From positions 1-64,000 of the forward strand of contig NZ_FZOQ01000008.1 of assembly GCF_900188175.1 (NCBI RefSeq): a stretch of 64,000 bases of DNA, given 5' to 3'. The translations under genes were made by a program, and so were the position numbers. Source of the stretch: Pontibacter ummariensis. Lineage in GTDB: Bacteria; Bacteroidota; Bacteroidia; Cytophagales; Hymenobacteraceae. How positions within the stretch are numbered: position 1 is the first letter of the stretch; each line of letters opens with the position of its first letter. Positions 1-64,000 of this stretch are shown piece by piece. A model generated the notes under the pieces. That model saw only the letters and a list, made by a program, of their open reading frames with translations, had not been told where the DNA came from and did not search any database.

Positions 1-172
1 TAAGGTAGCGAGCGTAGCTTTTTCCAGTCAGCTCCTCACTGCTGTAGCCCAGTATGCCTTGGCACGCATCACTTAAATAAGAAAAGCAGCCTTGCCTATC
101 GAGGGTGCAGATGATATCAAGCGAGTACTTGTTGATCTTCTCAAAGATTCTGAGTTTCTGCTCAGGAGCCAT
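1..172 (-). CDS. PAS-domain sensor protein, N-terminal fragment
   Basis: Reading the minus strand from an ATG at 172 gives 57 open codons running off the left edge, so only the N-terminus is present. The peptide has the look of a PAS fold entry: a short helix (KLRIFEKINKYS), then LDIICTLDRQGCFSYLS and GILGYSSEELTGKSY, which match the usual PAS pattern of a hydrophobic strand, a D-x-x-G turn and a GYSxEEL helix. In Bacteroidota such N-termini usually belong to multi-PAS histidine kinases or PAS regulators, but no kinase part is visible. PAS fold is fairly sure; the rest of the protein is unknown. Confidence 0.7.
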   Translation of the reverse strand, partial: MAPEQKLRIFEKINKYSLDIICTLDRQGCFSYLSDACQGILGYSSEELTGKSYARYL

Positions 173-632
173 TTATAGTAAACAAATTTAAGTCTTGGCA
201 GACGGAGACGAATGTTGTAAATCTTAAACAACGGAGCACTTATATATAGCGTTATTAAGTGTTTACTTAATCACTAAAGATATCGCAAAAACGTACATTT
301 TTTCGGGAAGTAAAAATTGCATTAACCTTGGATATTCACTAAATATAGTTATAAAAGGGCTAAACAAAAACAAATGAGCTATCAGTCTGCTTCTAATTCC
401 TTTAGACTCCAATTATTAAACTTAAAACATTGGCTACAAAATAATTGGCAAGCCACAGCTATAATCGAAGGTCCTTATTAGGGCATTTATGAGGAACGAC
501 TAAAGTACTAAAAATATCAAATGCTAAAGTTTTCTTTTTAGGCCTCCATGCCGTGTGAGTATAAAATCAATTTGGTCACAAAACATAATATTTTACCATA
601 ATAGTAGAAGAAGCACCTTTTAGCAACAACAC
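173..632. other. AT-rich intergenic region
   Basis: Between the divergent start of the PAS gene and the 3' end of the next minus-strand gene. AT-rich, with stop codons in all frames; no gene, RNA or clear hairpin seen. It should hold the promoter of the PAS gene. Confidence 0.5.
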
Positions 633-1502
633 CTAAAAGGTCATGCCCAGGTTAAACCCTAAGCTCCTGATTCCTGCAAAAGGCCCTTTGCCCGTTACGT
701 TTAATCCCTGATCAGTCACTGAAGCATCAACGGCTGCAACACCCTTAAAAGAATCATTAATACCCTCAAAAATACCTTCCAAGTCCTTCCTTTCAGTTGT
801 TGATAAAGAACTTAGATCTGCCGCGGCAGACATAGCAATATCCGTTTTTCCGTAGTGCCCCCCTAACATGTACCAATCAAAGGTCATTCTTTTTGAAATC
901 AGCCATTGAGCACCTATCATGACTCCACCGCCTAGCCCTTTAAAAGCTCCCTGTAAGGGCAACAGATATGTATTGTCGTTTGTACCATAATTGTAAGGAT
1001 AAGCAGCCTTCATGCTTGCGTAACGCCCATACACCGACACATAAAGCCCTCTAGCTCCCGAATGCCTTCCAGCATAAAACCTCGCTTCACCATTAAAGGA
1101 GTTGTTCGCTATACTAGCCAAGTTTAACTCGTTTATAAGGAACCCGTAATCTTGCAAATACAGATCTATTGCTCGTTCTACAAGGAATATCGAAGACAAA
1201 GTAGTTTCAGGCATAACATTAAAACCTAGTGCACAAGTCATTTTTCGTGTAAGGGAGCGCTCATACCCTAAGCTGTAATTTTCTAAAGCCAATGATGAGA
1301 GATTTACCTTTACTATGTTCTTTCTAAAATTTTCTTTTGAAGCAACTACTGGCAAAGCATGGTGCGTTACAGTTGTCTCTGACCAAAGCTTTGCCGCGCC
1401 TTTACCTGATACCGTGGAACTTGCTGCTTCTGTTGTCTGTGCTGAAGCAAGCTTATAAGAAACTAAGAAAACAAAGAAAAAAATAATTCGCGCAGATAGC
1501 AT
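633..1502 (-). CDS. DUF3575-like outer-membrane beta-barrel protein
   Basis: A 289-residue protein starting at the ATG at 1502; an in-frame start 24 bases upstream (1526) is possible, but the later one puts a compact signal peptide (MLSARIIFFFVFLVSYKLAS-AQ) at the very N-terminus. After a Ser/Ala-rich stretch comes NIVKVNLSSLALENYSLGYE followed by SLTRKMTCALGFNVMP, the characteristic opening of DUF3575-type barrels of Bacteroidota, in which a strand with NxxSLxYE leads into alternating polar/hydrophobic strands. The C-terminus ends in aromatic-rich FNLGMTF, typical of outer-membrane barrels. Predicted location is the outer membrane; substrate and role are unknown. The next gene, 1598-2251, is on the same strand about 95 bases upstream, so co-transcription is possible. 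Confidence 0.65.
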   Translation of the reverse strand: MLSARIIFFFVFLVSYKLASAQTTEAASSTVSGKGAAKLWSETTVTHHALPVVASKENFRKNIVKVNLSSLALENYSLGYERSLTRKMTCALGFNVMPETTLSSIFLVERAIDLYLQDYGFLINELNLASIANNSFNGEARFYAGRHSGARGLYVSVYGRYASMKAAYPYNYGTNDNTYLLPLQGAFKGLGGGVMIGAQWLISKRMTFDWYMLGGHYGKTDIAMSAAADLSSLSTTERKDLEGIFEGINDSFKGVAAVDASVTDQGLNVTGKGPFAGIRSLGFNLGMTF

Positions 1503-1597
1503 TATATAAACAGGATAGGGTGTCAAAAAGAAGTTGTACTTCCTAACGACCGTGTTGCTTGGAAAAAATTGTATGAAGGGGAGCAGAGCAGAACCTG

Positions 1598-2251
1598 CTA
1601 CAACAACTGCTGAATTGAAATAGTGATATCATGAGGAGCTACTTCGTCGCCTCCAAAATAAGGATACAACCGGTATCCCTGCCCCACTCCATCACATTCC
1701 CTGGGTAATGTAACTGACCTGCCATCCATAGTTAGGATGTAGGCCTGGTCCTCCAATCTAATTTCACAAGTGGAAGGTTGACCCAAAGTAGCATACCCTA
1801 CAAAGGCGTAGTTCCTCGCCCTGTTCTTATACGTATAGGCAAGTACTTCCAATCGGTTTCCATACCAGCGCCAGCCAAACCGAACACTGTTGACTTGGTG
1901 AAGGCTGTTACAATCAGCAAGGCCGTATAATTTGTTAATGTCTCCCTGATTAGCTGGATTCTTTGTGGTATAGATAGCTGTACTATCAAAAGTTACAGAA
2001 AAGCGAATTTGGTCTGTGCTTAAGGTTTTGAAGGAATTACGTATGGAATAATGCCCCCCCTTTTTAATAGTATAGGCAATCGCATTTGGGCCTATTTCTT
2101 GTTCCGGACCCAACGGGAACTCAGGCATTAGCTCGCACGACTGAAAAGTACAACAAACAGCCAAGGATGCAACGAGGCAACCCTTCTTTATTAAAGGCAA
2201 CAATGGTAATTTAATTAAGTTTGTATTGATATAAAGTACAGTAGATAACAA
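1598..2251 (-). CDS. Conserved lipoprotein of unknown function
   Basis: 217 residues. A hydrophobic segment (about residues 24-37) ends in a lipobox FQSC with Cys39, so this is a predicted lipoprotein; the 38-residue leader is long, and an unrecognised non-ATG start further in is possible. The mature part contains INKLYGLADCNSLHQVNSV and YPYFGGDEVAPHDI, motifs I associate with a family of uncharacterised Bacteroidota lipoproteins that hold two conserved cysteines (here in the LADC and STCEI segments). No enzyme motif is visible. Function unknown; family membership from recall, not a search. Confidence 0.6.
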   Translation of the reverse strand: MLSTVLYINTNLIKLPLLPLIKKGCLVASLAVCCTFQSCELMPEFPLGPEQEIGPNAIAYTIKKGGHYSIRNSFKTLSTDQIRFSVTFDSTAIYTTKNPANQGDINKLYGLADCNSLHQVNSVRFGWRWYGNRLEVLAYTYKNRARNYAFVGYATLGQPSTCEIRLEDQAYILTMDGRSVTLPRECDGVGQGYRLYPYFGGDEVAPHDITISIQQLL

Positions 2252-2742
2252 ACAGCTTAATTGACTACAACCCCCTGTTTATAAATCCGGAAGCAATATT
2301 ACATGTTGAACTTTATAAACAAACAGCTCCTATATACTTTTTTTAAATTTATTTTTTTAATACAATTTCAACAGTGTTAGCAAATATAACAAACACGTTT
2401 TTTTTCTATTATACAAAGCCATTTAAGAGAAACAGAATAGACAAAAGCTCATGTTCTGAGGACAGATTGAATAACAGTATTATTACCTCCACTAAAAAGA
2501 GGAATGATTAGTGTTCAAAAGCGGCTCATGCTAACGCAGGATGCGGCAAGGCTGGACACTGCTTGAACCGATTAAAAGACTGTTATAAGTAATCTCGCAA
2601 GGATCTTTTATAAAGCTTTCAGTTAGTAGAATGAGCCTTTGTCATAGGCTCGCATAGAAGACACCTTACACGTTTATCCTCGAAACACATCCACTAACCT
2701 TACGGCTACCTCACTGCTTATCAACATATTTAGATCTGCACA
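2252..2742. other. Intergenic region, no gene seen
   Basis: About 490 bases, AT-rich near 2340-2420. No open frame with coding character, no strong hairpin. Upstream promoter region of the 1598-2251 lipoprotein and 3' flank of the AGE-family gene. Confidence 0.5.
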
Positions 2743-4230
2743 CTAAGGAATTGCCTGGACACTTTTACCGCGGCTTTTCTTTTGCACCTGAACCACCAGG
2801 TCGTATCCGCCTTTTGCCGGTAGTTTTATGCTGCCGTTCCTGTTCTTTCTCTTCTTCCACCTTTTTCCGTTTAGCAGCACCTCTTTTACGTCATAGTCCC
2901 TTGCTTCGAGTAATAGCGGAAAGAAGTCTTCTGTAACAGGAGAGTTGATGTGATAGTACAGTGTGAGCGGCTGTCTGTTGACCCAGTAGTCCAGGTACAT
3001 CATGTTCAAAAGACCGTTTTCCACGGCGTGGTAGGATGTCTTGTACTTTCCTGCTTTGCTGCTGTCAAGCAAACTTCCGTCTCTCCCTACACTGGTAAAT
3101 TCACCACCCCTTTCAGCATCCAGAAAATGCTTGTTCCAAAAGGCAGCTCCCTTCTGGTAATTTTCCCAAAAGCACTCCTCCCCTAAATGGGCATACAAAT
3201 ACAGCTGCAACATGTTGCCATATGCCTGCACCCACCAGGGACTGTCCTGGCTGTGCTCTTCCGGGCTGTCTACTTTTAACCGATGGTACCACATGCCGGT
3301 CTCAGGGTCGAAAGCATAGCGGATTAAGTTTTCGTTCAAAGCCAGGGCCTTTTCCCTATACCCCTCCTTCCCGGTTAGCGCATAGAGGCGCATCAGCATC
3401 CAGGCTACTTCCACGTTATGCCCTGTATTCATCATCCGGTTCTTCTCCACCAGAGGAGCCCAGTTTCTGTCATAAGCTTCCATTACCCAGCCTGTCCTTT
3501 TGTCCTCCATGTGCTTTAGCGTTGTGTCCAGAATCCGTTCACTTATCTTTAGGTACTTATCCTGCCCGGTGGCAGCATGCAGGTAAAGCAGGTAGCCCGA
3601 CACAGGTGCCAGTTGCGGTGAGAACACTTTGTTTGCGTCTTTCACGCTTAGGTCCCGGTGAAGGCCCTGAAAGTAGCCTCCTCCATTGGCCTTGTCCCAG
3701 GCATGTTCCTCAAGTACACGAATCGACCGGTCGAGATAACTTTTAACCCTTGCATCCCTTGTTACTATGTAATACATGGCTAAACCAGTAATGGCATAGG
3801 CATGCGTAAACATGTCCTTGTCCCTGGACAAGACTTTACCGGCACGATCCAGTTCGTAGTACCAGCCTCCGTACTGCTCATCCCAGGCGTTTTTGACCAG
3901 GAACTCAAAAGCATCTCGGGCTAAGTTCAGGTGCTGCGACTCTCCGCTTAGCAGGTAACCTACCGAAAAGCTGAACATGTGCCGGGCAATCATACCCGGG
4001 TATTTCTTATCCGGGCCAACCACTTCCCAGTCTTTGTTCAAGTATGTATGGTAAGCCCCATACTCCTGGTCTTTCGCATGTTTTTGCCAGGGAGCTAATA
4101 CATCGTCCAGTACCTGCTGCTTCCAGTAATCCCCGTGCATCGCCTCCTGTGCAATAGCAGCAGAAAGATGACAACTGACGATAAAAAGCAGTATGACAAA
4201 CGTTCTAAGAAAACTTACCAGCCTTTCCAT
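2743..4230 (-). CDS. Exported AGE-family sugar epimerase/isomerase
   Basis: 495 residues. Signal peptide at 1-27 (hydrophobic FVILLFIVSC, cleavage near AIAQ-EA). The rest is an (alpha/alpha)6 barrel of the N-acylglucosamine 2-epimerase / cellobiose 2-epimerase / mannose isomerase superfamily: RHMFSF at 83-88, THAYAITGL at 142-150, the catalytic-type His271 in GHNVEVAWML, and the second His401 in YHAVENGLLNM. GGWYYELDRAG and GGGYFQGL are the usual substrate-loop repeats. A segment of about 75 residues after 420 extends past the barrel and has beta character (YYHINSPV, VLLNGKRWKKR). Which sugar is turned over cannot be told. Export is unusual, since best-known AGE enzymes are cytoplasmic; it suggests periplasmic sugar processing. 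Confidence 0.85.
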   Translation of the reverse strand: MERLVSFLRTFVILLFIVSCHLSAAIAQEAMHGDYWKQQVLDDVLAPWQKHAKDQEYGAYHTYLNKDWEVVGPDKKYPGMIARHMFSFSVGYLLSGESQHLNLARDAFEFLVKNAWDEQYGGWYYELDRAGKVLSRDKDMFTHAYAITGLAMYYIVTRDARVKSYLDRSIRVLEEHAWDKANGGGYFQGLHRDLSVKDANKVFSPQLAPVSGYLLYLHAATGQDKYLKISERILDTTLKHMEDKRTGWVMEAYDRNWAPLVEKNRMMNTGHNVEVAWMLMRLYALTGKEGYREKALALNENLIRYAFDPETGMWYHRLKVDSPEEHSQDSPWWVQAYGNMLQLYLYAHLGEECFWENYQKGAAFWNKHFLDAERGGEFTSVGRDGSLLDSSKAGKYKTSYHAVENGLLNMMYLDYWVNRQPLTLYYHINSPVTEDFFPLLLEARDYDVKEVLLNGKRWKKRKNRNGSIKLPAKGGYDLVVQVQKKSRGKSVQAIP

Positions 4231-4629
4231 CTTATGTTCTTAATTAGGGTTTAACTTCTGTTACAGCAGGCTTACGCTCTGGTGTGCTTCTCCCCCATTA
4301 GCTTTCACCTTCTCAAATCCAAAGAGTACAAAAAAGCCTGACGAATGACCGTAAGGGACCTGCGTTCTTATTGCAGTCACCTCAACCGCCTTGAAAGCAG
4401 CCGGTAATACACTGATAAAAAGACCACTATACAGGCACAGCAGCTAACCAAGACCACTGTTTTTAGTACTTAATTAAGTTACTACGTGCTTTTTATAAGA
4501 AGGGACGTTTCTAACTTTCCCCATAACTACGGATTTTGGCGGAAAAACACTTAGATCCATAACATCTGCTTTTGAAGGCCTCGTAGTTTAAGAGTAGATA
4601 TAATCCGTGTACAACTAAAATGAATTGTT
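4231..4629. other. Intergenic region between divergent genes
   Basis: About 400 bases separating the AGE gene (minus) from the 4630 gene (plus); promoters for both should lie here. A minus-strand frame from about 4440 to the stop at 4261 reads protein-like near its end but has no start codon, so it is not called. Confidence 0.45.
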
Positions 4630-5274
4630 ATGGCAGAAATTAATGTAGAGAAGAAGAACAAAAACCCTATCTGGCCCTGGATTTTGGGCATACTGATTAT
4701 AGGGGGTGTTGTGTGGTGGGTCCTGGCAGAGGATGAAAAGCCATTAACAGCCTATGATGCACCTGAGGCAGGCCAGTTTGAGGAGGGCGTCGCCTCCGGA
4801 GGCTATGCAGCAGCAGAGACGGAGGAAGTGAACACCGCAGCAGTAGTAAGAGACTATGTGGAATTTGTGGAAGAACGGTTTGAAGGAGCAGACTTTAACC
4901 TGAACCACTCTTACACCAGCGAAGGCATTCTAAAGCTACAGAATGCACTGGCCGTACTGGCTAGAGAGAAAACAGACCTGGGCACAGAGATCCGTGATGA
5001 AATGGAGGCACTGGAAGCCTACGCGCAGGAAATACAGACGAACCCGGACGAACTGCGACACGCCGAACTGATGCAGCTTGCCTTTGTCCGTGCTGTGAAT
5101 ATCATGCAGCGGATTCAGGAGGAAGGCGATGCGGTATATGTGAACAAAGTGATGGAAGAAGCTGACGATATCAACGGAGAGGTTCCTGCTTTGGAGCAGA
5201 AACCAGCCATCAAAGAGTTCTTTGTAGCCGCCAGCGAAGCAGTGGAGCGCATGAGCGAAGATGTAGGCTCCTAA
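4630..5274 (+). CDS. Membrane-anchored protein of unknown function
   Basis: 214 residues. A short Lys-rich N-terminus is followed by one transmembrane segment at about 14-33 (WPWILGILIIGGVVWWVLA), then an acidic, Glu/Ala-rich region with a predicted helical, soluble domain (about 75-210). The orientation is most likely cytoplasm-in with the acidic domain in the periplasm, by the positive-inside rule. No catalytic motif is visible. It sits immediately upstream of, and in the same direction as, the PRC-barrel gene at 5487, with a hairpin between them. Both look like components of a general envelope or osmotic stress response, but that is inference from context only. Confidence 0.65.
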   Translation: MAEINVEKKNKNPIWPWILGILIIGGVVWWVLAEDEKPLTAYDAPEAGQFEEGVASGGYAAAETEEVNTAAVVRDYVEFVEERFEGADFNLNHSYTSEGILKLQNALAVLAREKTDLGTEIRDEMEALEAYAQEIQTNPDELRHAELMQLAFVRAVNIMQRIQEEGDAVYVNKVMEEADDINGEVPALEQKPAIKEFFVAASEAVERMSEDVGS

Positions 5275-5293
5275 CTAAAAAAGAGTAGAGACA

Positions 5294-5322
5294 GAAGCCA
5301 CAGATAAAGTGCCTGTGGCTTC
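5294..5322 (+). terminator. Hairpin after the 4630-5274 gene
   Basis: Perfect 10-bp inverted repeat (arms 5294-5303 and 5313-5322, 9-nt loop) twenty bases past the stop codon. There is no T-tract, so it may be a weak terminator or a transcript-stabilising stem. Confidence 0.45.
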
Positions 5323-5486
5323 GCCCCTTCCCGACCGAAAAGGGGCTATACCCCTAAAGCGGGAGCACAGCAAGCAGCTTGGTTTTGTTTCGCCTACGTG
5401 CTGCCGGCCTGCTTCACGGATCAGCGCAGCGCAAGAAAACAAAGCCACCAAGCAAACTTGTTTTTAAGAATTAAATAGAAATCCAT

Positions 5487-5981
5487 ATGGCAGATAACAG
5501 AGACATGCAGCATGACAACAGGCACTTATATCGTTTAAGCGAACTGGACGATTATAAAGTAGCCAGCGATGACCCTGATGTACGTGGTTGGGAAATCGTG
5601 GACGTGAACAAGGAGAAGTTCGGTACCGTTCGGGAGCTACTCGTAGACCCCGACATAGAGAAGGTGCGCTACCTGGACGTGGAGCCGACCCGTGACCTGG
5701 TAGCGGGTGGCGAAGGCAAGCGGATGCTTGTGCCGATTGGCGTTGCCAAGCTCGACGAGGACCATGACCAGGTAATTGTAGATAAGGTGGACAAGGTATC
5801 TGTATCGTCTTTCCCCCTCTATACCGGGGAAGTGGTGGACAGAGACTACGAGGTAGCCGTAACGGAGGTATTCAACCACCCGGCCGGCCCAGCGCCTGAA
5901 ACACGGGCAAGAGGAGCGTTTTACGACGCGCCTCTTTACGACGAGGAACGCTTCTATACAAACCGAAACCGCCGGTTATAA
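5487..5981 (+). CDS. PRC-barrel domain protein
   Basis: 164 residues. Residues about 14-112 form a PRC-barrel: RLSELDDYKVASDDPDVRGW, then VDVNKEKFGTVRELLVD and KVRYLDVE, then RMLVPIGVAKLDEDHDQVIV, the usual order of strands in this fold. The C-terminus (about 130-164) is Arg/Tyr-rich, ends in FYTNRNRRL and looks disordered. Stand-alone PRC-barrel proteins of this kind are frequent in Bacteroidota and Proteobacteria, often near stress genes; no molecular role is settled. Cytoplasmic, no signal peptide. Confidence 0.85.
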   Translation: MADNRDMQHDNRHLYRLSELDDYKVASDDPDVRGWEIVDVNKEKFGTVRELLVDPDIEKVRYLDVEPTRDLVAGGEGKRMLVPIGVAKLDEDHDQVIVDKVDKVSVSSFPLYTGEVVDRDYEVAVTEVFNHPAGPAPETRARGAFYDAPLYDEERFYTNRNRRL

Positions 5982-6372
5982 AAACGTCCTCTCACAGCTT
6001 GTCAAGCGAGAGGAGTTAAAGGGCAGGCCGCTTCAACCCTATTGGAGCGGCCTGCCTGTGTAAAAGAGTTCGGACTAACAGGATCAGCAGGTCCTCCTGG
6101 CGCTCTTGGTAAGGCCTGCCCTTATATCCTACCTGTGCTTTAAAAGGCCCCGATGCTTTTTTAGGTGGGAGCCTACAGGTTGTGTCGCATTTCAGTGGAA
6201 CGATTTCACGTGTTCCCGTATATCTACCTACAGCTAACCAGCTGCTCTCTGGCAGCGCCTTGAGAACAAGGGAAGGTACAGCCGGAAACACCACAAAGCG
6301 CTAAAGGCAGCAGGTGAAAGAGCAAACAGCAGTATCTAAGGAAGGGTAAAGAGACGTATTGTCAACTAATTT
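5982..6372. other. Intergenic region with one strong hairpin
   Basis: About 390 bases. Holds the hairpin at 6022-6056 and otherwise nothing recognisable. A 92-codon minus-strand open frame at 6016-6294 lacks coding character and runs through the hairpin, so it is not called. Confidence 0.5.
6022..6056 (+). terminator. Hairpin after the PRC-barrel gene
   Basis: Perfect 11-bp GC-rich inverted repeat (arms 6022-6032 and 6046-6056, 13-nt loop), 40 bases after the stop of the PRC-barrel gene. No clear T-tract follows. Confidence 0.5.
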
Positions 6373-6738
6373 ATGTGTCAGCACTGTATACAAAAGCATA
6401 TCTACAAATTTAAATCGCACCAGGACTTTGAGTCCTTCGGGAATGCACTGCAGGAGAAGTGTATTTCCAACCAGTACACCATCATAGACAGGCAAAATAA
6501 AGGGAGTATTTCGCTCTTGGGCTCCTGCCTTTTTTATAAGTGCAATGCCTGCAAAGAACAATGGGTTCTGTCGGTACCTGGCAAGGGCTGGCGTGGCTTT
6601 TACCTGCCAGAAAAGGCGGCCGAGGAGTACACCCAACGACTCAGAAGAATCGAAAAAGCACGAAGCGCCGGGTACCTGGTCATGCTGGTTATTGTTACCC
6701 TCGTCTTGCTATGGAAACTCTTGCTTTACTTTCTTTAA
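6373..6738 (+). CDS. Small tail-anchored protein with two CxxC pairs
   Basis: 121 residues. It opens MCQHC, giving a CxxC at residues 2-5, and has a second CxxC at 57-60 (CNAC); together these could bind one zinc ion. The last 20 residues (VMLVIVTLVLLWKLLLYFL) are a single transmembrane helix at the extreme C-terminus, so the Cys-rich part would face the cytoplasm. Between them lies WVLSVPGKGWRGFYLP and a charged helix. I do not recognise the family. The gene lies alone between the PRC-barrel and YihY genes, same direction. Confidence 0.6.
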   Translation: MCQHCIQKHIYKFKSHQDFESFGNALQEKCISNQYTIIDRQNKGSISLLGSCLFYKCNACKEQWVLSVPGKGWRGFYLPEKAAEEYTQRLRRIEKARSAGYLVMLVIVTLVLLWKLLLYFL

Positions 6739-6935
6739 AAAAGTCCGGGTTGTTCCGGGCAAACCGACTGGACTGAGCTGCTTGCTCCCCAGTAAATCAG
6801 ATATAGCGATCCTTTATCTGGCTTCTGTCTAAGCTCATGTAGCAGGCACCCGACACGTAACAAGCTAACCTCCTGCACTATAAACCGTTAGCCAAACATA
6901 CTATTCCCTCACAAACGCTGCTGTACTGTTACCGG

Positions 6936-7847
6936 ATGAAGCATTTAAATTCCTTTTTAAAGAAGACCTGGGAGGTAATACAGCACACCAAAAAAGGCTT
7001 TCTGAAAGGGGAGCCTATTGTGCACAGTGCCGCGATTGCCTTCTTCACCATCTTTTCGCTCCCTGCCCTCCTCATCGTTATCAGCTTTATAGGTACCCTG
7101 TTTTTTTCTGGGAAAACGGTAAGAACAGAAATCGTGAAAGAGGTGGAAGACCTGATCAACGCGAATGCGGCGGAGCAGGTAAAATCTGTGCTGGAAAACC
7201 TCTCTCAGTTACAACTCGGCTTTTGGGAGGTACTGCTGGGTGTCGTCGTTGTGCTTCAGGGAGCCTCTGTCGTGTTCTTTATGATACAAAAAGCGCTTAA
7301 TACGGTTTGGCAGGTAAAGGTGAAGCCGGACGTAAAGCTCTGGCGGGTTATAAAGCACCGGCTTATTGCCCTGGTATTGGTTGTAGGCTTAGGGTTGCTG
7401 CTTACCTTAAGTCTAATGCTCGACACCGTCGTGTCTGTCTTCAGCCAACAACTGCAGGCCCTGTTTGAAGAGCACCTTTCCCCAGCTATCCGAATCATGA
7501 ACACGGCTTTTTACCTGGTCGTGGTCTTAGGCTTTTTTACCGCCGTCCATAAAGTATTGCCGGACGCCAGGGTAAGCTGGAAAGACGCGCTGGCAGGTGG
7601 CCTTATCTCTTCTATTCTTTTTCTGCTGGGCAAGGAGCTCATCAATACCTTTTTAGGCAGTGTTAAAATAGTGGGCATTTACGCTGCGGCAGGCTCCCTG
7701 GTGGTGGTCTTGCTGTGGGTCTTTTACTCCTCCCTCGTTTTTGTGCTAGGGGCTGAGATCACCAAGGCGTATGCTAACATGCGCGGGCGCGAAATAGAAC
7801 CAACATCCATTGCGATGAAATATGAGCGGGAAAAGATTGATCTGTGA
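6936..7847 (+). CDS. YihY/BrkB-family inner-membrane protein
   Basis: 303 residues, near the usual length of the family. N-terminal KGFLKGEPIVHSAAIAFFTI is the conserved entry helix, followed by segments ending at FIGTLFFSG, LLGVVVVLQGASVVFFMIQ, LIALVLVVGLGLLLTLSLML, LGFFTAVHKVLPD and SLVVVLLWVFYSSLVFVLGA, six predicted membrane helices in all. The segment VLPDARVSWKDALAGGLISS and the GAEITKAYA end are signature stretches. The family was once mis-assigned as RNase BN; its true role (transport or envelope function) is not settled. Confidence 0.85.
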   Translation: MKHLNSFLKKTWEVIQHTKKGFLKGEPIVHSAAIAFFTIFSLPALLIVISFIGTLFFSGKTVRTEIVKEVEDLINANAAEQVKSVLENLSQLQLGFWEVLLGVVVVLQGASVVFFMIQKALNTVWQVKVKPDVKLWRVIKHRLIALVLVVGLGLLLTLSLMLDTVVSVFSQQLQALFEEHLSPAIRIMNTAFYLVVVLGFFTAVHKVLPDARVSWKDALAGGLISSILFLLGKELINTFLGSVKIVGIYAAAGSLVVVLLWVFYSSLVFVLGAEITKAYANMRGREIEPTSIAMKYEREKIDL

Positions 7848-7867
7848 GCTAAGCACCTCCTACCGCC

Positions 7868-9316
7868 CTACACCAGCAACCAGCCCATGCCCAACAAGCC
7901 TAACAACAGTGCTGCCAGCAAGGTTGGAACAAGGTTGTTAGCCAGGACGGCTTTGTAGTTCCTGATGTTTGCCACCGAAGCCGCCGCTATGATATTGAAC
8001 AGGCAAACGGCATTCCCGATCGAGGCCCCCGCCAGTTGCAGCGCCAGCACCGTGTTCACGCTGATGCCCAGTGATGCGGCTGTTTGCTGTTGCGAGGCAC
8101 CGAATACCAGGTTAGAGATCGTAGTGCTGCCTGTAATAAAAGCGCCCATCACCCCGATAAAAGGGGCAAACACGGGGTAAGTGTCCCCCAGCTTACTCAG
8201 TAGTTCGGCAATGTAGCGCACCATGGAGGGCTGCTCCACACCCGAAAAAATCATGAGTTGGGCAATCGCCACAGAAGGGAACAGCACCACAAACACATTC
8301 CCCATCTTGCCCAAGGGCTCTTTCAGGTACAGGGATTTGCTCTTCCTGTAGTAAGCGACCCCCAGCCCCACCACAACAAAGGGCAGAAAAGGGGACTGCA
8401 GGGGCTTTATGCCTCCCCGGATGCCCGAGCGGAACATGTCCTCAAATACCAGCTCCCAACCAATCCAATGCCGCAGCGGGGCGAAGAGCTTGGGCAAGAG
8501 CAGCAGGAGCGCCAGCACAGCATAGGGCAGCCAGGGCCGCAGGTCGATCTGCGTTCCTTTCTGGCGCAGGTATACGACCGAAAGTCCCAACATGAGAAGG
8601 GCCGCAAAAACAGTGGCTAGTTCAGGGGCCAGCCAGGCCAGGGCACAGAAAGGGAGCATAAAGAACACATACAGCACCAGTACCTGCTTTTGGTTCTCGA
8701 GCGCCCCATGCTGCTGACGAACCAGGCGGAGCACAAACCACAGCACCAGCAGGCCGGCCAGGCTCATCAGCAATGCCGCAGTAATGCCAATCACTTTCAG
8801 GGTGTCGTTGCCTAAATTGAGTGGCAGTTGCAGCCCGATCAGTAGCGGTGTGCCCACGGCCCCGAACAAGGCAAACAAACCGTCGAACAGCAGCACCACC
8901 GACACCGAAAGCACTGCCTCAAAGCCCAGCGCCATCAGGATCAGGGGTACAATAGCACCCGGCGTACCAAAGCCGGCCACTCCCTCAAAGAAAGCCGTTA
9001 AGCCGATGGCCAGCAGGAAAAAGCGCAGCTCTCTGGAGGGGTGCAACTTGTCGAGCGAGTGGGTGATCTGCTCCACCAGCCCCGTATGGTCCATGATCGT
9101 ATAGAGGAAAACAGCGCCCAGCACAATCAGCAGAATGTTAAGCGTGGTCAGCAGCGACACACCCAGCGCTCCCAGGTAGTGGGGCAGCCCCGCTCCCCAG
9201 TAAAAGAACAGCAGCGTGGTGACGGCCCAGCCTATCAACACCGCCGGCTTCACCCCTTTGGTCAAAGAGATAGCCACCAGTAGCAGGATAGGCAGCAGTG
9301 CGAGCAGGTAAGGCAT
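7868..9316 (-). CDS. lctP: L-lactate permease family transporter
   Basis: 482 residues, somewhat shorter than the roughly 550-residue E. coli LldP. Hydrophobic throughout with about 12-14 membrane helices. Family signatures are plain: LTAFFEGVAGFGTPGAIVP (about residues 106-124), LFDGLFALFGAVGTPLLIGL, and the C-terminal GAFITGSTTISNLVFGASQQ followed by QLAGASIGNAVCLFNIIAA. Role: proton-coupled uptake or export of lactate or glycolate across the inner membrane. It converges on the YihY gene with only 20 bases between stops. A D-lactate dehydrogenase lies 3 kb away on the same strand, consistent with lactate handling, though not co-transcribed. Substrate assignment is by family. Confidence 0.88.
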   Translation of the reverse strand: MPYLLALLPILLLVAISLTKGVKPAVLIGWAVTTLLFFYWGAGLPHYLGALGVSLLTTLNILLIVLGAVFLYTIMDHTGLVEQITHSLDKLHPSRELRFFLLAIGLTAFFEGVAGFGTPGAIVPLILMALGFEAVLSVSVVLLFDGLFALFGAVGTPLLIGLQLPLNLGNDTLKVIGITAALLMSLAGLLVLWFVLRLVRQQHGALENQKQVLVLYVFFMLPFCALAWLAPELATVFAALLMLGLSVVYLRQKGTQIDLRPWLPYAVLALLLLLPKLFAPLRHWIGWELVFEDMFRSGIRGGIKPLQSPFLPFVVVGLGVAYYRKSKSLYLKEPLGKMGNVFVVLFPSVAIAQLMIFSGVEQPSMVRYIAELLSKLGDTYPVFAPFIGVMGAFITGSTTISNLVFGASQQQTAASLGISVNTVLALQLAGASIGNAVCLFNIIAAASVANIRNYKAVLANNLVPTLLAALLLGLLGMGWLLV

Positions 9317-9713
9317 CTAAATCTATCTTTTTTGTCTGTATAACCTGTGCTTTGCTAGCATTTTGATCAAATAAACCAGAAACACCGGCAAACCTTTTTC
9401 ACGCAATATACCCCGTCCGGGTAAGCAGAACCAGGCCTGCTTCATAATTATTCAGGAAATAAATCAACAAAATAAGTTGCGCCTAGTAAACAATAGTACT
9501 AGTACTAAGAAAAGCATGCGGATTGCCTTCTAGGAAATAAACATCCATACCCCCTATTGCGCAGGCCACAGAACACCACAAGCCAGCGCCCCTGACTCCA
9601 CAGCTGTTTATCGGAAGGCAAGGCATACTTGTCTTTACCTCCCCTGCTCCACCTCCTGAACGGTGGAGAGCACAACTGCAGCCGATGCATTTTTAACCTT
9701 CAATCTCAGACCC
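9317..9713. other. Intergenic region between divergent genes
   Basis: Roughly 400 bases between the lactate permease and truncated haemoglobin starts; should hold both promoters. A short symmetrical run around 9494-9507 (repeated AGTACT) is the only patterned sequence seen. Confidence 0.45.
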
Positions 9714-10109
9714 ATGAACGAAACAACCACTATCCAGAAACTGTCCCTCTACGAACGCCTGGGGAAGCGGGAGGGAATTACCTCGCTGGTAGATGACATT
9801 GTAGAGGCGCACATGAACAACCCGGTCGTAAAGCCTCGTTTCGAGCCCTACCGCAACCAAGCCGATAACCTGAAGCTGATCAAGGCACACACCGTTGACT
9901 TCTTCTGCGCTGGCACCGGTGGACTGGAGCAGTACACGGGCCGGGACATGCTGGCGGCGCACAAAGGAATGAACATCAGCGAAGAAGAGTTTATAGCGGT
10001 GCTGGACGATATCCTGCAGGTGCTGGACCAGCACGGCATCGACGCGGATTCACGCAAAGATGTGCTGGCAATTGCCTATTCTCTTAAAGATAACATCATA
10101 CGAGTATAA
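9714..10109 (+). CDS. Group 1 truncated haemoglobin
   Basis: 131 residues from the ATG at 9714; the frame is open further upstream (to 9663), but the added residues do not belong to the globin fold. LYERLGKREGITSLVDDIVE is the A-B helix opening typical of trHbN. KAHTVDFFCAGTGGLEQYTG matches the E helix and the glycine motif, and the proximal haem ligand is His83 in MLAAHKGMNISEEEF. Likely role: binding O2 or NO, perhaps NO detoxification or oxygen delivery, in the cytoplasm. No partner gene (NO reductase, flavodoxin) is adjacent. Confidence 0.9.
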   Translation: MNETTTIQKLSLYERLGKREGITSLVDDIVEAHMNNPVVKPRFEPYRNQADNLKLIKAHTVDFFCAGTGGLEQYTGRDMLAAHKGMNISEEEFIAVLDDILQVLDQHGIDADSRKDVLAIAYSLKDNIIRV

Positions 10110-10557
10110 GGCTCGCACTGTCCCTGGAAACGCGCTAGATGTTTATAGCGGCGATACAGCCGCTATAGCAAAAGATTACCTGTACCGCCAGAAGCTTTTA
10201 CCACCTACCGGCTTTCACCACCTAAAGGGGTTATTACCTGGATAGCTTTTATCAGCCGGGTGCTTTTCTCAGCACACAGGCAGCGCATTTTGCCAAATGG
10301 CCTTATAACTCCTGCTGGTGCTTTTTTTATGATCATCTCGCCCCATGGGAGAGATCATAGGGACTCTGTTTAGCTCTCTCCGAGTTCAAGATGCCAGCTT
10401 ACAGAGGCTATTACACCCAGATATCTTTCTACCGATCATGGTTTCATGAAATGTCAGCAGGATGTCCACTCCACTCATATCCTCTTGTCGTTTCGACGAA
10501 AGGGGCAATCCATATCCGGATAGTCAAGGCCTAAACACTTGCTTAAAACCGCCTTGT

Positions 10558-10605
10558 TAACACAGCCCAGGGAGCCTCTGCTCGAAGGAACCCTGGGCTG
10601 TGTTA
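10558..10605 (-). terminator. Long stem-loop after the flavin oxidase gene
   Basis: 15-bp perfect inverted repeat (arms 10558-10572 and 10591-10605, 18-nt loop), about 35 bases beyond the stop of the minus-strand oxidase gene. Strong GC-rich stem; probably the terminator of that gene, perhaps bidirectional. Confidence 0.7.
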
Positions 10606-10620
10606 GCACGCGTGCTAACA
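10601..10620. repeat. Perfect 20-bp palindrome
   Basis: TGTTAGCACG followed directly by its reverse complement, overlapping the edge of the neighbouring stem-loop. Could be a protein-binding site or a second stem of the termination region. Confidence 0.6.
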
Positions 10621-10639
10621 AAACTTTTACCCACTAGCC

Positions 10640-12070
10640 TCAGGCAACTTCTGCGGGCTTAATGTTTTGATTAAACCGGAAGAGGTTGTGCGGGTCGTAC
10701 TTTGTCTTCACCTCTACCAACCGATCATAGTTCGGGCCGTAGGCGTTGCGGATGCGGTCTGTCTCCTCCTGTGTGAGAAAGTTAATGTATACTCCACCGG
10801 TAGCGTAGGGGGCGGAGGCGTGGAAGAAAGCCCGTGCCCATTGGATGCACTCCTCATCCTCGGAAGAATTCTCCCACCGGGCATGCACATTCATCACAAA
10901 TTCAGCGTCCCGGTGCGGATAAGCTGTCTCCGTCTCTCCCACTCGCCCCATCTGCCCTCCTACCTGTCCGATAAAGATCTCGGTATGCGGTGAAGGAAGG
11001 CGGCCCGCGTAGTCTACCAGAGTGTCCAGTGCCTCGTCGCTCAAAGCTTCGAAGTTATGCGACTTCCAGTAATTACGGGCACCCGGGGTGAGCAGCGGGT
11101 CAAAGGCCTGCTGCCATTGCACGTACTGGTGTGGTCCGATCACGTCGGCGATGGGCTTACCCCAACTGCGTAGCGGCTCCAGCAGGCGCTCGCCTTCGGC
11201 CATGTCCCCGGCGTGGAAGGCGGCCAGCACCACCACCTCTTTGCCGTGCCATTCCTCCGGAAGGAAAGGTAGTGGAGGTGCTTTTCGAACGACTGCCCAC
11301 ACAGCCGTTTCGTCAGGCAAACCAGCCACAAATTCGCGGTAAAACTGCAACACTTTCTTCGCCTCCGAAAAGGGGTGCACAATCAGTCCGGAAAGCACTT
11401 CAGGGCCCACCTTGTGCAGCCTAAACTTAAAGGAAGTAACCACCCCAAAGTTGCCGCCGCCACCGCGTACCGCCCAGAACAGGTCCTGGTGCCTATCCTC
11501 GCTCGCCTGCACCAACTCTCCTTCCGCTGTAACGATGTCGACAGCAAGCAGATTATCTACCGTCATACCGTACAGCCGGCTGAGCCAGCCAAAGCCGCCA
11601 CCAAGGGTAAGCCCGGCAACGCCGGTGGTAGAGTTGATGCCGACAGGTGTCGCCAAGCCAAAGGCTTGCGCTTCGCGGTCAAAGTCGGCCAGGGTGCATC
11701 CCGGCTCCACCAGGGCAATCCGCGCTTCGGGGTCTATTTGCACAGAGCGCATCTGCGACAAGTCCAGCATCAGGCCATGGTCGCACACCGCGCTTCCGGC
11801 AATGTTGTGCCCGCCGCCGCGGATAGACAGGAGCAGATCGTGGTTCCGTGCAAAGATAACCGCCTGCAGCACGTCTGCAGAGCCGGAGCAGCGCACAATC
11901 AGGCCAGGACGGCGGTCCACCATACTGTTCCATATAGCGCGGGCCTCATCATACTGGGGGGATTCAGGCGTAAGAAGTTCACCATGCAGCTTTGCGGAAA
12001 GCTCCCTTATCTCCTCTTCGGAGATTTCGGTCATCTCCTGATCAAGCGTACAAACCGCATACGTTTTCAT
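10640..12070 (-). CDS. FAD-linked oxidoreductase, berberine-bridge family
   Basis: 476 residues. FAD_binding_4 domain at about 50-220 with RGGGHNIAGSAV, in which His88 is the residue that carries FAD covalently in this family; then GVAGLTLGGGFGWLSR and FWAVRGGGGNFGVVTSFKF. The C-terminal BBE segment ends in FLTQEETDRIRNAYGPNYDR and KTKYDPHNLFRFNQNI. The Cys that gives the second flavin bond in bicovalent members appears replaced (ATPVG where GxCPTVG is usual), so mono-covalent attachment is likely. Start chosen at 12070 because a textbook AAGGAGG (12076-12082) sits five bases upstream; such a site is rare in this window. Substrate unknown, perhaps a sugar or phenolic alcohol. Confidence 0.85.
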   Translation of the reverse strand: MKTYAVCTLDQEMTEISEEEIRELSAKLHGELLTPESPQYDEARAIWNSMVDRRPGLIVRCSGSADVLQAVIFARNHDLLLSIRGGGHNIAGSAVCDHGLMLDLSQMRSVQIDPEARIALVEPGCTLADFDREAQAFGLATPVGINSTTGVAGLTLGGGFGWLSRLYGMTVDNLLAVDIVTAEGELVQASEDRHQDLFWAVRGGGGNFGVVTSFKFRLHKVGPEVLSGLIVHPFSEAKKVLQFYREFVAGLPDETAVWAVVRKAPPLPFLPEEWHGKEVVVLAAFHAGDMAEGERLLEPLRSWGKPIADVIGPHQYVQWQQAFDPLLTPGARNYWKSHNFEALSDEALDTLVDYAGRLPSPHTEIFIGQVGGQMGRVGETETAYPHRDAEFVMNVHARWENSSEDEECIQWARAFFHASAPYATGGVYINFLTQEETDRIRNAYGPNYDRLVEVKTKYDPHNLFRFNQNIKPAEVA

Positions 12071-12075
12071 AGGCA

Positions 12076-12082
12076 CCTCCTT
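12076..12082 (-). promoter_or_regulatory. Strong Shine-Dalgarno sequence
   Basis: AAGGAGG on the minus strand, five bases before the ATG at 12070. Most genes here have no such site, so it both fixes this start and marks the gene as atypical. Confidence 0.75.
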
Positions 12083-12254
12083 GTTTCACTTGTTTTAACT
12101 CTTCAGCATCATCAGCATAGGGATAACCCTAGCTCCTTCTGTTAGGAAAGCGCTTTGTTTTGCACCTTTTATTGTACGTAAGCAACTTTAAAATGCACAA
12201 TTATAACCAACAAATTAACAACTGTCCTCTTCCCCCTCCGGTAAACATCCTAGC

Positions 12255-13247
12255 CTATGGCAGTACTTCATTAGTTAAATCGTTCCCCTGCTCAAAGTCT
12301 GTGATGTTTTGCAGCGTAACGTGGGCGATGCTCTGCAGGGCGTCGGTGGTGAAGAAGGCCTGGTGGCCTGTGATCAGCACGTTGTTGAAGGAGAGCAGGC
12401 GCATGAACACATCGTCCTGGATCACCTTGTTCGACAGGTCCTCAAAAAACAGGTCTCCCTCCTCTTCGTACACGTCCAGCCCCAGGTACTTTATCTTCTC
12501 ACTCTTCAGCCCTTTGATCACGGCCTGTGTGTCGATGATGGCCCCGCGGCTGGTGTTGATCAGCATGACGCCGGCCTTCATTTTACCGATGGCCTCCTCG
12601 TTGATCAGGTGATAGGTTTGGGGCGTAAGCGGGCAGTGCAGCGAAATAATATCGGAATGGGCATACACGCTGTCCAGGTCTGTAAACTCAATCCCGATCT
12701 GGATCGCCTCCTCGTTGTTGCGTATATCGTAGCCCAGTACCCGGCACCCGAAGCCCTTCAGAATACGGGCCGTCACCAGGCCTATCTTGCCCAGGCCAAT
12801 GATTCCGACCGTGCGGCCATGCAGGTCAAAGCCCATCAAGCCGTTCAGGGCAAAGTTCCCTTCCCGCACCCGGTTGTAGGCCCGGTGGGTTTTGCGGTTC
12901 AAAGCCAGGATAAGGGCCAGGGTATGCTCCGCCACGGCGTATGGCGAGTAAGCCGGCACCCGCACGACTTTCAATCCCAACTCGGCTGCAGCTTTCAGGT
13001 CCACGTTGTTGTAGCCGGCACAGCGCAGGGCGATGAGCTTAATCCCTGCCTCTTTTAGCAGGTGCAGCACCGGGGCGTTGGCCAGGTCGTTTACAAAGAT
13101 GCACACGGCCTCACTGCCTTTGGCCAGCACCGCAGTGTGCTCGTTCAAGGGCACTTCCAGAAACTTCAGCTGGTGCTCATAGTCTCTGTTTGCTTCAGTG
13201 AAGAATTGTTGGTCATAGGCTTTGGAGTTGAAAAAGGTGATGTTCAT
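12255..13247 (-). CDS. ldhA: D-lactate dehydrogenase (fermentative type)
   Basis: 330 residues, almost exactly the length of E. coli LdhA. D-2-hydroxyacid dehydrogenase fold: substrate domain with LIALRCAGYNNVDLKAA (71-87), NAD-binding GLGKIG at 151-156 with Asp174 (YDIR) selecting NAD, and catalytic Arg234 (NTSRGA), a Glu in YEEEGD (261-263) and His295 (ITGHQAFFT). The YEEEGDLFFED loop is typical of the D-lactate subgroup. Reaction: pyruvate + NADH to D-lactate + NAD, in the cytoplasm. With the lactate permease at 7868-9316 it suggests lactate production or exchange. Monocistronic by spacing. Confidence 0.9.
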   Translation of the reverse strand: MNITFFNSKAYDQQFFTEANRDYEHQLKFLEVPLNEHTAVLAKGSEAVCIFVNDLANAPVLHLLKEAGIKLIALRCAGYNNVDLKAAAELGLKVVRVPAYSPYAVAEHTLALILALNRKTHRAYNRVREGNFALNGLMGFDLHGRTVGIIGLGKIGLVTARILKGFGCRVLGYDIRNNEEAIQIGIEFTDLDSVYAHSDIISLHCPLTPQTYHLINEEAIGKMKAGVMLINTSRGAIIDTQAVIKGLKSEKIKYLGLDVYEEEGDLFFEDLSNKVIQDDVFMRLLSFNNVLITGHQAFFTTDALQSIAHVTLQNITDFEQGNDLTNEVLP

Positions 13248-13361
13248 GCGTGGGGTGGGTTTGAGGTGGTAGCCTGTTGTTATTTTTAGTTAATTTATTT
13301 GGGCTTATGGGCTTCTTCTTTTGTGCTTGTTTAAGCTGGCTTAATGGCTGACTATAAGATT

Positions 13362-13610
13362 CTTGTCTAAGCTAACGTAGGGACGGCTGATCCTATAGAA
13401 TTACTTAAGTCCTTTTTCATTGTTTAAGTCTTTGCGCTCCACGTCTGGGGTAGGGGCCCTTCTGAAGCGAGGGTGCGTTTTCCCGCTCGGCGCTGTGTGT
13501 CTGAAGCTGCTCCTCGCTCCGCTGTGGGCTGCCCTTACGGGCACCGCAACATCCACAAACAGAGGGCCCCTACCCCCGGCACCTCCCGGAAAAACTGGGT
13601 AAGTTTTTTT
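13362..13610 (+). repeat. Dispersed intergenic repeat R1, copy A
   Basis: Begins CTTGTCTAAGCTAACGTAGG, continues with CGGCTGATCCT and GCGCTCCACGTC, then GGGGTAGGGGCCC, and ends near AAAACTGGGTAAG. Copies C (33928-34115) and B (24060-24210) share these blocks in the same order. Within copy A the GGGGTAGGGGCCC block recurs inverted near 13565, so the unit can fold back. Confidence 0.65.
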
Positions 13611-13742
13611 CGTCGATCTCCTTTTAGAAATGCTCTGTTCTCCACGCTGACTGTAGTTGTTTAATTTTGAAAACACTATCTGTTAAAGAGGTCAGCGTCA
13701 TTAGTGACTAAAGAGAAACTTATGAAGCACGTAAAAAGTGTG

Positions 13743-13771
13743 GCAGCCGGAGGCGTGGGGGCTCCGGCTGC
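13743..13771 (-). terminator. Terminator of the small heat-shock gene
   Basis: 10-bp GC-rich stem (arms 13743-13752 and 13762-13771), about 40 bases past the stop; on the minus strand it is followed shortly by CTTTTTAC. Confidence 0.65.
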
Positions 13772-13813
13772 TGGAAATGGTGCTTTTTGTCTTTGGTCTT
13801 TAGCTTTTGTTTT

Positions 13814-14281
13814 TTATTCAATGTTGATGGAGCGCTTTTGCTTTTCAGGCACTTGTGCTTTGGGCACGGTGATGTGCAGGATGCCTTCCTCGTAGCGGGC
13901 CTTGATGTCTTCCTGGTTTACGGTTTCCGGCAAACGGAAAGAACGGCTGAAGGAACTGTAGTTATACTCGCGGCGGGTATAGTTCTCCTGCTCGTCGGTG
14001 TTGCTGGTCTCTTTCTGACTGCTGATGGTCAGTACGCCTTCGTTCACGTTGATATCGAAGTCCTGCTTGGTCATACCCGGCGCGGCCACCTCAATGGCAT
14101 AATCCTTCTCGTTATCGCGAATGTTCACAGCGGGCATACTTCCCATCATCTGGCGGCCCCATTGCATGGGCATGCGCATGATGTCGTTTTCAAAAAAGCG
14201 GTCAACATCCCGAAAAAAATCAGACATAAAAGATCGGGGTGCTAGGTTTTCGCCGTTGTTTCGTTTTGCTAACTGTACCAT
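13814..14281 (-). CDS. Small heat-shock protein, Hsp20/alpha-crystallin family
   Basis: 155 residues. N-terminal arm with FFRDVDRFFEND (22-33) and a Met-rich segment; alpha-crystallin domain from about 50 to 145 (VNIRDNEKDYAIEVAAPGMT, GVLTISSQKE, EEGILHITVPK); and a short C-terminal tail with the IxI anchoring motif (I152-N-I154). An ATP-independent holdase that keeps unfolding proteins soluble, forming oligomers in the cytoplasm. Start is the only suitable ATG before the arm. Stands alone, with its own terminator; heat or stress control is expected but no operator was recognised. Confidence 0.92.
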   Translation of the reverse strand: MVQLAKRNNGENLAPRSFMSDFFRDVDRFFENDIMRMPMQWGRQMMGSMPAVNIRDNEKDYAIEVAAPGMTKQDFDINVNEGVLTISSQKETSNTDEQENYTRREYNYSSFSRSFRLPETVNQEDIKARYEEGILHITVPKAQVPEKQKRSINIE

Positions 14282-14545
14282 AGCTTGTTTTCCTGTTGTT
14301 AAGGTTAATGATCACAGGTCCTTCGGCAGGGCAGCGTTTTGCCTGCGTTAGTCCTACTAATTCATCTCTACGTCCTAGTTTACAGACTGTTACTTATATA
14401 CCGAAGTTTATAGAAGCTACAAAGCAAGCTGCATAAGACCTCGCGATGCCCCCTTGCCCTGTACCTCCCACCGCTCCTTGATGCCGCCAGTTTACCTGCC
14501 TTGTCTTCTCTCCATTCTTATCTTTGCCCTGGATATCCAACTAAC

Positions 14546-15687
14546 ATGAAGAAGCCCTTTCGGATTACCCTGTACCTTATTGCCTTCCTTGTCCTGTTAA
14601 CTGCCGTAGCGGGATGCTCCTTGATGAAGCTTTCCCCACAGTTCGGCGCTGAAGCGGAAGGAGCACGGCTGGAAAGGATACAGCAATCGCCCAACTATGC
14701 CAACGGAGAATTCCGGAACCTGGTGGAGACCAACATGGACCTGGGCTTTAAGGGCTATATAAAGCTGCTCTCGTCCCGGATCTTCGGCGACAATGAGAAC
14801 CAGACGCCAGACAGGAAGATACCCGTCCGGAAAATAGAAGCAGACAGACTGCAGCGCGTGCCCGATAGCGCCACGGTGGTGACCTGGCTGGGCCATTCCG
14901 CTTTTCTGATTGAAATAGACGGCAAGCGCCTGTTGCTAGACCCCATGCTGGGCAACAGGGCCTCCCCGCTCAGCTTCATGGGGCCCAGGCGTTTTTCAGA
15001 ATTGCCTGTTACCGCCGGCGAAATGCCTCAGGTGGATGCCGTCCTGATCTCACACGACCACTACGACCACCTGGACCTTGGCTCCATTCAGGAGCTGGCC
15101 GAAAAGACGGAGCACTTTTATGTGCCACTAGGCTTGGGAATGTGCCACTAGGCTTGGGAGCCCACCTGGAACGCTGGGGCGTCCCGGCCCGCAAGATTAC
15201 CGAGCTGGACTGGTGGCAGGAGGCCTCTTTCAAGGGGCTTACCTTTGCGGCGACTCCCTCACGGCATTTCTCGGGCCGTGGCCTCTCAGACCGCATGCAG
15301 ACCCTGTGGACTTCCTGGGTGATCCAGGGCGAGGAAGACAAGATCTTCTTTAGCGGCGACAGCGGTTATTTCGAGGGCTTCAAGGCGATCGGCGACAAAT
15401 ACGGTCCCTTTGATCTTACCCTGCTGGAGTCCGGGCAGTACAACGAGCTATGGCCCAACATACACATGATGCCCGAGCAAACGGTGCAGGCACACCTCGA
15501 CCTGCAGGGCAAGCTGCTGATGCCCATCCACTGGAGAACCTTTGCCCTGGCCATGCACGGCTGGAAAGAACCCATCGAACGGGTAACCGCCGAAGCAAAG
15601 AAACGGTGTGTGCCGTTCACCACACCCCTTATCGGGGAGCCTGTCATCCTGGATCAAAAAGCGCCGAAGCGGGACTGGTGGCGCTAG
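14546..15687 (+). pseudogene. Metallo-beta-lactamase-fold lipoprotein, frameshifted by 20-bp tandem duplication
   Basis: Two overlapping frames encode the halves of one protein. The first (from the ATG at 14546) has a lipoprotein signal peptide ending in VAGC and the metal motif SHDHYDH, and stops at 15151; the second (open from 15142) carries the rest, including FFSGDSGYF and MPIHWRTFALAMHGW. At the break a 20-bp segment occurs twice in tandem (15120-15139 and 15140-15159). Removing one copy restores a single frame of 373 residues reading YVPLGLGAHLERWG across the join, as expected for UlaG/NAPE-PLD-like hydrolases. The gene is therefore broken by replication slippage, or the duplication is an assembly error. 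The intact protein would be a membrane-anchored zinc hydrolase of unknown substrate. Confidence 0.88.
15120..15159 (+). repeat. 20-bp perfect tandem duplication
   Basis: Unit ATGTGCCACTAGGCTTGGGA twice without a gap. Its length is not a multiple of three, so it shifts the reading frame of the surrounding hydrolase gene and brings a TAG stop into frame. Confidence 0.95.
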
Positions 15688-15716
15688 CTGCTATTTGTTA
15701 GGCAAGCCCTGCATTA

Positions 15717-16274
15717 ATCCTTACCTTTGGCCATGGATTTTGTGACGATAGACTTTGAAACGGCGACGCCGCAGCGGGACAGCCCCTGTGAGGTCGGTGT
15801 GACCGTGGTGCGGGGGAAGCAACTGGTAGAGACCCGCTCCTGGCTAATCAAGCCTTTGTATTACCCGCACTTCAGTTCTTTTAATGTGGCCGTGCACGGT
15901 ATTCGGCCCTCCGACGTAAAAGACCAGCCGGATTTCCGGGAGCTGTGGCCGGTGCTGCTGCCCTACCTGGAAGGACAGTTCCTGATTGCCCATAATGCCA
16001 GCTTCGACATGAACGTGCTGCGTAAAACGCTGGCTACGTACAACATCCCCCTACCGGAGGCGCGCTATGCCGGCAGCCTGAAGTTCTCCAAGAGCGTCTG
16101 GAAAGGCATGAGCCGCTACGACCTGAAAACGCTCTGCAACCTGCACCGGATCGATTTCCTGCACCACCGCGCCGCCTCGGATGCCCATGCCTGCGCCGCC
16201 TTGTCCGTCAAGGCCCTCGACTTAACGGGTACTACCTCCGAAGAAGAGTTCACCTTTAAAATGGGCAGCAAGAT
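15717..16274 (+). repeat. 558-bp direct repeat, copy 1
   Basis: Matches 20363-20920 in the same orientation with only about five differences seen by eye. It covers 16 bases upstream of the exonuclease ATG and almost all of the coding sequence. Confidence 0.92.
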
Positions 16275-16278
16275 TTAA
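15733..16278 (+). CDS. DnaQ-like 3'-5' exonuclease, copy 1
   Basis: 181 residues from the ATG at 15733. DEDDh exonuclease with all metal ligands visible: Asp7 and Glu9 in VTIDFETA (Exo I), Asp92 in LIAHNASFD (Exo II), His145 and Asp150 in HHRAASDAHA (Exo III). It resembles the stand-alone epsilon-like exonucleases of Bacteroidota; digestion of DNA 3' ends or small RNA is likely, and proofreading in DNA polymerase III cannot be assumed. A second, nearly identical copy lies 4646 bases downstream; the C-termini differ (copy 1 ends MGSKI, copy 2 MGSKISRLC) because identity stops at 16274. Confidence 0.9.
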   Translation: MDFVTIDFETATPQRDSPCEVGVTVVRGKQLVETRSWLIKPLYYPHFSSFNVAVHGIRPSDVKDQPDFRELWPVLLPYLEGQFLIAHNASFDMNVLRKTLATYNIPLPEARYAGSLKFSKSVWKGMSRYDLKTLCNLHRIDFLHHRAASDAHACAALSVKALDLTGTTSEEEFTFKMGSKI

Positions 16279-16303
16279 GCTACCGTGCAGCAACAATAAA
16301 AAA

Positions 16304-16330
16304 AGCCGCCATACTTTACGTACAGCGGCT
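16304..16330 (-). terminator. Terminator of the 16377-17228 lipoprotein gene
   Basis: Stem AGCCGC/GCGGCT (16304-16309 with 16325-16330), followed on the minus strand by a run of seven T. It points leftward, so it serves the minus-strand block. Confidence 0.65.
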
Positions 16331-16376
16331 GCTAATTAGTCTCCAAAGGCAAAGGGGTTCAAACCCAGAGAAGAAA

Positions 16377-17228
16377 TTAATAGGTATACCTGTCGATGAA
16401 GGACTGTACCCACGGATATAACTCCAGCTTGGTAGCACGTTCTAACGGCATGCCAGACGCATGGTACACGTAGCTGTAGAACTCCTTGCCTGAACCGGGG
16501 TCTTTATAACCAGGGTTGTTTACAAACAGCTTGATACCTGGCAGGTAATAGGAGCTGTTTGTTAAAGGCAACGGGTTCTGCTTCTCGTCGAAGCTGCCCC
16601 ACTTGATAACAGATGGCTGCCCCATGTCTTCCATTCGGTTGCTCGTAGACCAGGTCTGCACCAACTCCACCATGTTGCCGTTGGCATCATACTTATATTC
16701 TATGATGCCCAGTTTACCCGCATCGGTAGTGGCATAACTCATCACAGTTTCCTTTACCAGCTTGTCTTCCTGGTATTCAAATTTGTAGCGGTAGTTTACC
16801 AGGTTTTCGCCGTAATAGCGTACCGCCTCTACCACTTTGTCTCCTTCGTAAGTATAGAGCATGTAGTTGTTGCCCAGTTTATAATCCAAACGCACGGGTT
16901 TGTTGCTCTCATATTGAATAGTATAGCCGTGCGTGGGCTGATCGGAGTAGCTCACTTCAATCAGGCGGTTCTGGGCGTCATACGTAAACACCTGCGTGCC
17001 GAACTGCTTCACCAGGCTGTTAGCCGTAACAGGCGGCGTGGCAGGTGGTGTTGGCGTACTTGGGGTAGATGGTGTACTAGGAGGTGTGCTGGGGGTAGAG
17101 GGCGTTGTAGGTGTAGTTGGTGTTGTTGGCAGTACGTCTTCCTTGTCGCAAGCGGAGAAGGTAAGGGTGGCCAGGCTAAGCCCGACCAGGAGCAGAAGTT
17201 GATTAGGTTTCATGGCAATGCTTTTCAT
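16377..17228 (-). CDS. Lipoprotein with Thr/Pro linker and YD-like repeats
   Basis: 283 residues from the ATG at 17228; the ATG at 17213 would give an equally good signal peptide. Lipobox TFSAC, then a linker of TTP and STP repeats (about 35 residues), which holds the folded part away from the membrane. The folded part shows FTYDAQNRLIEVSY, YKLGNNYMLYTYEGDKVVE and IEYKYDANGNMVELV, pieces resembling YD/RHS-type beta repeats seen in many Bacteroidota lipoproteins. Likely surface- or periplasm-facing; role unknown. Last gene of a four-gene minus-strand block headed by a lipoprotein and an ECF sigma factor, but separated from the barrel gene by 158 bases with a long hairpin. Confidence 0.7.
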   Translation of the reverse strand: MKSIAMKPNQLLLLVGLSLATLTFSACDKEDVLPTTPTTPTTPSTPSTPPSTPSTPSTPTPPATPPVTANSLVKQFGTQVFTYDAQNRLIEVSYSDQPTHGYTIQYESNKPVRLDYKLGNNYMLYTYEGDKVVEAVRYYGENLVNYRYKFEYQEDKLVKETVMSYATTDAGKLGIIEYKYDANGNMVELVQTWSTSNRMEDMGQPSVIKWGSFDEKQNPLPLTNSSYYLPGIKLFVNNPGYKDPGSGKEFYSYVYHASGMPLERATKLELYPWVQSFIDRYTY

Positions 17229-17324
17229 AGGTTTATTTTGACTGTAAGACCAGCCCATTTCCGAAACCGTTGCCTGGGGCAGAATTAATATTAAAAAATA
17301 TTCTGTGATATGTTATGCCATAAG

Positions 17325-17366
17325 ATAGTAGCGGTGGAGTAGCTACTGCTACTCCACCGCTACTAT
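17325..17366. terminator. 18-bp perfect hairpin between barrel and lipoprotein genes
   Basis: Arms 17325-17342 and 17349-17366 with a 6-nt loop. The T-rich side (ATTATCTGTTTTTG) lies rightward, so a leftward terminator lacks a T-tract; it may be a processing or attenuation stem between the two minus-strand genes. Confidence 0.5.
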
Positions 17367-17386
17367 TATCTGTTTTTGTACCTTGC

Positions 17387-18883
17387 TTAGTGGTTAAACC
17401 TCCTTTTGAGCTGCAGGTTGAGACCCAGGGAGTATGGTTTTAGCCCCAGCGGTTCCCGCTCTTTATAGGTGGATCCCAGGAAGTAGTTTATAGTAGGCAT
17501 TAGTGTTACTTCATAGTTTTCCAGCACCGATACATTATACCCCATACCAAACTGCAGATTATAATTCGACTGCTCCAGGATGTTCTCCACAGAAGGAAAT
17601 TCCACCGTTTCCGTCCAAACTCCATTGCTGTACTGCTTCGTTCTGCCCTTGATAAGTAAGTTAGCGCCTCCGGCAACTGTAATATTCAACCTGCTGTTGC
17701 CTCTTTCCATAAAGTAATATGTGGCCCCCAGGCGGAGTCCTCCATAAGCATAGGAGCTAACCAGTTGGCGCTCCTCTGTTCTAAGTTTGGACTCTATAAC
17801 TATCTGCCTGCCGCCTGTCTGTGAAACGTTGAAGGTATCTATCTCACCTGTGGTAAGCGTATAGGTAACGTTCTCCTTCAGCTGCATCCAGCTCAGGCCT
17901 CCTTCTGCAAATAGTCCTGGAGACAAAACCCGGCTGTAATTCGCGCCAAACTCAAAGCCCATACGTTCGGGATCCAGCTGATTGGCACTGCTTACTTTTG
18001 TTATAAGAATATCATCAGAGGCGTTCGGCACAAATTTTCTGAAAGCATAGCGAGGGGCAAAATATACTCCTGCTGTCCATTCATTCCTGCTATGTTCCTG
18101 CTTTTTCTGCGGAGTTGCCTTGGACTGCTGCTTTTCTTCAACAACAGCTTTTTCAGGTATAGCGGCTGCTTTTGTCTTTTTCTCTTTTGCAGGAGCTACC
18201 GCAGCTACTTCAGCGCCAGTTTTCTCTACTGCAGGAGTTTCTGTATCTCTTGTTTTAGTAGTCTTGTGTTTGCGCGCTTTCTTCTTATCAGGATACGGAA
18301 GAATAGGTGCTTCAGGAAGTAATCTCTTACTGATTTGGCCGCGCGGTATCATGTCTGCGCTATCAGCCACACTAGTGATGCTCACCGATATTACAGGAAG
18401 TTCAAGTATGAATTCTGCCTGAGGCCAGCGCCCTCCGTAAGTATGTTCAGGTGTCGATAAATAAGGTGTGGATGCCCCAGCAGTTAGAGCCGGATTTTCC
18501 TGGAGATCCTGCTGCATTACCTGTTGCTTCTTATCTACCGAGGTCTGAGCAAGCTGCTCTCCGATGTTGCTCTCAGGTACAGGCGGTACCGGAGCGACAG
18601 GCTGTTCTCCATTCACCTTCTCGTTTTTTAGCTTCCTCTTAGCTGACGGAATCTGTGTACTGGCAACCTGGCTTTTGTCAACCTGCCCGATCTCCGGCCC
18701 AGTTTTCATTAATTGATATGTACCTACCAGCAGCAAAAGAAGCAGTGGCAGGAACCACCACGAGCGCCATTTCTGCTTAGGCCTCACTTCAGCCTGTATA
18801 CTCTGCCAGCTTCCCACAGGAGGCTCCTCTTCGAGCTCCAGCATTTTGCGCCTTATCTCTTCAAGTTCTTTTTCTGTTAGCAT
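17387..18883 (-). CDS. Anti-sigma-like membrane protein with outer-membrane barrel domain
   Basis: 498 residues. Residues 1-40 are charged and would be cytoplasmic (LTEKELEEIRRKMLELEEEP, PVGSWQSI). A transmembrane segment follows at about 42-60 (WWFLPLLLLLLVGTYQLM). Then comes a long low-complexity Lys/Glu/Ala-rich spacer (about 190-265), and from about 270 a beta-barrel-like domain (WTAGVYFAPRYAFRKFVP, ANYSRVLSPGLFAEGGLSWM, FGMGYNVSVLENYEVTLMPT). Its first seven bases overlap the end of the ECF sigma gene, so translation is coupled. In Bacteroidota such proteins sit next to ECF factors and are taken as anti-sigma/sensor fusions; that role is inferred from context. Confidence 0.75.
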   Translation of the reverse strand: MLTEKELEEIRRKMLELEEEPPVGSWQSIQAEVRPKQKWRSWWFLPLLLLLLVGTYQLMKTGPEIGQVDKSQVASTQIPSAKRKLKNEKVNGEQPVAPVPPVPESNIGEQLAQTSVDKKQQVMQQDLQENPALTAGASTPYLSTPEHTYGGRWPQAEFILELPVISVSITSVADSADMIPRGQISKRLLPEAPILPYPDKKKARKHKTTKTRDTETPAVEKTGAEVAAVAPAKEKKTKAAAIPEKAVVEEKQQSKATPQKKQEHSRNEWTAGVYFAPRYAFRKFVPNASDDILITKVSSANQLDPERMGFEFGANYSRVLSPGLFAEGGLSWMQLKENVTYTLTTGEIDTFNVSQTGGRQIVIESKLRTEERQLVSSYAYGGLRLGATYYFMERGNSRLNITVAGGANLLIKGRTKQYSNGVWTETVEFPSVENILEQSNYNLQFGMGYNVSVLENYEVTLMPTINYFLGSTYKEREPLGLKPYSLGLNLQLKRRFNH

Positions 18884-19419
18884 GCCTCAGAGATTTGTTG
18901 TTTCAAAAGGATCTTTTTCAAAAAGCTTTTCGCTTTCGCCAGTTGCGATTTTGAGGTACCCTCCGCAATGTTCAGTGCCTCACCAATCTCACGATGGTTG
19001 TAGCCTTCCACGACATAAAGGTTAAAAACCAGCTTATACCCTTCTGGCATAAGATTAATAAGCGCTTGCAGCTCCTGCCCCGAAATCTGGCTGATGATGT
19101 CTTCGGTAGAGGGAGTGCTTTCTTCAATGGTGCTGTAATCCAGCTGTTCCTGGTACTTGCGGTTCTTGTGGTAATGGTTGATAGCTGTATTCACAAATAT
19201 CCGCCTAACCCATCCTTCAAAAGAGCCACCACTATACGAGTCGATGTGCTTAAACACCTTCACAAAAGCCTCGTGAAAAATGTCTTCCGCTTCGAATCTG
19301 GAACTAGTATAACGCACGCACACCGCCATCATCCGCCGGGAGTACAGCTGGTACAGCTTCTCCTGCGATGACGCTTTGCCCTCCTTGCATCCAGCTATAA
19401 TTTCCTCTTCAGATAGCAC
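18877..19419 (-). CDS. ECF RNA polymerase sigma-70 factor
   Basis: 180 residues. Region 2 at about 20-85: YSRRMMAVCVRYTSSRFEAE, then DIFHEAFVKVFKHIDSYSGG and SFEGWVRRIFVNTAINHYHK. Region 4 at about 118-175: LINLMPEGYKLVFNLYVVEG, YNHREIGEALNIAEGTSKSQ, the helix-turn-helix that reads the -35 element. No regions 1.1 or 3, as expected for the extracytoplasmic-function class of Bacteroidota. Its stop overlaps the start of the membrane-anchored barrel protein, the presumed anti-sigma partner. Targets unknown; autoregulation of this block is a reasonable guess. Confidence 0.93.
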   Translation of the reverse strand: MLSEEEIIAGCKEGKASSQEKLYQLYSRRMMAVCVRYTSSRFEAEDIFHEAFVKVFKHIDSYSGGSFEGWVRRIFVNTAINHYHKNRKYQEQLDYSTIEESTPSTEDIISQISGQELQALINLMPEGYKLVFNLYVVEGYNHREIGEALNIAEGTSKSQLAKAKSFLKKILLKQQISEAC

Positions 19420-19494
19420 GTAAATCTGTTTCGATATAATGTGGCACTAGTTAATCCTATCAATACTCCCAGAACGAATCAAATGCGCTTAGCT

Positions 19495-20208
19495 CTACTT
19501 AACTACTATCTTCACCTTTACTTCCTGATAGTAATTGGCATTTTCACCATCCCAGCCATTAGGATAAACCCGATAGGTAAAAGAATCTTCTCCTCTGAAA
19601 TTTTTATTGGGGTAATAGACATAGAGAATATTCTTTTCACCTTCAAAATAATCCACAGTTTTTATTACACCATTTTCTGGGTGCCAGTACTTAGTGCCAA
19701 AATTGTAAGTACCCTTACAGATACTATCATTTAAGAACAGCCTCACTCCTTTAGAAGGCTTATTTACTGTGGTGATGATAGAGTCGGCTCCGAGTTGAAA
19801 AGTGCAGTTAGTGAAATCTGGACGATTGTCCACAACAAGCTTTATCTTCGCAGTTTTACAAGTCCCCCCGTTGCATACTTCGTAAGTAAGACTATCTAAG
19901 CCTACATAACCTGGTTTAGGTTTATAGCCCATGATCTTTTCACTGTCGTTTGCATAATTAGGGTAAATTTCCCCGTGCACCGGTTGGCTATAGGTTATCT
20001 TCTCATATACCTCTACTGTATCGTTCACAGCGCTCCAAACTCTGCTGTCTTGGTCATTATATACATAGAGCAGGTCATCGTTCAGCTTGAAGTTTGTGAA
20101 GGAAACCGGCGCTACATCCTCCTCTACCTGCTCACAGCCCCAGAGCGCCAGAGCGGCACTCGCCAGAGCCAGGAAAAACGCTTGGCGAACAGTTATATGT
20201 TTTCTCAT
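19495..20208 (-). CDS. Cadherin-like/Ig-like lipoprotein
   Basis: 237 residues from the ATG at 20208, chosen because it begins a compact lipoprotein signal peptide (MRKHITVRQAFFLALASAAL, then ALWGC). The frame is open 46 codons further up, but that part reads through non-coding sequence. The mature protein has two related beta-sandwich units; GYVGLDSLTYEVCNGGTCKT and FRGEDSFTYRVYPNGWDGEN are the G-x-D-S-x-T-Y-x-V motif of tandem Big/cadherin-like domains found in Bacteroidota surface proteins. Probably exported adhesion-type or sensing lipoprotein. It lies 75 bases upstream of the ECF sigma gene in the same direction and may belong to its regulon. Confidence 0.75.
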   Translation of the reverse strand: MRKHITVRQAFFLALASAALALWGCEQVEEDVAPVSFTNFKLNDDLLYVYNDQDSRVWSAVNDTVEVYEKITYSQPVHGEIYPNYANDSEKIMGYKPKPGYVGLDSLTYEVCNGGTCKTAKIKLVVDNRPDFTNCTFQLGADSIITTVNKPSKGVRLFLNDSICKGTYNFGTKYWHPENGVIKTVDYFEGEKNILYVYYPNKNFRGEDSFTYRVYPNGWDGENANYYQEVKVKIVVK

Positions 20209-20362
20209 CAGGTTATCTTTTTGTTTCTGGGGGTAAGACAGGGGGAGGTGTGAAAGCGTTGCCCGGAATACCGGAATAAAGATAGATTTTTTTGTTTCAG
20301 GTTGTTTCTGCACCTGTAGTATGCCATCATAATGTTTTTGGAACACTAAGGCGTCTTATTTT

Positions 20363-20920
20363 ATCCTTACCTTTGGCCATGGATTTTGTGACGATAGACT
20401 TTGAGACGGCGACGCCGCAGCGGGACAGCCCCTGTGAGGTCGGTGTGACCGTGGTGCGGGGGAAGCAACTGGTAGAGACCCGCTCCTGGCTAATCAAGCC
20501 TTTGTATTACCCGCACTTCAGTTCTTTTAATGTGGCGGTGCACGGCATTCGGCCCTCCGACGTAAAAGACCAGCCGGATTTCCGGGAGCTGTGGCCGGTG
20601 CTGCTGCCCTACCTGGAAGGACAGTTCCTGATTGCCCATAATGCCAGCTTCGACATGAACGTGCTGCGTAAAACGCTGGCTACGTACAACATCCCCCTAC
20701 CGGAGGCGCGCTATGCCGGCAGCCTGAAGTTCTCCAAGAGCGTCTGGAAAGGCATGAGCCGCTACGACCTGAAAACGCTCTGCAACCTGCACCGGATCGA
20801 TTTCCTGCACCACCGCGCCGCCTCGGATGCCCATGCCTGCGCCGCCTTGTCCGTCAAGGCCCTCGACTTAACGGGTACTACCTCCGAAGAAGAGTTCTCC
20901 GTTAAAATGGGCAGCAAGAT
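20363..20920 (+). repeat. 558-bp direct repeat, copy 2
   Basis: Second copy of 15717-16274, offset exactly 4646 bases. Differences noticed: three synonymous changes, one Thr to Ser and one Phe to Val near the C-terminus. Confidence 0.92.
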
Positions 20921-20936
20921 CAGTCGCCTCTGCTAA
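20379..20936 (+). CDS. DnaQ-like 3'-5' exonuclease, copy 2
   Basis: 185 residues from the ATG at 20379. All DEDDh metal ligands of copy 1 are kept (Asp7, Glu9, Asp92, His145, Asp150), so both copies should be active. Identity with copy 1 ends three codons before its stop, giving this copy its own tail ISRLC. A strong intrinsic terminator follows at 20976-21014, which copy 1 lacks; copy 2 may therefore be the original locus. Start at 20379 is set by the shared ATG; upstream in-frame codons are not conserved between copies. Confidence 0.9.
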   Translation: MDFVTIDFETATPQRDSPCEVGVTVVRGKQLVETRSWLIKPLYYPHFSSFNVAVHGIRPSDVKDQPDFRELWPVLLPYLEGQFLIAHNASFDMNVLRKTLATYNIPLPEARYAGSLKFSKSVWKGMSRYDLKTLCNLHRIDFLHHRAASDAHACAALSVKALDLTGTTSEEEFSVKMGSKISRLC

Positions 20937-21274
20937 TCCCTTTTGCAGCTATTTGCTGGCAACACCTTATATGCGAACAGCCGCTTTCCCTCGGGAGTGT
21001 GGCTGTTTTTTTTTGGCTGGTATAAGTTCGGAAACCATGCAGCGGAACAGATTAACGGCTACAACAAAGGCCCAGGTGTACGCACTTATCTTCCTACGCA
21101 CAGTACGATTCTTTGTCAAAAGAGCCTCTTTTGCCTCTTGTCCCGCTGCCGTTTTGGCGTGTTCTACGTATAACTTTCTACCTTCTGCTACATCTTCCTC
21201 CCTCATTTATCAAGTGATGGTATTGTTTATTCGTTTTTATTAAAGCTGGGGATAAGTCGGTACCCGGAACATCC
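20937..21274. other. Intergenic region with strong terminator
   Basis: About 340 bases; after the terminator at 20976-21014 nothing further is recognised except the expected promoter region of cyanophycin synthetase. Short frames here lack coding character. Confidence 0.5.
20976..21014 (+). terminator. Intrinsic terminator after exonuclease copy 2
   Basis: Stem AACAGCC/GGCTGTT (20976-20982 with 21001-21007), extendable by a G-T and a C-G pair, followed directly by a run of nine T. Confidence 0.85.
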
Positions 21275-23902
21275 ATGAAAATCCTTGAACTTAAAATAAT
21301 GCGCGGGCCAAACTACTGGTCCATCAAGCATCCGAAGATCATCGTACTGAAACTGGACCTCCAGGACCTGCAGGATACCCAGACGAACGAAATACCAAAC
21401 CTGGAGCAGAAGCTATTGAAGCTGCTCCCCGGCCTTTACAGGCACCGCTCCTCCGAGGGCACCGAAGGGGGCTTTATCCGGCTGGTGAACGAAGGGACCA
21501 CGCTGAGCAAGGTCGTGCAGCACGTTGCCCTGGAACTGCAAACCATCGCAGGCATGGACAGCGGCTACGGCAGGCGCTATGCCTCCAGCCAGCCGGGGGT
21601 GGACTTCGTCGTGTTCTCCTACCAGCAGGAACGGGCGGGCGAATACGCTGCCGAGGCGGCCGTACGCATTACCGGGGCCCTGGCCCGTGGGGAGCGGGTG
21701 AGCGTGATCCAGGACGTGGCGAAGCTGCACCAGATACGGGAAGACGAGTATTTCGGGCCAACGACCGAGGCCATTGTACAGGAGGCCGTGAACCGCGACA
21801 TCCCCTATATCCAGAACAGACAGAGCGGGCTCATCCACTTGGGCTATGGCATTTACCAGAAGCGTATACAGGCGGCCATGAGCAGCAATACCTCCTGCTT
21901 TGCGGTAGAGAGTGCCGGCGACAAAAACGTCACGAAGCGGATACTGGCGGAAGCAGGCATCCCCGTGCCACAGGGCCGCACAGTGTCTAACACGCGCGAA
22001 CTGGAAGAGGCGGTGGACGAGTTAGGCTACCCACTCGTCACCAAGCCCCTGAACGGCAACCAGGGCAAGGGGGCCAGCATCAACATCCCGAACTGGAAGG
22101 AGGCACAGAAAGGCTTCGCAGAGGCAAAACGCTACGCCGAGGCCGTGATGGTAGAGCAGTTCATAGCCGGCTTCGACTACCGGCTGCTCGTGATCGACGG
22201 CAAGTTCACCGCCGCTGCCAAACGTACTCCGGCCATGGTGACCGGCGATGGTACCGCTACGATCCGCCAGCTGGTAAACGCAGTAAACAAAGACCCGCGC
22301 CGGGGGGTGGGCCACGAGAAGGCGCTCACGCACATCAAGATCGACAAGATCAGCCGCGGCATCCTGCGCGAAAAAGGCCTTACCTTAGATTCCGTGCTCC
22401 CCAAGGGCCAGGTGCTGTACCTGAAAAACACGGCCAACCTGAGCACCGGCGGCACGGCTACCGATGTCACAGATGTCGTGCACCCTTACAACGTGCTGAT
22501 GGCCGAGCGCATTGCCGGCATCATCGGCCTGGATATTTGCGGGGTCGACGTGATGACCTCCGACATCGCCATCCCCTTACCTGAAACCCGGGGGGCCGTG
22601 ATAGAGGTGAACGCCGCGCCGGGGCTGCGGATGCACATCTCCCCTACCGAGGGCCTGCCGCGCAACGTGGCCGAGCCAATCATCAACATGCTGTTCCCCT
22701 ACGGCTGCCCCTCCCGCATTCCCATTGTGGCGGTAACGGGCACCAACGGCAAGACCACCACCACCCGCCTGATTGCCCATATCCTCCAGTTCAAAGGCCA
22801 CAAGGTGGGCTATACCACCACCGACGGCATTTACATACAGGGCCGCAAGATCATTAAAGGCGACACCACGGGCTCCTACAGCAGCGAGTTTGTGCTGAAA
22901 GACCCGACCGTGAACTATGCGGTGCTGGAGTGCGCCCGGGGCGGTTTGCTGCGCTCGGGCCTGGCCTTTACGCAATGCGATATCGGGGTGGTGATGAACG
23001 TGACGGAAGACCACCTGGGGCTGGGCGACATCAATACCGTGGAGGACATGGCCAAGGTAAAGGGCGTGATTCCCAAAACAGTGTGCCCGGATGGCTATGC
23101 CGTGCTGAACGCCGACGACGACCTGGTGTACGGCATGGCCAGTGGCCTCCGCTGCAAAGTGGCCTTCTTTAGCCTGGACGAGTCGAATCCGCGCATCATC
23201 GAGCACACGGCCAAAGGCGGACTGGCGGCGGTGTTCGAAGACGGCTATATCTCTATCTTCAAGAACACCTACAAGATCCGGATCGACCGGGTAGCGGACA
23301 TACCGCTTACCTTCGGGGGCAAGGCCCGCTTCAACATCTACAATGTGCTGGCGGCTACCCTGGCAGCTTATATCTCGCACATGGAGGTAAACGAGATCAA
23401 GACGGCGCTGCGCACCTTTATCCCCTCGCCGGAGACCACCCCAGGCCGCATGAACCTGTTTCACCTGCCGCATGCCGAGGTGCTGGTGGACTATGCCCAT
23501 AACATTGCCGCCATGCAGGCCATCGGGGAGTTTGTCAGCCAAACCGAAGCGAGCACCAAGATCGGGATCATCGCCGGCATTGGCGACCGCCGCGACGAGG
23601 ACACGAAAGAGGTAGGCCGTATTGCCGCCGAGGTATTTGATCAGATCATCATCCGGCAGGACAAAGACCTGCGCGGGCGCGCCGGCAAAGAGATCAACAG
23701 CCTCTTGAAGGAGGGAATTTTTGCGGTAAAACCAGAGCTGGAACCTCTTGAGATAAATCAGGAAACACGGGCCCTGGCCTATGCCCTGGAGTATGCACCG
23801 GACGGCGCTTTCATTGCCCTTTTCTCGGAGGACATCCCGGAAGCAGTAAAGCTGGTGGAGAATTTCCGGGTGATCCAGCACCGGAAGTCGGCGATGGAGT
23901 AA
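21275..23902 (+). CDS. cphA: Cyanophycin synthetase
   Basis: 875 residues, the standard length. Order of domains: an N-terminal CphA-specific domain (1 to about 165, with SSEGTEGGFIRLVNEGTTLS), an ATP-grasp ligase (about 210-480, KRILAEAGIPVPQG, PLVTKPLNGNQGKGASI, VEQFIAGFDYRLLVIDGKF, IEVNAAPGLRMH), and a Mur-ligase-like domain (about 485-875) with the P-loop GTNGKTTTTR near 489 and LVDYAHN. The enzyme builds multi-L-arginyl-poly-L-aspartate, a cytoplasmic nitrogen reserve, adding Asp with the ATP-grasp and Arg with the Mur-like site. Neither cyanophycinase nor isoaspartyl dipeptidase is adjacent, so breakdown genes must be elsewhere or absent. Confidence 0.95.
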   Translation: MKILELKIMRGPNYWSIKHPKIIVLKLDLQDLQDTQTNEIPNLEQKLLKLLPGLYRHRSSEGTEGGFIRLVNEGTTLSKVVQHVALELQTIAGMDSGYGRRYASSQPGVDFVVFSYQQERAGEYAAEAAVRITGALARGERVSVIQDVAKLHQIREDEYFGPTTEAIVQEAVNRDIPYIQNRQSGLIHLGYGIYQKRIQAAMSSNTSCFAVESAGDKNVTKRILAEAGIPVPQGRTVSNTRELEEAVDELGYPLVTKPLNGNQGKGASINIPNWKEAQKGFAEAKRYAEAVMVEQFIAGFDYRLLVIDGKFTAAAKRTPAMVTGDGTATIRQLVNAVNKDPRRGVGHEKALTHIKIDKISRGILREKGLTLDSVLPKGQVLYLKNTANLSTGGTATDVTDVVHPYNVLMAERIAGIIGLDICGVDVMTSDIAIPLPETRGAVIEVNAAPGLRMHISPTEGLPRNVAEPIINMLFPYGCPSRIPIVAVTGTNGKTTTTRLIAHILQFKGHKVGYTTTDGIYIQGRKIIKGDTTGSYSSEFVLKDPTVNYAVLECARGGLLRSGLAFTQCDIGVVMNVTEDHLGLGDINTVEDMAKVKGVIPKTVCPDGYAVLNADDDLVYGMASGLRCKVAFFSLDESNPRIIEHTAKGGLAAVFEDGYISIFKNTYKIRIDRVADIPLTFGGKARFNIYNVLAATLAAYISHMEVNEIKTALRTFIPSPETTPGRMNLFHLPHAEVLVDYAHNIAAMQAIGEFVSQTEASTKIGIIAGIGDRRDEDTKEVGRIAAEVFDQIIIRQDKDLRGRAGKEINSLLKEGIFAVKPELEPLEINQETRALAYALEYAPDGAFIALFSEDIPEAVKLVENFRVIQHRKSAME

Positions 23903-24059
23903 GAAGTTGCAAGCATGGGCAAGGGTTTGATTTGAATAAATTGGCGTTGTGGTGGCTTATTCAAGGGCTCATGAATTCACTGTTGTTACTTCTGTTCGTT
24001 GTCCGAGCTGATGTTTTACTGCAGAACTCTCGCAGGTTATGAGAGGGCACTGGCAGTTT

Positions 24060-24210
24060 CTTGTCTAAGTTGGCGTAGGGTCTGCTTATCCACGGCTCTA
24101 ATGAAGCCCTTTTGCATAGAGGAGGGCTTTGCGCTCCCCGTCTGGGGTAGGGGCCTTTCTGAAGCGAGGGCGGGTTTTCCTGCTCAGCGCTGCCGGGGCT
24201 AGGGCCTCAC
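24060..24210 (+). repeat. Dispersed intergenic repeat R1, copy B
   Basis: Shares TTGTCTAAGTTGGCGTAGGG, GCGCTCCCCGTCTGGGG and TAGGGGCCTTTCTGAAGCGA with copy A, in the same order; more diverged in the middle. Confidence 0.6.
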
Positions 24211-24261
24211 GGTTTCGTTTCCTGCCAGAGCCCCTCTGTTCAGCATTGTCTTTCGTGCACT

Positions 24262-24300
24262 CCCCTCCTTATTTAAGGAGGGGTGCCGAAGGCGGGGTGG
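24262..24300. repeat. Short palindromic GC-rich repeat (family R3)
   Basis: 10-bp arms (24262-24271 and 24274-24283) of CCCCTCCTTA type, then GCCGAAGGCGGGGTGG. The same style of CCCCTCC/GGAGGGG unit occurs at 36541-36570 and 36961-36994. Confidence 0.5.
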
Positions 24301-24416
24301 TTCATCTCTTTTCGAGGGCCCCTCCCCTGGCGCCTTCGCCCCTGCTCCACACCACCTCTCCGGAAGGGTCTTGTCCAAATCAACCGGAGAGGTCACCGCA
24401 CAGGGATTCTTCTCTA

Positions 24417-25298
24417 CTACCCTTTTGACCGCACCTCGATCTGGCCGTCCCGGACGCGGACTTCAAAGGCGGGTTGTGGCTCGGATGCCGGGCCCTGCTC
24501 AATCTTGCCATCCTCCAAAGAAAAGACGGAGCCATGCCAGGGGCAGCGCACACGGCCGTCTGCCAGCAGGTCGCCATCAGAAAGCGGGCCGCCCATGTGG
24601 GAGCAGCTGTGTGCCAGCGCAAACACCTTCCCCTCCTGCCGGGCTAGCAGCACCGGTACGTCCCCGGCTTTCACGCAGCGCATGCTGTTTTCTGCCAGTT
24701 CCTTTTCCGGCAAAACTACCACAAAGTCTTGTAGCTTCCTGGCTCCTGCAGGGGAATGGTCTACCCCGATGCGCTTGCTGTAAACGAGGTGCCCGCCCAG
24801 GTAAGCTCCCGCACCCACGATCCCGTAGCCCAGCATAGACAGGCCAATGGCCGCTCCGCGCGTTTTCCTGCGCCGCCGCAGCAACAGGGAGGTAACGTAG
24901 AGGGCAGCCGCGCCCGCATTCAGCATGCCGTGCATCAGGCCGAGTTTTCGCTTTTCTTTGGTCGTGCCGGTCCAGTCCGCCAGTCCCGAAAGGGCCGCGC
25001 CTACCGCCCCGACTAGTCCCACAGCCACAGCAGCATCCGCGCCGGGCGCATACTTTTTCTGGCCCAGCAGTTCCATGGTGTCCAGCACGGCGGCTGTCGT
25101 CCAGGACCCGACCGGCACATCTGTGATCGCCGGATGAAGCGGATGCCCAAGCCAAGTGCCGTGCAGGGCGTTCTTGATTTGCTGGCCGGTTTCGCCGCCT
25201 GCTTTAAAAGCATCCACGACCGCAGGCTGAAGAGCATCGCCAGCCGTTTTCAGCCATTCTTGTTGCTCGATGGTATTGATCAACGTATTCTGCTCCAT
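24417..25298 (-). CDS. DUF2231 membrane domain fused to Rieske [2Fe-2S] domain
   Basis: 293 residues. The N-terminal part (about 45-180) is a DUF2231-type membrane domain with four helices: LGHPLHPAITDVPVGSWTTA, AVGLVGAVGAALSGLADWTG, MHGMLNAGAAALYVTSLLL, GYGIVGAGAYLGGHLVY. The C-terminal part (about 195-290) is a Rieske ferredoxin domain with complete ligands: CSHMGGPLSDG and CPWHGSVF (C-x-H ... C-x-x-H). The cluster probably faces the cytoplasm or periplasm beside the membrane and passes electrons; the partner is unknown. Fusions of this kind occur in several phyla. Monocistronic; a repeat copy lies at its 3' side. Confidence 0.88.
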   Translation of the reverse strand: MEQNTLINTIEQQEWLKTAGDALQPAVVDAFKAGGETGQQIKNALHGTWLGHPLHPAITDVPVGSWTTAAVLDTMELLGQKKYAPGADAAVAVGLVGAVGAALSGLADWTGTTKEKRKLGLMHGMLNAGAAALYVTSLLLRRRRKTRGAAIGLSMLGYGIVGAGAYLGGHLVYSKRIGVDHSPAGARKLQDFVVVLPEKELAENSMRCVKAGDVPVLLARQEGKVFALAHSCSHMGGPLSDGDLLADGRVRCPWHGSVFSLEDGKIEQGPASEPQPAFEVRVRDGQIEVRSKG

Positions 25299-25782
25299 TT
25301 GCTTTTATCTCCTTTTCTTTTGGATGGTGTTGCTATGAACGCAGCTTCAGGAAAGGAGGTTTTGCAGGGAAGTCTTACCTGTTCTGGAGCAAGGTTTTTC
25401 GTAAGAGAAGCAGCTTTGGGGAAAGAACTCCCCCTGTGGACTAACTATTTTCTTTTGGAGCATCACCTATAGTAACACCACCCCTCCCGCTGTAGCTATA
25501 TTTATACCTCCGGTACACATATGCAGAAGTATATCATACTAGTGATACTACCTTTGATTTTAGAAATACTATTTAGATCGTTCGAAGCTTCTTCAGAAGC
25601 CCTTCCTACAATTCACTAACGACGTTACTGTTTTCATTATGGTCTCTAGTTAGTAGGATATAAATTTTGTGATAAACCGAAAAGAAGCGATTGGAGGGCT
25701 CTCTTGAGACAATTGCACCCTATATTAAAAGGTCATATATTGATACTTGTATACATAGAAAGTACGACTGACAGAATAAACG
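25299..25782. other. Intergenic region, left edge of AT-rich island
   Basis: About 480 bases; composition shifts clearly to AT-rich near 25480. Promoter for the HNH gene must be here; a TACCTTTG at 25549-25556 fits the Bacteroidota -7 consensus but lacks a convincing -33 partner. No integrase, tRNA end or direct-repeat boundary seen. Confidence 0.5.
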
Positions 25783-26904
25783 ATGGATGCTCAAACCTTT
25801 AGTAACATTAGTAAAATAATTGAACGAGATAGTAAATTCACAACCTATAAATTTGCTTTACTAAGGGGTACAATAGACATAGTACAGGAGAATTCTCCAT
25901 TTATTCTCGTCCGTGGAAATGTTGTAGAAATACCTTTAGGCTTAATGATAGAGAAATGGATCCTTTATTATTATCCAATTCTAGCTTCTCCTCAACTTGT
26001 TCCACAAATAAATGGTAAAGACAAAAAGCTTGCGTTTGGTAAACACTTTGATGAAATCATAAAGCATTATAGACATCACGGGGGACTATCTTTACTCTAC
26101 AACGAGCTACGAAATCAAGGTGTAAGCTTAGAAATAAGAGACAAATTTCTAAATCTTTCCAAGTCTTTAAAAAGAACAATTGTAGAACAACCAATGCGCT
26201 ATATTGGAGGATCTATTTCAAACAAGCATTATTCAATTTTCAACTATCAAGGCACAAGTAAAAGAATAACGTGTAAGTCTCTGAATACGCAATGGCTCGT
26301 TGATTCTTTTGGCTCTTTCACTATCCCTTTCTCTTATTATGAGGCCTTTAAAGTATTAGGTAGCTTTTTGGGTGGAACAGATTCTATACTTTTCAAATGG
26401 GCTGAGTTTTCAGTAAGTGCATCAAGAGATGCACTTACAACAGAAAAAGTAATACATGAAATTTTAAAGGGCCCGATTACGAAAAGAGACGCAAAGGATT
26501 CAAAAGACTTGTACAAATCTATTTTAGGAGAAAAACAGCAAGTTGAGTGCGTTTGGTCAGGTACAAACATAGTCAAATATGATGTCGACCACCTAATACC
26601 TTTTTCTGTATGGAAGAACAACGACTTGTGGAATCTACTACCGGCATCGCCTAAAGTAAATAACCAAAAGCGAGACAAAATTGCATCTTTAACTCTTTTA
26701 GACAAGAGAAAGGACACTATTATTTACTATTGGGAGCTCATTCAACAAAAGTTCAATGAAAAGTTTTTTAATGAGTTAAGCATCTCTCTAACGGGGTACA
26801 TTGACAAACAGAACTGGCAAAACAGAGCTTTTGAACAACTTAAAAAGACAAGTTCAAGCCTAATTAATATTCGAGGTTATGAGGAGTGGAACTATACAAA
26901 ATAA
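25783..26904 (+). CDS. HNH endonuclease domain protein
   Basis: 373 residues, AT-rich (about one third GC by eye). The HNH module is at about 250-300: CVWSG (Cys256), YDVDHLIPFSVW with Asp269-His270, LWNLLPASPKVN with Asn284, and NNQKRDK with Asn293, the D-H ... N ... N arrangement of HNH/HNN nucleases that bind one metal ion. Only one Cys of the frequent zinc pair is present. The N-terminal 240 residues match nothing I know; LVDSFGSFTIPFSYYEAFKV and the preceding part could be a specificity or sensing domain. The last 26 bases overlap the methyltransferase-HIT gene, so the two are almost certainly co-translated. Possible roles: restriction-like or abortive-infection nuclease. The target is unknown. 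Confidence 0.82.
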   Translation: MDAQTFSNISKIIERDSKFTTYKFALLRGTIDIVQENSPFILVRGNVVEIPLGLMIEKWILYYYPILASPQLVPQINGKDKKLAFGKHFDEIIKHYRHHGGLSLLYNELRNQGVSLEIRDKFLNLSKSLKRTIVEQPMRYIGGSISNKHYSIFNYQGTSKRITCKSLNTQWLVDSFGSFTIPFSYYEAFKVLGSFLGGTDSILFKWAEFSVSASRDALTTEKVIHEILKGPITKRDAKDSKDLYKSILGEKQQVECVWSGTNIVKYDVDHLIPFSVWKNNDLWNLLPASPKVNNQKRDKIASLTLLDKRKDTIIYYWELIQQKFNEKFFNELSISLTGYIDKQNWQNRAFEQLKKTSSSLINIRGYEEWNYTK

Positions 26905-27757
26905 CACCTATAGCCATTTAACAGCTAAAGAGAGAGATACCATTTCCTTTCCTGCAAGAATCATCAAAGAAAGGCAGCTATTGAAGGGAGCTATTTTAGA
27001 TTTTGGATGCGGATTAGGTAAAGATGTTGAATTATTAAATAGTATAGGCCATAATGTAACAGCTTATGATCCATTCTATTTTCCTGATTATCCTAAAAAG
27101 CTTTTCGATACAATTATTTGTTTTTACGTGTTAAATGTCCTTCTTCCTAATGAACAGGAACACGTATTAATGAATGTCTCGTCATTACTAAAGTCAAATG
27201 GTAAAGCTTATTTTGCTGTTCGAAGAGACATACAGTATGAAGGTTTTAGGCTTCATAAACTTCATCAAAAGCAAACTTATCAGTGCAATGTTCTACTACC
27301 TTTTAAGTCTATATTTAAAAATGAAAGTTGTGAAATTTATGAGTACCAACATTACACAGCTTTGCACCAAGGAAATGAGCAATTAAGTCCTTTTCTGAAG
27401 GGTAACGAAGAAAGAGAATTAGTTACTGAAAGCACTGAAGCATTTACAATTTATGATAAATATCCTGTCAACCCCGGGCACTGCTTAATTATACCTAAGA
27501 GAATAACAGCAAATTATTTTGATTTAACTGTCGCCGAGCAACAAGCTTGTTGGTCCATGGTAAACAAAGTTCAAAATATTTTACAAGAGCAGTATAATCC
27601 TGATGGCTTTAATATAGGTGTTAACGTTGAAGAAGCAGCCGGGCAAACCATACCACACGTTCACCTTCATGTAATTCCCCGTTATAATCATGATATGGAA
27701 GACCCAAGAGGAGGAGTACGAAATGTAATACCTTCTCGAGGAAACTATTTAAAATAA
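26879..27757 (+). CDS. SAM-dependent methyltransferase fused to HIT hydrolase domain
   Basis: 292 residues. Residues 1 to about 160 form a class I methyltransferase: motif I ILDFGCGLGKDVELL (39-53), acidic Asp64 (AYDPFYFPDYP), FDTIICFYVLNVLLP (76-90) and GKAYFAVRRD. QCNVLLPFKSIF and CEIYEYQHY (136-159) are marks of a small methyltransferase family I have seen without known substrate. Residues about 175-292 are a HIT domain: FTIYDKYPVNPGHCLIIPKR, then the catalytic triad HVHLHV with His260, 262 and 264, and DPRGGVRNVIP. HIT enzymes hydrolyse or transfer nucleotidyl groups, including adenylates on DNA ends. Start at 26879 overlaps the HNH gene by 26 bases. The fusion suggests modification plus nucleotide processing, perhaps in a defence or DNA-modification module. 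Confidence 0.85.
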   Translation: MRSGTIQNNTYSHLTAKERDTISFPARIIKERQLLKGAILDFGCGLGKDVELLNSIGHNVTAYDPFYFPDYPKKLFDTIICFYVLNVLLPNEQEHVLMNVSSLLKSNGKAYFAVRRDIQYEGFRLHKLHQKQTYQCNVLLPFKSIFKNESCEIYEYQHYTALHQGNEQLSPFLKGNEERELVTESTEAFTIYDKYPVNPGHCLIIPKRITANYFDLTVAEQQACWSMVNKVQNILQEQYNPDGFNIGVNVEEAAGQTIPHVHLHVIPRYNHDMEDPRGGVRNVIPSRGNYLK

Positions 27758-27979
27758 GCCCTGAGAACAATGAGTTTGGACTCCACTACGCTTTAAGCCT
27801 AATAAACCCAGGCCCTTGCCTCCCCTTCCTTCCCATCTCTCCAACCTGGTGCACTGAACCGCCTTGATAAATAACCAAACAAGAAAGCACAAACAGCTGT
27901 TAAAGCCCTAAAGCAAGCCCCGGGTTTGTTTCCATTCTTTTCATGCTTATTTTGGGTAAACCACATAGCGACATAGATC

Positions 27980-28966
27980 ATGCAATACAGAAAACTAGGA
28001 AAAACAGGATTTGAGGTATCAGAAGTATCATTGGGTACCTGGCAAGTAGGCGGCCGCTGGGGCGACGCCTTTGATGAGCAGAACGCCGCACAGATTATTA
28101 ACAAAGCCATCGATGAAGGGGTTAATTTTATTGACACCGCCGATGTGTACAGCGAGGGCCAGAGCGAGGCTGCCGTGGCCAAAGTAGTCAAAAGCCGGAG
28201 CGAGCAGGTGTACATCGCCACCAAGTGCGGCCGCCAGATCTCCCCGCATACGTCCGAAGGCTACACGCCCGAACGCCTGAAGGGTTTTGTGGAGCAAAGC
28301 CTGCGCAACATGCAGCTCGAAACCCTGGACCTGATCCAGCTGCACTGTCCGCCAACAGAGGTCTACAACCGTCCCGAAATATTTGAAACGTTCGAAAAGC
28401 TAAAAGAGCAGGGCAAGATCCGGAACCTGGGCGTGAGCGTGGAACTGGTGGACGAAGCCCTGCTGGCCATGCAGTACCCGAACGTGACCACCGTGCAGAT
28501 CATTTACAACATGTTCCGCCTGAAGCCGGGCGAGGAGTTCTTCTCAAAAGCGAAGGAAAACAATGTCGGCATCATCTCGCGGGTGCCTTTGGCAAGTGGC
28601 TTACTTACCGGTAAGATGAGCCCGGAGACGAAGTTCGGCCCGGAAGACCACCGCACTTTTAACCGGCAGGGAGAAGCCTTTGACAAGGGAGAGACTTTTT
28701 CGGGCGTTGACTTTCACCTGGGGCTGGAAGCCGTGGAGGAACTGCGAAAGGTGTTCCCCGGGCAGGAGCCTTTGGCCGCATGGGCCTTGCGCTGGGTGCT
28801 GATGTCGCCGGAAGTAAGCACCGTGATCCCTGGCGCTTCGCGTCCGGACCAGGTAGAGGCGAACATCAAAGCCTCTAACTTACCGGCCCTGAGCCAGGAA
28901 CAAATGCAGGCGGTACAGCAGGTGTATGACCAATACATCCGGCCATCTGTGCACGAGCTCTGGTAA
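27980..28966 (+). CDS. Aldo/keto reductase
   Basis: 328 residues, a (beta/alpha)8 NAD(P)H-dependent oxidoreductase. Catalytic tetrad visible: Asp52 (NFIDTADVY), Tyr57, Lys82 (YIATKCG) and His122 (LIQLHCPP). The segment ASGLLTGK and the STVIPGASRPDQVEANIKAS end fit the YghZ/AKR11-14 type groups that use NADPH. Substrate unknown, broad carbonyl reduction likely. Composition returns to the genome norm here, marking the right edge of the AT-rich island. The desulfurase-like gene follows 61 bases later in the same direction and may share a transcript. Confidence 0.9.
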   Translation: MQYRKLGKTGFEVSEVSLGTWQVGGRWGDAFDEQNAAQIINKAIDEGVNFIDTADVYSEGQSEAAVAKVVKSRSEQVYIATKCGRQISPHTSEGYTPERLKGFVEQSLRNMQLETLDLIQLHCPPTEVYNRPEIFETFEKLKEQGKIRNLGVSVELVDEALLAMQYPNVTTVQIIYNMFRLKPGEEFFSKAKENNVGIISRVPLASGLLTGKMSPETKFGPEDHRTFNRQGEAFDKGETFSGVDFHLGLEAVEELRKVFPGQEPLAAWALRWVLMSPEVSTVIPGASRPDQVEANIKASNLPALSQEQMQAVQQVYDQYIRPSVHELW

Positions 28967-29027
28967 GGGACCAGAACCGCGCCAACACCTCTTTCACCCA
29001 AACAAGCACCTTTCAACAAGCTAAGAC

Positions 29028-30269
29028 ATGAGTACCTTATCCGTACAGCAGCTTCGCGCTGACTTCCCTGCCTTACAGGAGACAAAAGACAGGAAGCCTT
29101 TTATCTATTTCGACGGTCCCGGCGGCACCCAGATGGCGCAGCAAGCCGTGGATGCCATGGTGGGCTATATTACGAGCGGCATGGCCAATTTACATGGCGC
29201 TTTTGAAACCAGCGTAAAGACAGACCGCTTACTGGAAGATGGCCGGAAGGCAGTGGCGGACCTTCTGAACTGCACCCCACAGGAGGTAGCCTTCGGGCAG
29301 AACATGACCTCCCTTGCCTTTTCCATTGCCCGCAGCCTGGGGCCTTTCATCACGGCCTCGGATGAAGTGGTGGTGACGGAGCTGGACCACCGCGCCAACG
29401 TAGACCCCTGGGTCACGCTGGCCAAAGACAAGGGGGCACCCGTGACCTTTATTCCGGTGAACCCCGACACTTACACCCTGGAGCTGGACAAGCTGCACGA
29501 GCTTATCACCGAGAACACGAAACTGGTGGCCGTGGGCCTGTCGTCGAACGTAACGGGTACGGTAACGGACATCGCCCGGATCATTGCCCGGGCAAAGGAA
29601 GTAAACGCCCTGGTGGTGGTGGATGCCGTGCATGCGGTGCCCCACCTTTCCCTGGACTTTAAAGACCTGGGCTGCGATGTGCTGCTGTGCTCGGCCTATA
29701 AGTTCTTCGGTCCGCACGTGGGCATTGCCGTAATCGCCGCTTCCCTTTTCGAGAAGCTGCCCGTGTACAAGCTGCAGCCCGCCCCGCAGGAGATACCCGA
29801 TAAGCTGGAAACCGGCACCCAGAACCACGAAGCCATCGCCGGTCTGATCGGGGCCATTTCATTCATCGAAAACCTGGGGGAAGGCGCTACCCGGAGAGAA
29901 CGCCTGCAGTCGGGCATGCAGCGGATAGAGGCACATGAGCAGGAGCTGAGCGACCGGATCGAGGCCTTTTTAAAGCGTGTGCCGGAAGTGCGCCTGTACC
30001 GGGCACCGGAAGGCACGCCCAAGACGCCCACCTTCGCCTTTACCCTGGATAACATAAACGCCCGCGAAGCCTCGGCCTGGTTTGCCGAACGCTACAACAT
30101 GAACATTGCCGACGGCCACTTTTACGCCTCTACCATGGCCGAGAAGCTGGGTGTAAACCCCATGGGCGGCTGGATCAGGATTGGCTTGGCGCCTTATAAT
30201 ACCCTGGAAGAGGTAGAACTTTTTGAGCAGGGCCTGCAAGCGTTCTTAAGCGAGCATAGCAGCCAATAG
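29028..30269 (+). CDS. Cysteine-desulfurase-like PLP aminotransferase (class V)
   Basis: 413 residues. Fold-type I PLP enzyme: YFDGPGGTQMAQQAVDAM (27-44), VVTELDHRANVDPW (115-128), Asp199 and His202 in VVVDAVHAVPHLSLDF, and the Schiff-base Lys225 in CSAYKFFGPHVG. It belongs to the cysteine-desulfurase-like branch next to NifS/SufS. The persulfide Cys of true desulfurases is not evident: the usual loop region reads MNIADGHFYASTMAEKLGVN without Cys, so sulfur transfer is doubtful, and a role as lyase or aminotransferase on another amino acid is equally possible. The 3' end of the coding sequence forms one arm of a hairpin. Confidence 0.82.
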   Translation: MSTLSVQQLRADFPALQETKDRKPFIYFDGPGGTQMAQQAVDAMVGYITSGMANLHGAFETSVKTDRLLEDGRKAVADLLNCTPQEVAFGQNMTSLAFSIARSLGPFITASDEVVVTELDHRANVDPWVTLAKDKGAPVTFIPVNPDTYTLELDKLHELITENTKLVAVGLSSNVTGTVTDIARIIARAKEVNALVVVDAVHAVPHLSLDFKDLGCDVLLCSAYKFFGPHVGIAVIAASLFEKLPVYKLQPAPQEIPDKLETGTQNHEAIAGLIGAISFIENLGEGATRRERLQSGMQRIEAHEQELSDRIEAFLKRVPEVRLYRAPEGTPKTPTFAFTLDNINAREASAWFAERYNMNIADGHFYASTMAEKLGVNPMGGWIRIGLAPYNTLEEVELFEQGLQAFLSEHSSQ

Positions 30270-30292
30270 CTGCGCCCGCTTAAGAACGCTTG
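30237..30292. terminator. 16-bp hairpin overlapping a stop codon, between convergent genes
   Basis: Perfect arms 30237-30252 (inside the desulfurase-like coding sequence) and 30277-30292. It lies between two convergent genes and could end both transcripts, though no strong T-tract follows on either side. Confidence 0.55.
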
Positions 30293-30326
30293 TCTGAAGA
30301 ATGGCAGGGGTACCTTCGCAGAAATG

Positions 30327-32462
30327 CTAGTGGGCCTCTGCCATTTCTGTTTTACCATGTTCCGCGCTGATGCTCTTCTGCATGTCGGCCGGCACCGGGG
30401 CATATGCGGCGAAGTGGCTGCGCACGATGGCCCGGCCCTGGCTCAGGTTGCGGATAGAGGCCAGGAGCTTGTCCAGCTCGGCCAGTGGTGCCCGGGCCCG
30501 GATCACCTGGTAGTCCTGCTCCATTTCCATGTTCAGGATAATCCCTCTCCGGATCTGCAGTTCCGTCATCATGTCGCCCAGCAGCGAAAGCGGCACCCTT
30601 ACTTCCAGCTCCTGTACCGGCTCCAGCAGGAGGGGCTCTGCCTGCATAAAGGCTTCCCGGAAGGCCATCATCCCGGCGATCTTAAAGGAAATGTCGTTGC
30701 TGTCGACGGGGTGCATTTTGCCATCAAATACGCTCACCCGCACGTCGCGCACGTAGGAACCGGTGAGCGGCCCCTGCTCCATTTTCTCCATCACCCCTTT
30801 GAGGATAGAGGGCAGGAAGCGGCCATCGATCACCCCGCCCACAATGCAGTTGTTGAACACCAGTTTGCCGCCCCAGGGCAGGTCGATCGTTTCTGTTTCC
30901 CGTACCGGGTGCTCCTTCAGCGGGGGCATGCCTTCGTAGTAGGGCTCCACCTGCAGCGACACCTCCCCGAACTGCCCGGCTCCTCCCGACTGTTTTTTGT
31001 GGCGGTAGGTGGCCGTGGCGGCCCGCTGGATGGTTTCGCGGTACGGCACCTTCACTTTCTGGAACTCGACCTGCATTTTGTACACGTGCTCCAGCCGCCA
31101 TTTTGTGACCATCAGGTGCAGCTCGCCCTGGGTGGCCAGGATGAGTTGCTTCAGTTCCTGGTCGTAGCTCACCTCCACGGTGGGGTCTTCCATGTGTATC
31201 TCGCTCAGCACCTCCCCCAGCTTCTCCTCATCCTGCCGGTTGACGGCGGTAACCGCCACCCGCCATTTCGGATCCGGAAACTGTATCGGCTCGATACTGC
31301 CTGTGGCCTCCTTGCCGTTCAGCGTATGGTTGGTGTAGGTGTTCCGCAGCTTTAGCGTGCAGCCAATATCCCCGGCCTTGAGGCACTCCACGGGGTTACG
31401 GTTCTTTCCATCGGTTATAAACAACTGCCCGATGCGCTCCACTGTGTTCGTCTTCTCGTTCTGCAGTTCCATGCCGGTCGTTACTTCCCCGGCCAGTACT
31501 TTAAAGAAAGACAAACGACCCAGGCGCGGCTCAATCAGGGTTTTAAAGAAAAACAGGCGGGTGGGTGCCTGCGGATCACAGGGTACCTCCTGCCCGTCTT
31601 CGGTGCCCTCCGGGGGCATTTCGGTGGCAGAAGGCGCCACATTGTCGATAAAGCCCATCATGCGGCCCGAGCCCATGTCTTTTTTCGCGGACAGGCAGAA
31701 CACCGGGAACACCTCGTGCTTCATCATCCCTATTTTCAGACCCTGCCGCATTTCGTCTTCGTCCAGCGTGCCCTTCTCAAAGTACTTCTCCATCAGGCCC
31801 TCATCGTTCTCCGCCGCCTTTTCCACCAGCTCGTTGTGCAGCGCGTTCGCCCGCTCCTGCTCGCTGTCGGGTATGGGGAGCTTTTCGGGCTTGCCCCCTT
31901 CTTCCGGAAACTTATAAAGCACCATCTTCAGCAGGTCCACGATGCTGTCGAAGCCCAGCCCCGTATTGACAGGATATTGCATGATGGTGACCGCCGGCCC
32001 AAAAAAGAGCTTCGCTTCCTCGATGGTTTGCTTGAAACTGGCCCTGCCGGAGTCCAGCTGGTTCACAGCCAGGATGGTGGGCTTTTTATAGCGGTCCACA
32101 TAACTCCAGAGCAATTCGGTGCCTACTTCCACCCCGTTCTGGGCGTTGAGCAACAATACCGCCGTGTCGCACACCCGGATGGAGGAGATCACCTCCCCCA
32201 CGAAATCGTCGAGGCCGGGGGTATCCATCAGGTTGATCTTGTAGTCCCGCCACTCGGTATGCAGGCTGGTCGCATACACGGAACTGCCGCGCTCGTGCTC
32301 CACCTCGTGGTAATCGGAGACGGTGTTGTGCTCCTCTACTGTCCCACGGCGGTTAATGATGCCTGCTTCGAAGAGCATGGTTTCGGCGAGCGTTGTTTTA
32401 CCGCTTTTCGCAGGGCCTAGCAGCGCTACGTTTTTGATGTGTTTTTCGTCATACGTCTTCAT
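30327..32462 (-). CDS. Elongation factor G-like translational GTPase (EF-G2 type)
   Basis: 711 residues from the ATG at 32462; the frame is open 24 codons further but the P-loop spacing fits the later start. G1 GPAKSGKT (16-23), G3 DTPGLDDF, and domains II to V follow (TTGMELQNEKTNTVERIGQL, PKWRVAVTAVNRQDEEKLGE, YRHKKQSGGAGQFGEVSLQV). The G4 motif is NQLD in place of NKxD. In the second, ribosome-linked EF-G-like group (FusA2/EF-G2), translocation is not the main job; in some bacteria it aids ribosome rescue or is induced in stress. The normal fusA is not in this window. A 9-bp-arm palindrome lies about 120 bases upstream. Confidence 0.88.
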   Translation of the reverse strand: MKTYDEKHIKNVALLGPAKSGKTTLAETMLFEAGIINRRGTVEEHNTVSDYHEVEHERGSSVYATSLHTEWRDYKINLMDTPGLDDFVGEVISSIRVCDTAVLLLNAQNGVEVGTELLWSYVDRYKKPTILAVNQLDSGRASFKQTIEEAKLFFGPAVTIMQYPVNTGLGFDSIVDLLKMVLYKFPEEGGKPEKLPIPDSEQERANALHNELVEKAAENDEGLMEKYFEKGTLDEDEMRQGLKIGMMKHEVFPVFCLSAKKDMGSGRMMGFIDNVAPSATEMPPEGTEDGQEVPCDPQAPTRLFFFKTLIEPRLGRLSFFKVLAGEVTTGMELQNEKTNTVERIGQLFITDGKNRNPVECLKAGDIGCTLKLRNTYTNHTLNGKEATGSIEPIQFPDPKWRVAVTAVNRQDEEKLGEVLSEIHMEDPTVEVSYDQELKQLILATQGELHLMVTKWRLEHVYKMQVEFQKVKVPYRETIQRAATATYRHKKQSGGAGQFGEVSLQVEPYYEGMPPLKEHPVRETETIDLPWGGKLVFNNCIVGGVIDGRFLPSILKGVMEKMEQGPLTGSYVRDVRVSVFDGKMHPVDSNDISFKIAGMMAFREAFMQAEPLLLEPVQELEVRVPLSLLGDMMTELQIRRGIILNMEMEQDYQVIRARAPLAELDKLLASIRNLSQGRAIVRSHFAAYAPVPADMQKSISAEHGKTEMAEAH

Positions 32463-32940
32463 ACAGGTAAGATTTACAGGTTGTGTTACAGATAGAAGGT
32501 TTAAACGGAGGCGGCACACTAACACACTGCACATCAGGCCGCTACACTTAACTTATGCGAGAAATAAAGGCAAAAGGTTATTTTTTGTATTAGTATAATA
32601 CAAACGCACTCAAAAAGCGGCAGCACCGGTCTCATTTATCACTCCGGCGCCTCATTCCACAACGAAATGCCACTCTACAGGCCAGGAAAAGCCCGAAGGG
32701 AAGGGAGTTAGAAAATGGTTTTATCGGGTAGAGCTGCAGGTGGTACCACACAGCAGGCGCTGGACCAATTACAAAAGCACAGGGGCTAAGGCTGCCGCTC
32801 ATCTAATACAAGTGCTATACCCTTACGATTACTTGAGACAGTTACAAAGAGCAGACTGTCCTCTTGAGGGGATTAAGGGAGTGTTTCCATTACAATTAAT
32901 CCTATATTGCAGGGTATTCCTTTTTAAAGCTTAGCGTACC
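32463..32940. other. Intergenic region between divergent genes
   Basis: About 480 bases with the EF-G-like promoter region on the left, including the palindrome at 32584-32604, and the promoter of the 32941 gene on the right. No gene. Confidence 0.5.
32584..32604. promoter_or_regulatory. Perfect palindrome upstream of the EF-G-like gene
   Basis: TTTGTATTA and its inverse separated by GTA. On the minus strand it begins with a TTTG, with TAACCTTTTG 20 bases on, similar to the Bacteroidota -33/-7 pair. A dimeric repressor could therefore cover the promoter of the EF-G-like gene. Promoter reading is tentative. Confidence 0.4.
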
Positions 32941-33252
32941 ATGAGCATACAACTCCCTTACACCAGCATTGTCCGGGAAGCTTTCAGCCTTTACCTGGAC
33001 CAGCAGATCGATTTGGATACGTTGATTGAGCGGCTACGTGAAATTGAACTGCAGGTGATGTCGGAGGACCCGGACGAGGAGGAAACCGGAAAGCGCCTGT
33101 GGTTCCGTTTTTTTGAAGGTGACCCGCTGCAAACCACGATCGAAGACATCGAAACGGACCTCAGCCAGCCCTCCCACCCCAACAGCATGATCCTGCAACG
33201 CGGCATCGCCCTGGGCCTGGAAAGCAACGAACTGGAAGTACACTATTCTTAG
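32941..33252 (+). CDS. Small acidic protein of unknown function
   Basis: 103 residues, soluble, acidic. Segments IVREAFSLYLDQQIDLDTLI and DPDEEETGKRLWFRFFEGDP suggest a mostly helical N-terminus and a middle loop. No metal or catalytic motif. It starts with a plain ATG at 32941 and has coding-type codon use similar to its neighbours. The MaoC-type gene follows 131 bases later in the same direction. I do not recognise the family. Confidence 0.55.
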   Translation: MSIQLPYTSIVREAFSLYLDQQIDLDTLIERLREIELQVMSEDPDEEETGKRLWFRFFEGDPLQTTIEDIETDLSQPSHPNSMILQRGIALGLESNELEVHYS

Positions 33253-33383
33253 CTCGTCTAACAGAGTTTCCCGCACCTTTTAAAGGCAAGCACTTTTGAA
33301 AGAGGAGGCGGAGATAAATAAATTTAGCTTAATATTGTAGTTAGTATATCTCACCAAAGAACAAGCTAATAACAACAACAGCC

Positions 33384-33851
33384 ATGAGCCAACTCAAGAT
33401 CAGCAGCCTGCAGGAATTAGCCGAATATGAAGGCAAGGAAATGGGCGTGTCGGACTACCACACCATCACGCAGGAGCAGATAAGCAAATTCGCAGACGCC
33501 ACCCTCGATCACCAGTGGATCCACCTGGACGCCGAGCGCGCCAAAACAGAAACTCCCTTTGGTGCCACCATTGCCCATGGCTACCTGACCGTATCGCTGC
33601 TCCCCTACCTCTGGCACCAGATCGCCTCTATCGAGAACCTGAAGATGCAGGTAAACTACGAGATCGAAAGCCTGCGCTTTAACCAGGCCGTGACCGTGAA
33701 CAGCGACGTGCGCCTGCGCGCCAAGCTCCTCTCGGTAAAAGACCTCCGCGGCATCGCCAAAGCCCGATTGGAAGTTACCCTGGAGATAAAAGACAGCAAG
33801 AAACCAGCCTTTACCGGCATTATTACTTTTTTGTATCACTTCGAGGGGTAG
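33384..33851 (+). CDS. MaoC-family (R)-hydratase
   Basis: 155 residues, the common size for single hot-dog (R)-specific enoyl-CoA hydratases. The hydratase-2 catalytic pair is visible as Asp42 and His47 (DATLDHQWIHLD), with AHGYLTVSLLPYL (64-76) forming the hot-dog central helix. Role: hydration of short 2-enoyl-CoA to (R)-3-hydroxyacyl-CoA. No polyhydroxyalkanoate synthase or acyl-CoA gene is near, so the pathway is open. A repeat-rich stretch follows. Confidence 0.87.
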   Translation: MSQLKISSLQELAEYEGKEMGVSDYHTITQEQISKFADATLDHQWIHLDAERAKTETPFGATIAHGYLTVSLLPYLWHQIASIENLKMQVNYEIESLRFNQAVTVNSDVRLRAKLLSVKDLRGIAKARLEVTLEIKDSKKPAFTGIITFLYHFEG

Positions 33852-33927
33852 AGCCTAAGTATAATCTGCTTATGACAGAGAAACTTGCGTTTCGCCTAAG
33901 CTTTGATAGAAACTGCTAGTTTGACTA

Positions 33928-34115
33928 TTGCCTAAGCTGGCGTAGGGGCGGCTGATCCTGTAGAATCACAAGCGTCCTTTTTCATTGTTTCTTAAGTGCG
34001 CTCCACGTCCGCGAGGGCGCGTTTTCCCGCTCGGCGCTGGGACATTTTCTGCGCTTACCGCGCTACCGCTCACGCGGTACCGAAAATCTCCAAAGGCGCC
34101 TCCCAGAAAAACTGG
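33928..34115 (+). repeat. Dispersed intergenic repeat R1, copy C
   Basis: Reads CTAAGCTGGCGTAGGGGCGG, CTGATCCTGTAGAATCAC, GTCCTTTTTCATTGTTTC, TGCGCTCCACGTCCG, TTTTCCCGCTCGGCGCTG, and ends AGAAAAACTGGGTAAG. The closest match is copy A. Confidence 0.65.
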
Positions 34116-34289
34116 GTAAGATTTCTTTCTTCGATCACGAAGTAGGAACTTCAGATACCTTAATCGTCCTTACTTCTACTACAAGGCAGAGAAGGTAACC
34201 AAGTGCACCGATGACGATTTTTTGTTTGAGCGTTCAGCGAGTGGGGGAAGGGGCCCTCGATTCAAAATCGTCTTGATTCTTTTGCTTAC

Positions 34290-34334
34290 GGGGGTAGGGG
34301 CCCTCTCTTTTTCTCTAAGAGGGCCCCTACCCCC
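34290..34334. repeat. 17-bp perfect hairpin within the R1 region
   Basis: Arms 34290-34306 and 34318-34334 of GGGGGTAGGGGCCCTCT type. The same block occurs in copy A on both strands (about 13446 and 13565), and once in copy B. Confidence 0.65.
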
Positions 34335-34497
34335 ATCAAGGAGAAATTAAGGCCCAGCCGGCGAGGCGAAAAGCTAGACAGGAGCTATAGCTTCAAAAAT
34401 ATGTTTATAGCCTGCAAAAGAACATAACAAAAGTAATCTACACGAAACCCTTTTGTCACCACCTTAACCTTACAAGCCCCACCAAGTATACCCTACT

Positions 34498-34824
34498 ATG
34501 GAAAACCCGCATCTGGAAAACTGGGACGAAGAAAAATACACCCACCTGAACACCTACTTCCGCATCCGGATAGAGCAGCTGCTGCGCCAGGATCCTGAAC
34601 TACAACAGCTGTTGGAGCAAAACAAAGCCCAACTGCAGGACGTGGTCAACAGTATGAACGAAGACGACCAGGAACGCTGGCAGGAGTTCGTGGAGCTGGA
34701 CCAGCAAAAGCTGCAAATCGACATGTGGAACCACCTGCACGGCATCGGCACCCCTTATAACCCCCGCACCGGCTTCCGTGGCCCTGACGCTGACGAAGAC
34801 GAAGAGGCCCCCAGACCCTGGTAA
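34498..34824 (+). CDS. Small acidic protein of unknown function
   Basis: 108 residues, ATG at 34498. Highly charged and helical: TYFRIRIEQLLRQDPELQQL, LQDVVNSMNEDDQERWQEFV, ending in an acidic tail (DADEDEEAPRPW). No signal peptide or known motif. It follows the R1 repeat region and precedes a small lipoprotein. Real by codon character, but the family is unknown. Confidence 0.55.
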   Translation: MENPHLENWDEEKYTHLNTYFRIRIEQLLRQDPELQQLLEQNKAQLQDVVNSMNEDDQERWQEFVELDQQKLQIDMWNHLHGIGTPYNPRTGFRGPDADEDEEAPRPW

Positions 34825-35057
34825 TAACACCAGCTGCTGACTGGAGCCTCTGCTTTACTATACCTCCCCTACCCTCACCGGGGCTTTCCGTTTCTCCTAC
34901 ACGGCTACGTCCTTTTGCAGAGCAGTACAAAACCCCTGCCAGTGCTCCCCAAACAAGAAAACACACCTTCCTGCCCTTATAATAACACCATAAAAAACGT
35001 ATATAACACCAAAACATTTTAATTTGATGATCCGCAAGCAAATCCATGAGCAAGCCT

Positions 35058-35477
35058 ATGAAAACCTTTGTTTACCGCCTGTTAGCTGTAGGGCTGCTGC
35101 TTTGCCAGGTATTAACGTCGTGCTACAGCTATAGAAACACGACCAGGAGCGGGGAGCTCTCCCCTCCTGAGCTCGCATCCCAGTTTAAGCCGGGCAAACT
35201 CTACAAGGTTACCTCCTCGTCGGGGGATGAGACGAAAATCAGAGTGACGGGCATGGATGACACCTACCTGTATGGTACCATCTACACCCTCGACTACGCT
35301 GGTAACACGATGAAAGCACCCGATAGCGCTGTTCCCTTGGATCAGATAGTTAAAGTGAAGGAAAAGAAGCTTAACGTACTGTTAACGATTGGCGTCGTGG
35401 TCGTGCCTGTGGCACTTTCATTTTATATTGTTTCTGAGACTTGCTGCGATTTTAACCCTTTCCCTAATGGGCTGTAA
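35058..35477 (+). CDS. Small lipoprotein with C-terminal membrane segment
   Basis: 139 residues from the ATG at 35058 (an in-frame ATG four codons earlier, at 35046, is possible). Signal peptide MKTFVYRLLAVGLLLCQVL ends in lipobox LTSC. The middle resembles small beta domains that bind or sense, with YKVTSSSGDETKIRVTGMDD and YGTIYTLDYAGNTM; then LNVLLTIGVVVVPVALSFYI forms a hydrophobic helix near the end. The family is typical of Bacteroidota envelope proteins without assigned function. Confidence 0.6.
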   Translation: MKTFVYRLLAVGLLLCQVLTSCYSYRNTTRSGELSPPELASQFKPGKLYKVTSSSGDETKIRVTGMDDTYLYGTIYTLDYAGNTMKAPDSAVPLDQIVKVKEKKLNVLLTIGVVVVPVALSFYIVSETCCDFNPFPNGL

Positions 35478-35691
35478 AGGCCAGCGCCTTCCTCTGCAAG
35501 GTGGCCTTGCGTCCCTTCCAAATTCTTTGTTCTTCTCCCGTTTATGAAAAATAAAAGGTGGTCCTGTACGCACCGTTCCCCTTCTTTCGGGAAGTTCTGG
35601 AACGAAGCCCTCCCTGAAAAACAATAAGTTGAAAAAGACGACCAAATGGGCTGTTAAATCGTTAGCTTTAGAAAATATAAACGAAAGGATC

Positions 35692-35811
35692 ATGGCTAAG
35701 TCACAGAACGCCCGAAAAGAAGAAAAGAAGAAACCTGCGAAAACGACCAAGGAAAAAAGAGCTGAAAAACAGGAAAAGCAGCAGGAAAAGAAGAAAGACA
35801 GATCTGTTTAA
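35692..35811 (+). CDS. 39-residue Lys/Glu-rich small protein
   Basis: Start ATG at 35692: MAKSQNARKEEKKKPAKTTK and on, with Lys, Glu and Ala making up most of the chain; strongly basic and probably disordered. The frame is open upstream to 35629, but those residues do not share the composition. Small basic MAKSQ-type proteins occur widely in Bacteroidota, often as the N-terminal part or neighbour of cold-shock proteins. A GC-rich terminator stem follows 18 bases after the stop. No cold-shock gene is adjacent here. Nucleic-acid binding is a guess. Confidence 0.5.
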   Translation: MAKSQNARKEEKKKPAKTTKEKRAEKQEKQQEKKKDRSV

Positions 35812-35829
35812 CAGACAACAACCTAAAAC

Positions 35830-35873
35830 GCCCCGGATCGCAACTTTACCTTGCTACCCGGGGCCTTTGCTTT
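35830..35873 (+). terminator. Terminator after the small basic protein
   Basis: Stem GCCCCGG/CCGGGGC (35830-35836 with 35858-35864) followed by CTTTGCTTT. Confidence 0.65.
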
Positions 35874-36313
35874 GGCACCTGTTCGCAATCTCATTTGCAG
35901 CTAAAGCTGCTGCTAGTTAATACTCAACATCCCTTACTGAAGGGACAAGAGTCTGTACAAAATTGCCTGAAGCAGGACTGACAGGAATTTAGGATGGAGC
36001 AGATCTGCTGATGCATTTTTATGGCCTTGTTCTATAAGCGGCACACGTCCGGACAGCTTGCTGCTTGGCTTTATATGGCAATAAATTAATAATTTATCTA
36101 ACGTAAATTCGGAATTAACCTTTGAAATTTCCGTTTCTGAGGCCTTCAACATTAACATTTAACTGCTTCTTCATCTATTTAAGGAGATGGAGCCTCAAAA
36201 CACTGATAAACAGCTAACTGCTTGTGTTTGATTAATACTTATAACTATGCATATTGTATTGATTTACAGTCAACTAAATGCTGTTTAATTCCCGAGTTCA
36301 CGTTTTATCTACA

Positions 36314-36346
36314 GTTTAAACGATGAGAGCGAGCTCTCATTTAAAC
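36314..36346. repeat. Imperfect palindrome
   Basis: GTTTAA and ATGAGAG on the left pair with CTCTCAT and TTAAAC on the right around CGAG; the left side has three extra bases. Confidence 0.5.
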
Positions 36347-36410
36347 GAAACATACCCGGTAAGCTGTCACTCCTCCCCTAATCTTGTAAGCAAAGTTTTA
36401 GACTCACCTT

Positions 36411-36483
36411 TTAGCCCCAGCGGGGCGATATGTTTGTAGAAAACAGCCCCGTCCCTCTAAAGCTCCGGAGGAGCGGCATGTCC
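36411..36483 (+). repeat. Intergenic repeat R2, copy 1
   Basis: TTAGCCCCAGCGGGGCGATA, TGTTTGTAG, then AGCTCCGGAGGAGCGGCATG. It matches 43441-43514 block by block, and the inverted copy at 43528-43598. Each half is a short palindrome (CCCCAGCGGGG; GCTCCGGAGGAGC). Confidence 0.65.
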
Positions 36484-36540
36484 CATATATAATCAAGGGC
36501 TGCTCCGACAGGGTTAAAGTAATTGCCGCAAGCGGATGTA

Positions 36541-36570
36541 AAACCCACCCCTACCCCTCCCAAGAGGGGA
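36541..36570 (-). repeat. Intergenic repeat R3, left copy
   Basis: ACCCACCCCTACCCCTCCCA then AGAGGGGA; complementary to the copy at 36961-36994. Confidence 0.55.
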
Positions 36571-36656
36571 ATCTTTACCTATGCCTGATGGCATCTGCGC
36601 CTAACAGAACTCCTTGCTGCCGAGAACAGGAATCTTTACCTGTGCCTGATGGCATC
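36568..36656 (+). repeat. Two 28-bp direct repeats
   Basis: 36568-36595 and 36629-36656 are identical except one base (GGAATCTTTACCT-R-TGCCTGATGG). Only two copies, start-to-start spacing 61. Confidence 0.75.
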
Positions 36657-36960
36657 CCTTGCCCCTCTTAAAACGGGCCCGTTTCATTCTTTTCCACCTG
36701 AAAAAGCCAGGAATAAGCTATTCCTTTTGAGGAAGAAACTGCCATTCCTTACAGGAGCCGGTTCAAATATAGGGTCAGGGGCTTATCCTCCATGGAATTA
36801 AGTTTAATCTACCAACTCACAAGATCCTTTCAGGATGACAGAACAGCAGGGAACCTTCTGGAAAGTTTAAGAAAAAGACTTCCTGTTTTTAAAGTAAAGC
36901 TACACGTACACTGTCATCACCCCTTGCAACGAAAGAATGATGCTTTGCTGCACGAACACC

Positions 36961-36994
36961 TGATTCCCCTCCTCGGAGGGGCTAGGGGTGGGTA
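36961..36994 (+). repeat. Intergenic repeat R3, right copy
   Basis: GATTCCCCTCCTCGGAGGGG then CTAGGGGTGGGT; inverse of 36541-36570, with an internal CCCCTCC/GGAGGGG stem. Confidence 0.55.
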
Positions 36995-37143
36995 AAAAGC
37001 CTTGCGTTCCCGTGTCCGATACCAGGCACAAACCAAAGCCATCCATTTCGCCAATCGTAATTTTAACCTCACAGTTACCCTACGTAAGACTCCTTTTCCA
37101 AAAAGTGACCCTCTATTATTTAACATAACATTTATACTAAAGA

Positions 37144-37183
37144 ACAACAGCCTCTGCCCTTATAAAAAGGCAGAGGCTGTTGT
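37144..37183 (-). terminator. Terminator of the prkA-yeaH-spoVR set
   Basis: 15-bp perfect stem (arms 37144-37158 and 37169-37183), 27 bases beyond the spoVR stop; a weak T-rich stretch follows on the minus strand. Confidence 0.65.
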
Positions 37184-37209
37184 GATGATACAGGGTTCTT
37201 AGCAATCCC

Positions 37210-38724
37210 CTACTTCACCTCAAAAGTACTCTCGTTTATCCCCAGCTTGTTTTTGGAATGCAGCTCCACCGGAAATCCCCAGAGGTAGCGGATGTGTTCC
37301 AGGGTAGCCTGTGTGCTGTCGGGGTCCAGCTTGCGGTCTTTCTGAATGTAGTGGGTCAGGTATAACTTACTCGTCTGGTGCAGGTCTACCTTCGTGACCT
37401 GTATGTTGGGTACATGAAAAGACCGGTCGTACTGGTTGCTCAGGTACTCCCGCACCTTCCGGTAGCCCCGTTCGTTGTGAATCGCGCCGATCTCATACTC
37501 TTCCTCATGCTCGTTGTCGAGTATAGTAAACAGCCGCATGTCACGGATAACCTTAGGCGACAAGAACTGCAGGATAAAGCTATCGTCGCGGTAATTCTCC
37601 ATCACGTAATGTACCTGGTCCAGCCAGTCTTTCCCGATCAGGTTCGGAAACCAGGCTCTGTCTTCGTCAGTCGGCTCCTGACAAATGCGCTTAATGTCCA
37701 TGAAGATATTAAAGCCCAGCGTGTAGGGGTTCAGGCCCGAATAAAACTTGCTTTTATAATCGGGCTGGTACAACACGCCGCTGTGGCTTTTGATAAACTC
37801 CAGCATAAAGCCGTCGTTCACGTAGCCTTCTTCAAAAAGTTTATTGATAATGTGGTAGTGGGTGAACGTGGCGAAGCCCTCGTTCATCACCTTGGTGGCA
37901 CCCTGTGGGTAGAAATACTGCGACACCTTGCGTACGATGCGAATGATTTCCCGCTTCCACTCAGGCAAAGCCGGGGCATACTTTTCGATAAAATAAAGGA
38001 TATTCTCTTCCGGCTCTTTCGGAAACTTTTGCTCCTCTCCTAGTGCTCCCTCCGGTAGGCTAGGCATGGAGGGCAGGGTTTTCCAAATCTCGTTGTAGTT
38101 CTCCCTTTTAACGGCCGTTAGCTTTTTCAGCCGCTCGGTTTCTTCCCGGGCCGACTTCTTGGAAGGCTTTTTATACTTGTCTACCCCGTGGTTCATGAGC
38201 GCATGGGCCGCGTCCAGCACCATCTCTACCTCCTCTTCGCCATGTTCTTCCTCACACTTCATAATAAAGTCGCGGGCAAACACCATGTAGTCCAGGATGG
38301 AATCAGCAGAGGTCCAATCGAGAAACATGTAGTTATTCGCAAAAAAGGCATTATGGCCCTGGCAGGCGTGGGCGATCACCAGTAGCATCATACAGGTGGA
38401 GTTGTTCTCCATGTTGTAGCTGATGCAGGGGTTGGAGTTGATCACCATCTCGTAGGACAAGCCCATACGCCCCTTGGTATAGTTATTCTGGTTCAGGACG
38501 AAGTCTTTGCCGAACTTCCAGTGCGGATAGGAAGTCGGCAAACCGGTTAGGGCATAGGCGTCCAGCATCTGCTCTGAAGTCACGATCTCGATCTGGTTTG
38601 GATAGGTCTTCAGTTTCAGGTACTCCCGCCCTATCCGGCTGATCACCTCATCCGCCGCCTCCAGCGTTTCGTAGTCCCAGTTCGGGTTGCAAAACATTGC
38701 TCTGTATTTCTCTTTATCCATCAT
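37210..38724 (-). CDS. spoVR: SpoVR-family protein
   Basis: 504 residues from the paired ATGs at 38724/38721; the open frame upstream reads through a repeat. The SpoVR/YcgB signature is present throughout: PTSYPHWKFGKDF, GRMGLSYEMVINSNPCISY, CMMLLVIAHACQGHNAFFANN, ILYFIEKYAPALPEWKREII, VMNEGFATFTHYHIINKLFE, PYTLGFNIFMDIKRICQEP. Histidines and acids in these stretches look like a metal site. In Bacillus the homologue is needed for spore cortex; in non-sporing bacteria it goes with YeaH and the PrkA/YeaG kinase in stress adaptation. Third gene of that set here; it lies 382 bases from yeaH, so it may have its own promoter as well. Confidence 0.93.
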   Translation of the reverse strand: MMDKEKYRAMFCNPNWDYETLEAADEVISRIGREYLKLKTYPNQIEIVTSEQMLDAYALTGLPTSYPHWKFGKDFVLNQNNYTKGRMGLSYEMVINSNPCISYNMENNSTCMMLLVIAHACQGHNAFFANNYMFLDWTSADSILDYMVFARDFIMKCEEEHGEEEVEMVLDAAHALMNHGVDKYKKPSKKSAREETERLKKLTAVKRENYNEIWKTLPSMPSLPEGALGEEQKFPKEPEENILYFIEKYAPALPEWKREIIRIVRKVSQYFYPQGATKVMNEGFATFTHYHIINKLFEEGYVNDGFMLEFIKSHSGVLYQPDYKSKFYSGLNPYTLGFNIFMDIKRICQEPTDEDRAWFPNLIGKDWLDQVHYVMENYRDDSFILQFLSPKVIRDMRLFTILDNEHEEEYEIGAIHNERGYRKVREYLSNQYDRSFHVPNIQVTKVDLHQTSKLYLTHYIQKDRKLDPDSTQATLEHIRYLWGFPVELHSKNKLGINESTFEVK

Positions 38725-39106
38725 GGCTTTAGATCTTATGAAGTTGGCTCTTGCTTGACGGCACGCAGGCAGTCCTCGGTGCAAGCTTGCAACTCCTTCC
38801 GTTTTCAAGGCAGAAACAAACGCTTTCAGTTTAGCAGCAACAATACTGTTTCAGCTAAACTCAGGCTACTATTTAATTACCGGAGACACGGCTACTCCTG
38901 TGCCGGCGCAGGCGTCCGCTTGTGCCTTGCCGCTTCATTCAATTTAAAGGACCCAGCACAGTTAATGAAGGGTATTTAAACTCTCCTCTCTTGCACGGCA
39001 GCTCAAGTTCTTTGGGACAAGCGGACGCTTGCGCCAGGAAGCGCCAAAGCACAACTACTCTTATAACCAGCACATCCACTCCTCGAGGAAGTCCTGGTTA
39101 GGCAAT
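38725..39106. other. Spacer between spoVR and yeaH with inverted repeat
   Basis: About 380 bases. An 18-bp inverted pair (38906-38923 and 39017-39034, one mismatch) with each arm holding the palindrome CAAGCG-GA-CGCTTG or its near copy. No gene. Confidence 0.55.
38906..39034. repeat. REP-like inverted repeat pair
   Basis: Arms GCGCAGGCGTCCGCTTGT (38906-38923) and ACAAGCGGACGCTTGCGC (39017-39034). The right arm is itself a palindrome, so each can fold alone or with the other. Confidence 0.65.
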
Positions 39107-40375
39107 TTACCCCTCTGCTACCGCATTGCGTTTCCGGAACAGGCCCTGGAAAACGGGCCAGATCTCGTAAGGCTCGTACAGGTGCCGGATCGAGAACTCC
39201 TCGTCGTTGCTGATGCGCTTATAGGCCTGCCACAGATCGCTTTCCCTGCCCTTGTTATTGATCTCGATGTAGGCCATGTACTGTACAGCGGGCAAAATCG
39301 TCTCCCGCAACAGGCTCTTACATTCCAGGGCATCCTGCTTCGACCACACATCCCCATCCGAGGCCTGGCAGCAGTACACGTTCCAGTTGTCATCGTAGCG
39401 TTCCCGGATGATCTTGTCCATCAGCTTGAGTGAGGGGGCCACAACGGTACCGCCACTTTCCCTGGAATTGAAGAACTCCTCTTCGTTTACCTCCTTGGCT
39501 TCGGTGTGGTGCCGGATAAAAACCAGCTCCACGTTCTTGTACTGGCGGGTCAGGAAGATATAAAGGAGCGTGAAGAAACGCTTGGCAATATCTTTTTCAT
39601 GATAGCCCATGGAAGCCGACACGTCCATGATGCAGAACATCACAGCAGAGGTCACGGGCAGAGGTATCCGTTCGAAGTTATTGTAGCGCAGGTCGATGTC
39701 CTCGAAAAAAGGAATGGTATTGGCCTGCCGCCTGACCTTCTCTATCTCCTGCTCCAGGGCTGCGATCTCGTCGGGGTCGGTTAAGCCCGCCAGCTTCTCT
39801 TCCAGGGCCTTTAGCTTTTTATCAAAGACCCCTTTCAGGGCCAGCTGCCGCCCCAGCGACTGCTGGTAACTGGACTTGATGTTTAACCGGGAAGGCACGC
39901 TGTCGCGGGTATAGCCGGCTCGTCGCATTTCGTAGTTCTCGGTGCTTTCCATCAGCTTCTTCACCATGTTGGGCAGCGCCAGGTCATCAAAGAAATACTT
40001 CAGGAATTCCTCCCGCGACAAGACCACCGTAAACTCATCTTCCGTTATCTCAGGGCTATTCGATCCTTTCCCGGGACCACTGCCAGCGCCCCCTCCCTTT
40101 GGTTTGGGGACGCGGTCGCCTTCGCTAAACCGGTCGTTTCCCGGCTTCACGATCTGCTTTTTACCAGTGGCCGGGTCATGGCGGAAGTTCGGCTCATCCA
40201 GTCCGCGCACGGGCACCTTTACGCTGCCCCCGGTCTGGGTATCCTTAATGCTCTCCTGGCTGATGATATCCGGGATCGCCTTTTTGATCTGGTTCTCGAC
40301 CCGCTTCAGGAACTTCTGCCGGTTGCCCGTAGACTTCCCCTTATCGTTCTTTCTTCTATCGATGATATGACTCAT
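39107..40375 (-). CDS. yeaH: YeaH/YhbH family protein (DUF444)
   Basis: 422 residues. The N-terminus is basic (SHIIDRRKNDKGKSTGNRQK, typical of the family), then DRFSEGDRVPKPKGGGAGSG, a linker. The core has a von Willebrand A-like domain with a metal-adhesion motif MDVSASMGYHEKDIAKRFF (about 247-265), then HHTEAKEVNEEEFFNSRESG and GGTVVAPSLKLMDKIIRERY. It pairs with the PrkA/YeaG kinase in many bacteria and is likely its partner or substrate in nutrient and nitrogen stress. The gap to prkA is 11 bases, so co-transcription is nearly certain. Confidence 0.93.
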   Translation of the reverse strand: MSHIIDRRKNDKGKSTGNRQKFLKRVENQIKKAIPDIISQESIKDTQTGGSVKVPVRGLDEPNFRHDPATGKKQIVKPGNDRFSEGDRVPKPKGGGAGSGPGKGSNSPEITEDEFTVVLSREEFLKYFFDDLALPNMVKKLMESTENYEMRRAGYTRDSVPSRLNIKSSYQQSLGRQLALKGVFDKKLKALEEKLAGLTDPDEIAALEQEIEKVRRQANTIPFFEDIDLRYNNFERIPLPVTSAVMFCIMDVSASMGYHEKDIAKRFFTLLYIFLTRQYKNVELVFIRHHTEAKEVNEEEFFNSRESGGTVVAPSLKLMDKIIRERYDDNWNVYCCQASDGDVWSKQDALECKSLLRETILPAVQYMAYIEINNKGRESDLWQAYKRISNDEEFSIRHLYEPYEIWPVFQGLFRKRNAVAEG

Positions 40376-40386
40376 GCGCTGCCCTC

Positions 40387-42315
40387 CTATGCCATTGTTT
40401 TCCTTACCCGCATAAACCAGTCTACCAGAATGCGGATCTGCTTGTCGGTATAGCCCCTGTCCTTCATTCTTTTCGTGAAGTCTCGGTGCTTCTTCTCATC
40501 CTCCTCGTTCGACTTGGCGGTAAAGGACACCACGGGCAGCAGGTCTTCGGTGTTGGTGAAGATCTTTTTCTCGATCACGTTCTTGATCTTCTCATAAGAG
40601 TCCCAGCGCGGGTTTTCGCCGCCGTGGTTGGCTTTATAGCGCAAGGTAAAGTTGGTCACCTCGGCGCGGAAGTCTTTTGGATTAGAAATACCGGCTGGTT
40701 TCTCGATCTTTTCAAGCTCGGCATTCAGGATGCTTCTGTCGAAGATCTCGCCGGAGTCCGGATCGCGGTAGTCGTTGTTCTGCATCCAATGATCCGCATA
40801 GATCACATACTTTTCAAAGATGTTCTGGCCATAGGAGCTATAAGACTCGATGTATGCCTTCTGAATCTCGTCGGAGATGAACTCGGCGTACTTGCTGGCC
40901 AGCACAGACTTGATCAGGTGCAGGTATTTGGTCTCTGTTTCGGGTGGCAGCATCATTTTGATCACCTCCTGCTCCAGCACATATAACAGGTGCACCGGGT
41001 TGGCGGCAATTTCTTCGCTGTCGAAGTTGAATACCTTGGAGAGGATCTTGAAGGCAAAGCGGGTAGAGATCCCCTGCATGCCCTCGTTGATGCCCGCATC
41101 ATCGCGGTACTCCTGCAGTGATTTGGCGTTCGGGTCTGTCTCGCGCAGGGTTTCGCCATTGTACACCCGCATCTTTGAGTAAATGCTGGAGTTCTCAGGT
41201 TCTTTCAGGCGTGACATGACGGAGAATTCAGCCAACAGTTCGATGGTTTTAGGGGCACAAGGTGCCTCCCGCAGCGAACTCTCCCGGATCAGCTTTTCGT
41301 AGATTTTGATCTCTTCGCTTACCCGCAGGCAGTAAGGCACCTGCACTTTGTAAATACGATCCAGGAAGGCCTCGTTTTTCTTGTCGTTCAGAAACTTGGC
41401 CCATTCCGACTCATTGGAGTGCGCCATGATGATGCCGTCGAACGGAATGGCCCCTATCGGCTCGGTGCCCTTGTAGTTCTTTTCCTGGGTGGCTGTTAGC
41501 AGCGGGTTAAGCACCTTGATCGGCGCCTTGAACATCTCCACAAACTCCAGCAAGCCCTGGTTGGCCAGGCAGAGGCCGCCCGTATAGGAGTAGGCATCCG
41601 GGTCGCTTTGCTGGAACTCAGCCAGTTTGCGGATATCCACCTTCCCTACCAGCGTGGAGATATCCTGGTTGTTTTCGTCGCCGGGCTCTGTTTTGGAGAT
41701 GGCGATCTGCTCCTGAATAGAAGGAAACAGCTTAATCACCTTAAACCGGTTGATGTCCCCATCAAACTCCCGGAGCCTTTTGGAAGCCCAGGGGCTCATA
41801 CAGCTCGGCACGTAACGGGACGGAATGTTGTACTCTTCCTCCAGCTCCTCGGTATAGTCGGCAAACAAGCCCAGGGGGCTTTCAAACACCGGGCTCACCT
41901 CTTCGCCTGCCTTCAGCACGTAAATGGGGTGCTGTTGCATGAGGTGCTTCAGCTTTTCGGCCAGGGAGCTCTTACCGCCCCCCACTGGCCCCATCAGGTA
42001 AAGGATCTGCTTCTTCTCTTCCAGCCCCTGTGCCGAGTGCCTGAAGTAAGAAACAATTTGTTCGATAGTGCTCTCCATGCCATAGAAGTCCTTAAAGGCA
42101 GGATATATCTTGATCTTCTTGTTAGAGAAAATTCGGCTTAGTACCGGGTCCTGGCGGGTGTCCAGCATTTCCGGTTCCCCGATCGCATCCAATATCCTTT
42201 CTGCAGGTTTTGCATACACCTTCGGATTCTTCTTGCACTCCTCTAAATAGGCAGCTACTGTCATCTCGTTGGTAGAGGCACTGTAATTGGTCTTGATCTT
42301 TTCTAAAATGTTCAT
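40387..42315 (-). CDS. prkA: PrkA/YeaG serine protein kinase (AAA+ type)
   Basis: 642 residues, full length. Walker A GPVGGGKSS at 109-117 in the AAA domain, followed by LGLFADYTEELEEEYNIPSR, GDINRFKVIKLFPSIQEQIA, GLLEFVEMFKAPIKVLNPLL and TATQEKNYKGTEPIGAIPFD, where the family signature DGIIMAHSNESEW follows. The C-terminal part (about 400-642) is the PrkA-specific kinase-like domain with YCLRVSEEIKIYEKLIRES and RAEVTNFTLRYKANHGGENP. It phosphorylates serine, and in some members acts as an AAA+ protease instead. It starts the prkA-yeaH-spoVR set and has a 1.5-kb gene-free region upstream, where its promoter must lie. Confidence 0.95.
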   Translation of the reverse strand: MNILEKIKTNYSASTNEMTVAAYLEECKKNPKVYAKPAERILDAIGEPEMLDTRQDPVLSRIFSNKKIKIYPAFKDFYGMESTIEQIVSYFRHSAQGLEEKKQILYLMGPVGGGKSSLAEKLKHLMQQHPIYVLKAGEEVSPVFESPLGLFADYTEELEEEYNIPSRYVPSCMSPWASKRLREFDGDINRFKVIKLFPSIQEQIAISKTEPGDENNQDISTLVGKVDIRKLAEFQQSDPDAYSYTGGLCLANQGLLEFVEMFKAPIKVLNPLLTATQEKNYKGTEPIGAIPFDGIIMAHSNESEWAKFLNDKKNEAFLDRIYKVQVPYCLRVSEEIKIYEKLIRESSLREAPCAPKTIELLAEFSVMSRLKEPENSSIYSKMRVYNGETLRETDPNAKSLQEYRDDAGINEGMQGISTRFAFKILSKVFNFDSEEIAANPVHLLYVLEQEVIKMMLPPETETKYLHLIKSVLASKYAEFISDEIQKAYIESYSSYGQNIFEKYVIYADHWMQNNDYRDPDSGEIFDRSILNAELEKIEKPAGISNPKDFRAEVTNFTLRYKANHGGENPRWDSYEKIKNVIEKKIFTNTEDLLPVVSFTAKSNEEDEKKHRDFTKRMKDRGYTDKQIRILVDWFMRVRKTMA

Positions 42316-43440
42316 AGGGTTTTGGGCTTAATACTTTGTCAGAATCATTTTATTTAAAGCGCCATAAGCAGTTTCTCCACTGAATGGATCCGAAGTGTAG
42401 GTACTGCTAAGCAACTATTCTGGGCATAGATATAGAAGTATGAAGTGTTATTACTTGCTTGACTTAACAACAGAAAAGGAGGCCTTGTACGGGAAGCGTG
42501 TCTACTAACAGCTTAGGCGTCTTATGTTTTTCTGTGCTTTGGTGTCTGGTGCTCACCCTGTTGGTTCTGCTCCAACAGTGCTGGGGGTAAAGGTCTTATA
42601 AAGTGTACCTGAAGCGTAGTGCGACAGTCCCTGCTTTACAGCGCCTGCTTTAGGGTTTCCTGTGATAGGGGTCTATCCTAGAGACCACACCATCACACCC
42701 TATGTTATGAAATAGGTTTGATATCGCTGTCGCCGTTCTTACCATACAAATAGCAAGTAAACAGGCTCACGTTGCACTTAAAGAGTGCTTACCTGTGTAA
42801 CAGCAGTTTGATACTATAAATTCAAAATTGGTAATATTTTATACCATAAAGCTTATACGAGCTTTGCAAGAATAATATAGCACTCCCTTTGCGTAAAATC
42901 AAGCTTTTAACACAGATCCGTATTTAAAAAGGCCTTTTTCTCGGAGGAAACATGCTTTAAAGACCTTTTTCAGCATGAACAGGCTGTGCTACTTTTTTAC
43001 CTTTTCTGCACGAAGGCAGAGAGATGGCAGCACAGGCTCGCTACCGCCCCTTGCTTTTCCTGGCTCCCCTAACGGGGCTATCAAAAGAGCTTTTTGGGAA
43101 GTCGCTTAGGCTGGGAGCCATTTTAGTGCAGCTGCTTGTAGCTTTCCAGTAAGGCAGGGTGTTTTCAAAAAGCGTTTTACCCACCCCTTTTACGGAGTAG
43201 GGCCTTTTCATTCTTCCTTTTTGTCATCCTGCAAAGGATCTTGTTTACAAAGGGTGTCTACCCCCACAGAAGCGAATGCTTTACCTTCCGGAGAGGAGCC
43301 AGTCCTCTATCTCCATGTAGCTTTCCAGCTGCTTTAACGCTACATTTTAAATGATACGGACTTACTTCGGAGCGGGGAAGTAGCAAACGTAGAAAGCTCC
43401 TCCATGGGACTAATCTAAAAGAGATAAACGCGCACTGCCT

Positions 43441-43514
43441 TTTTAGTCCCAGCGGGACGATTGTTTGTAGCTTGAGGATAAACAGGGCCTCTAAGCTCCA
43501 GCGGAGCGACATGT
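43441..43514 (+). repeat. Intergenic repeat R2, copy 2
   Basis: TTTTAGTCCCAGCGGGACGA, TTGTTTGTAG, AGCTCCAGCGGAGCGACATG: the same block order as 36411-36483. Confidence 0.7.
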
Positions 43515-43549
43515 TCGCATCAGGTTTACATGTCGCTCCGCTGGAGCTT
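43493..43549. repeat. 22-bp perfect inverted repeat
   Basis: Arms 43493-43514 and 43528-43549 with a 13-nt loop. It is the junction where two R2 copies face each other. Confidence 0.9.
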
Positions 43550-43598
43550 TACCTATAAGATACACTTCTTTCTACAAACAGGCCGTCCCGCTTGGACA
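43528..43598 (-). repeat. Intergenic repeat R2, copy 3, inverted
   Basis: The reverse complement reads GTCCAAGCGGGACGGCCTGT, TTGTAG, then AGCTCCAGCGGAGCGACATG; head-to-head with copy 2. Confidence 0.7.
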
Positions 43599-43777
43599 CT
43601 TTCTAATAGTTGAACCTTGCGAAAGGCTTTTTTTCGTTTCCTGCCTGACAGGCTCTTGAGAGGGACTGAGACGTTTGCTTCATCCTTCCTGTTTTTTCAC
43701 CCTGACGATGGTATCTCTCAGGAACAGCCAGGTGAACAAAACCAAGCCTACTGTTCCGTCAAAGAGGTAATGCCCCA

Positions 43778-43818
43778 AAAACAGAAGAGCCACCTGCTAT
43801 AGGTGGCTCTTCTGTTTT
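43778..43818 (-). terminator. Terminator of the metallophosphoesterase gene
   Basis: 18-bp perfect stem (arms 43778-43795 and 43801-43818), 5-nt loop, with T-tract TTTTTG on the minus strand; 12 bases past the stop. Confidence 0.88.
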
Positions 43819-43829
43819 ATCAGATGATT

Positions 43830-45083
43830 TTAGGCGCTTCGCTTGCGGAGTTCCAGCACCGTGATCTCGGGCCAGATGCCTACACGGCCGGAAAAGCCAA
43901 GGAAGCCAAAGCCCCGGTTTACATACAGCAAGCGCTCTTTCGCCTCAGCCAGGCCTGCCCAGTTTTCGTAGCGGTACTTCGCAGGGCTCCAGCGCACCAG
44001 TGGCGTTTCAATGCCGAATTGCATGCCGTGCGTATGGCCCGAGAGGGTCAGGTGCACGGGTGCCGGGTACTCCTTCACAACAGACTCCCAGTGCGAAGGG
44101 TCATGCGAGAGCAGTACTTTAAAGGCGTCTTCCTCCACACCCTGTAAGGCCTTGCCCAGGTCCCCTTCCTTTATAAAGCCCTCGCCCCAGTTCTCGACCC
44201 CTACTAAGGCCAGCTTCTGCCCTCCTTTCTCGATGATCACGTTCTCGTCCAGTAACAGCCGCCATCCCATCTCTGCCTGATGCTGCTTCAGCATTTCCAG
44301 GTTTTCTTCCTGCTCGGCCTCCGTTGCCCAGTCGGCATACAGCCCGTAATCGTGGTTACCCAGGATAGAGTACTGTCCGTACGGGGCCTTGATTTGGCTG
44401 AAAACCTCCATGTACGGCACGATCTCTTCTGCATGGTCATTCACGAGGTCACCCGTAAAAACAAAAAGGTCTGATTGCTGCGCTTTAATCAGCTCTATGC
44501 CCCGCCGTACCGCTTCCGGATCATCAAAGCTACCGGCATGTACATCTGAGATCTGCGTAATTGTAAAGCCATCAAACGCCTCCGGTAGATCATCAAAGTA
44601 TAAGGTATGGCGGTGCACGGTATAGTCGTACTTGCCCCTGGTTACTCCATAAAGGAAAGAAGCGAAGGGAATGCTGGCCAGTAAAAGGGCTGCCTGACTC
44701 ACAAACTTCCGCCGCTCCGGAACAAGGGGCTCCTGCTTCGGCTTCTTCCTGCTTTTACCAGAAAAGCGGATAAGCGCTACGATCGCCCGGTAAATATCCT
44801 CCGCAAACAGCACCAGGATAAACACCAGCTGCGTGACGAAGAAGGTCAGGAATGCATTGATGAACCACTGTATAAAAGGTGTTGCCTGGTCGAGGGTAAA
44901 GCGAATATAAATAGAGTAGGCAAAACCGGCGATGAGCCCTATAAAGAAAAGCCAGTAGACTAAATGGACAGCCAGCCGTGCCTGTTTGGAGCGCCAGTCC
45001 GCCGTTAGCCTTTTGATACCCTGAAAGACGTACCAGTTCATGAACAGGGAAATCACGCCCAGGGTCAAAATAAATTGAGACAT
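43830..45083 (-). CDS. Membrane-bound metallophosphoesterase
   Basis: 417 residues. The N-terminal part (1 to about 115) has three to four membrane helices (ILTLGVISLFMNWYVF, LVYWLFFIGLIAGFAYSIYI, FFVTQLVFILVLFAEDIY), then a basic loop and another hydrophobic segment. From about 155 a calcineurin-like phosphoesterase domain holds all metal motifs: ITQISDVHAGSF, FTGDLVNDHAEE, ILGNHDYGLYADW, LLSHDPSHW, LSGHTHGMQFGI. Related to YkuE/UDP-diacylglucosamine hydrolase-like enzymes attached to the membrane; lipid or nucleotide substrates are possible, and none can be fixed from the sequence. Single transcription unit with its own terminator. Confidence 0.9.
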   Translation of the reverse strand: MSQFILTLGVISLFMNWYVFQGIKRLTADWRSKQARLAVHLVYWLFFIGLIAGFAYSIYIRFTLDQATPFIQWFINAFLTFFVTQLVFILVLFAEDIYRAIVALIRFSGKSRKKPKQEPLVPERRKFVSQAALLLASIPFASFLYGVTRGKYDYTVHRHTLYFDDLPEAFDGFTITQISDVHAGSFDDPEAVRRGIELIKAQQSDLFVFTGDLVNDHAEEIVPYMEVFSQIKAPYGQYSILGNHDYGLYADWATEAEQEENLEMLKQHQAEMGWRLLLDENVIIEKGGQKLALVGVENWGEGFIKEGDLGKALQGVEEDAFKVLLSHDPSHWESVVKEYPAPVHLTLSGHTHGMQFGIETPLVRWSPAKYRYENWAGLAEAKERLLYVNRGFGFLGFSGRVGIWPEITVLELRKRSA

Positions 45084-45330
45084 TCTATTCTATCGTGTGT
45101 TCTTTTTTGATTTAGTGTCCTGCCAGCGCTGTTCGCTGCTACTGCCCTATTCTGTGACGGAAACCATGCAAACCGAGCCCAGGACTCTCTGTTGCATGGT
45201 ATGCTAAAACTGTGCCTGACACCATTGTTTAAACATGAAACAAGGCTAAAAAATGATTCCTTTCCTTTTGCAACTAGAAAGCTGGCTGAAAAGGGAGAGA
45301 GAGCATGAGGGGCAACAGAATTTACTCAAG

Positions 45331-46227
45331 TTAACGGTGCTGCTCATACACATTCGCTGGCAAGGCTTGCCCTAAAACTGTCAGTTCCTCTTCTCTCAAC
45401 GCATCTGTTTTTGCCGCCAGCAGTGCATCCTGCAACTGCGCCTCGGTCCGGATACCCACTACAGCTGCGGCAACAGCCGGGGCATGCAGCACGAAACGCA
45501 GGGCAACGTCTGCAGGCGTCCTGCGCTTACCCGCTACTGCCTGGATTGCCTGGGCCGCCTTTGCTACCTGGTCTGCCCTGTAGTTCAAGTAAGCTTTGGG
45601 AGGTTTGCCTAGCAGGAGTCCCTGCGCAAAACTGCCCCGCGCCAGTACACTGATGTTATGCTCCTGCAACAAGCCCAGGCAGCTCTCCTCGGGCCTGCGG
45701 TCCAGCAGGCTGTACTGCATCATCACACTCACGATACCTGAGCGCTGCACATATTCCCGGATTACATTAGGCCTAATAGAGGAAATACCGTAATGCCGGA
45801 TCTTCCCTTGCTGCTTCAGAGTTTCAAAGGCCTCCATCGTCTCGTCGATTGGATCGTCAATAGTGCCCCCATGCAGCTGGTACAAGTCTATATAATCGGT
45901 TTGCAGGCGCTGCAGGCTTTTGTCTACGGCCTGCAGGATATAGGCCTTCGAAGGATTCCAGTCCCAGCCACTGCCATCCGGGCGCCACTGGTTACCGACC
46001 TTAGTTGCCAGCACCACCTCTTCGCGCTGCCCCTTAAAGGCCTTCCCTACCGTCACTTCGTTCTCCCCCTGCTGGTACAGGTCGGCGGTGTCAAAAAAAT
46101 TAATGCCTTTGTCCAGGGCCTGGTGCAGCAGCTTGGCATTTGCCGTATGGTCCTCACCCAGAGACATACAGCCAAAGCTCATCTCGCTTACTTTCAGATC
46201 GGACTTACCCAGTTTATTGTAGTTCAT
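45331..46227 (-). CDS. Aldo/keto reductase
   Basis: 298 residues, short for the family (usually about 310-330). Tetrad Asp46 (NFFDTADLY), Tyr51, Lys76 (VLATKVGNQW), His119 (LYQLHGGT). SFAQGLLLGKPPK and AVVGIRTEAQLQDALLAA form the cofactor end. General NADPH-dependent carbonyl reductase; not a close copy of the 27980 gene. YjjX follows upstream on the same strand, 130 bases apart. Substrate unknown. Confidence 0.9.
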   Translation of the reverse strand: MNYNKLGKSDLKVSEMSFGCMSLGEDHTANAKLLHQALDKGINFFDTADLYQQGENEVTVGKAFKGQREEVVLATKVGNQWRPDGSGWDWNPSKAYILQAVDKSLQRLQTDYIDLYQLHGGTIDDPIDETMEAFETLKQQGKIRHYGISSIRPNVIREYVQRSGIVSVMMQYSLLDRRPEESCLGLLQEHNISVLARGSFAQGLLLGKPPKAYLNYRADQVAKAAQAIQAVAGKRRTPADVALRFVLHAPAVAAAVVGIRTEAQLQDALLAAKTDALREEELTVLGQALPANVYEQHR

Positions 46228-46357
46228 TTTTAGTTTCGTCGTTTTATTTCAATCACATCACGTGGATTGCATGATGGAAGGATATGCAGGAGCGACTCCC
46301 GGCAGGAAATACAAACTACAAACAAGCAAAAGTGGGAAAACGCCTACTTTTGGTTAC

Positions 46358-46933
46358 TTACGCCTTGGTGATGTCCTGCTGGTACAGTTCCTTATTTTTA
46401 AAAGGCACCAGGGCCAGCATGACCGCTTGCTCGTAAAGCTGTTTCCGGTCCAGCACGTTGCCGGTTAAGATACCGATTGCCCCTCCCTTTTGTTTGGAAT
46501 TCTGGTGATTGAACACCATGTCATCTGCCTTACCCAGCTCTACACCGCGCTCCACCAACGCAGCCACCGCCGGGGGCAGAAAGAATATACCGGAACGGGC
46601 TTTTCCGGTGAGCGTCCCCCCCTGCACCACGATCCAGGCAAAAGCGGCCAACTCTCCCTGCATACTGCTTACGCCCCCTTCCAGGCCTATCCAGTAATCT
46701 GCGTCCGGGTGCGCTTCCCGGGCGTTTTTCACCCGGTTCAGTGCCCCCTGCAATGTTTCCTCATCGCTCATCGGCTGATCTGCCACCCCACTGGGCACAG
46801 AAGCCGGTACGGCCTCAAATGCCTGCTCCGGGAACATGTGTTGCAGACCGCTGAGGGCTGCCTTTACTTTAACGGGGTTTTTAGAGGCCACCACAACACG
46901 TAGCAGCCTTGATTCTGATCTTTCGGTATGCAT
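46358..46933 (-). CDS. yjjX: Inosine/xanthosine triphosphatase (YjjX/NTPase family)
   Basis: 191 residues. VVVASKNPVKVKAALSGLQH is the family's nucleotide-binding opening, PSGVADQPMSDEETLQGALN the conserved acidic loop, and YWIGLEGGV and GKADDMVFNHQNSKQKGGAI complete the active site. Function: hydrolysis of non-canonical ITP and XTP to monophosphates, keeping deaminated purines out of nucleic acids. Starts at the first ATG; the first ten residues are slightly longer than common. Possibly co-transcribed with the aldo/keto reductase downstream. Confidence 0.9.
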   Translation of the reverse strand: MHTERSESRLLRVVVASKNPVKVKAALSGLQHMFPEQAFEAVPASVPSGVADQPMSDEETLQGALNRVKNAREAHPDADYWIGLEGGVSSMQGELAAFAWIVVQGGTLTGKARSGIFFLPPAVAALVERGVELGKADDMVFNHQNSKQKGGAIGILTGNVLDRKQLYEQAVMLALVPFKNKELYQQDITKA

Positions 46934-47336
46934 GCTCTTATCTGCTTTCTTACTACCCGCTGCTAAGTTTAGAGAACAGCAGGACCGGTTAATATAGTGC
47001 TTTTTGATTTTATTCGCAGGCTTTAGCAGTGCAACTACAGCCCCATTAACTTAAGAGCAGCTGAGGCAGAGGCTTTTAAAAAATTGTTCCTGTATCCTGG
47101 CCTGTTCCAGTTAAAAGCCTTGCAGCTAAGCCTGTTACCTGCCTCTGCAGACCTGTACACACCCCTGTTCCAGCACTTTGCCAGCAGCGTAATGGCACGT
47201 CTTCTATGTGGGAACCTTTTTAGTGAAGCGTGCGCTTTTTATAGGCAAGGCCTTGTAACTACTTTAAGATTTTACAGTAGCAAGTCCAGAAGAATTGCTT
47301 TTATAACTATCTTGTGCCAAACAAATTTTAACCAAT
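46934..47336. other. Intergenic region between divergent genes
   Basis: About 400 bases between YjjX (minus) and the GH3 gene (plus). An open frame at 47084-47578 crosses into the GH3 coding region in another frame and is not called. No repeats seen. Confidence 0.5.
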
Positions 47337-49640
47337 ATGAGGCGTTATTCACCCTTATTCTTAGCATCTATTTTATTACTAAACTCTTGTGGGGTAAGCC
47401 AGCCTGCAGAAACGACCGAAACCACACAAACTCCCGTTGCAAAAGCTACGGACGTAAAAGCCCTGGACCCCGAGATAGAGGCCCTGCTGGCCAAAATGAG
47501 CGTGGAGGAGAAGGTAGGCCAGATGACACAGGTAACTGTCGACCTGATCCTGAAAGACAATTCGCTGACAGAGATTGACCCTGCCAAGCTCCGCACCGCC
47601 CTGATCGACAAGAAAGTAGGTTCGATCCTGAACGTAAAAGGCAATGCCTATACCATCGACGAGTGGCATAAGCTGCTGACAGGCATACAGGATGTGGCTA
47701 CGAAAGAGACCAGACTAGGGATCCCGGTTATTTATGGCATCGATGCCATACACGGCGCTAACTACATTGCAGGCTCTACCCTGTTCCCACATAACATTGG
47801 CATGTCGGCCACGCGTAACCCGGAGCTGGTACACAAGGCGGCGATGATTACGGCCGCAGAAACAAGGGCTTCCGGTATTCCATGGAACTTCGACCCGGTA
47901 CTGGACGTGGGACGTCAGCCGCTGTGGCCCCGCTTTGAGGAGACTTTTGGCGAGGACGTGTACCTGGTGAAAACCATGGGTACGGCCGCCATTGAAGGCT
48001 ACGAGCAGGACAACCTGAACACAGACCATACCGTGGCTTCTACCATGAAGCACTTCCTGGGTTACTCGGTGCCTGCCAGCGGGAAAGACCGCACGCCTTC
48101 GTACATTCCGGAGCAAATGCTGCGCGAGATCTTCCTGCCACCCTTTAAGGCGGCGGTAGACGCCGGTGCTTCTTCTGTCATGATCAACTCAGGTGAAGTA
48201 AACGGCGTGCCGGTACACGGTAGCAAGTACTACCTGACCGAAATCCTGCGCGATGAGCTGGGCTTTGAAGGCGTGGCAGTATCTGACTGGGAAGATGTAA
48301 TCCGCCTGCACACCAGGCACCGTATCGCCGATTCTCCGAAAGAAGCGGTAAAAATGGCAGTAGAAGCTGGCCTAGACATGAGCATGGTGCCAACAGACTA
48401 TTCTTTCTATGACCTGCTGGTAGAACTGGTAAAGGAAGGGGAAATTTCTGAAGAGCGTATCAATACCTCTGTGCGCCGTATCCTGACGCTGAAGAAGAAA
48501 CTGGGTATTTTAGACCAGCCTTATCCGGTGGCCTCCCTGAAAGATCAGGTACAGAAGCCCGAGTATGACGCGGTTGCCTACCAGGCCGCCCTGGAAAGCC
48601 TTACCCTGCTGAAAAACGAAAAGCAGGTATTGCCACTTCGTAAAAACGCAAAAGTGCTGATTGCCGGTCCGGCAGCTAACACCCTTGGAGCGCTGCATGG
48701 TAGCTGGTCTTACGTATGGCAGGGAACGGACGAAAGCCAGTACCCGGAAAAGGCCAAAACCGTAGCGGAGGCCCTTGTGGCAGAAATCGGCAAGAACAAC
48801 GTGATCAACCGCTCTGTAGCCGATTTCGATGCAGCTGTTAACTACGATGCAGCGCAACTGAAGAAGGATGCGAAGCAGGCGGATGCCATCATCCTGTTCC
48901 TGGGTGAGAAAGCCTATGCTGAAAGCCCGGGGGTGATCGACGACCTGAACCTGGATCCGAAGCAAGTAGCCCTGGCCAAAGCTGCCAAGGAAACCGGGAA
49001 GCCGGTGGTACTGGTACTGCTGGAAGGCAGACCACGTATTGTATCTGCTGTAGAGCCTTTGGTAGACGCCGTGGTGATGGCTTACAGACCATCAACCTTT
49101 GGTGCACCGGCCCTGGCAGATGTGCTGTTCGGCGATGCGAACCCAAGTGGTGCCCTCTCGTTCACCTACCCGCGTTATGCAGGCGATGTCGTGCACTACG
49201 ACTACAAAGGCACTGAGCGTATCCGCGAAGACGTGCCTAATACGTACGGTGATGCCGGTTTTAACCCCCAGTGGACGTTCGGCACAGGCCTGAGCTATAC
49301 GAATTTTGCTTTCTCTGATTTGAAAGTAAACGCCACAGACTTCGGCCCGAACGACAAATTGCAGGTGTCTGTAAAAGTGAAGAACACGGGCAAGCGTGCC
49401 GGCCAGAAGGCGGTAGAGCTTTACAGCCACGACCAGTATGCCAGCATTACCCCTAGCGCCAAGCGCCTGAGAGCCTTCACAAAGGTTTCGTTGGAGCCTG
49501 GCGAGGAGAAGGTCGTGAACTTTACTGTTTCCCCTGAAGACATGGCCTTCGTGAACCAGCAAGGCCAGTGGGTAACCGAGCCAGGGGCGTTCGACCTGAT
49601 GGTAGGCGACCTGAAAACTACCGTAAACTACGTGCAATAA
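47337..49640 (+). CDS. bglX: Glycoside hydrolase family 3 beta-glucosidase, lipoprotein
   Basis: 767 residues, the full BglX length. Lipoprotein signal with lipobox LNSC (Cys18), then a Thr-rich linker. GH3 N-terminal barrel about 45-370 (VEEKVGQMTQ, IPVIYGIDAIHGANYIAGST, LFPHNIGMSATRNPELV, STMKHFLGYSVPASGKDRTP) with the nucleophile Asp317 in GFEGVAVSDWEDV. Then the alpha/beta sandwich (about 400-610) and a fibronectin III-like end (VKNTGKRAGQKAVELYSHD). It releases terminal beta-linked glucose from oligosaccharides in the periplasm or at the surface. Not part of a SusC/D locus here. A very long terminator stem follows. Confidence 0.95.
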   Translation: MRRYSPLFLASILLLNSCGVSQPAETTETTQTPVAKATDVKALDPEIEALLAKMSVEEKVGQMTQVTVDLILKDNSLTEIDPAKLRTALIDKKVGSILNVKGNAYTIDEWHKLLTGIQDVATKETRLGIPVIYGIDAIHGANYIAGSTLFPHNIGMSATRNPELVHKAAMITAAETRASGIPWNFDPVLDVGRQPLWPRFEETFGEDVYLVKTMGTAAIEGYEQDNLNTDHTVASTMKHFLGYSVPASGKDRTPSYIPEQMLREIFLPPFKAAVDAGASSVMINSGEVNGVPVHGSKYYLTEILRDELGFEGVAVSDWEDVIRLHTRHRIADSPKEAVKMAVEAGLDMSMVPTDYSFYDLLVELVKEGEISEERINTSVRRILTLKKKLGILDQPYPVASLKDQVQKPEYDAVAYQAALESLTLLKNEKQVLPLRKNAKVLIAGPAANTLGALHGSWSYVWQGTDESQYPEKAKTVAEALVAEIGKNNVINRSVADFDAAVNYDAAQLKKDAKQADAIILFLGEKAYAESPGVIDDLNLDPKQVALAKAAKETGKPVVLVLLEGRPRIVSAVEPLVDAVVMAYRPSTFGAPALADVLFGDANPSGALSFTYPRYAGDVVHYDYKGTERIREDVPNTYGDAGFNPQWTFGTGLSYTNFAFSDLKVNATDFGPNDKLQVSVKVKNTGKRAGQKAVELYSHDQYASITPSAKRLRAFTKVSLEPGEEKVVNFTVSPEDMAFVNQQGQWVTEPGAFDLMVGDLKTTVNYVQ

Positions 49641-50002
49641 CACTGCTAGGCGAAAAGCTTTAGCAGGCAAAAAATAAAGAGGGAAAAGCGGTAGCTTTTC
49701 CCTCTTTATTTTTTGCCTAGCCGACGATTATTCTCTAAGCACAGCGACGGTTTCTTGCCAACCTAACAGGTAAAGACCCTAGGGCAAAATGTTTCGCTGC
49801 TTTTATAGCCATTTCACTATAAAAATCGTATTCGGGTAAACAATTCTTCCACTTATCACTTCTTACATTACTCCCCTTAAAACAGTACCAGGGGGATATT
49901 GCTTTATTACGATATTAAAGAATAACGCCGTTTCATTTTAGAACATTTTTCCATAAATTCGCTTCACAAGAGACACAACAACGGACATAAACCCAAACAG
50001 AC
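49641..50002. other. Intergenic region with long terminator
   Basis: The left part is the terminator (49665-49718); the right part (49900-49980) is AT-rich and should contain the citrate synthase promoter. Confidence 0.5.
49665..49718 (+). terminator. Terminator of the GH3 gene, 25-bp stem
   Basis: Perfect inverted repeat with arms 49665-49689 and 49694-49718 and a GGTA loop, 24 bases past the stop. The descending arm itself holds TTTATTTTTTG. It could also end leftward transcripts. Confidence 0.85.
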
Positions 50003-51289
50003 ATGTCAGACTTTGCTGAAATTAATTTAGAAGGTAAACCCTTCCAAATGCCAATCATAGTGGGTACGGAAGATGAAAAAGCTTTAGACATTACATCGCT
50101 GCGCGCACAGACTGGCTATATTACCCTTGACCCCGGCTATAAAAATACAGGAGCAACTCAAAGTGCCATCACATTCCTGGATGGTGAAAAAGGTATTCTT
50201 CGTTACAGAGGGTATCCGATCGAACAGCTGGCAGAGAAGTCAAACTTCATTGAAGTGGCTTACCTGCTGATCTACGGCTCGCTGCCTACCAGCGAGCAAC
50301 TGAATGATTTCAGCGACAGAATCAGACGCCATACACTGGTAAACGAAGACATGCGCAAGATTTTGGATGGCTTCCCGTCTACGGCGCACCCAATGGGCAT
50401 CCTGTCTGCTTTAGTTAGCTCCCTCACGGCTTTCTATCCAGAGTCTTTGAAGTCAAACCAGACAGAGGACGAAATGAACCTGTCTATTGTGCGTTTGATG
50501 GCAAAGATGCCTACCATTGCAGCCTGGTCTTATAAAAACTCAATCGGGCACCCGGTAAACTACCCTAAGAACAAGTTAGATTATGCCTCTAACTTCCTGA
50601 ACATGATGTTCTCTTATCCTACAGAGGATTATGAGATCGATCCGGTGGTAGTGGATGCCCTGAACAAATTGCTTATCCTGCACGCAGATCACGAGCAAAA
50701 CTGCTCTACTTCTACCGTACGATTGGTAGGCTCCGCCCATGCCAGCCTTTACTCTTCTGTCTCTGCCGGTATCAGCGCCCTATGGGGTCCATTACACGGT
50801 GGTGCGAACCAGGCCGTAATCGAAATGCTGGAAGCGATCAAGGCAGACGGGGGCGACTCGAAGAAATTCATCGAGAAGGCGAAAGACAAAAACGATCCGT
50901 TCCGTCTGATGGGCTTTGGTCACCGTGTGTACAAGAACTTCGACCCTCGCGCCCGCATCATCAAGAAGTCTGCCGACGACGTGCTGAATGCGCTGGGTAT
51001 TAAAGACCCTGTGCTGAACATTGCGAAGGAACTGGAAGAGGCTGCCCTGAACGATTCATACTTCGTAGAGCGCAAGTTGTACCCTAACGTGGACTTCTAC
51101 TCTGGTATCATCTACCGTGCATTGGGTATTCCTACCAACATGTTCACCGTAATGTTTGCCCTGGGCCGTCTGCCAGGCTGGATCGCACAGTGGAAAGAAA
51201 TGCGTGAGAACAAGGAGCCAATCGGCCGTCCACGCCAGATCTATGTGGGTGAAACAGAGCGTGACTACGTTCCTTTGGAGCAACGTTAA
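50003..51289 (+). CDS. gltA: Citrate synthase
   Basis: 428 residues. Condenses acetyl-CoA and oxaloacetate to citrate, the entry to the TCA cycle. Type II, hexameric class, shown by the N-terminal beta region (TGYITLDPGYKNTGATQSAI) before the common core. Catalytic signatures are LIYGSLPTSEQL, DHEQNCSTSTVRLVGSAHAS, WGPLHGGANQAVIEMLEAI (active-site His), and MGFGHRVYKNFDPRA (second active His), with the final Asp in NVDFYSGIIYRALG. Ends with FALGRLPGWIAQWKEM and RPRQIYVG. Single gene with a clear terminator. Confidence 0.97.
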   Translation: MSDFAEINLEGKPFQMPIIVGTEDEKALDITSLRAQTGYITLDPGYKNTGATQSAITFLDGEKGILRYRGYPIEQLAEKSNFIEVAYLLIYGSLPTSEQLNDFSDRIRRHTLVNEDMRKILDGFPSTAHPMGILSALVSSLTAFYPESLKSNQTEDEMNLSIVRLMAKMPTIAAWSYKNSIGHPVNYPKNKLDYASNFLNMMFSYPTEDYEIDPVVVDALNKLLILHADHEQNCSTSTVRLVGSAHASLYSSVSAGISALWGPLHGGANQAVIEMLEAIKADGGDSKKFIEKAKDKNDPFRLMGFGHRVYKNFDPRARIIKKSADDVLNALGIKDPVLNIAKELEEAALNDSYFVERKLYPNVDFYSGIIYRALGIPTNMFTVMFALGRLPGWIAQWKEMRENKEPIGRPRQIYVGETERDYVPLEQR

Positions 51290-51306
51290 TCGTTTACCTG
51301 TTAATA

Positions 51307-51339
51307 AAAGGCTGGTCTTTGGATCAGCCTTTTCTTTTA
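51307..51339 (+). terminator. Terminator of citrate synthase
   Basis: 10-bp stem with one G-T pair (51307-51316 with 51323-51332), 6-nt loop, then TTTCTTTT. Confidence 0.8.
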
Positions 51340-51417
51340 ACCCTTCCTGCTAAGAATCCCCTAGCACTTCGACTACTTTTCCGATAACCTTTATTTCTGC
51401 TTACCCCTTCTAATGCC

Positions 51418-51864
51418 ATGACAAAAATCAGGCTAACACGACGCTTTACTTTTGAGGCAGCGCATGCCCTCCTACGTTACGACGGCCCCTGCCGCCACAT
51501 CCACGGGCACTCTTATAAACTGGAAGTAACCGTTATCGGCACTCCCCTGGTAGATGAAGAACACCCTAAGAACGGCATGGTGATGGACTTTGGTGACCTG
51601 AAGCAAATCGTACAAGAGCACATCATAGCGCGCGTGGACCACGCCCTGCTCCTACGCGCCGACAGTAGCAAGGACCTGAAGGAAGCCCTGCGCAAAACAG
51701 ATCAGAAATTACTGCTGACACCTTATCAGCCCACCTGCGAAAACATGCTGATTGACTTTAAAACAAGACTGCTGGATATCCTACCTGCCCACGTGACCCT
51801 GCATAGCCTGAAACTCTGGGAAACGGAGAACGCCTTTGCCGAATGGTACGCCTCGGATAATTAA
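51418..51864 (+). CDS. queD: 6-carboxytetrahydropterin synthase (QueD/PTPS family)
   Basis: 148 residues. Zinc ligands His16 (FEAAHALL), His29 and His31 in CRHIHGHSY, with catalytic Cys25 directly before them, and VVMDF-type MVMDFGDLKQIV. Near the end, TCENMLIDF and LWETENAFAEWY hold the substrate Glu. In 7-deazaguanine (queuosine) synthesis QueD turns 7,8-dihydroneopterin triphosphate into 6-carboxy-tetrahydropterin. QueE, the next step, lies 2.1 kb away on the other strand, which supports queuosine rather than biopterin function. Neither QueC nor QueF is in this window. Confidence 0.93.
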   Translation: MTKIRLTRRFTFEAAHALLRYDGPCRHIHGHSYKLEVTVIGTPLVDEEHPKNGMVMDFGDLKQIVQEHIIARVDHALLLRADSSKDLKEALRKTDQKLLLTPYQPTCENMLIDFKTRLLDILPAHVTLHSLKLWETENAFAEWYASDN

Positions 51865-51886
51865 GTCACCGACTGATAAATGAGAA

Positions 51887-51915
51887 ATAGGGACGAGCGG
51901 GAGAGCTCTCCCTAT
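51887..51915. terminator. Hairpin between convergent queD and the PorE-like gene
   Basis: A 14-bp perfect palindrome at 51899-51912 inside a larger alternative stem ATAGGGA/TCCCTAT (51887-51893 with 51909-51915). May end transcription from both sides. Confidence 0.45.
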
Positions 51916-51989
51916 ACTTTAAAAGCAGCCACATTTTTAAATAGGGCACTTTTAAAAGGCGAGTGCGAAAAGCAGGAATGGCTGTAAAT

Positions 51990-53918
51990 TTACAAAACCC
52001 GCATTTCGATACGACGGTTCTGTTGGCGGTTTTCGTCCGAGGTGTTTGGCTTTACGGGCTTGCTTTCCCCATAGCCTTTGTACCGGAAGCGGTCTTTCGC
52101 AACTCCGTTGCTGGCCAAATATTCGACTACGGCCCTGGCGCGCTTTTCAGAAAGCACCTGGTTGGCTTTGTCAGAGCCAACGTCGTCTGTATGACCCGCT
52201 ATTTCTATCTTTACCTTCGGGTTTTGCTCCAGAAACTTCACAAGTTTGTTTAGCTCCGTCTTCGACTCTTTTTCCAGTTCGTACTTGCCCGTATCGAAGA
52301 ACAGGTTATTGAGCGTGACGGCGGCACCGGGCACAATCGGCTCCAGGTACACATCCAGTGCAACCGGGGACAGCGACTTGGGCGAGGTATAATCAAAGCT
52401 AACGCTGTTCATCAGGTATTGAGGGGCACTTACATATAAGGCATATTGCTTTCCCTCAGTTAATACCACCGTATACTCCCCTGTTACCTTATCAGAATTC
52501 ACTTGCTGCACCAGTGAATCGGTAGCAACATTATATAGCTGCACCTGGGCCGCCAGTGGCTTTTTGGTGGCCGCATCAAAAACACGCCCTTGCGCATAGG
52601 TGCTGTTCACGCTGCTGCGCCAGGCCTGCGGTACATCAAAACGGTACAGCTGAATCGTAACAGCGCCGGCATCCGTGGTGCCCTGCCTGGAGTAATAGCC
52701 AACTTCGTTATCGGGTGTAATGAACAGAGAACCTTCATCTGCATGGGTATTTAACGGATAGCCGAGGTTCTGCGGTTCGGACCACTGGTTGTTGTCCCCT
52801 CTGGTGGCTTTGAATACATCCAGTCCTCCGAGTCCCACATGGCCGTCACTCACGAAGTAGAGCGTAGAACCACTCACGTGAATAGAGGGCGCCATGTCTT
52901 TGCCCGGTGAGTTTACCTTGTCGCCCAGGTTAAGTGGTTGCTGCCAGCTGCCGTCTTCGTTCAGGTACGTTACCCAAATGTCCTCCTTCCCAACGCCACC
53001 ACTCCGGGTAGAGGTAAAGTAGAGGGTACGGCCATCGGCTGAAAGGCTGGGCTGCGAATCCCAGGCCTTCGCATTTACCGGGCTTCCCATGTTCTTGGGT
53101 TTACTCCACTCGTTGCCCGTCCGGAAGGAAATATACAGGTCACAGTCCCCTACTCCGTCTGATCGGTTGCAGGAGGTAAACACCAGGGTTTTGCCATCTC
53201 CGGAGATGGTAGCGGCCCCTTCATTGGCCGGTGAATTGATGGTCTCTGAAATAGGAGCAGGTGCCTGCCACTCGCCGTCTTTCCAGGCACTTACAAAGAT
53301 ATTCTCGTCGTGCTCGGGCCTGTTACTAGCGCGGGCCGTGTAAATGAAAAAGCGCTGGTCCGCCGTGGTATAGGGGAAGTACTGTAAGCCGAAGCGGTTA
53401 ATGGTTTGCGGCAGCTGCTCCGGATTAAAAGGCACCGGCTTTTGCATAGCCGCCAGCGCAAAGTCTGCAGACCTGATTTGGTCTTTGGCCCACTGTACCA
53501 GCTTTGGATTCCGGGGTTTGGCTTTTAAAAAAGCTTCAAAGTTCTGTTTTGCCTCCTGGTAAGCGCCTCGCTCAAAGTACAGGTCGGCCAGATCAAAGTA
53601 GTAATTGGCGTAAGAGGGGTTATAAGGTGTCTGCCCTAAGCCACGCTGCAGGTACTCAAAAACCGCCTGCTTGTTGCCCATCATCTTGTGCAGGTTGGCC
53701 GCCCGAATGTAAGCCTCTACAAACCCTGGATCTTTCTCTATGGCCTGGTTCAGGAACCCCAGGGCACGATTAAAGTCCCGGGCACGGGTGTACTCGTCTG
53801 CTTTTTCGTATAAACGCACTGCTTTAGACGAGGTAGTACTCAGCTTCTGGTTTTGAGCTAAACTGACAGAGGCAGCACTTAGGGTCAGGAGAATAGCGGC
53901 TAGCAGTGGTTTATACAT
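51990..53918 (-). CDS. TPR / WD40-like propeller / CRD / OmpA protein, PorE-like
   Basis: 642 residues. Signal peptide at 1-21 (LLAAILLTLSAASVSLAQ). TPR repeats at about 30-150 (YEKADEYTRARDFNRALGFL, ANYYFDLADLYFERGAYQEA). Propeller of PD40 type at about 175-420, with NEGAATISGDGKTLVFTSCN, SQPSLSADGRTLYFTSTRSG and APSIHVSGSTLYFVSDGHVG. A carboxypeptidase-regulatory-like domain sits at about 440-520. OmpA C-terminal domain at about 535-642 with LNNLFFDTGKYELEKES and EIAGHTDDVGSDKANQVLSE. This order equals PorE of the type IX secretion system in Porphyromonas, where the OmpA domain binds peptidoglycan. Family resemblance does not prove that this protein belongs to T9SS; many paralogues exist. 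Ten bases downstream of queE. Confidence 0.85.
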   Translation of the reverse strand: MYKPLLAAILLTLSAASVSLAQNQKLSTTSSKAVRLYEKADEYTRARDFNRALGFLNQAIEKDPGFVEAYIRAANLHKMMGNKQAVFEYLQRGLGQTPYNPSYANYYFDLADLYFERGAYQEAKQNFEAFLKAKPRNPKLVQWAKDQIRSADFALAAMQKPVPFNPEQLPQTINRFGLQYFPYTTADQRFFIYTARASNRPEHDENIFVSAWKDGEWQAPAPISETINSPANEGAATISGDGKTLVFTSCNRSDGVGDCDLYISFRTGNEWSKPKNMGSPVNAKAWDSQPSLSADGRTLYFTSTRSGGVGKEDIWVTYLNEDGSWQQPLNLGDKVNSPGKDMAPSIHVSGSTLYFVSDGHVGLGGLDVFKATRGDNNQWSEPQNLGYPLNTHADEGSLFITPDNEVGYYSRQGTTDAGAVTIQLYRFDVPQAWRSSVNSTYAQGRVFDAATKKPLAAQVQLYNVATDSLVQQVNSDKVTGEYTVVLTEGKQYALYVSAPQYLMNSVSFDYTSPKSLSPVALDVYLEPIVPGAAVTLNNLFFDTGKYELEKESKTELNKLVKFLEQNPKVKIEIAGHTDDVGSDKANQVLSEKRARAVVEYLASNGVAKDRFRYKGYGESKPVKPNTSDENRQQNRRIEMRVL

Positions 53919-53928
53919 AAAGTATCAG

Positions 53929-54606
53929 TTATGGAATATCCATGTACTTGTGCGTCTGCAACGACACACGCCATTTCGGATTTTGTTTAACGTATTCTAC
54001 AATAAGCGGCATAAGGTCGGCAGCCTTGCTCCACTCCGGTTGCAGGTACAGCTTACAATGCTCTCCCACCTGCGCGGCATGCGCTTCGGCCCACTTAAAG
54101 TCGCTCTTGTTAAAGATAACCACTTTTAGCTCATCTGCAAAGGGATATACCGAGGCATCCGGCGCCTTAAACTTCTTAGGCGACAAGCAAACCCAATCCC
54201 AGTTGCCGCTGACAGGGTAAGCACCAGAGGTCTCCACCAGGGTTTTAATTCCCTCCTGCTGCAGCTGAGAAGTTAAAGGTGCCAGGTTATACAGCAAAGG
54301 CTCGCCGCCCGTAATCACCACCGTTTTTCCCGGATAGCTGTTTGCGGCACTTACAATATCCTCTGTTAAGGTCAGTGGGTGCTGTTCGGCATCCCACGAC
54401 TCCTTTACATCGCACCAGTGGCAGCCCACGTCGCAGCCACCCAGGCGAATGAAGTAAGCGGCTGTTCCCGTATTGGCCCCCTCGCCCTGTATGGTATAAA
54501 AGGCCTCCATCAGCGGTAGTGCGCTGCCATCTTTCGGTACGCTGTGGATAGAGGCTGTTTTGTATGTTTTAATAGATTCCAATCCTAACTTATGATATGG
54601 CCACAC
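53929..54606 (-). CDS. queE: 7-carboxy-7-deazaguanine synthase (radical SAM)
   Basis: 225 residues. The radical-SAM cluster motif CxxxCxxC is at Cys58, Cys62 and Cys65 (GGCDVGCHWCDVKESW), preceded by the family's MEAFYTIQGEGANTGTAAYF. TVVITGGEPLLYNL is the SAM-binding GGE motif, and CLSPKKFKAPDASVYPFADE the substrate loop. Converts 6-carboxytetrahydropterin (product of QueD) into 7-carboxy-7-deazaguanine with an iron-sulfur cluster. The PorE-like gene begins 10 bases after its stop, an odd pairing by function but likely one transcript. Confidence 0.94.
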   Translation of the reverse strand: MWPYHKLGLESIKTYKTASIHSVPKDGSALPLMEAFYTIQGEGANTGTAAYFIRLGGCDVGCHWCDVKESWDAEQHPLTLTEDIVSAANSYPGKTVVITGGEPLLYNLAPLTSQLQQEGIKTLVETSGAYPVSGNWDWVCLSPKKFKAPDASVYPFADELKVVIFNKSDFKWAEAHAAQVGEHCKLYLQPEWSKAADLMPLIVEYVKQNPKWRVSLQTHKYMDIP

Positions 54607-54824
54607 CTTTTAGGGGGCTATTATATATTATTTGATACTCCCCCGGCGGGCTAATGCCTTTACAAGGGGTAGAACTTACAAAGTTAATAAAAATGCAACA
54701 CGCAAGGCGTACCCAGGCGTTCCGCACCACCGCAGGCCAGTCATGACTTCAGAAGCATTTTAACAATTTTTAAATAAAATTAGCATTTGTCTTTCAAGCT
54801 TCTTACTTTGGTCTATCAATAGCA

Positions 54825-54989
54825 ATGAAACTGGCAAGCAACATATCATTTAGCGTCCTATCTTTTTCGAAAGAAGGAATCGTTGTGTCCTTTGCTATCA
54901 CGTCTATTATCATTACAGCTACCATTACCCCTTTGGGGTTTAGCTGCATATATCGTCCCCTTTCCAGTATCGCCATAGCCGCGGTCTAA
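54825..54989 (+). CDS. thrL: Threonine/isoleucine-rich leader peptide of the thr operon
   Basis: A 54-codon frame from ATG at 54825 to TAA at 54987-54989, too short for ordinary gene finding. Its middle reads ITSIIITATIT: four Thr codons and six Ile codons in 11 and nearby positions (54897-54930), and 10 Ile codons overall. Threonine and isoleucine are exactly the end products that control the threonine operon by attenuation in enterobacteria (thrL). The stop codon's last base begins the stem of an intrinsic terminator, and aspartokinase begins 54 bases after the stop. No strong Shine-Dalgarno, as usual in this phylum. Not homologous by sequence to E. coli thrL; assignment rests on composition, position and terminator. 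Confidence 0.72.
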   Translation: MKLASNISFSVLSFSKEGIVVSFAITSIIITATITPLGFSCIYRPLSSIAIAAV

Positions 54990-55021
54990 GCCTCCTGTCA
55001 GGCTCCTTTTTCTTTTCTTTT
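54989..55021 (+). terminator. Attenuator-type terminator before aspartokinase
   Basis: Stem AGCCT/AGGCT (54989-54993 with 55000-55004), loop CCTGTC, then CC and a long T-rich run (TTTTTCTTTTCTTTT). A terminator upstream of the first structural gene and touching the leader stop codon is the classic attenuation layout. A competing antiterminator pairing was not found with confidence; an ACCCC/GGGGT stem at 54927-54939 in the leader is one candidate element. Confidence 0.75.
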
Positions 55022-55042
55022 CAATTTAAGCAACCCTAGCTC

Positions 55043-56449
55043 ATGTTGGTTTTAAAATTTGGAGGCACCTCTGTGTCTAACGCGCAGGCTATCCGCCAGG
55101 TAGCAGCTGTCTTAAAGGGAAACACATATTCCCGAAACAGGATCGTCGTGGTATCGGCCATGTCCGGCGTAACAGACATGCTCGTGTCCTGTTACCAGAA
55201 AGCGGCACAGCACGACGCTTCCTATCATCAGGTGATCCAGCAGTTGGAACACCGGCACATGGAGGCGATCGAGCAGTTGGTGCCTTTCAGCCATCAGATA
55301 GACATCAAAGGCAAGGTAAAGCTCCTGCTTCGCGAACTGGAGGACATTTGTCAGGGTGTGTTCCTGCTGGATGAACTCAGTGACGGCATCAAGGCCCGCT
55401 TCATGTCGTATGGCGAGCTTTTGTCCTCTGCGCTTATCTCGGTGGCTTTCCAGCACCTGGAACTGCCGAACACGCTGATCGACAGCCGGGACTTCATCAT
55501 CACGGACAGCAATTACCTGAACGCCAAGGTAGAGCAGCAGAAAACTTATGCCCGCATCCAGGCGCATATGCCGGATGCGCCCTTAGTGATAGCACCAGGC
55601 TTTATATCCCGTACAGAGGCTGGCAAAACAACAGTGCTGGGCCGCGGAGGCTCTGACTATACCGCCTCAATTTTTGCAGCAGCACTCAAGGCAGAAAGGC
55701 TGGAAATCTGGTCGGATGTGGACGGGATGTACACGGCTGACCCGCGCAAAGTAAAAGCAGCACGTCCTATAAAGGAGTTGAGCTACAAGGAGGCGATGGA
55801 GTTGGCATATTTCGGGGCCAAGGTCCTCTACCCTCCTACTATCTCTCCGCTCGTAGCAGCAAACATCCCCCTGATGCTGAAGAACACCTTTAACCCATCG
55901 CATGCGGGTACTTTGATTACAGCTGCCCCTGCCCCGGGCCCTACCATCAAAGGGGTTTCATGCATCGACAACATTACGCTGATCACGCTGAGTGGCAGTG
56001 GCATGGTGGGGGTACCGGGCATCGCCATGCGCATGTTCAAAGCGGTGGCCAAGCAAAACATCAACATTTACTTTATTACGCAGTCGTCTTCTGAGCAAAG
56101 CATCACCATTGCCATGGCAGATCCCGAAGGTCAGAAAGCGCTGCACGCCCTGACAGAGGAGTTTGCCCAGGATATTGCCATCAACGACCTGGATCCGGTG
56201 AGCCTGGAGTCGCAGATGAGCATTGTGGCCATTGTGGGGAATGGCATGATCCAGCACCCCGGCATTGCCGGCACCATCTTCTCCATTCTGGGAAACCACA
56301 GCGTCAACATCCGGGCCATTGCCCAGGGCGCCACAGAGCGAAACATCTCGTTAGTTGTGCGGGGCGAGGATGCCGTACAAGCGGCTAACCTGTTGCACGA
56401 CAGCTTTTTTTTAGAAAAATCAGAGAAACCAGCCGAAGCGTTGGCTTAA
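55043..56449 (+). CDS. Aspartokinase, monofunctional
   Basis: 468 residues. Kinase domain about 1-290 with KFGGTSV (4-10), SYGELLSSALISVAF, GRGGSDYTASIFAAAL, EIWSDVDGMYTADPRKV and ELSYKEAMELAYFGAKVLYP. Two ACT regulatory domains follow at about 310-460 (LSGSGMVGVPGIAMRMFKAV, IVAIVGNGMIQHPGIAGTIF). The enzyme phosphorylates aspartate, the first step to Lys, Met, Thr and Ile. It stands where thrA usually does, first after the attenuator, while a bifunctional AK-homoserine dehydrogenase lies at the end of the operon. Its ACT domains should respond to an amino acid; which one is not readable. thrB follows after 9 bases. Confidence 0.93.
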   Translation: MLVLKFGGTSVSNAQAIRQVAAVLKGNTYSRNRIVVVSAMSGVTDMLVSCYQKAAQHDASYHQVIQQLEHRHMEAIEQLVPFSHQIDIKGKVKLLLRELEDICQGVFLLDELSDGIKARFMSYGELLSSALISVAFQHLELPNTLIDSRDFIITDSNYLNAKVEQQKTYARIQAHMPDAPLVIAPGFISRTEAGKTTVLGRGGSDYTASIFAAALKAERLEIWSDVDGMYTADPRKVKAARPIKELSYKEAMELAYFGAKVLYPPTISPLVAANIPLMLKNTFNPSHAGTLITAAPAPGPTIKGVSCIDNITLITLSGSGMVGVPGIAMRMFKAVAKQNINIYFITQSSSEQSITIAMADPEGQKALHALTEEFAQDIAINDLDPVSLESQMSIVAIVGNGMIQHPGIAGTIFSILGNHSVNIRAIAQGATERNISLVVRGEDAVQAANLLHDSFFLEKSEKPAEALA

Positions 56450-56458
56450 CAAACAAAG

Positions 56459-57418
56459 ATGAAAGATTCCGACTTTATAAAAGTATTTGCCCCGGCTACG
56501 GTTGCCAATGTCTGCTGTGGCTTCGATGTGTTAGGCTTTGCCCTGGACCAGCCGGGAGATGAAGTGTGGGTACGCCAGAAAGAAAGCCCTGGTGTTACGA
56601 TTTCTGCCATAGAAGGTATCTGCGGCCTGTCTACCGATCCTGCTGAAAACGTGGTTGGTATAGTCGCGCAAAAGATGTTGAGGGAGCTCGATGTGCCTTT
56701 TGGGGTTGAATTACAGCTCCATAAAGGCATGCCCGTAGGGAGCGGCCTGGGTAGCAGCGCTGCCAGTTCTGCTGCCGCAGCTTTTGCCGTAAACGAACTA
56801 ATGGGCCGCCCCTTTACGACACAGGAACTGGTCCCCTTTGCCATGGAAGGAGAACGCCTGGCCTCCGGCTCAGCACACGCCGACAATGTGGCGCCTTCTT
56901 TACTGGGTGGCTTTGTGTTAGTGCGAAGCTATGATCCACTGGACGTTATCCCCCTGGGCGTACCATTGGAGTTGTACTGCACCGTGGTGCACCCACAAGT
57001 AGAGCTAAAGACTTCCCTGGCCCGCAGCATTCTGAAAAAGGATATTCCTTTACAGAAGGGCATCCGGCAGTGGGGGAACCTGGCAGGCCTGATGGCTGGG
57101 CTTTTGAAGGCGGATTACAGTTTGGTTAGCCGAAGCCTGCATGATGAGATCTTTGAGCCAGAGCGGGCCTTTCTGATCCCCTTGTTCAGGCAAGCGAAGG
57201 AAGCCGCTCTGGAAGCAGGTGCTCTGGGTGCCGGCATCTCCGGCTCCGGCCCATCCATATTTGCGCTTTCTGCCACGGCAACACAGGCCCGGCAGGTAGA
57301 GCAGGCCATACAGCAGGTATACGCCAACAGTGGCATTGATCTGAACACCTACGTAACACAGGTGCCCGAGCAAGGGGCACGTCTTGTTTCACAACCCACC
57401 TTACACGCACAAAAATGA
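56459..57418 (+). CDS. thrB: Homoserine kinase
   Basis: 319 residues. GHMP kinase: FAPATVANVCCGFDVLGFAL near the N-terminus, and the ATP-binding PVGSGLGSSAASSAAAAFAV at about 92-111, with GERLASGSAHADNVAPSLLG next. C-terminal GALGAGISGSGPSIFALSAT is GHMP motif 3. It phosphorylates L-homoserine to O-phospho-L-homoserine for threonine synthase. It is nine bases behind aspartokinase and overlaps thrC by four bases (ATGA), indicating one message and coupled translation. Confidence 0.95.
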   Translation: MKDSDFIKVFAPATVANVCCGFDVLGFALDQPGDEVWVRQKESPGVTISAIEGICGLSTDPAENVVGIVAQKMLRELDVPFGVELQLHKGMPVGSGLGSSAASSAAAAFAVNELMGRPFTTQELVPFAMEGERLASGSAHADNVAPSLLGGFVLVRSYDPLDVIPLGVPLELYCTVVHPQVELKTSLARSILKKDIPLQKGIRQWGNLAGLMAGLLKADYSLVSRSLHDEIFEPERAFLIPLFRQAKEAALEAGALGAGISGSGPSIFALSATATQARQVEQAIQQVYANSGIDLNTYVTQVPEQGARLVSQPTLHAQK

Positions 57419-58743
57419 ACTTCTATAGCACCAACCATCAAGCTCCTGAGTTGAGTTTTAAGGAGGCCGTGATCAAAGGGCTTCCGCAGGACAAGGGCCT
57501 TTTCTTTCCGAAGGAAATCCCATCCCTTCCCGCCTCTTTCTTTGAGGCCCTGCCCGGAATGGACCTACCGGAAATTGCCTTTCAGGTTCTCCAGCCTTTT
57601 ACAACACCAGACATTTCGGAAGCAGACCTTCGGGCCATCTGTGCGGAAGTTTTCACCTTCCCAATCCCACTGAAGCAGGTTAAAGGTAACATTTACTCGT
57701 TGGAACTATTCCATGGCCCTACCTGTGCTTTTAAAGATGTGGGGGCACGTTTTATGTCGCGCTGCCTGCAGGCCTTTACAACGCCAGGCAAACCGGTAAC
57801 CGTACTGGTGGCCACTTCCGGGGATACAGGCAGTGCTGTTGCCAATGGTTTTCTGGGCGTAGAGAATGTGGAGGTGGTGATCCTGTACCCGAAAGAAGGC
57901 GTGAGCGACATACAGGAAAGGCAGTTTACCACGCTGGGGCAGAACATCCGGGCAGTGGCAGTGGAGGGTACCTTCGATGATTGCCAGCACCTGGTAAAGC
58001 AGGCTTTTTCAGATGAAGCATTGGCAAAAGACATGCAGCTTTCTTCGGCCAACTCCATCAACGTGGCCCGTTGGCTGCCGCAAATGGTGTACTACTTCCA
58101 TGCGTGGGGACAATGGCGTAAGGCACAGCCACAGGAAGTATCGGACGCAGTCACTTTTGCTGTGCCAAGCGGTAACTTCGGGAACCTGGCCGCAGGGGTG
58201 CAGGCCCAAAGGATGGGCCTGCCTGTCCGCTATTTTATTGCCGCCACCAACCGAAACAAAGTGGTTCCTGATTACCTGGAGACAGGAAACTATACCCCAG
58301 CCCCCTCTGTGCCTACCATTGCCAATGCCATGGATGTAGGCAGCCCCAACAACTTTCCGCGCATGCTGGAGTTGTTCGGGCAGGACGATAAGGCTTTAAA
58401 GGAGACGGTAAAAGGGTACTGGACCGACGATGCCCCAATCAAGACAGCCATACGGGGCGTGAATGAAAAAGAGGACTACCTGCTGGACCCACATGGGGCA
58501 ATTGGATACCTCGCCCTGGAGCAGTACCTGCCAGCACTTCAAACGACCGGCATTTTCCTGGAGACAGCACATCCCGCCAAGTTCAGGGAAAGCATAGAGG
58601 CTATCGTGGGCAGCGAGCTGGCTTTGCCGGCGCAGCTACAGGCCTTTCTGAACAAACCCAAAAAGGCGGGCAGCATCCCCAATGACTATGGCAGCTTCAC
58701 GGCGGTCCTGCAGGAAATGGCAAACACCTCCCCTGCCTCCTGA
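57415..58743 (+). CDS. thrC: Threonine synthase
   Basis: 442 residues. PLP enzyme of fold type II; the Schiff-base Lys107 is in FHGPTCAFKDVGARFM, and the phosphate-binding loop ATSGDTGSAVANGF follows. AVPSGNFGNLAAGVQAQRMG and FLETAHPAKF are further family marks. Converts O-phosphohomoserine to threonine and phosphate. Starts within the stop of thrB (57415-57418), and 84 bases of spacer separate it from the bifunctional gene. The N-terminal lid domain NFYSTNHQAPELSFKEAVIK is of the long class. Confidence 0.95.
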   Translation: MNFYSTNHQAPELSFKEAVIKGLPQDKGLFFPKEIPSLPASFFEALPGMDLPEIAFQVLQPFTTPDISEADLRAICAEVFTFPIPLKQVKGNIYSLELFHGPTCAFKDVGARFMSRCLQAFTTPGKPVTVLVATSGDTGSAVANGFLGVENVEVVILYPKEGVSDIQERQFTTLGQNIRAVAVEGTFDDCQHLVKQAFSDEALAKDMQLSSANSINVARWLPQMVYYFHAWGQWRKAQPQEVSDAVTFAVPSGNFGNLAAGVQAQRMGLPVRYFIAATNRNKVVPDYLETGNYTPAPSVPTIANAMDVGSPNNFPRMLELFGQDDKALKETVKGYWTDDAPIKTAIRGVNEKEDYLLDPHGAIGYLALEQYLPALQTTGIFLETAHPAKFRESIEAIVGSELALPAQLQAFLNKPKKAGSIPNDYGSFTAVLQEMANTSPAS

Positions 58744-58827
58744 CCTTTATTGTGTAAAAACGAAATTAAAATTGACAAGCGCGTGCCCTGGCAGAGGTCA
58801 GGCGCCTAACCATACGACACCATAACC

Positions 58828-61275
58828 ATGAAAGTCCTGAAATTCGGGGGAACAACTGTAAGCACTGCTAAAAACTTCCGCACCCTGTTAGACATCCTGC
58901 AAGAAGAGTCCCAACTTGAAAAACCTGTTGTTGTGCTGTCTGCACTTCGTGGTGTAACCAGCGGCCTCGCTGGGCTGGCAGACATCGCCGCAGCGGGCAA
59001 AGAATTTAACGGCATTTTAAAGGAAATAGAGGAGCAGCATGTTTCCCTGGCAAAAGAGCTGCTTCAGGGAGAAACGCAGCCGCCTGTACTGGGGCAGTTA
59101 AATGCTTACTTCCAAGAGCTGGAAAGCCTTTTACAGGGTATCAGCACCTTACGGGAACTCACCCCTAAGACACGCGACCTGGTATTGAGCTATGGGGAGC
59201 GTTGTGCTACCTACCTCTGCAGTGAAGCGGCAAAGGCCCGCTTCCCCGAAGTCCTTTACCTCGATGCCACCACCATTGTTAAAACAGACAACAATTTTGG
59301 CCATGCCCGGGTGCAATCAGACGTAACAGACATGCTTGTCCGCAGCGCGTATGAGGAGCACAGAAACCACCTCCTGTTTGTGACCGGCTACATTGCCAGC
59401 GACGAACAAGGGCATGTTACAACCCTGGGCCGCGGTGGGAGCGACTATACAGCAGCTCTGTTGGGTGCTGCCTTAAACTGTAGCGAAATTCAGATCTGGA
59501 CAGACGTGGATGGCATGATGACGGCGGACCCTAAAATGGTAAAAAAGGCATTCCCCCTCACCGAGCTCACTTACACAGAAGCTATGGAGCTTTCCTATTT
59601 TGGCGCGAAGGTGATCTACCCCCCTTCGATGATCCCCGCTTTCCTGAAGAAGATCCCCATCATCATCCGTAACATCAACAACCCGGCCTTCCAAGGAACG
59701 GCCATCCGGCACAGCTCCGATAAAAATGGCCATAAGATAAAAGGCATTTCCTCTATCAGCGACATCAGCATCCTGAACCTGCAGGGCAGCGGCATGGTCG
59801 GCAAGGCAGGCTATAGCGGCCGGCTGTTCTCTTTACTTTCGCGCGAACAAATCAATATTATCCTGATTACGCAGGCCTCTTCGGAGCACAGCATTACCTT
59901 TGCCGTGCATCCGACAGACGCCCAAAAAGCCAAACAACTGATAGAACAGGAGTTTGAACTGGAACTGCTGGCAGAGAAACTGGAAAGGCCTACAATTGAG
60001 CAGGATCTGGCCGTACTGGCCATCGTAGGCGAAAACATGAAGCAGAAGACGGGCGTTTCCGGTACCCTGTTCCATGCCTTGGGCCGCAACGGCGTTAATG
60101 TGCGTGCCATCGCACAGGGGTCCTCTGAGTACAACATTTCGGTGATCATTTTCCGCCACGACCTGCCCAAAGCCCTTAACTCCGTACACGATGCTTTCTT
60201 TACAGAGCTAAAGAAAAGCCTGCATGTCTTCTGTCTGGGCACGGGTAACATCAGCAGCACGCTGTTCCGCCAGTTGCAGGAGCACCACGAGTTTCTGCAG
60301 CAGCATAATGGCATACAGGTTAAAGTTGTAGGAATCAGCAATTCGCGTAAAATGCTGTTCAATGCCGATGGCTTGTCTTTAACGAGCTGGCAGGAAGAGC
60401 TGGACGAACGCGGAGAGCAAGCGAACCTGAAGGAGTTTATCAGCCGGATGCAGCAAATGAACTTACCTAACTGTGTGCTGGCAGACAACACCGCCAGCCC
60501 TGCCCCTATCCAGTATTACGAGGACGTTTTCCGCTCCAACATCTCCATCGTTACCTGTAATAAGATAGGGAACTCCTCTTCTTACCAACAGTACAGAACG
60601 TTTAAAGACACGGCCCTGCAGCATGGCGTGGACTTCTTTTATGAAACAAACGTGGGCGCAGGCCTCCCAATCGTGCGCACCCTGAAAGACCTGATGATGA
60701 GCGGGGACAGAGTGCTGCGCATTGAGGCAATCCTTTCCGGTACCATTTCCTTTATCTTCAACAACTTTAAAGGCGACGCCTCCTTCCACGACGTGGTGAA
60801 GCTGGCACAGGAGAAAGGCTTTACAGAACCAGATCCGCGTGATGATTTGAGTGGCATGGACTTTATGCGCAAGATGCTGATCCTGGCCCGCGATGCCGGA
60901 TATCCGCTGGAGGCAGAAGATGTGCAGATAGAGAATATTCTCCCGCCGTCCTGTCTGCAAGCGGATACCGTGCCTGCCTTTTATGAGGAGTTGAAAGCAG
61001 CAGAGGATTATTTTCAGGCCTTAAAAGACAAAGCGGAGAAAGAAGGGAAAGTGCTGCGCTACATCGGCTCACTGGACCAGGGAAAGGCCTCGATCTCCCT
61101 GCAAATGGTAGACGAGATCCATCCGTTTTACACCCTATCCGGCAGTGACAACATCATCTCCTTTACCACGGATCGGTATAAAGAGCGCCCTATGGTCGTG
61201 AAAGGACCTGGAGCCGGAGCGGAGGTAACAGCGGCAGGCGTGTTTGCAGACATTGTGAATGTGGGAACGCATTAA
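58828..61275 (+). CDS. thrA: Bifunctional aspartokinase / homoserine dehydrogenase
   Basis: 815 residues, the full ThrA length. Aspartokinase 1 to about 290 (KFGGTTV at 4-10, GRGGSDYTAALLGAALNCSE), two ACT domains about 310-455 (LQGSGMVGKAGYSGRLFSLL, LAIVGENMKQKTGVSGTLFH), and homoserine dehydrogenase from about 465 with nucleotide motif VFCLGTGNISSTL and then ILSGTISFIFNNFKGDASFH and DPRDDLSGMDFMRKMLILAR. Supplies aspartyl phosphate and reduces aspartate semialdehyde to homoserine. With the monofunctional AK at 55043 the operon holds two AKs; the pair probably differ in feedback control. A spacer of 84 bases suggests either readthrough or an extra promoter. Confidence 0.95.
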   Translation: MKVLKFGGTTVSTAKNFRTLLDILQEESQLEKPVVVLSALRGVTSGLAGLADIAAAGKEFNGILKEIEEQHVSLAKELLQGETQPPVLGQLNAYFQELESLLQGISTLRELTPKTRDLVLSYGERCATYLCSEAAKARFPEVLYLDATTIVKTDNNFGHARVQSDVTDMLVRSAYEEHRNHLLFVTGYIASDEQGHVTTLGRGGSDYTAALLGAALNCSEIQIWTDVDGMMTADPKMVKKAFPLTELTYTEAMELSYFGAKVIYPPSMIPAFLKKIPIIIRNINNPAFQGTAIRHSSDKNGHKIKGISSISDISILNLQGSGMVGKAGYSGRLFSLLSREQINIILITQASSEHSITFAVHPTDAQKAKQLIEQEFELELLAEKLERPTIEQDLAVLAIVGENMKQKTGVSGTLFHALGRNGVNVRAIAQGSSEYNISVIIFRHDLPKALNSVHDAFFTELKKSLHVFCLGTGNISSTLFRQLQEHHEFLQQHNGIQVKVVGISNSRKMLFNADGLSLTSWQEELDERGEQANLKEFISRMQQMNLPNCVLADNTASPAPIQYYEDVFRSNISIVTCNKIGNSSSYQQYRTFKDTALQHGVDFFYETNVGAGLPIVRTLKDLMMSGDRVLRIEAILSGTISFIFNNFKGDASFHDVVKLAQEKGFTEPDPRDDLSGMDFMRKMLILARDAGYPLEAEDVQIENILPPSCLQADTVPAFYEELKAAEDYFQALKDKAEKEGKVLRYIGSLDQGKASISLQMVDEIHPFYTLSGSDNIISFTTDRYKERPMVVKGPGAGAEVTAAGVFADIVNVGTH

Positions 61276-61326
61276 CTGTGAGCAAGAAGCGTGTAGCCTG
61301 AGAAACTGGGCCTGAAGCTGTTTTTG

Positions 61327-61440
61327 TCTGTGCTGGCGTAGCTGCTGCTGACCCTGTAGCATCACTTGGGTCCTTTTTATAGCGCTTGGCTTTTCGCTCC
61401 ATCTTTGGGGTATTTTGCACTTCCCTCCTTATTTTAAGGG
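61327..61440 (+). repeat. Dispersed intergenic repeat R1, copy D (diverged)
   Basis: CTGTGCTGGCGTAGCTGCTG, CTGACCCTGTAGCATCAC, GTCCTTTTT, TCGCTCCATCTTTGGGG; recognisable by block order against copy C but less conserved. Confidence 0.5.
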
Positions 61441-61605
61441 CAGGGGCAAAGATGGTGGTGACTCTCCTTTCGAGGGTCCCTCCTCCCCCATGAAGGAGAG
61501 CCGAAGGCTTGGCCGGCGAGGTAAAAAGCTAATAAAGAGCTATAAAATATCCGGTTTCTATTAGCTGTAACAGCAGTAAGGGACCTGGCTTTTCATTAAT
61601 TTGAA

Positions 61606-61644
61606 AACAGAAGAGCCTCACAAACTTTGTGAGGCTCTTCTGTT
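61606..61644 (-). terminator. Terminator of folD
   Basis: Near-perfect stem of up to 19 bp (arms 61606-61624 and 61626-61644, tiny loop), 16 bases past the folD stop; TTTTC on the minus strand. Confidence 0.88.
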
Positions 61645-61659
61645 ATGAGGTAAGCAAAC

Positions 61660-62544
61660 TTAGTCGGCGTACACTTCCTTCTTTGCGGCACGCAAGGTAT
61701 TCTTCATCAGCATGGCAATGGTAAGCGGTCCTACACCACCGGGTACTGGTGTGATGTAGCTGCACTTCTCTGCCACGCTATCAAAGTCCACGTCACCACG
61801 CAGCCTGAAACCAGATTTGCGGCTGGCATCCGGCACACGGGTTGTTCCTACGTCAATCACCACGGCTCCTTCTTTTACCATCTCGGCGGTGATCAGACCT
61901 GGTTGGCCAACAGCGGCAATAATGATATCCGCCTGCGAGGTATAGCCAGTCAGGTCCTCGGTGTAACGGTGGCAAAGGGTAACGGTGCAATTACCCGGAT
62001 AGGCGTTCTTGGCCATCAGAATACTCATCGGGGAACCTACAATATTACTGCGGCCCACCACCACACAGTGCTTCCCTTTGGTATCGATCTCGTAACGCTC
62101 CAGCAGTTGCAGAATACCCGCAGGGGTGGCTGGCAGGTAGGCGGGCAAGCCGGCCACCATCCGGCCGACATTAATAGGATGGAAACCGTCCACGTCTTTT
62201 TTAGGATCAACAGCTTCTAACACCTTCTCTGTATCGATGTGTTTAGGCAGGGGCAGTTGCACGATAAAGCCGTCTACCCGCGCATCTTCGTTCAGCTCCT
62301 GGATCTTGTTCAGCAGTTCCTCTTCGGTAATGTCGTCTTCATAGCGAATAAGCGTCGAGTCGAACCCGATACGCTCACAGGCCAGTACTTTGTTATTCAC
62401 ATAGGTCACCGAGCCACCGTCGTTTCCGACAAGGATTGCCGCCAGGTGAGGGACTTTGCCACCACTAGCTTTTATCGCTGCTACCTCAGCAGCTATCTCG
62501 TCCTGAATGGCTTCGGATGTTTTTTTACCGTCAAGCAGGGTCAT
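61660..62544 (-). CDS. folD: Methylenetetrahydrofolate dehydrogenase/cyclohydrolase
   Basis: 294 residues. Bifunctional FolD: catalytic Tyr48 and Lys52 in [44 protein letters not shown], the NADP-binding [30 protein letters not shown], and the C-terminal [18 protein letters not shown]. Interconverts 5,10-methylene-, 5,10-methenyl- and 10-formyl-tetrahydrofolate for purine and formyl-Met synthesis. lepA lies upstream on the same strand with a hairpin between them. Confidence 0.97.
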
Positions 62545-62674
62545 TTGGTTGATTATGAATGATGAATAAAGGATTATGAATGGCTTTGTTTAAACGGGCA
62601 ATGCTGGCTTTCGGCACAGCACCTTTTAAAACCGGCAGTCCGGTACCGGCGTAATTGCTCAAGGCATAAAGCAG

Positions 62675-62706
62675 CAAGCCCCAACGCGCGGACACGTCGG
62701 GGCTTG
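62675..62706 (-). terminator. Hairpin after lepA
   Basis: Stem CAAGCCCC/GGGGCTTG (62675-62682 with 62699-62706), seven bases after the lepA stop. Weak T-tract. Confidence 0.55.
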
Positions 62707-62713
62707 TGAGAGC

Positions 62714-64000
62714 TTAGTCTAGTTTGAGCACGGCTAAGAAGGCTTCTTGCGGAATCTCCACGTTACCCACCTGGCGCATGCGTTTCTTACCCTTCTTCTG
62801 TTTCTCGAGGAGCTTGCGCTTACGGGAAATGTCACCGCCGTAGCATTTGGCCAACACGTTCTTGCGCATCGCTTTCACGGTTTCACGGGCAATGATCTTC
62901 TGACCAATGGCCGCCTGAATGGCGATTTCGAACATCTGGCGCGGCAGCAACTCGCGCAGCTTCTCACAAAGGCGCTTGCCCCAGTCATAGGCCTTATCGC
63001 GGTGCACGATGGCGCTTAGCGCGTCCACCTTCTCGCCGTTCAGCATGATGTCTAACTTCACCATGCTAGAGGCACGGAAGCCAATCAGCTCATAGTCGAG
63101 GGAAGCATAGCCACGGGAAATGGTTTTCAGCTTGTCAAAGAAATCGAAAACGATCTCGGCCAAGGGCATCTCAAAGGCCAGCTCTACCCGGTCGCTGGTC
63201 AGGTAGGTCTGGTTTTTCAGGATACCGCGCTTGTCCATGCACAGCGTAATGATTGGCCCCACAAACTCAGACTTAGAGATAATCTGAGCTTTGATGAAAG
63301 GCTCTTCGATGTGGTCGATGTAGTTCGGGTCCGGCATCTCAGAAGGCGCATTTACCCGCACCATCTTTTCTTTGGTCGTGTAGGCGTGGAACTGCACCGA
63401 CGGCACAGTAGTGATCACCGTCATGTCAAACTCCCGCTCCAGGCGCTCCTGTACGATCTCCATGTGCAGCATGCCCAGGAAACCGCAACGGAAACCAAAG
63501 CCAAGGGCAGCAGAAGTTTCCGGTTCCCACACGAGGGAGGCATCGTTCAGCTGCAGCTTCTCCATAGAGGTTCGCAACTCTTCGTACTCGCTCGTTTCTA
63601 CAGGATAGATACCGGCAAATACCATGGGCTTCACATCCTCAAAGCCCTGTATGCCCGCAGCTGGTCGGTCCACGTGGGTAATGGTGTCACCTACTTTCAC
63701 CTCCTTCGCATTCTTGATGCCGGAGATCAGGTAGCCCACATTGCCCGCGCGCATTTCGTCGCGTGACTCCTGGTTCAGCTTTAGCACACCAATTTCGTCC
63801 GCCTCGTAGGTTTTGCCCGTGTTAATGAACTTTACCTTCTCCCCTTTCTTCAGAGTGCCGTTAAAAATTCGGAAGTATACTTCTATGCCTCGGTAGGAGT
63901 TGAAGACAGAGTCAAATATCAGCGCCTGCAAAGGCGCCTCCGGATCGCCTTTCGGGGCCGGAATACGCTCGCAAATGGCATTCAAGATATCCTCTACCCC
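62714..64000 (-). CDS. lepA: Elongation factor 4 (LepA), C-terminal part
   Basis: 428 residues remain; the 5' part including the GTPase motifs lies beyond the right edge. The frame runs in from 64000 with [20 protein letters not shown], the join after the G domain. All LepA-specific parts follow: [40 protein letters not shown], and the unique C-terminal domain ([40 protein letters not shown]) that inserts in the ribosome's peptidyl-transferase region. LepA back-translocates or helps stalled ribosomes and assists 30S biogenesis. Translation start is not in the window. Confidence 0.96.

Follow-up and report, generated by a model that had tools for sequence, protein, structure and literature searches.

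The locus and its two genes

The pair of genes described here lies in the window, by which we mean the whole 64,000-nucleotide stretch of Pontibacter ummariensis DNA that was analysed. The first gene (25783..26904, + strand; 373 aa, ATG start), recognised from its ORF call and the HNH_4 profile, codes for an HNH nuclease, while the second (26879..27757, +; 292 aa, ATG start) codes for a fusion of a methyltransferase (MTase) domain to a HIT domain. Their ORF ends overlap by 26 bases (26879..26904, +), which suggests that the two are translationally coupled. The GC fraction of the pair is 0.345 against 0.509 for the whole window, and in 500-base steps it runs at 0.32-0.37 within the pair and about 0.56-0.64 on both flanks. 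The AT-rich island of two overlapping genes reported in an earlier note on this DNA, made from the sequence alone, was thus recovered in its positions, its overlap and its dip in GC.

The genome carries a single copy of the fusion along with one ordinary HIT-like match. An aldo-keto reductase gene downstream of the pair is present in 13 of 50 genomes of the genus at E 1e-100. Comparison of nine regions with this gene yielded no demonstrable empty insertion site in the organism's own lineage, because it was the only gene of window positions 21001-32600 that aligned in them. Judged by eye, the neighbours also include a protein combining a membrane domain with a Rieske-type domain (24417-25298, -) and a cyanophycin-synthetase-like protein (21275-23902, +), here in a Bacteroidota genome.

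Domain architecture of the nuclease and of the fusion

The HNH core of the first protein spans residues 256-300 (26548..26682, +), with C256, D269 H270, N284 and N293 as its characteristic positions, and is detected by the Pfam HNH_4 model at residues 265-301 (8.4e-8). Profile searches also gave weak matches to the HNH domain of Cas9. At E values up to 1, NCBIfam returned only a weak Cas9 model, and NF045808, which describes the SBD-HNH restriction endonucleases dependent on phosphorothioation (PT), did not match. The N-terminus hits no Pfam family above its cut-off; hence the earlier description of an HNH core behind an unrecognised N-terminus holds.

Residues 1-230 (25783..26472, +) are predicted to form a winged-helix domain resembling the sulfur-binding domain (SBD), and the nearest solved domains, reached through weak matches, are SBD structures and others that read DNA. 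Close to the N-terminus is a TTYK motif (residues 20-23; 25840..25851, +), found in the class A alignment (for the classes, see below) and in profile alignments, in which T21, Y22 and K23 are invariant across 36 aligned class A proteins; we accordingly term these nucleases the TYK-HNH family. Weak profile alignments superimpose TYK on the AP[HY]K of the SBD enzymes for classes A, B, C and E, and not for class F. Sections of two published studies define the sulfur pocket of the SBD as HR or HK plus YP (PMC6224610, PMC7461809). Relative to this pocket the lysine is retained, tyrosine stands for histidine as it does in L181 and L182, and there is no clear equivalent of the YP. Homology to canonical SBDs was not proved when these N-termini were compared with them by profile. 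From these resemblances we infer that the N-terminal domain reads DNA or a modification of it.

In the second protein, profile and structure comparisons identify residues 1-160 (26879..27358, +) as a class I SAM-dependent MTase domain, with the Pfam Methyltransf_23 model matching residues 33-115 (1.3e-10). The SAM-binding loop LDFGCGLGKD occupies residues 40-49 (26996..27025, +), and its pattern is conserved in 80 of 81 MTase-HIT sequences. The best NCBIfam match is TIGR04096, the DNA phosphorothioation-associated putative methyltransferase (1.1e-13 over residues 13-89; 50.8 bits, where the cut-off is 150). Its structural neighbours, in turn, are small-molecule and tRNA MTases. DNA MTases carry a (N/D/S)PP(Y/F/W) catalytic motif. 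By inspection, the corresponding motif IV region of this domain reads CFYVLNVL, and the chain passes after about 160 residues into the HIT domain, with neither the DNA-MTase catalytic motif IV nor a target-recognition domain.

The HIT domain (residues 176-271; 27404..27691, +; Pfam 3.1e-23) contains the catalytic triad HVHLH at residues 260-264 (27656..27670, +), so that both the fold and the HxHxH triad of the HIT superfamily are present and the earlier assignment of an MTase-HIT fusion with an intact triad stands. The HxHxH is retained in 79 of the 81 sequences; in the first alignment, the exceptions are L039, with Gln in place of the first His, and L044, with Ala in place of the nucleophile. 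The only PADLOC model of a HIT protein to match is ThsC (4.4e-10), partially, over residues 199-266. The fusion ends in a PRGGVRNVIP stretch (27704..27733, +), and this PRGGVR/PRGGIR tail is common to the fusion, its HIT-only partners and gp4 of phage phiSASD1.

Distribution and pairing

The full-length fusion was found in 15 of 296 Bacteroidota genomes, its own included, and in 2 of 50 genomes of the genus, where 7 further genomes carry a HIT-only relative. Scanning a collection of species genomes gave 375 relatives, of which the best 80 were kept for locus analysis; these are titled as Bacteroidota, Ignavibacteria/Kapaibacterium or unclassified MAG. In each of these 80 loci, the best 80 of 375, the fusion is immediately preceded on its own strand by an HNH-family ORF, with a gap of +123 to -49 that is mostly -4, -8 or -13, such that most relatives show an overlap of 1-49 bases. 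This count includes three HNH ORFs cut by a contig end (L081, L117, L137) and two short ones (L098, L114). In L114 the upstream ORF (4945-5835) has a short HNH frame of 296 aa that stops 123 bp short of the fusion, and this copy may therefore be damaged beside an intact MTase-HIT. The nuclease gene likewise adjoins the fusion in all 14 other carriers of the 296-genome phylum sample. Hence, a fusion without an HNH neighbour, or the two genes lying apart, which the earlier note had named as telling against a module, was seen in neither set. To judge from sequence, a conserved MTase-HIT is coupled in every full-length case examined to an HNH nuclease whose N-terminal domain varies, and the recurrence of this arrangement goes beyond chance.

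In 71 of the 74 loci for which GC was measured, the pair falls below its surroundings; its distribution is patchy in both the phylum and the genus samples, and homologues also occur on plasmids. These features bear out the earlier suggestion of a horizontally moving two-gene module. A viral reservoir of the fusion was considered and rejected: in the viral collection no relative was confirmed, and the 15 phage records that matched never did so over 80% of the query, with the best ones falling in the HIT half.

Exchange of the nuclease beside a constant enzyme

Three classes, A (that of the window), B and C, cover the upstream HNH proteins apart from single cases. When class A is mapped onto a maximum-likelihood tree of the 81 MTase-HIT proteins, 18 changes are required, at least 14 of them forced by well-supported branches. 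The joint inheritance of nuclease and MTase that serves as a criterion for type II restriction-modification systems is therefore not what we observe: the HNH class changes at least 14 times, in place. A clear instance is the pair of Algoriphagus limi (L089, class A) and A. kandeliae (L129, class B). Upstream, the two loci share a 4850-bp stretch of 96.3% identity that reaches to within 25-40 bp of the HNH start; across the HNH gene there is no blastn match; and from about 5 bp past the HNH stop they are again 92.1% identical over 6842 bp. Breaks of the same kind around the HNH gene recur in L119/L122, L132/L122, L120/L107, L120/L092 and L089/L106.

A further case involves a nuclease of a recognised kind. 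The MTase-HIT gene of L041 has 83% DNA identity, from its first base, to those of its class A sisters L042 and L043, and a stretch of 66-77 bp just before the nuclease is also common to them, while the nuclease itself is a different protein. This class D nuclease matches the solved domain SBDHga1 (8h0l, 2.3e-7) and the NF045808 model of PT-DNA restriction endonucleases (3.5e-25; 88.7 bits, short of its cut-off of 180). Thus, as far as sequence comparison goes, the nuclease gene has been replaced within its slot, in one case by a PT-DNA restriction enzyme of a recognised kind, and it follows that the constant enzyme sits beside differing reading domains, one of them a recognised reader of PT-DNA.

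Phosphorothioation and other defence genes near the pair

Genes or stubs of the Dnd, Ssp or Pbe systems accompany the pair in 19 of 80 loci, or 17 of 80 if the two shortest stubs are left out, and in none of 20 random 15-kb control regions. The linked loci include both class A and class B nucleases, and the first 16 to be found require 12 changes on the MTase-HIT tree. The dndC gene lies 21 bp upstream of the HNH gene in L066 and L071 (475 bits in the latter) and 3 kb upstream in L078. By ORF ends, sspD is separated from the pair by 3 bp in L116, 3 bp in L084 and 22 bp in L067, and pbeA is found 0.6-0.9 kb downstream of the pair in L096, L109 and L112, with a pbeA stub in L102. An intact sspB stands 8 bp upstream in L108; in L109 an sspB cut by the locus edge lies 4.2 kb upstream together with a piece of sspC; and in L093 and L098 there is sspB-like sequence on the opposite strand. 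Truncated 5' pieces of sspB occur 4-354 bp upstream of the HNH gene in L063, L095, L115, L116, L126, L134 and L136, with the weak stubs of L063 and L095 (19 and 22 residues; E 1e-4 and 3e-6) kept in the count. Outside the 80 loci, sspB, sspC, the HNH gene and the MTase-HIT gene follow one another at close spacing in L039. Neither a complete sspBCD set beside the pair nor, in the window, an sspB stub was seen. Dropped from the count were L064 and L101, with weak PbeA-like matches (24-27%) that in L064 are better read as a type IV enzyme, and L117, where the contig begins inside the HNH gene and the sspB piece of the genome cannot be placed. Going by gene content, the module recurrently lies in or beside Dnd, Ssp and Pbe genes, a link that the earlier note lacked and that we regard as the strongest lead.

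The genome of the window, when searched for DndC, SspD and PbeA, contained none of the three. For the genomes of 50 of the 80 loci, picked by hand with near-duplicates omitted, genome-wide searches found SspD in 3, in all 3 beside the pair; PbeA in 3, in all 3 within 0.9 kb of it; and SspB in 7, in 6 of these within 5 kb upstream of the HNH gene (L108, L109, L115, L116, L126, L136), the seventh being L117. Against this, SspD occurs in 13 and PbeA in 6 of the 296-genome sample. SspD is thus not commoner in carriers (3 of 50 versus 13 of 296), and what stands out is its adjacency to the pair rather than its frequency. In one carrier of the phylum sample, G111, SspD is encoded on a different contig. 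An exclusion of dndC from carriers was considered and set aside: it is found in none of 15 carriers with 10 strong matches among the 296 genomes, where about 0.5 would be expected, so that the comparison has no power.

We also scanned 120 of the 138 eligible nearest flank ORFs of the 80 loci, where the Algoriphagus loci are many and related, making their flanks non-independent. Among the 25 of 153 PADLOC families listed were PbeA (5 members), SspB (2), SspD (2), SspA (1) and DndC (1), while a control of 120 of 205 ORFs from 20 random regions had no PT family among the 25 of 66 listed. The PbeA members are those of L096, L109 and L112, a very likely cross-hit in L064 and one without an identified locus; taken alone, the scan therefore overstates PbeA. 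Another PADLOC model, MTase_II, is matched by the DndC genes of L071 and L078 as well; we take this as a fault of that model since TIGR03183 scores the L078 gene over its cut-off.

Other defence neighbours include matches to type I and type IV restriction models and GajB-like and HamB-like helicases, and this setting agrees with the earlier view of the pair as a candidate defence system. Between the HNH gene and a GajB/UvrD-like helicase gene upstream of it (723-791 aa) there are 19 bp in L078 and 45 bp in L073, and L068 keeps the 3' end of the helicase gene upstream; the helicase gene is another exchangeable neighbour of the nuclease gene.

HIT-only relatives and other partners

HIT-only relatives of the same subfamily have a TYK-HNH neighbour in 14 of 22 loci examined. 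Six of the 14 are in the genus, four are other chromosomal loci (L046-L049) and the rest are on plasmids of Polaromonas, Aromatoleum, Hymenobacter and Persicobacter, with the genes in either order. Four of the 22 have no TYK-HNH (L050, L054, L170, L171), and the tally also holds L163 and L169 (left uncalled), a phage locus (L059) and a single ORF (L051). The last of these (7472-8467) encodes a 331-aa protein in which a HIT domain from this subfamily is joined to a different type of HNH (PF01844) and no TYK motif is present, so that the HNH-HIT link exists here within one protein. In the phage locus, gp3-gp4 of the Streptomyces phage phiSASD1, a gene of the PAPS-reductase family directly precedes the HIT gene, whose product has the tail PRGGVRGVIP; this is possibly a phage counterpart of the same chemistry.

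On other plasmids, the neighbour or fusion partner of TYK-HNH is a class I MTase from a different family. For instance, plasmids of Azospirillum, Pseudoalteromonas and Roseomonas (L192, L193, L194) carry MTase/TYK-HNH fusions of 573-602 aa, the last with mcrC nearby. Some plasmid TYK-HNH genes, such as those of L196 and L199, have no HIT or small MTase annotated alongside in gene tables that are incomplete. Taken together, the HIT-only and MTase-linked loci imply that the slot beside the nuclease is often filled by a HIT domain, an MTase or both.

On Nostoc and Tolypothrix plasmids (L183, L188, L189), a canonical SBD-HNH gene has a class A-like or C-like TYK-HNH gene in divergent orientation nearby, which gives the two nuclease kinds the look of companions. 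A Chlorohelix plasmid (L182) has a canonical SBD-HNH gene beside dndB, dndE and dndD, where the reader presumably adjoins the maker of its target. On a Picosynechococcus plasmid (L187), an SBD-HNH gene is three genes from an annotated DNA phosphorothioation-associated putative methyltransferase.

Proposed function and alternatives

We tentatively favour a reading in which the pair is a mobile, PT-linked restriction module of two proteins, with the HNH protein reading a modification and the MTase-HIT supplying a constant chemistry; more broadly, we see in it a probable branch of sulfur-DNA-based defence that is so far undescribed. Through its SBD-like winged-helix domain the HNH protein would recognise a feature of DNA, most likely a modification of the backbone, PT for example, and would then nick or cut the marked DNA as type IV/IIM enzymes do. 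The MTase-HIT would not be a specificity partner; it would provide one chemistry suiting readers of different specificity, most likely by processing nucleotides or DNA ends that bear a sulfur or an adenylyl group, with the MTase half acting on the same substrate or product as the HIT half. For the host of the window, in which searches for DndC, SspD and PbeA came back negative, the target would be modified DNA entering from outside. Nucleoside phosphorothioates are among the compounds that HIT enzymes can hydrolyse; part of one study reports that HINT1 turns dGMPS into dGMP with release of H2S, and also gives rates for AMPS (PMC8775712). On account of this chemistry and of the neighbouring PAPS-reductase and HIT genes of phiSASD1, we prefer, as an unproven picture, a clean-up of thiolated or adenylated nucleotides or ends by the MTase-HIT.

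A bolder version would make the MTase-HIT an eraser or detoxifier of PT: after a cut by a PT-reading HNH protein, the HIT half would hydrolyse sulfur from thionucleotides or ends, perhaps following S-methylation by the MTase half, thereby keeping thionucleotides from being recycled into host DNA as self-targets. Under this view a single slot on the chromosome would be taken either by the pair or by the PT writers, each excluding the other, and the sspB stubs ahead of the HNH gene would be the visible sign of it. We hold this version to be decidedly unlikely. The truncated sspB genes, together with the window genome in which DndC, SspD and PbeA were not found, fit a PT-hostile nuclease and also a recombination hot spot. 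The association with PT might reflect a shared habitat, the pair being an ordinary defence-island cassette that moves via sspB 5' ends and other hot spots. The presence of further defence neighbours (type I and type IV restriction, GajB-like, HamB-like) speaks for this, as do the stubs, which suggest repeated recombination at one place. Yet the random control regions had no PT match, five loci show spacings of 3-22 bp to dndC or sspD, and the MTase itself is nearest to a dnd-associated family; we regard a shared habitat as a real but rather unlikely explanation.

The earlier note had proposed modification of DNA or a nucleotide by the module together with cutting of unmodified targets. An operon with both an MTase and a nuclease, and a SAM loop in nearly every sequence (80 of 81), are indeed what classic restriction-modification would offer, with the MTase marking host DNA, the HNH protein cutting unmarked DNA and the HIT domain as an ancillary. 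This scheme fits badly because the MTase lacks the hallmarks of a DNA MTase, its domain being short, with CFYVLNVL at motif IV and no target-recognition domain, and does not follow the nuclease, whose gene changes between classes that cannot be aligned and leaves the MTase in place. The small-molecule and tRNA MTases as structural neighbours and the HIT-only pairs that do without an MTase also tell against it, making it very improbable. An unlikely alternative, though one that would accommodate the overlapping genes of most loci, the patchy distribution and a single constant partner tolerating several nucleases, is a toxin-antitoxin or abortive-infection system, in which the HNH protein would be a toxin acting on host or phage DNA and the MTase-HIT its enzymatic antidote or switch. 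The antitoxin gene usually comes first in toxin-antitoxin operons. In the fusion operons, by contrast, the HNH gene is first; some plasmid TYK-HNH genes, such as those of L196 and L199, also appear without an annotated HIT or small MTase neighbour in the incomplete tables, and the PT link is left unexplained. Nucleotide signalling, finally, would have the MTase-HIT make or destroy a nucleotide messenger that licenses the nuclease, comparably to ThsC, which occurs in some Thoeris systems (2.4%, according to a section of PMC8565338). In its favour are ThsC as the sole PADLOC HIT match and the action of HIT enzymes on dinucleoside polyphosphates, but the pair comes without a synthase or TIR gene, and the HNH N-terminus is nearest, weakly, to solved domains that read DNA. 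We think it very doubtful.

Should the favoured reading of a PT-linked restriction module hold, the pair would represent a new branch of DNA-sulfur-based immunity, unnamed in the literature and models searched, in which the nuclease slot is swapped like a cartridge beside a constant two-domain enzyme whose chemistry serves many readers. It would offer a handle on the role of the dnd-associated methyltransferase TIGR04096, and on whether bacteria own an enzyme that removes or neutralises phosphorothioate.

Comparison with known systems

In the literature searched we found no account of an HNH protein paired with a HIT or MTase-HIT protein. SBD-HNH enzymes and HNH genes near Dnd loci are described in parts of PMC7461809 and PMC10853773, where a word search of the main texts for HIT gave no occurrence, and SspE is another PT-sensing HNH nickase according to a portion of PMC9646914. 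The PT-dependent SBD-HNH enzymes (ScoMcrA, SprMcrA, EcoWI; NF045808) resemble the nuclease of the pair in joining an N-terminal reading domain to an HNH domain, and the L041 partner, which replaced a class A nuclease in place, is one of them. The window protein differs in having TYK instead of the HK motif, no clear second pocket motif, an HNH_4 core where the L041 enzyme has HNH_2, no match to NF045808, and an MTase-HIT partner. Genes or stubs of the Ssp, Dnd and Pbe systems themselves lie near the pair in those 19 loci but, unlike these systems, the window genome showed no DndC, SspD or PbeA.

Septu PtuB and Cas9 have an HNH_4-type core like that of the window protein, joined to it by weak profile matches. 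The pair lacks the PtuA ATPase of Septu, and the neighbour of its HNH gene is the MTase-HIT gene, in the window as in all 80 loci; from Cas9 it differs in the absence of the remainder of that protein and in its N-terminus. Type II Thoeris is defined by the HIT protein ThsC together with ThsA and ThsB, whereas the partner here is an HNH protein. The MTase domain is closest to TIGR04096 but matches only about 80 of the 478 positions of that model and is fused to a HIT domain. This HIT domain shares its fold and the HxHxH with Fhit, Hint, the Ap4A phosphorylases and ThsC, and is set apart from the known HIT hydrolases by the C-terminal PRGGVR stretch, the fusion to an MTase and the pairing with a TYK-HNH nuclease.
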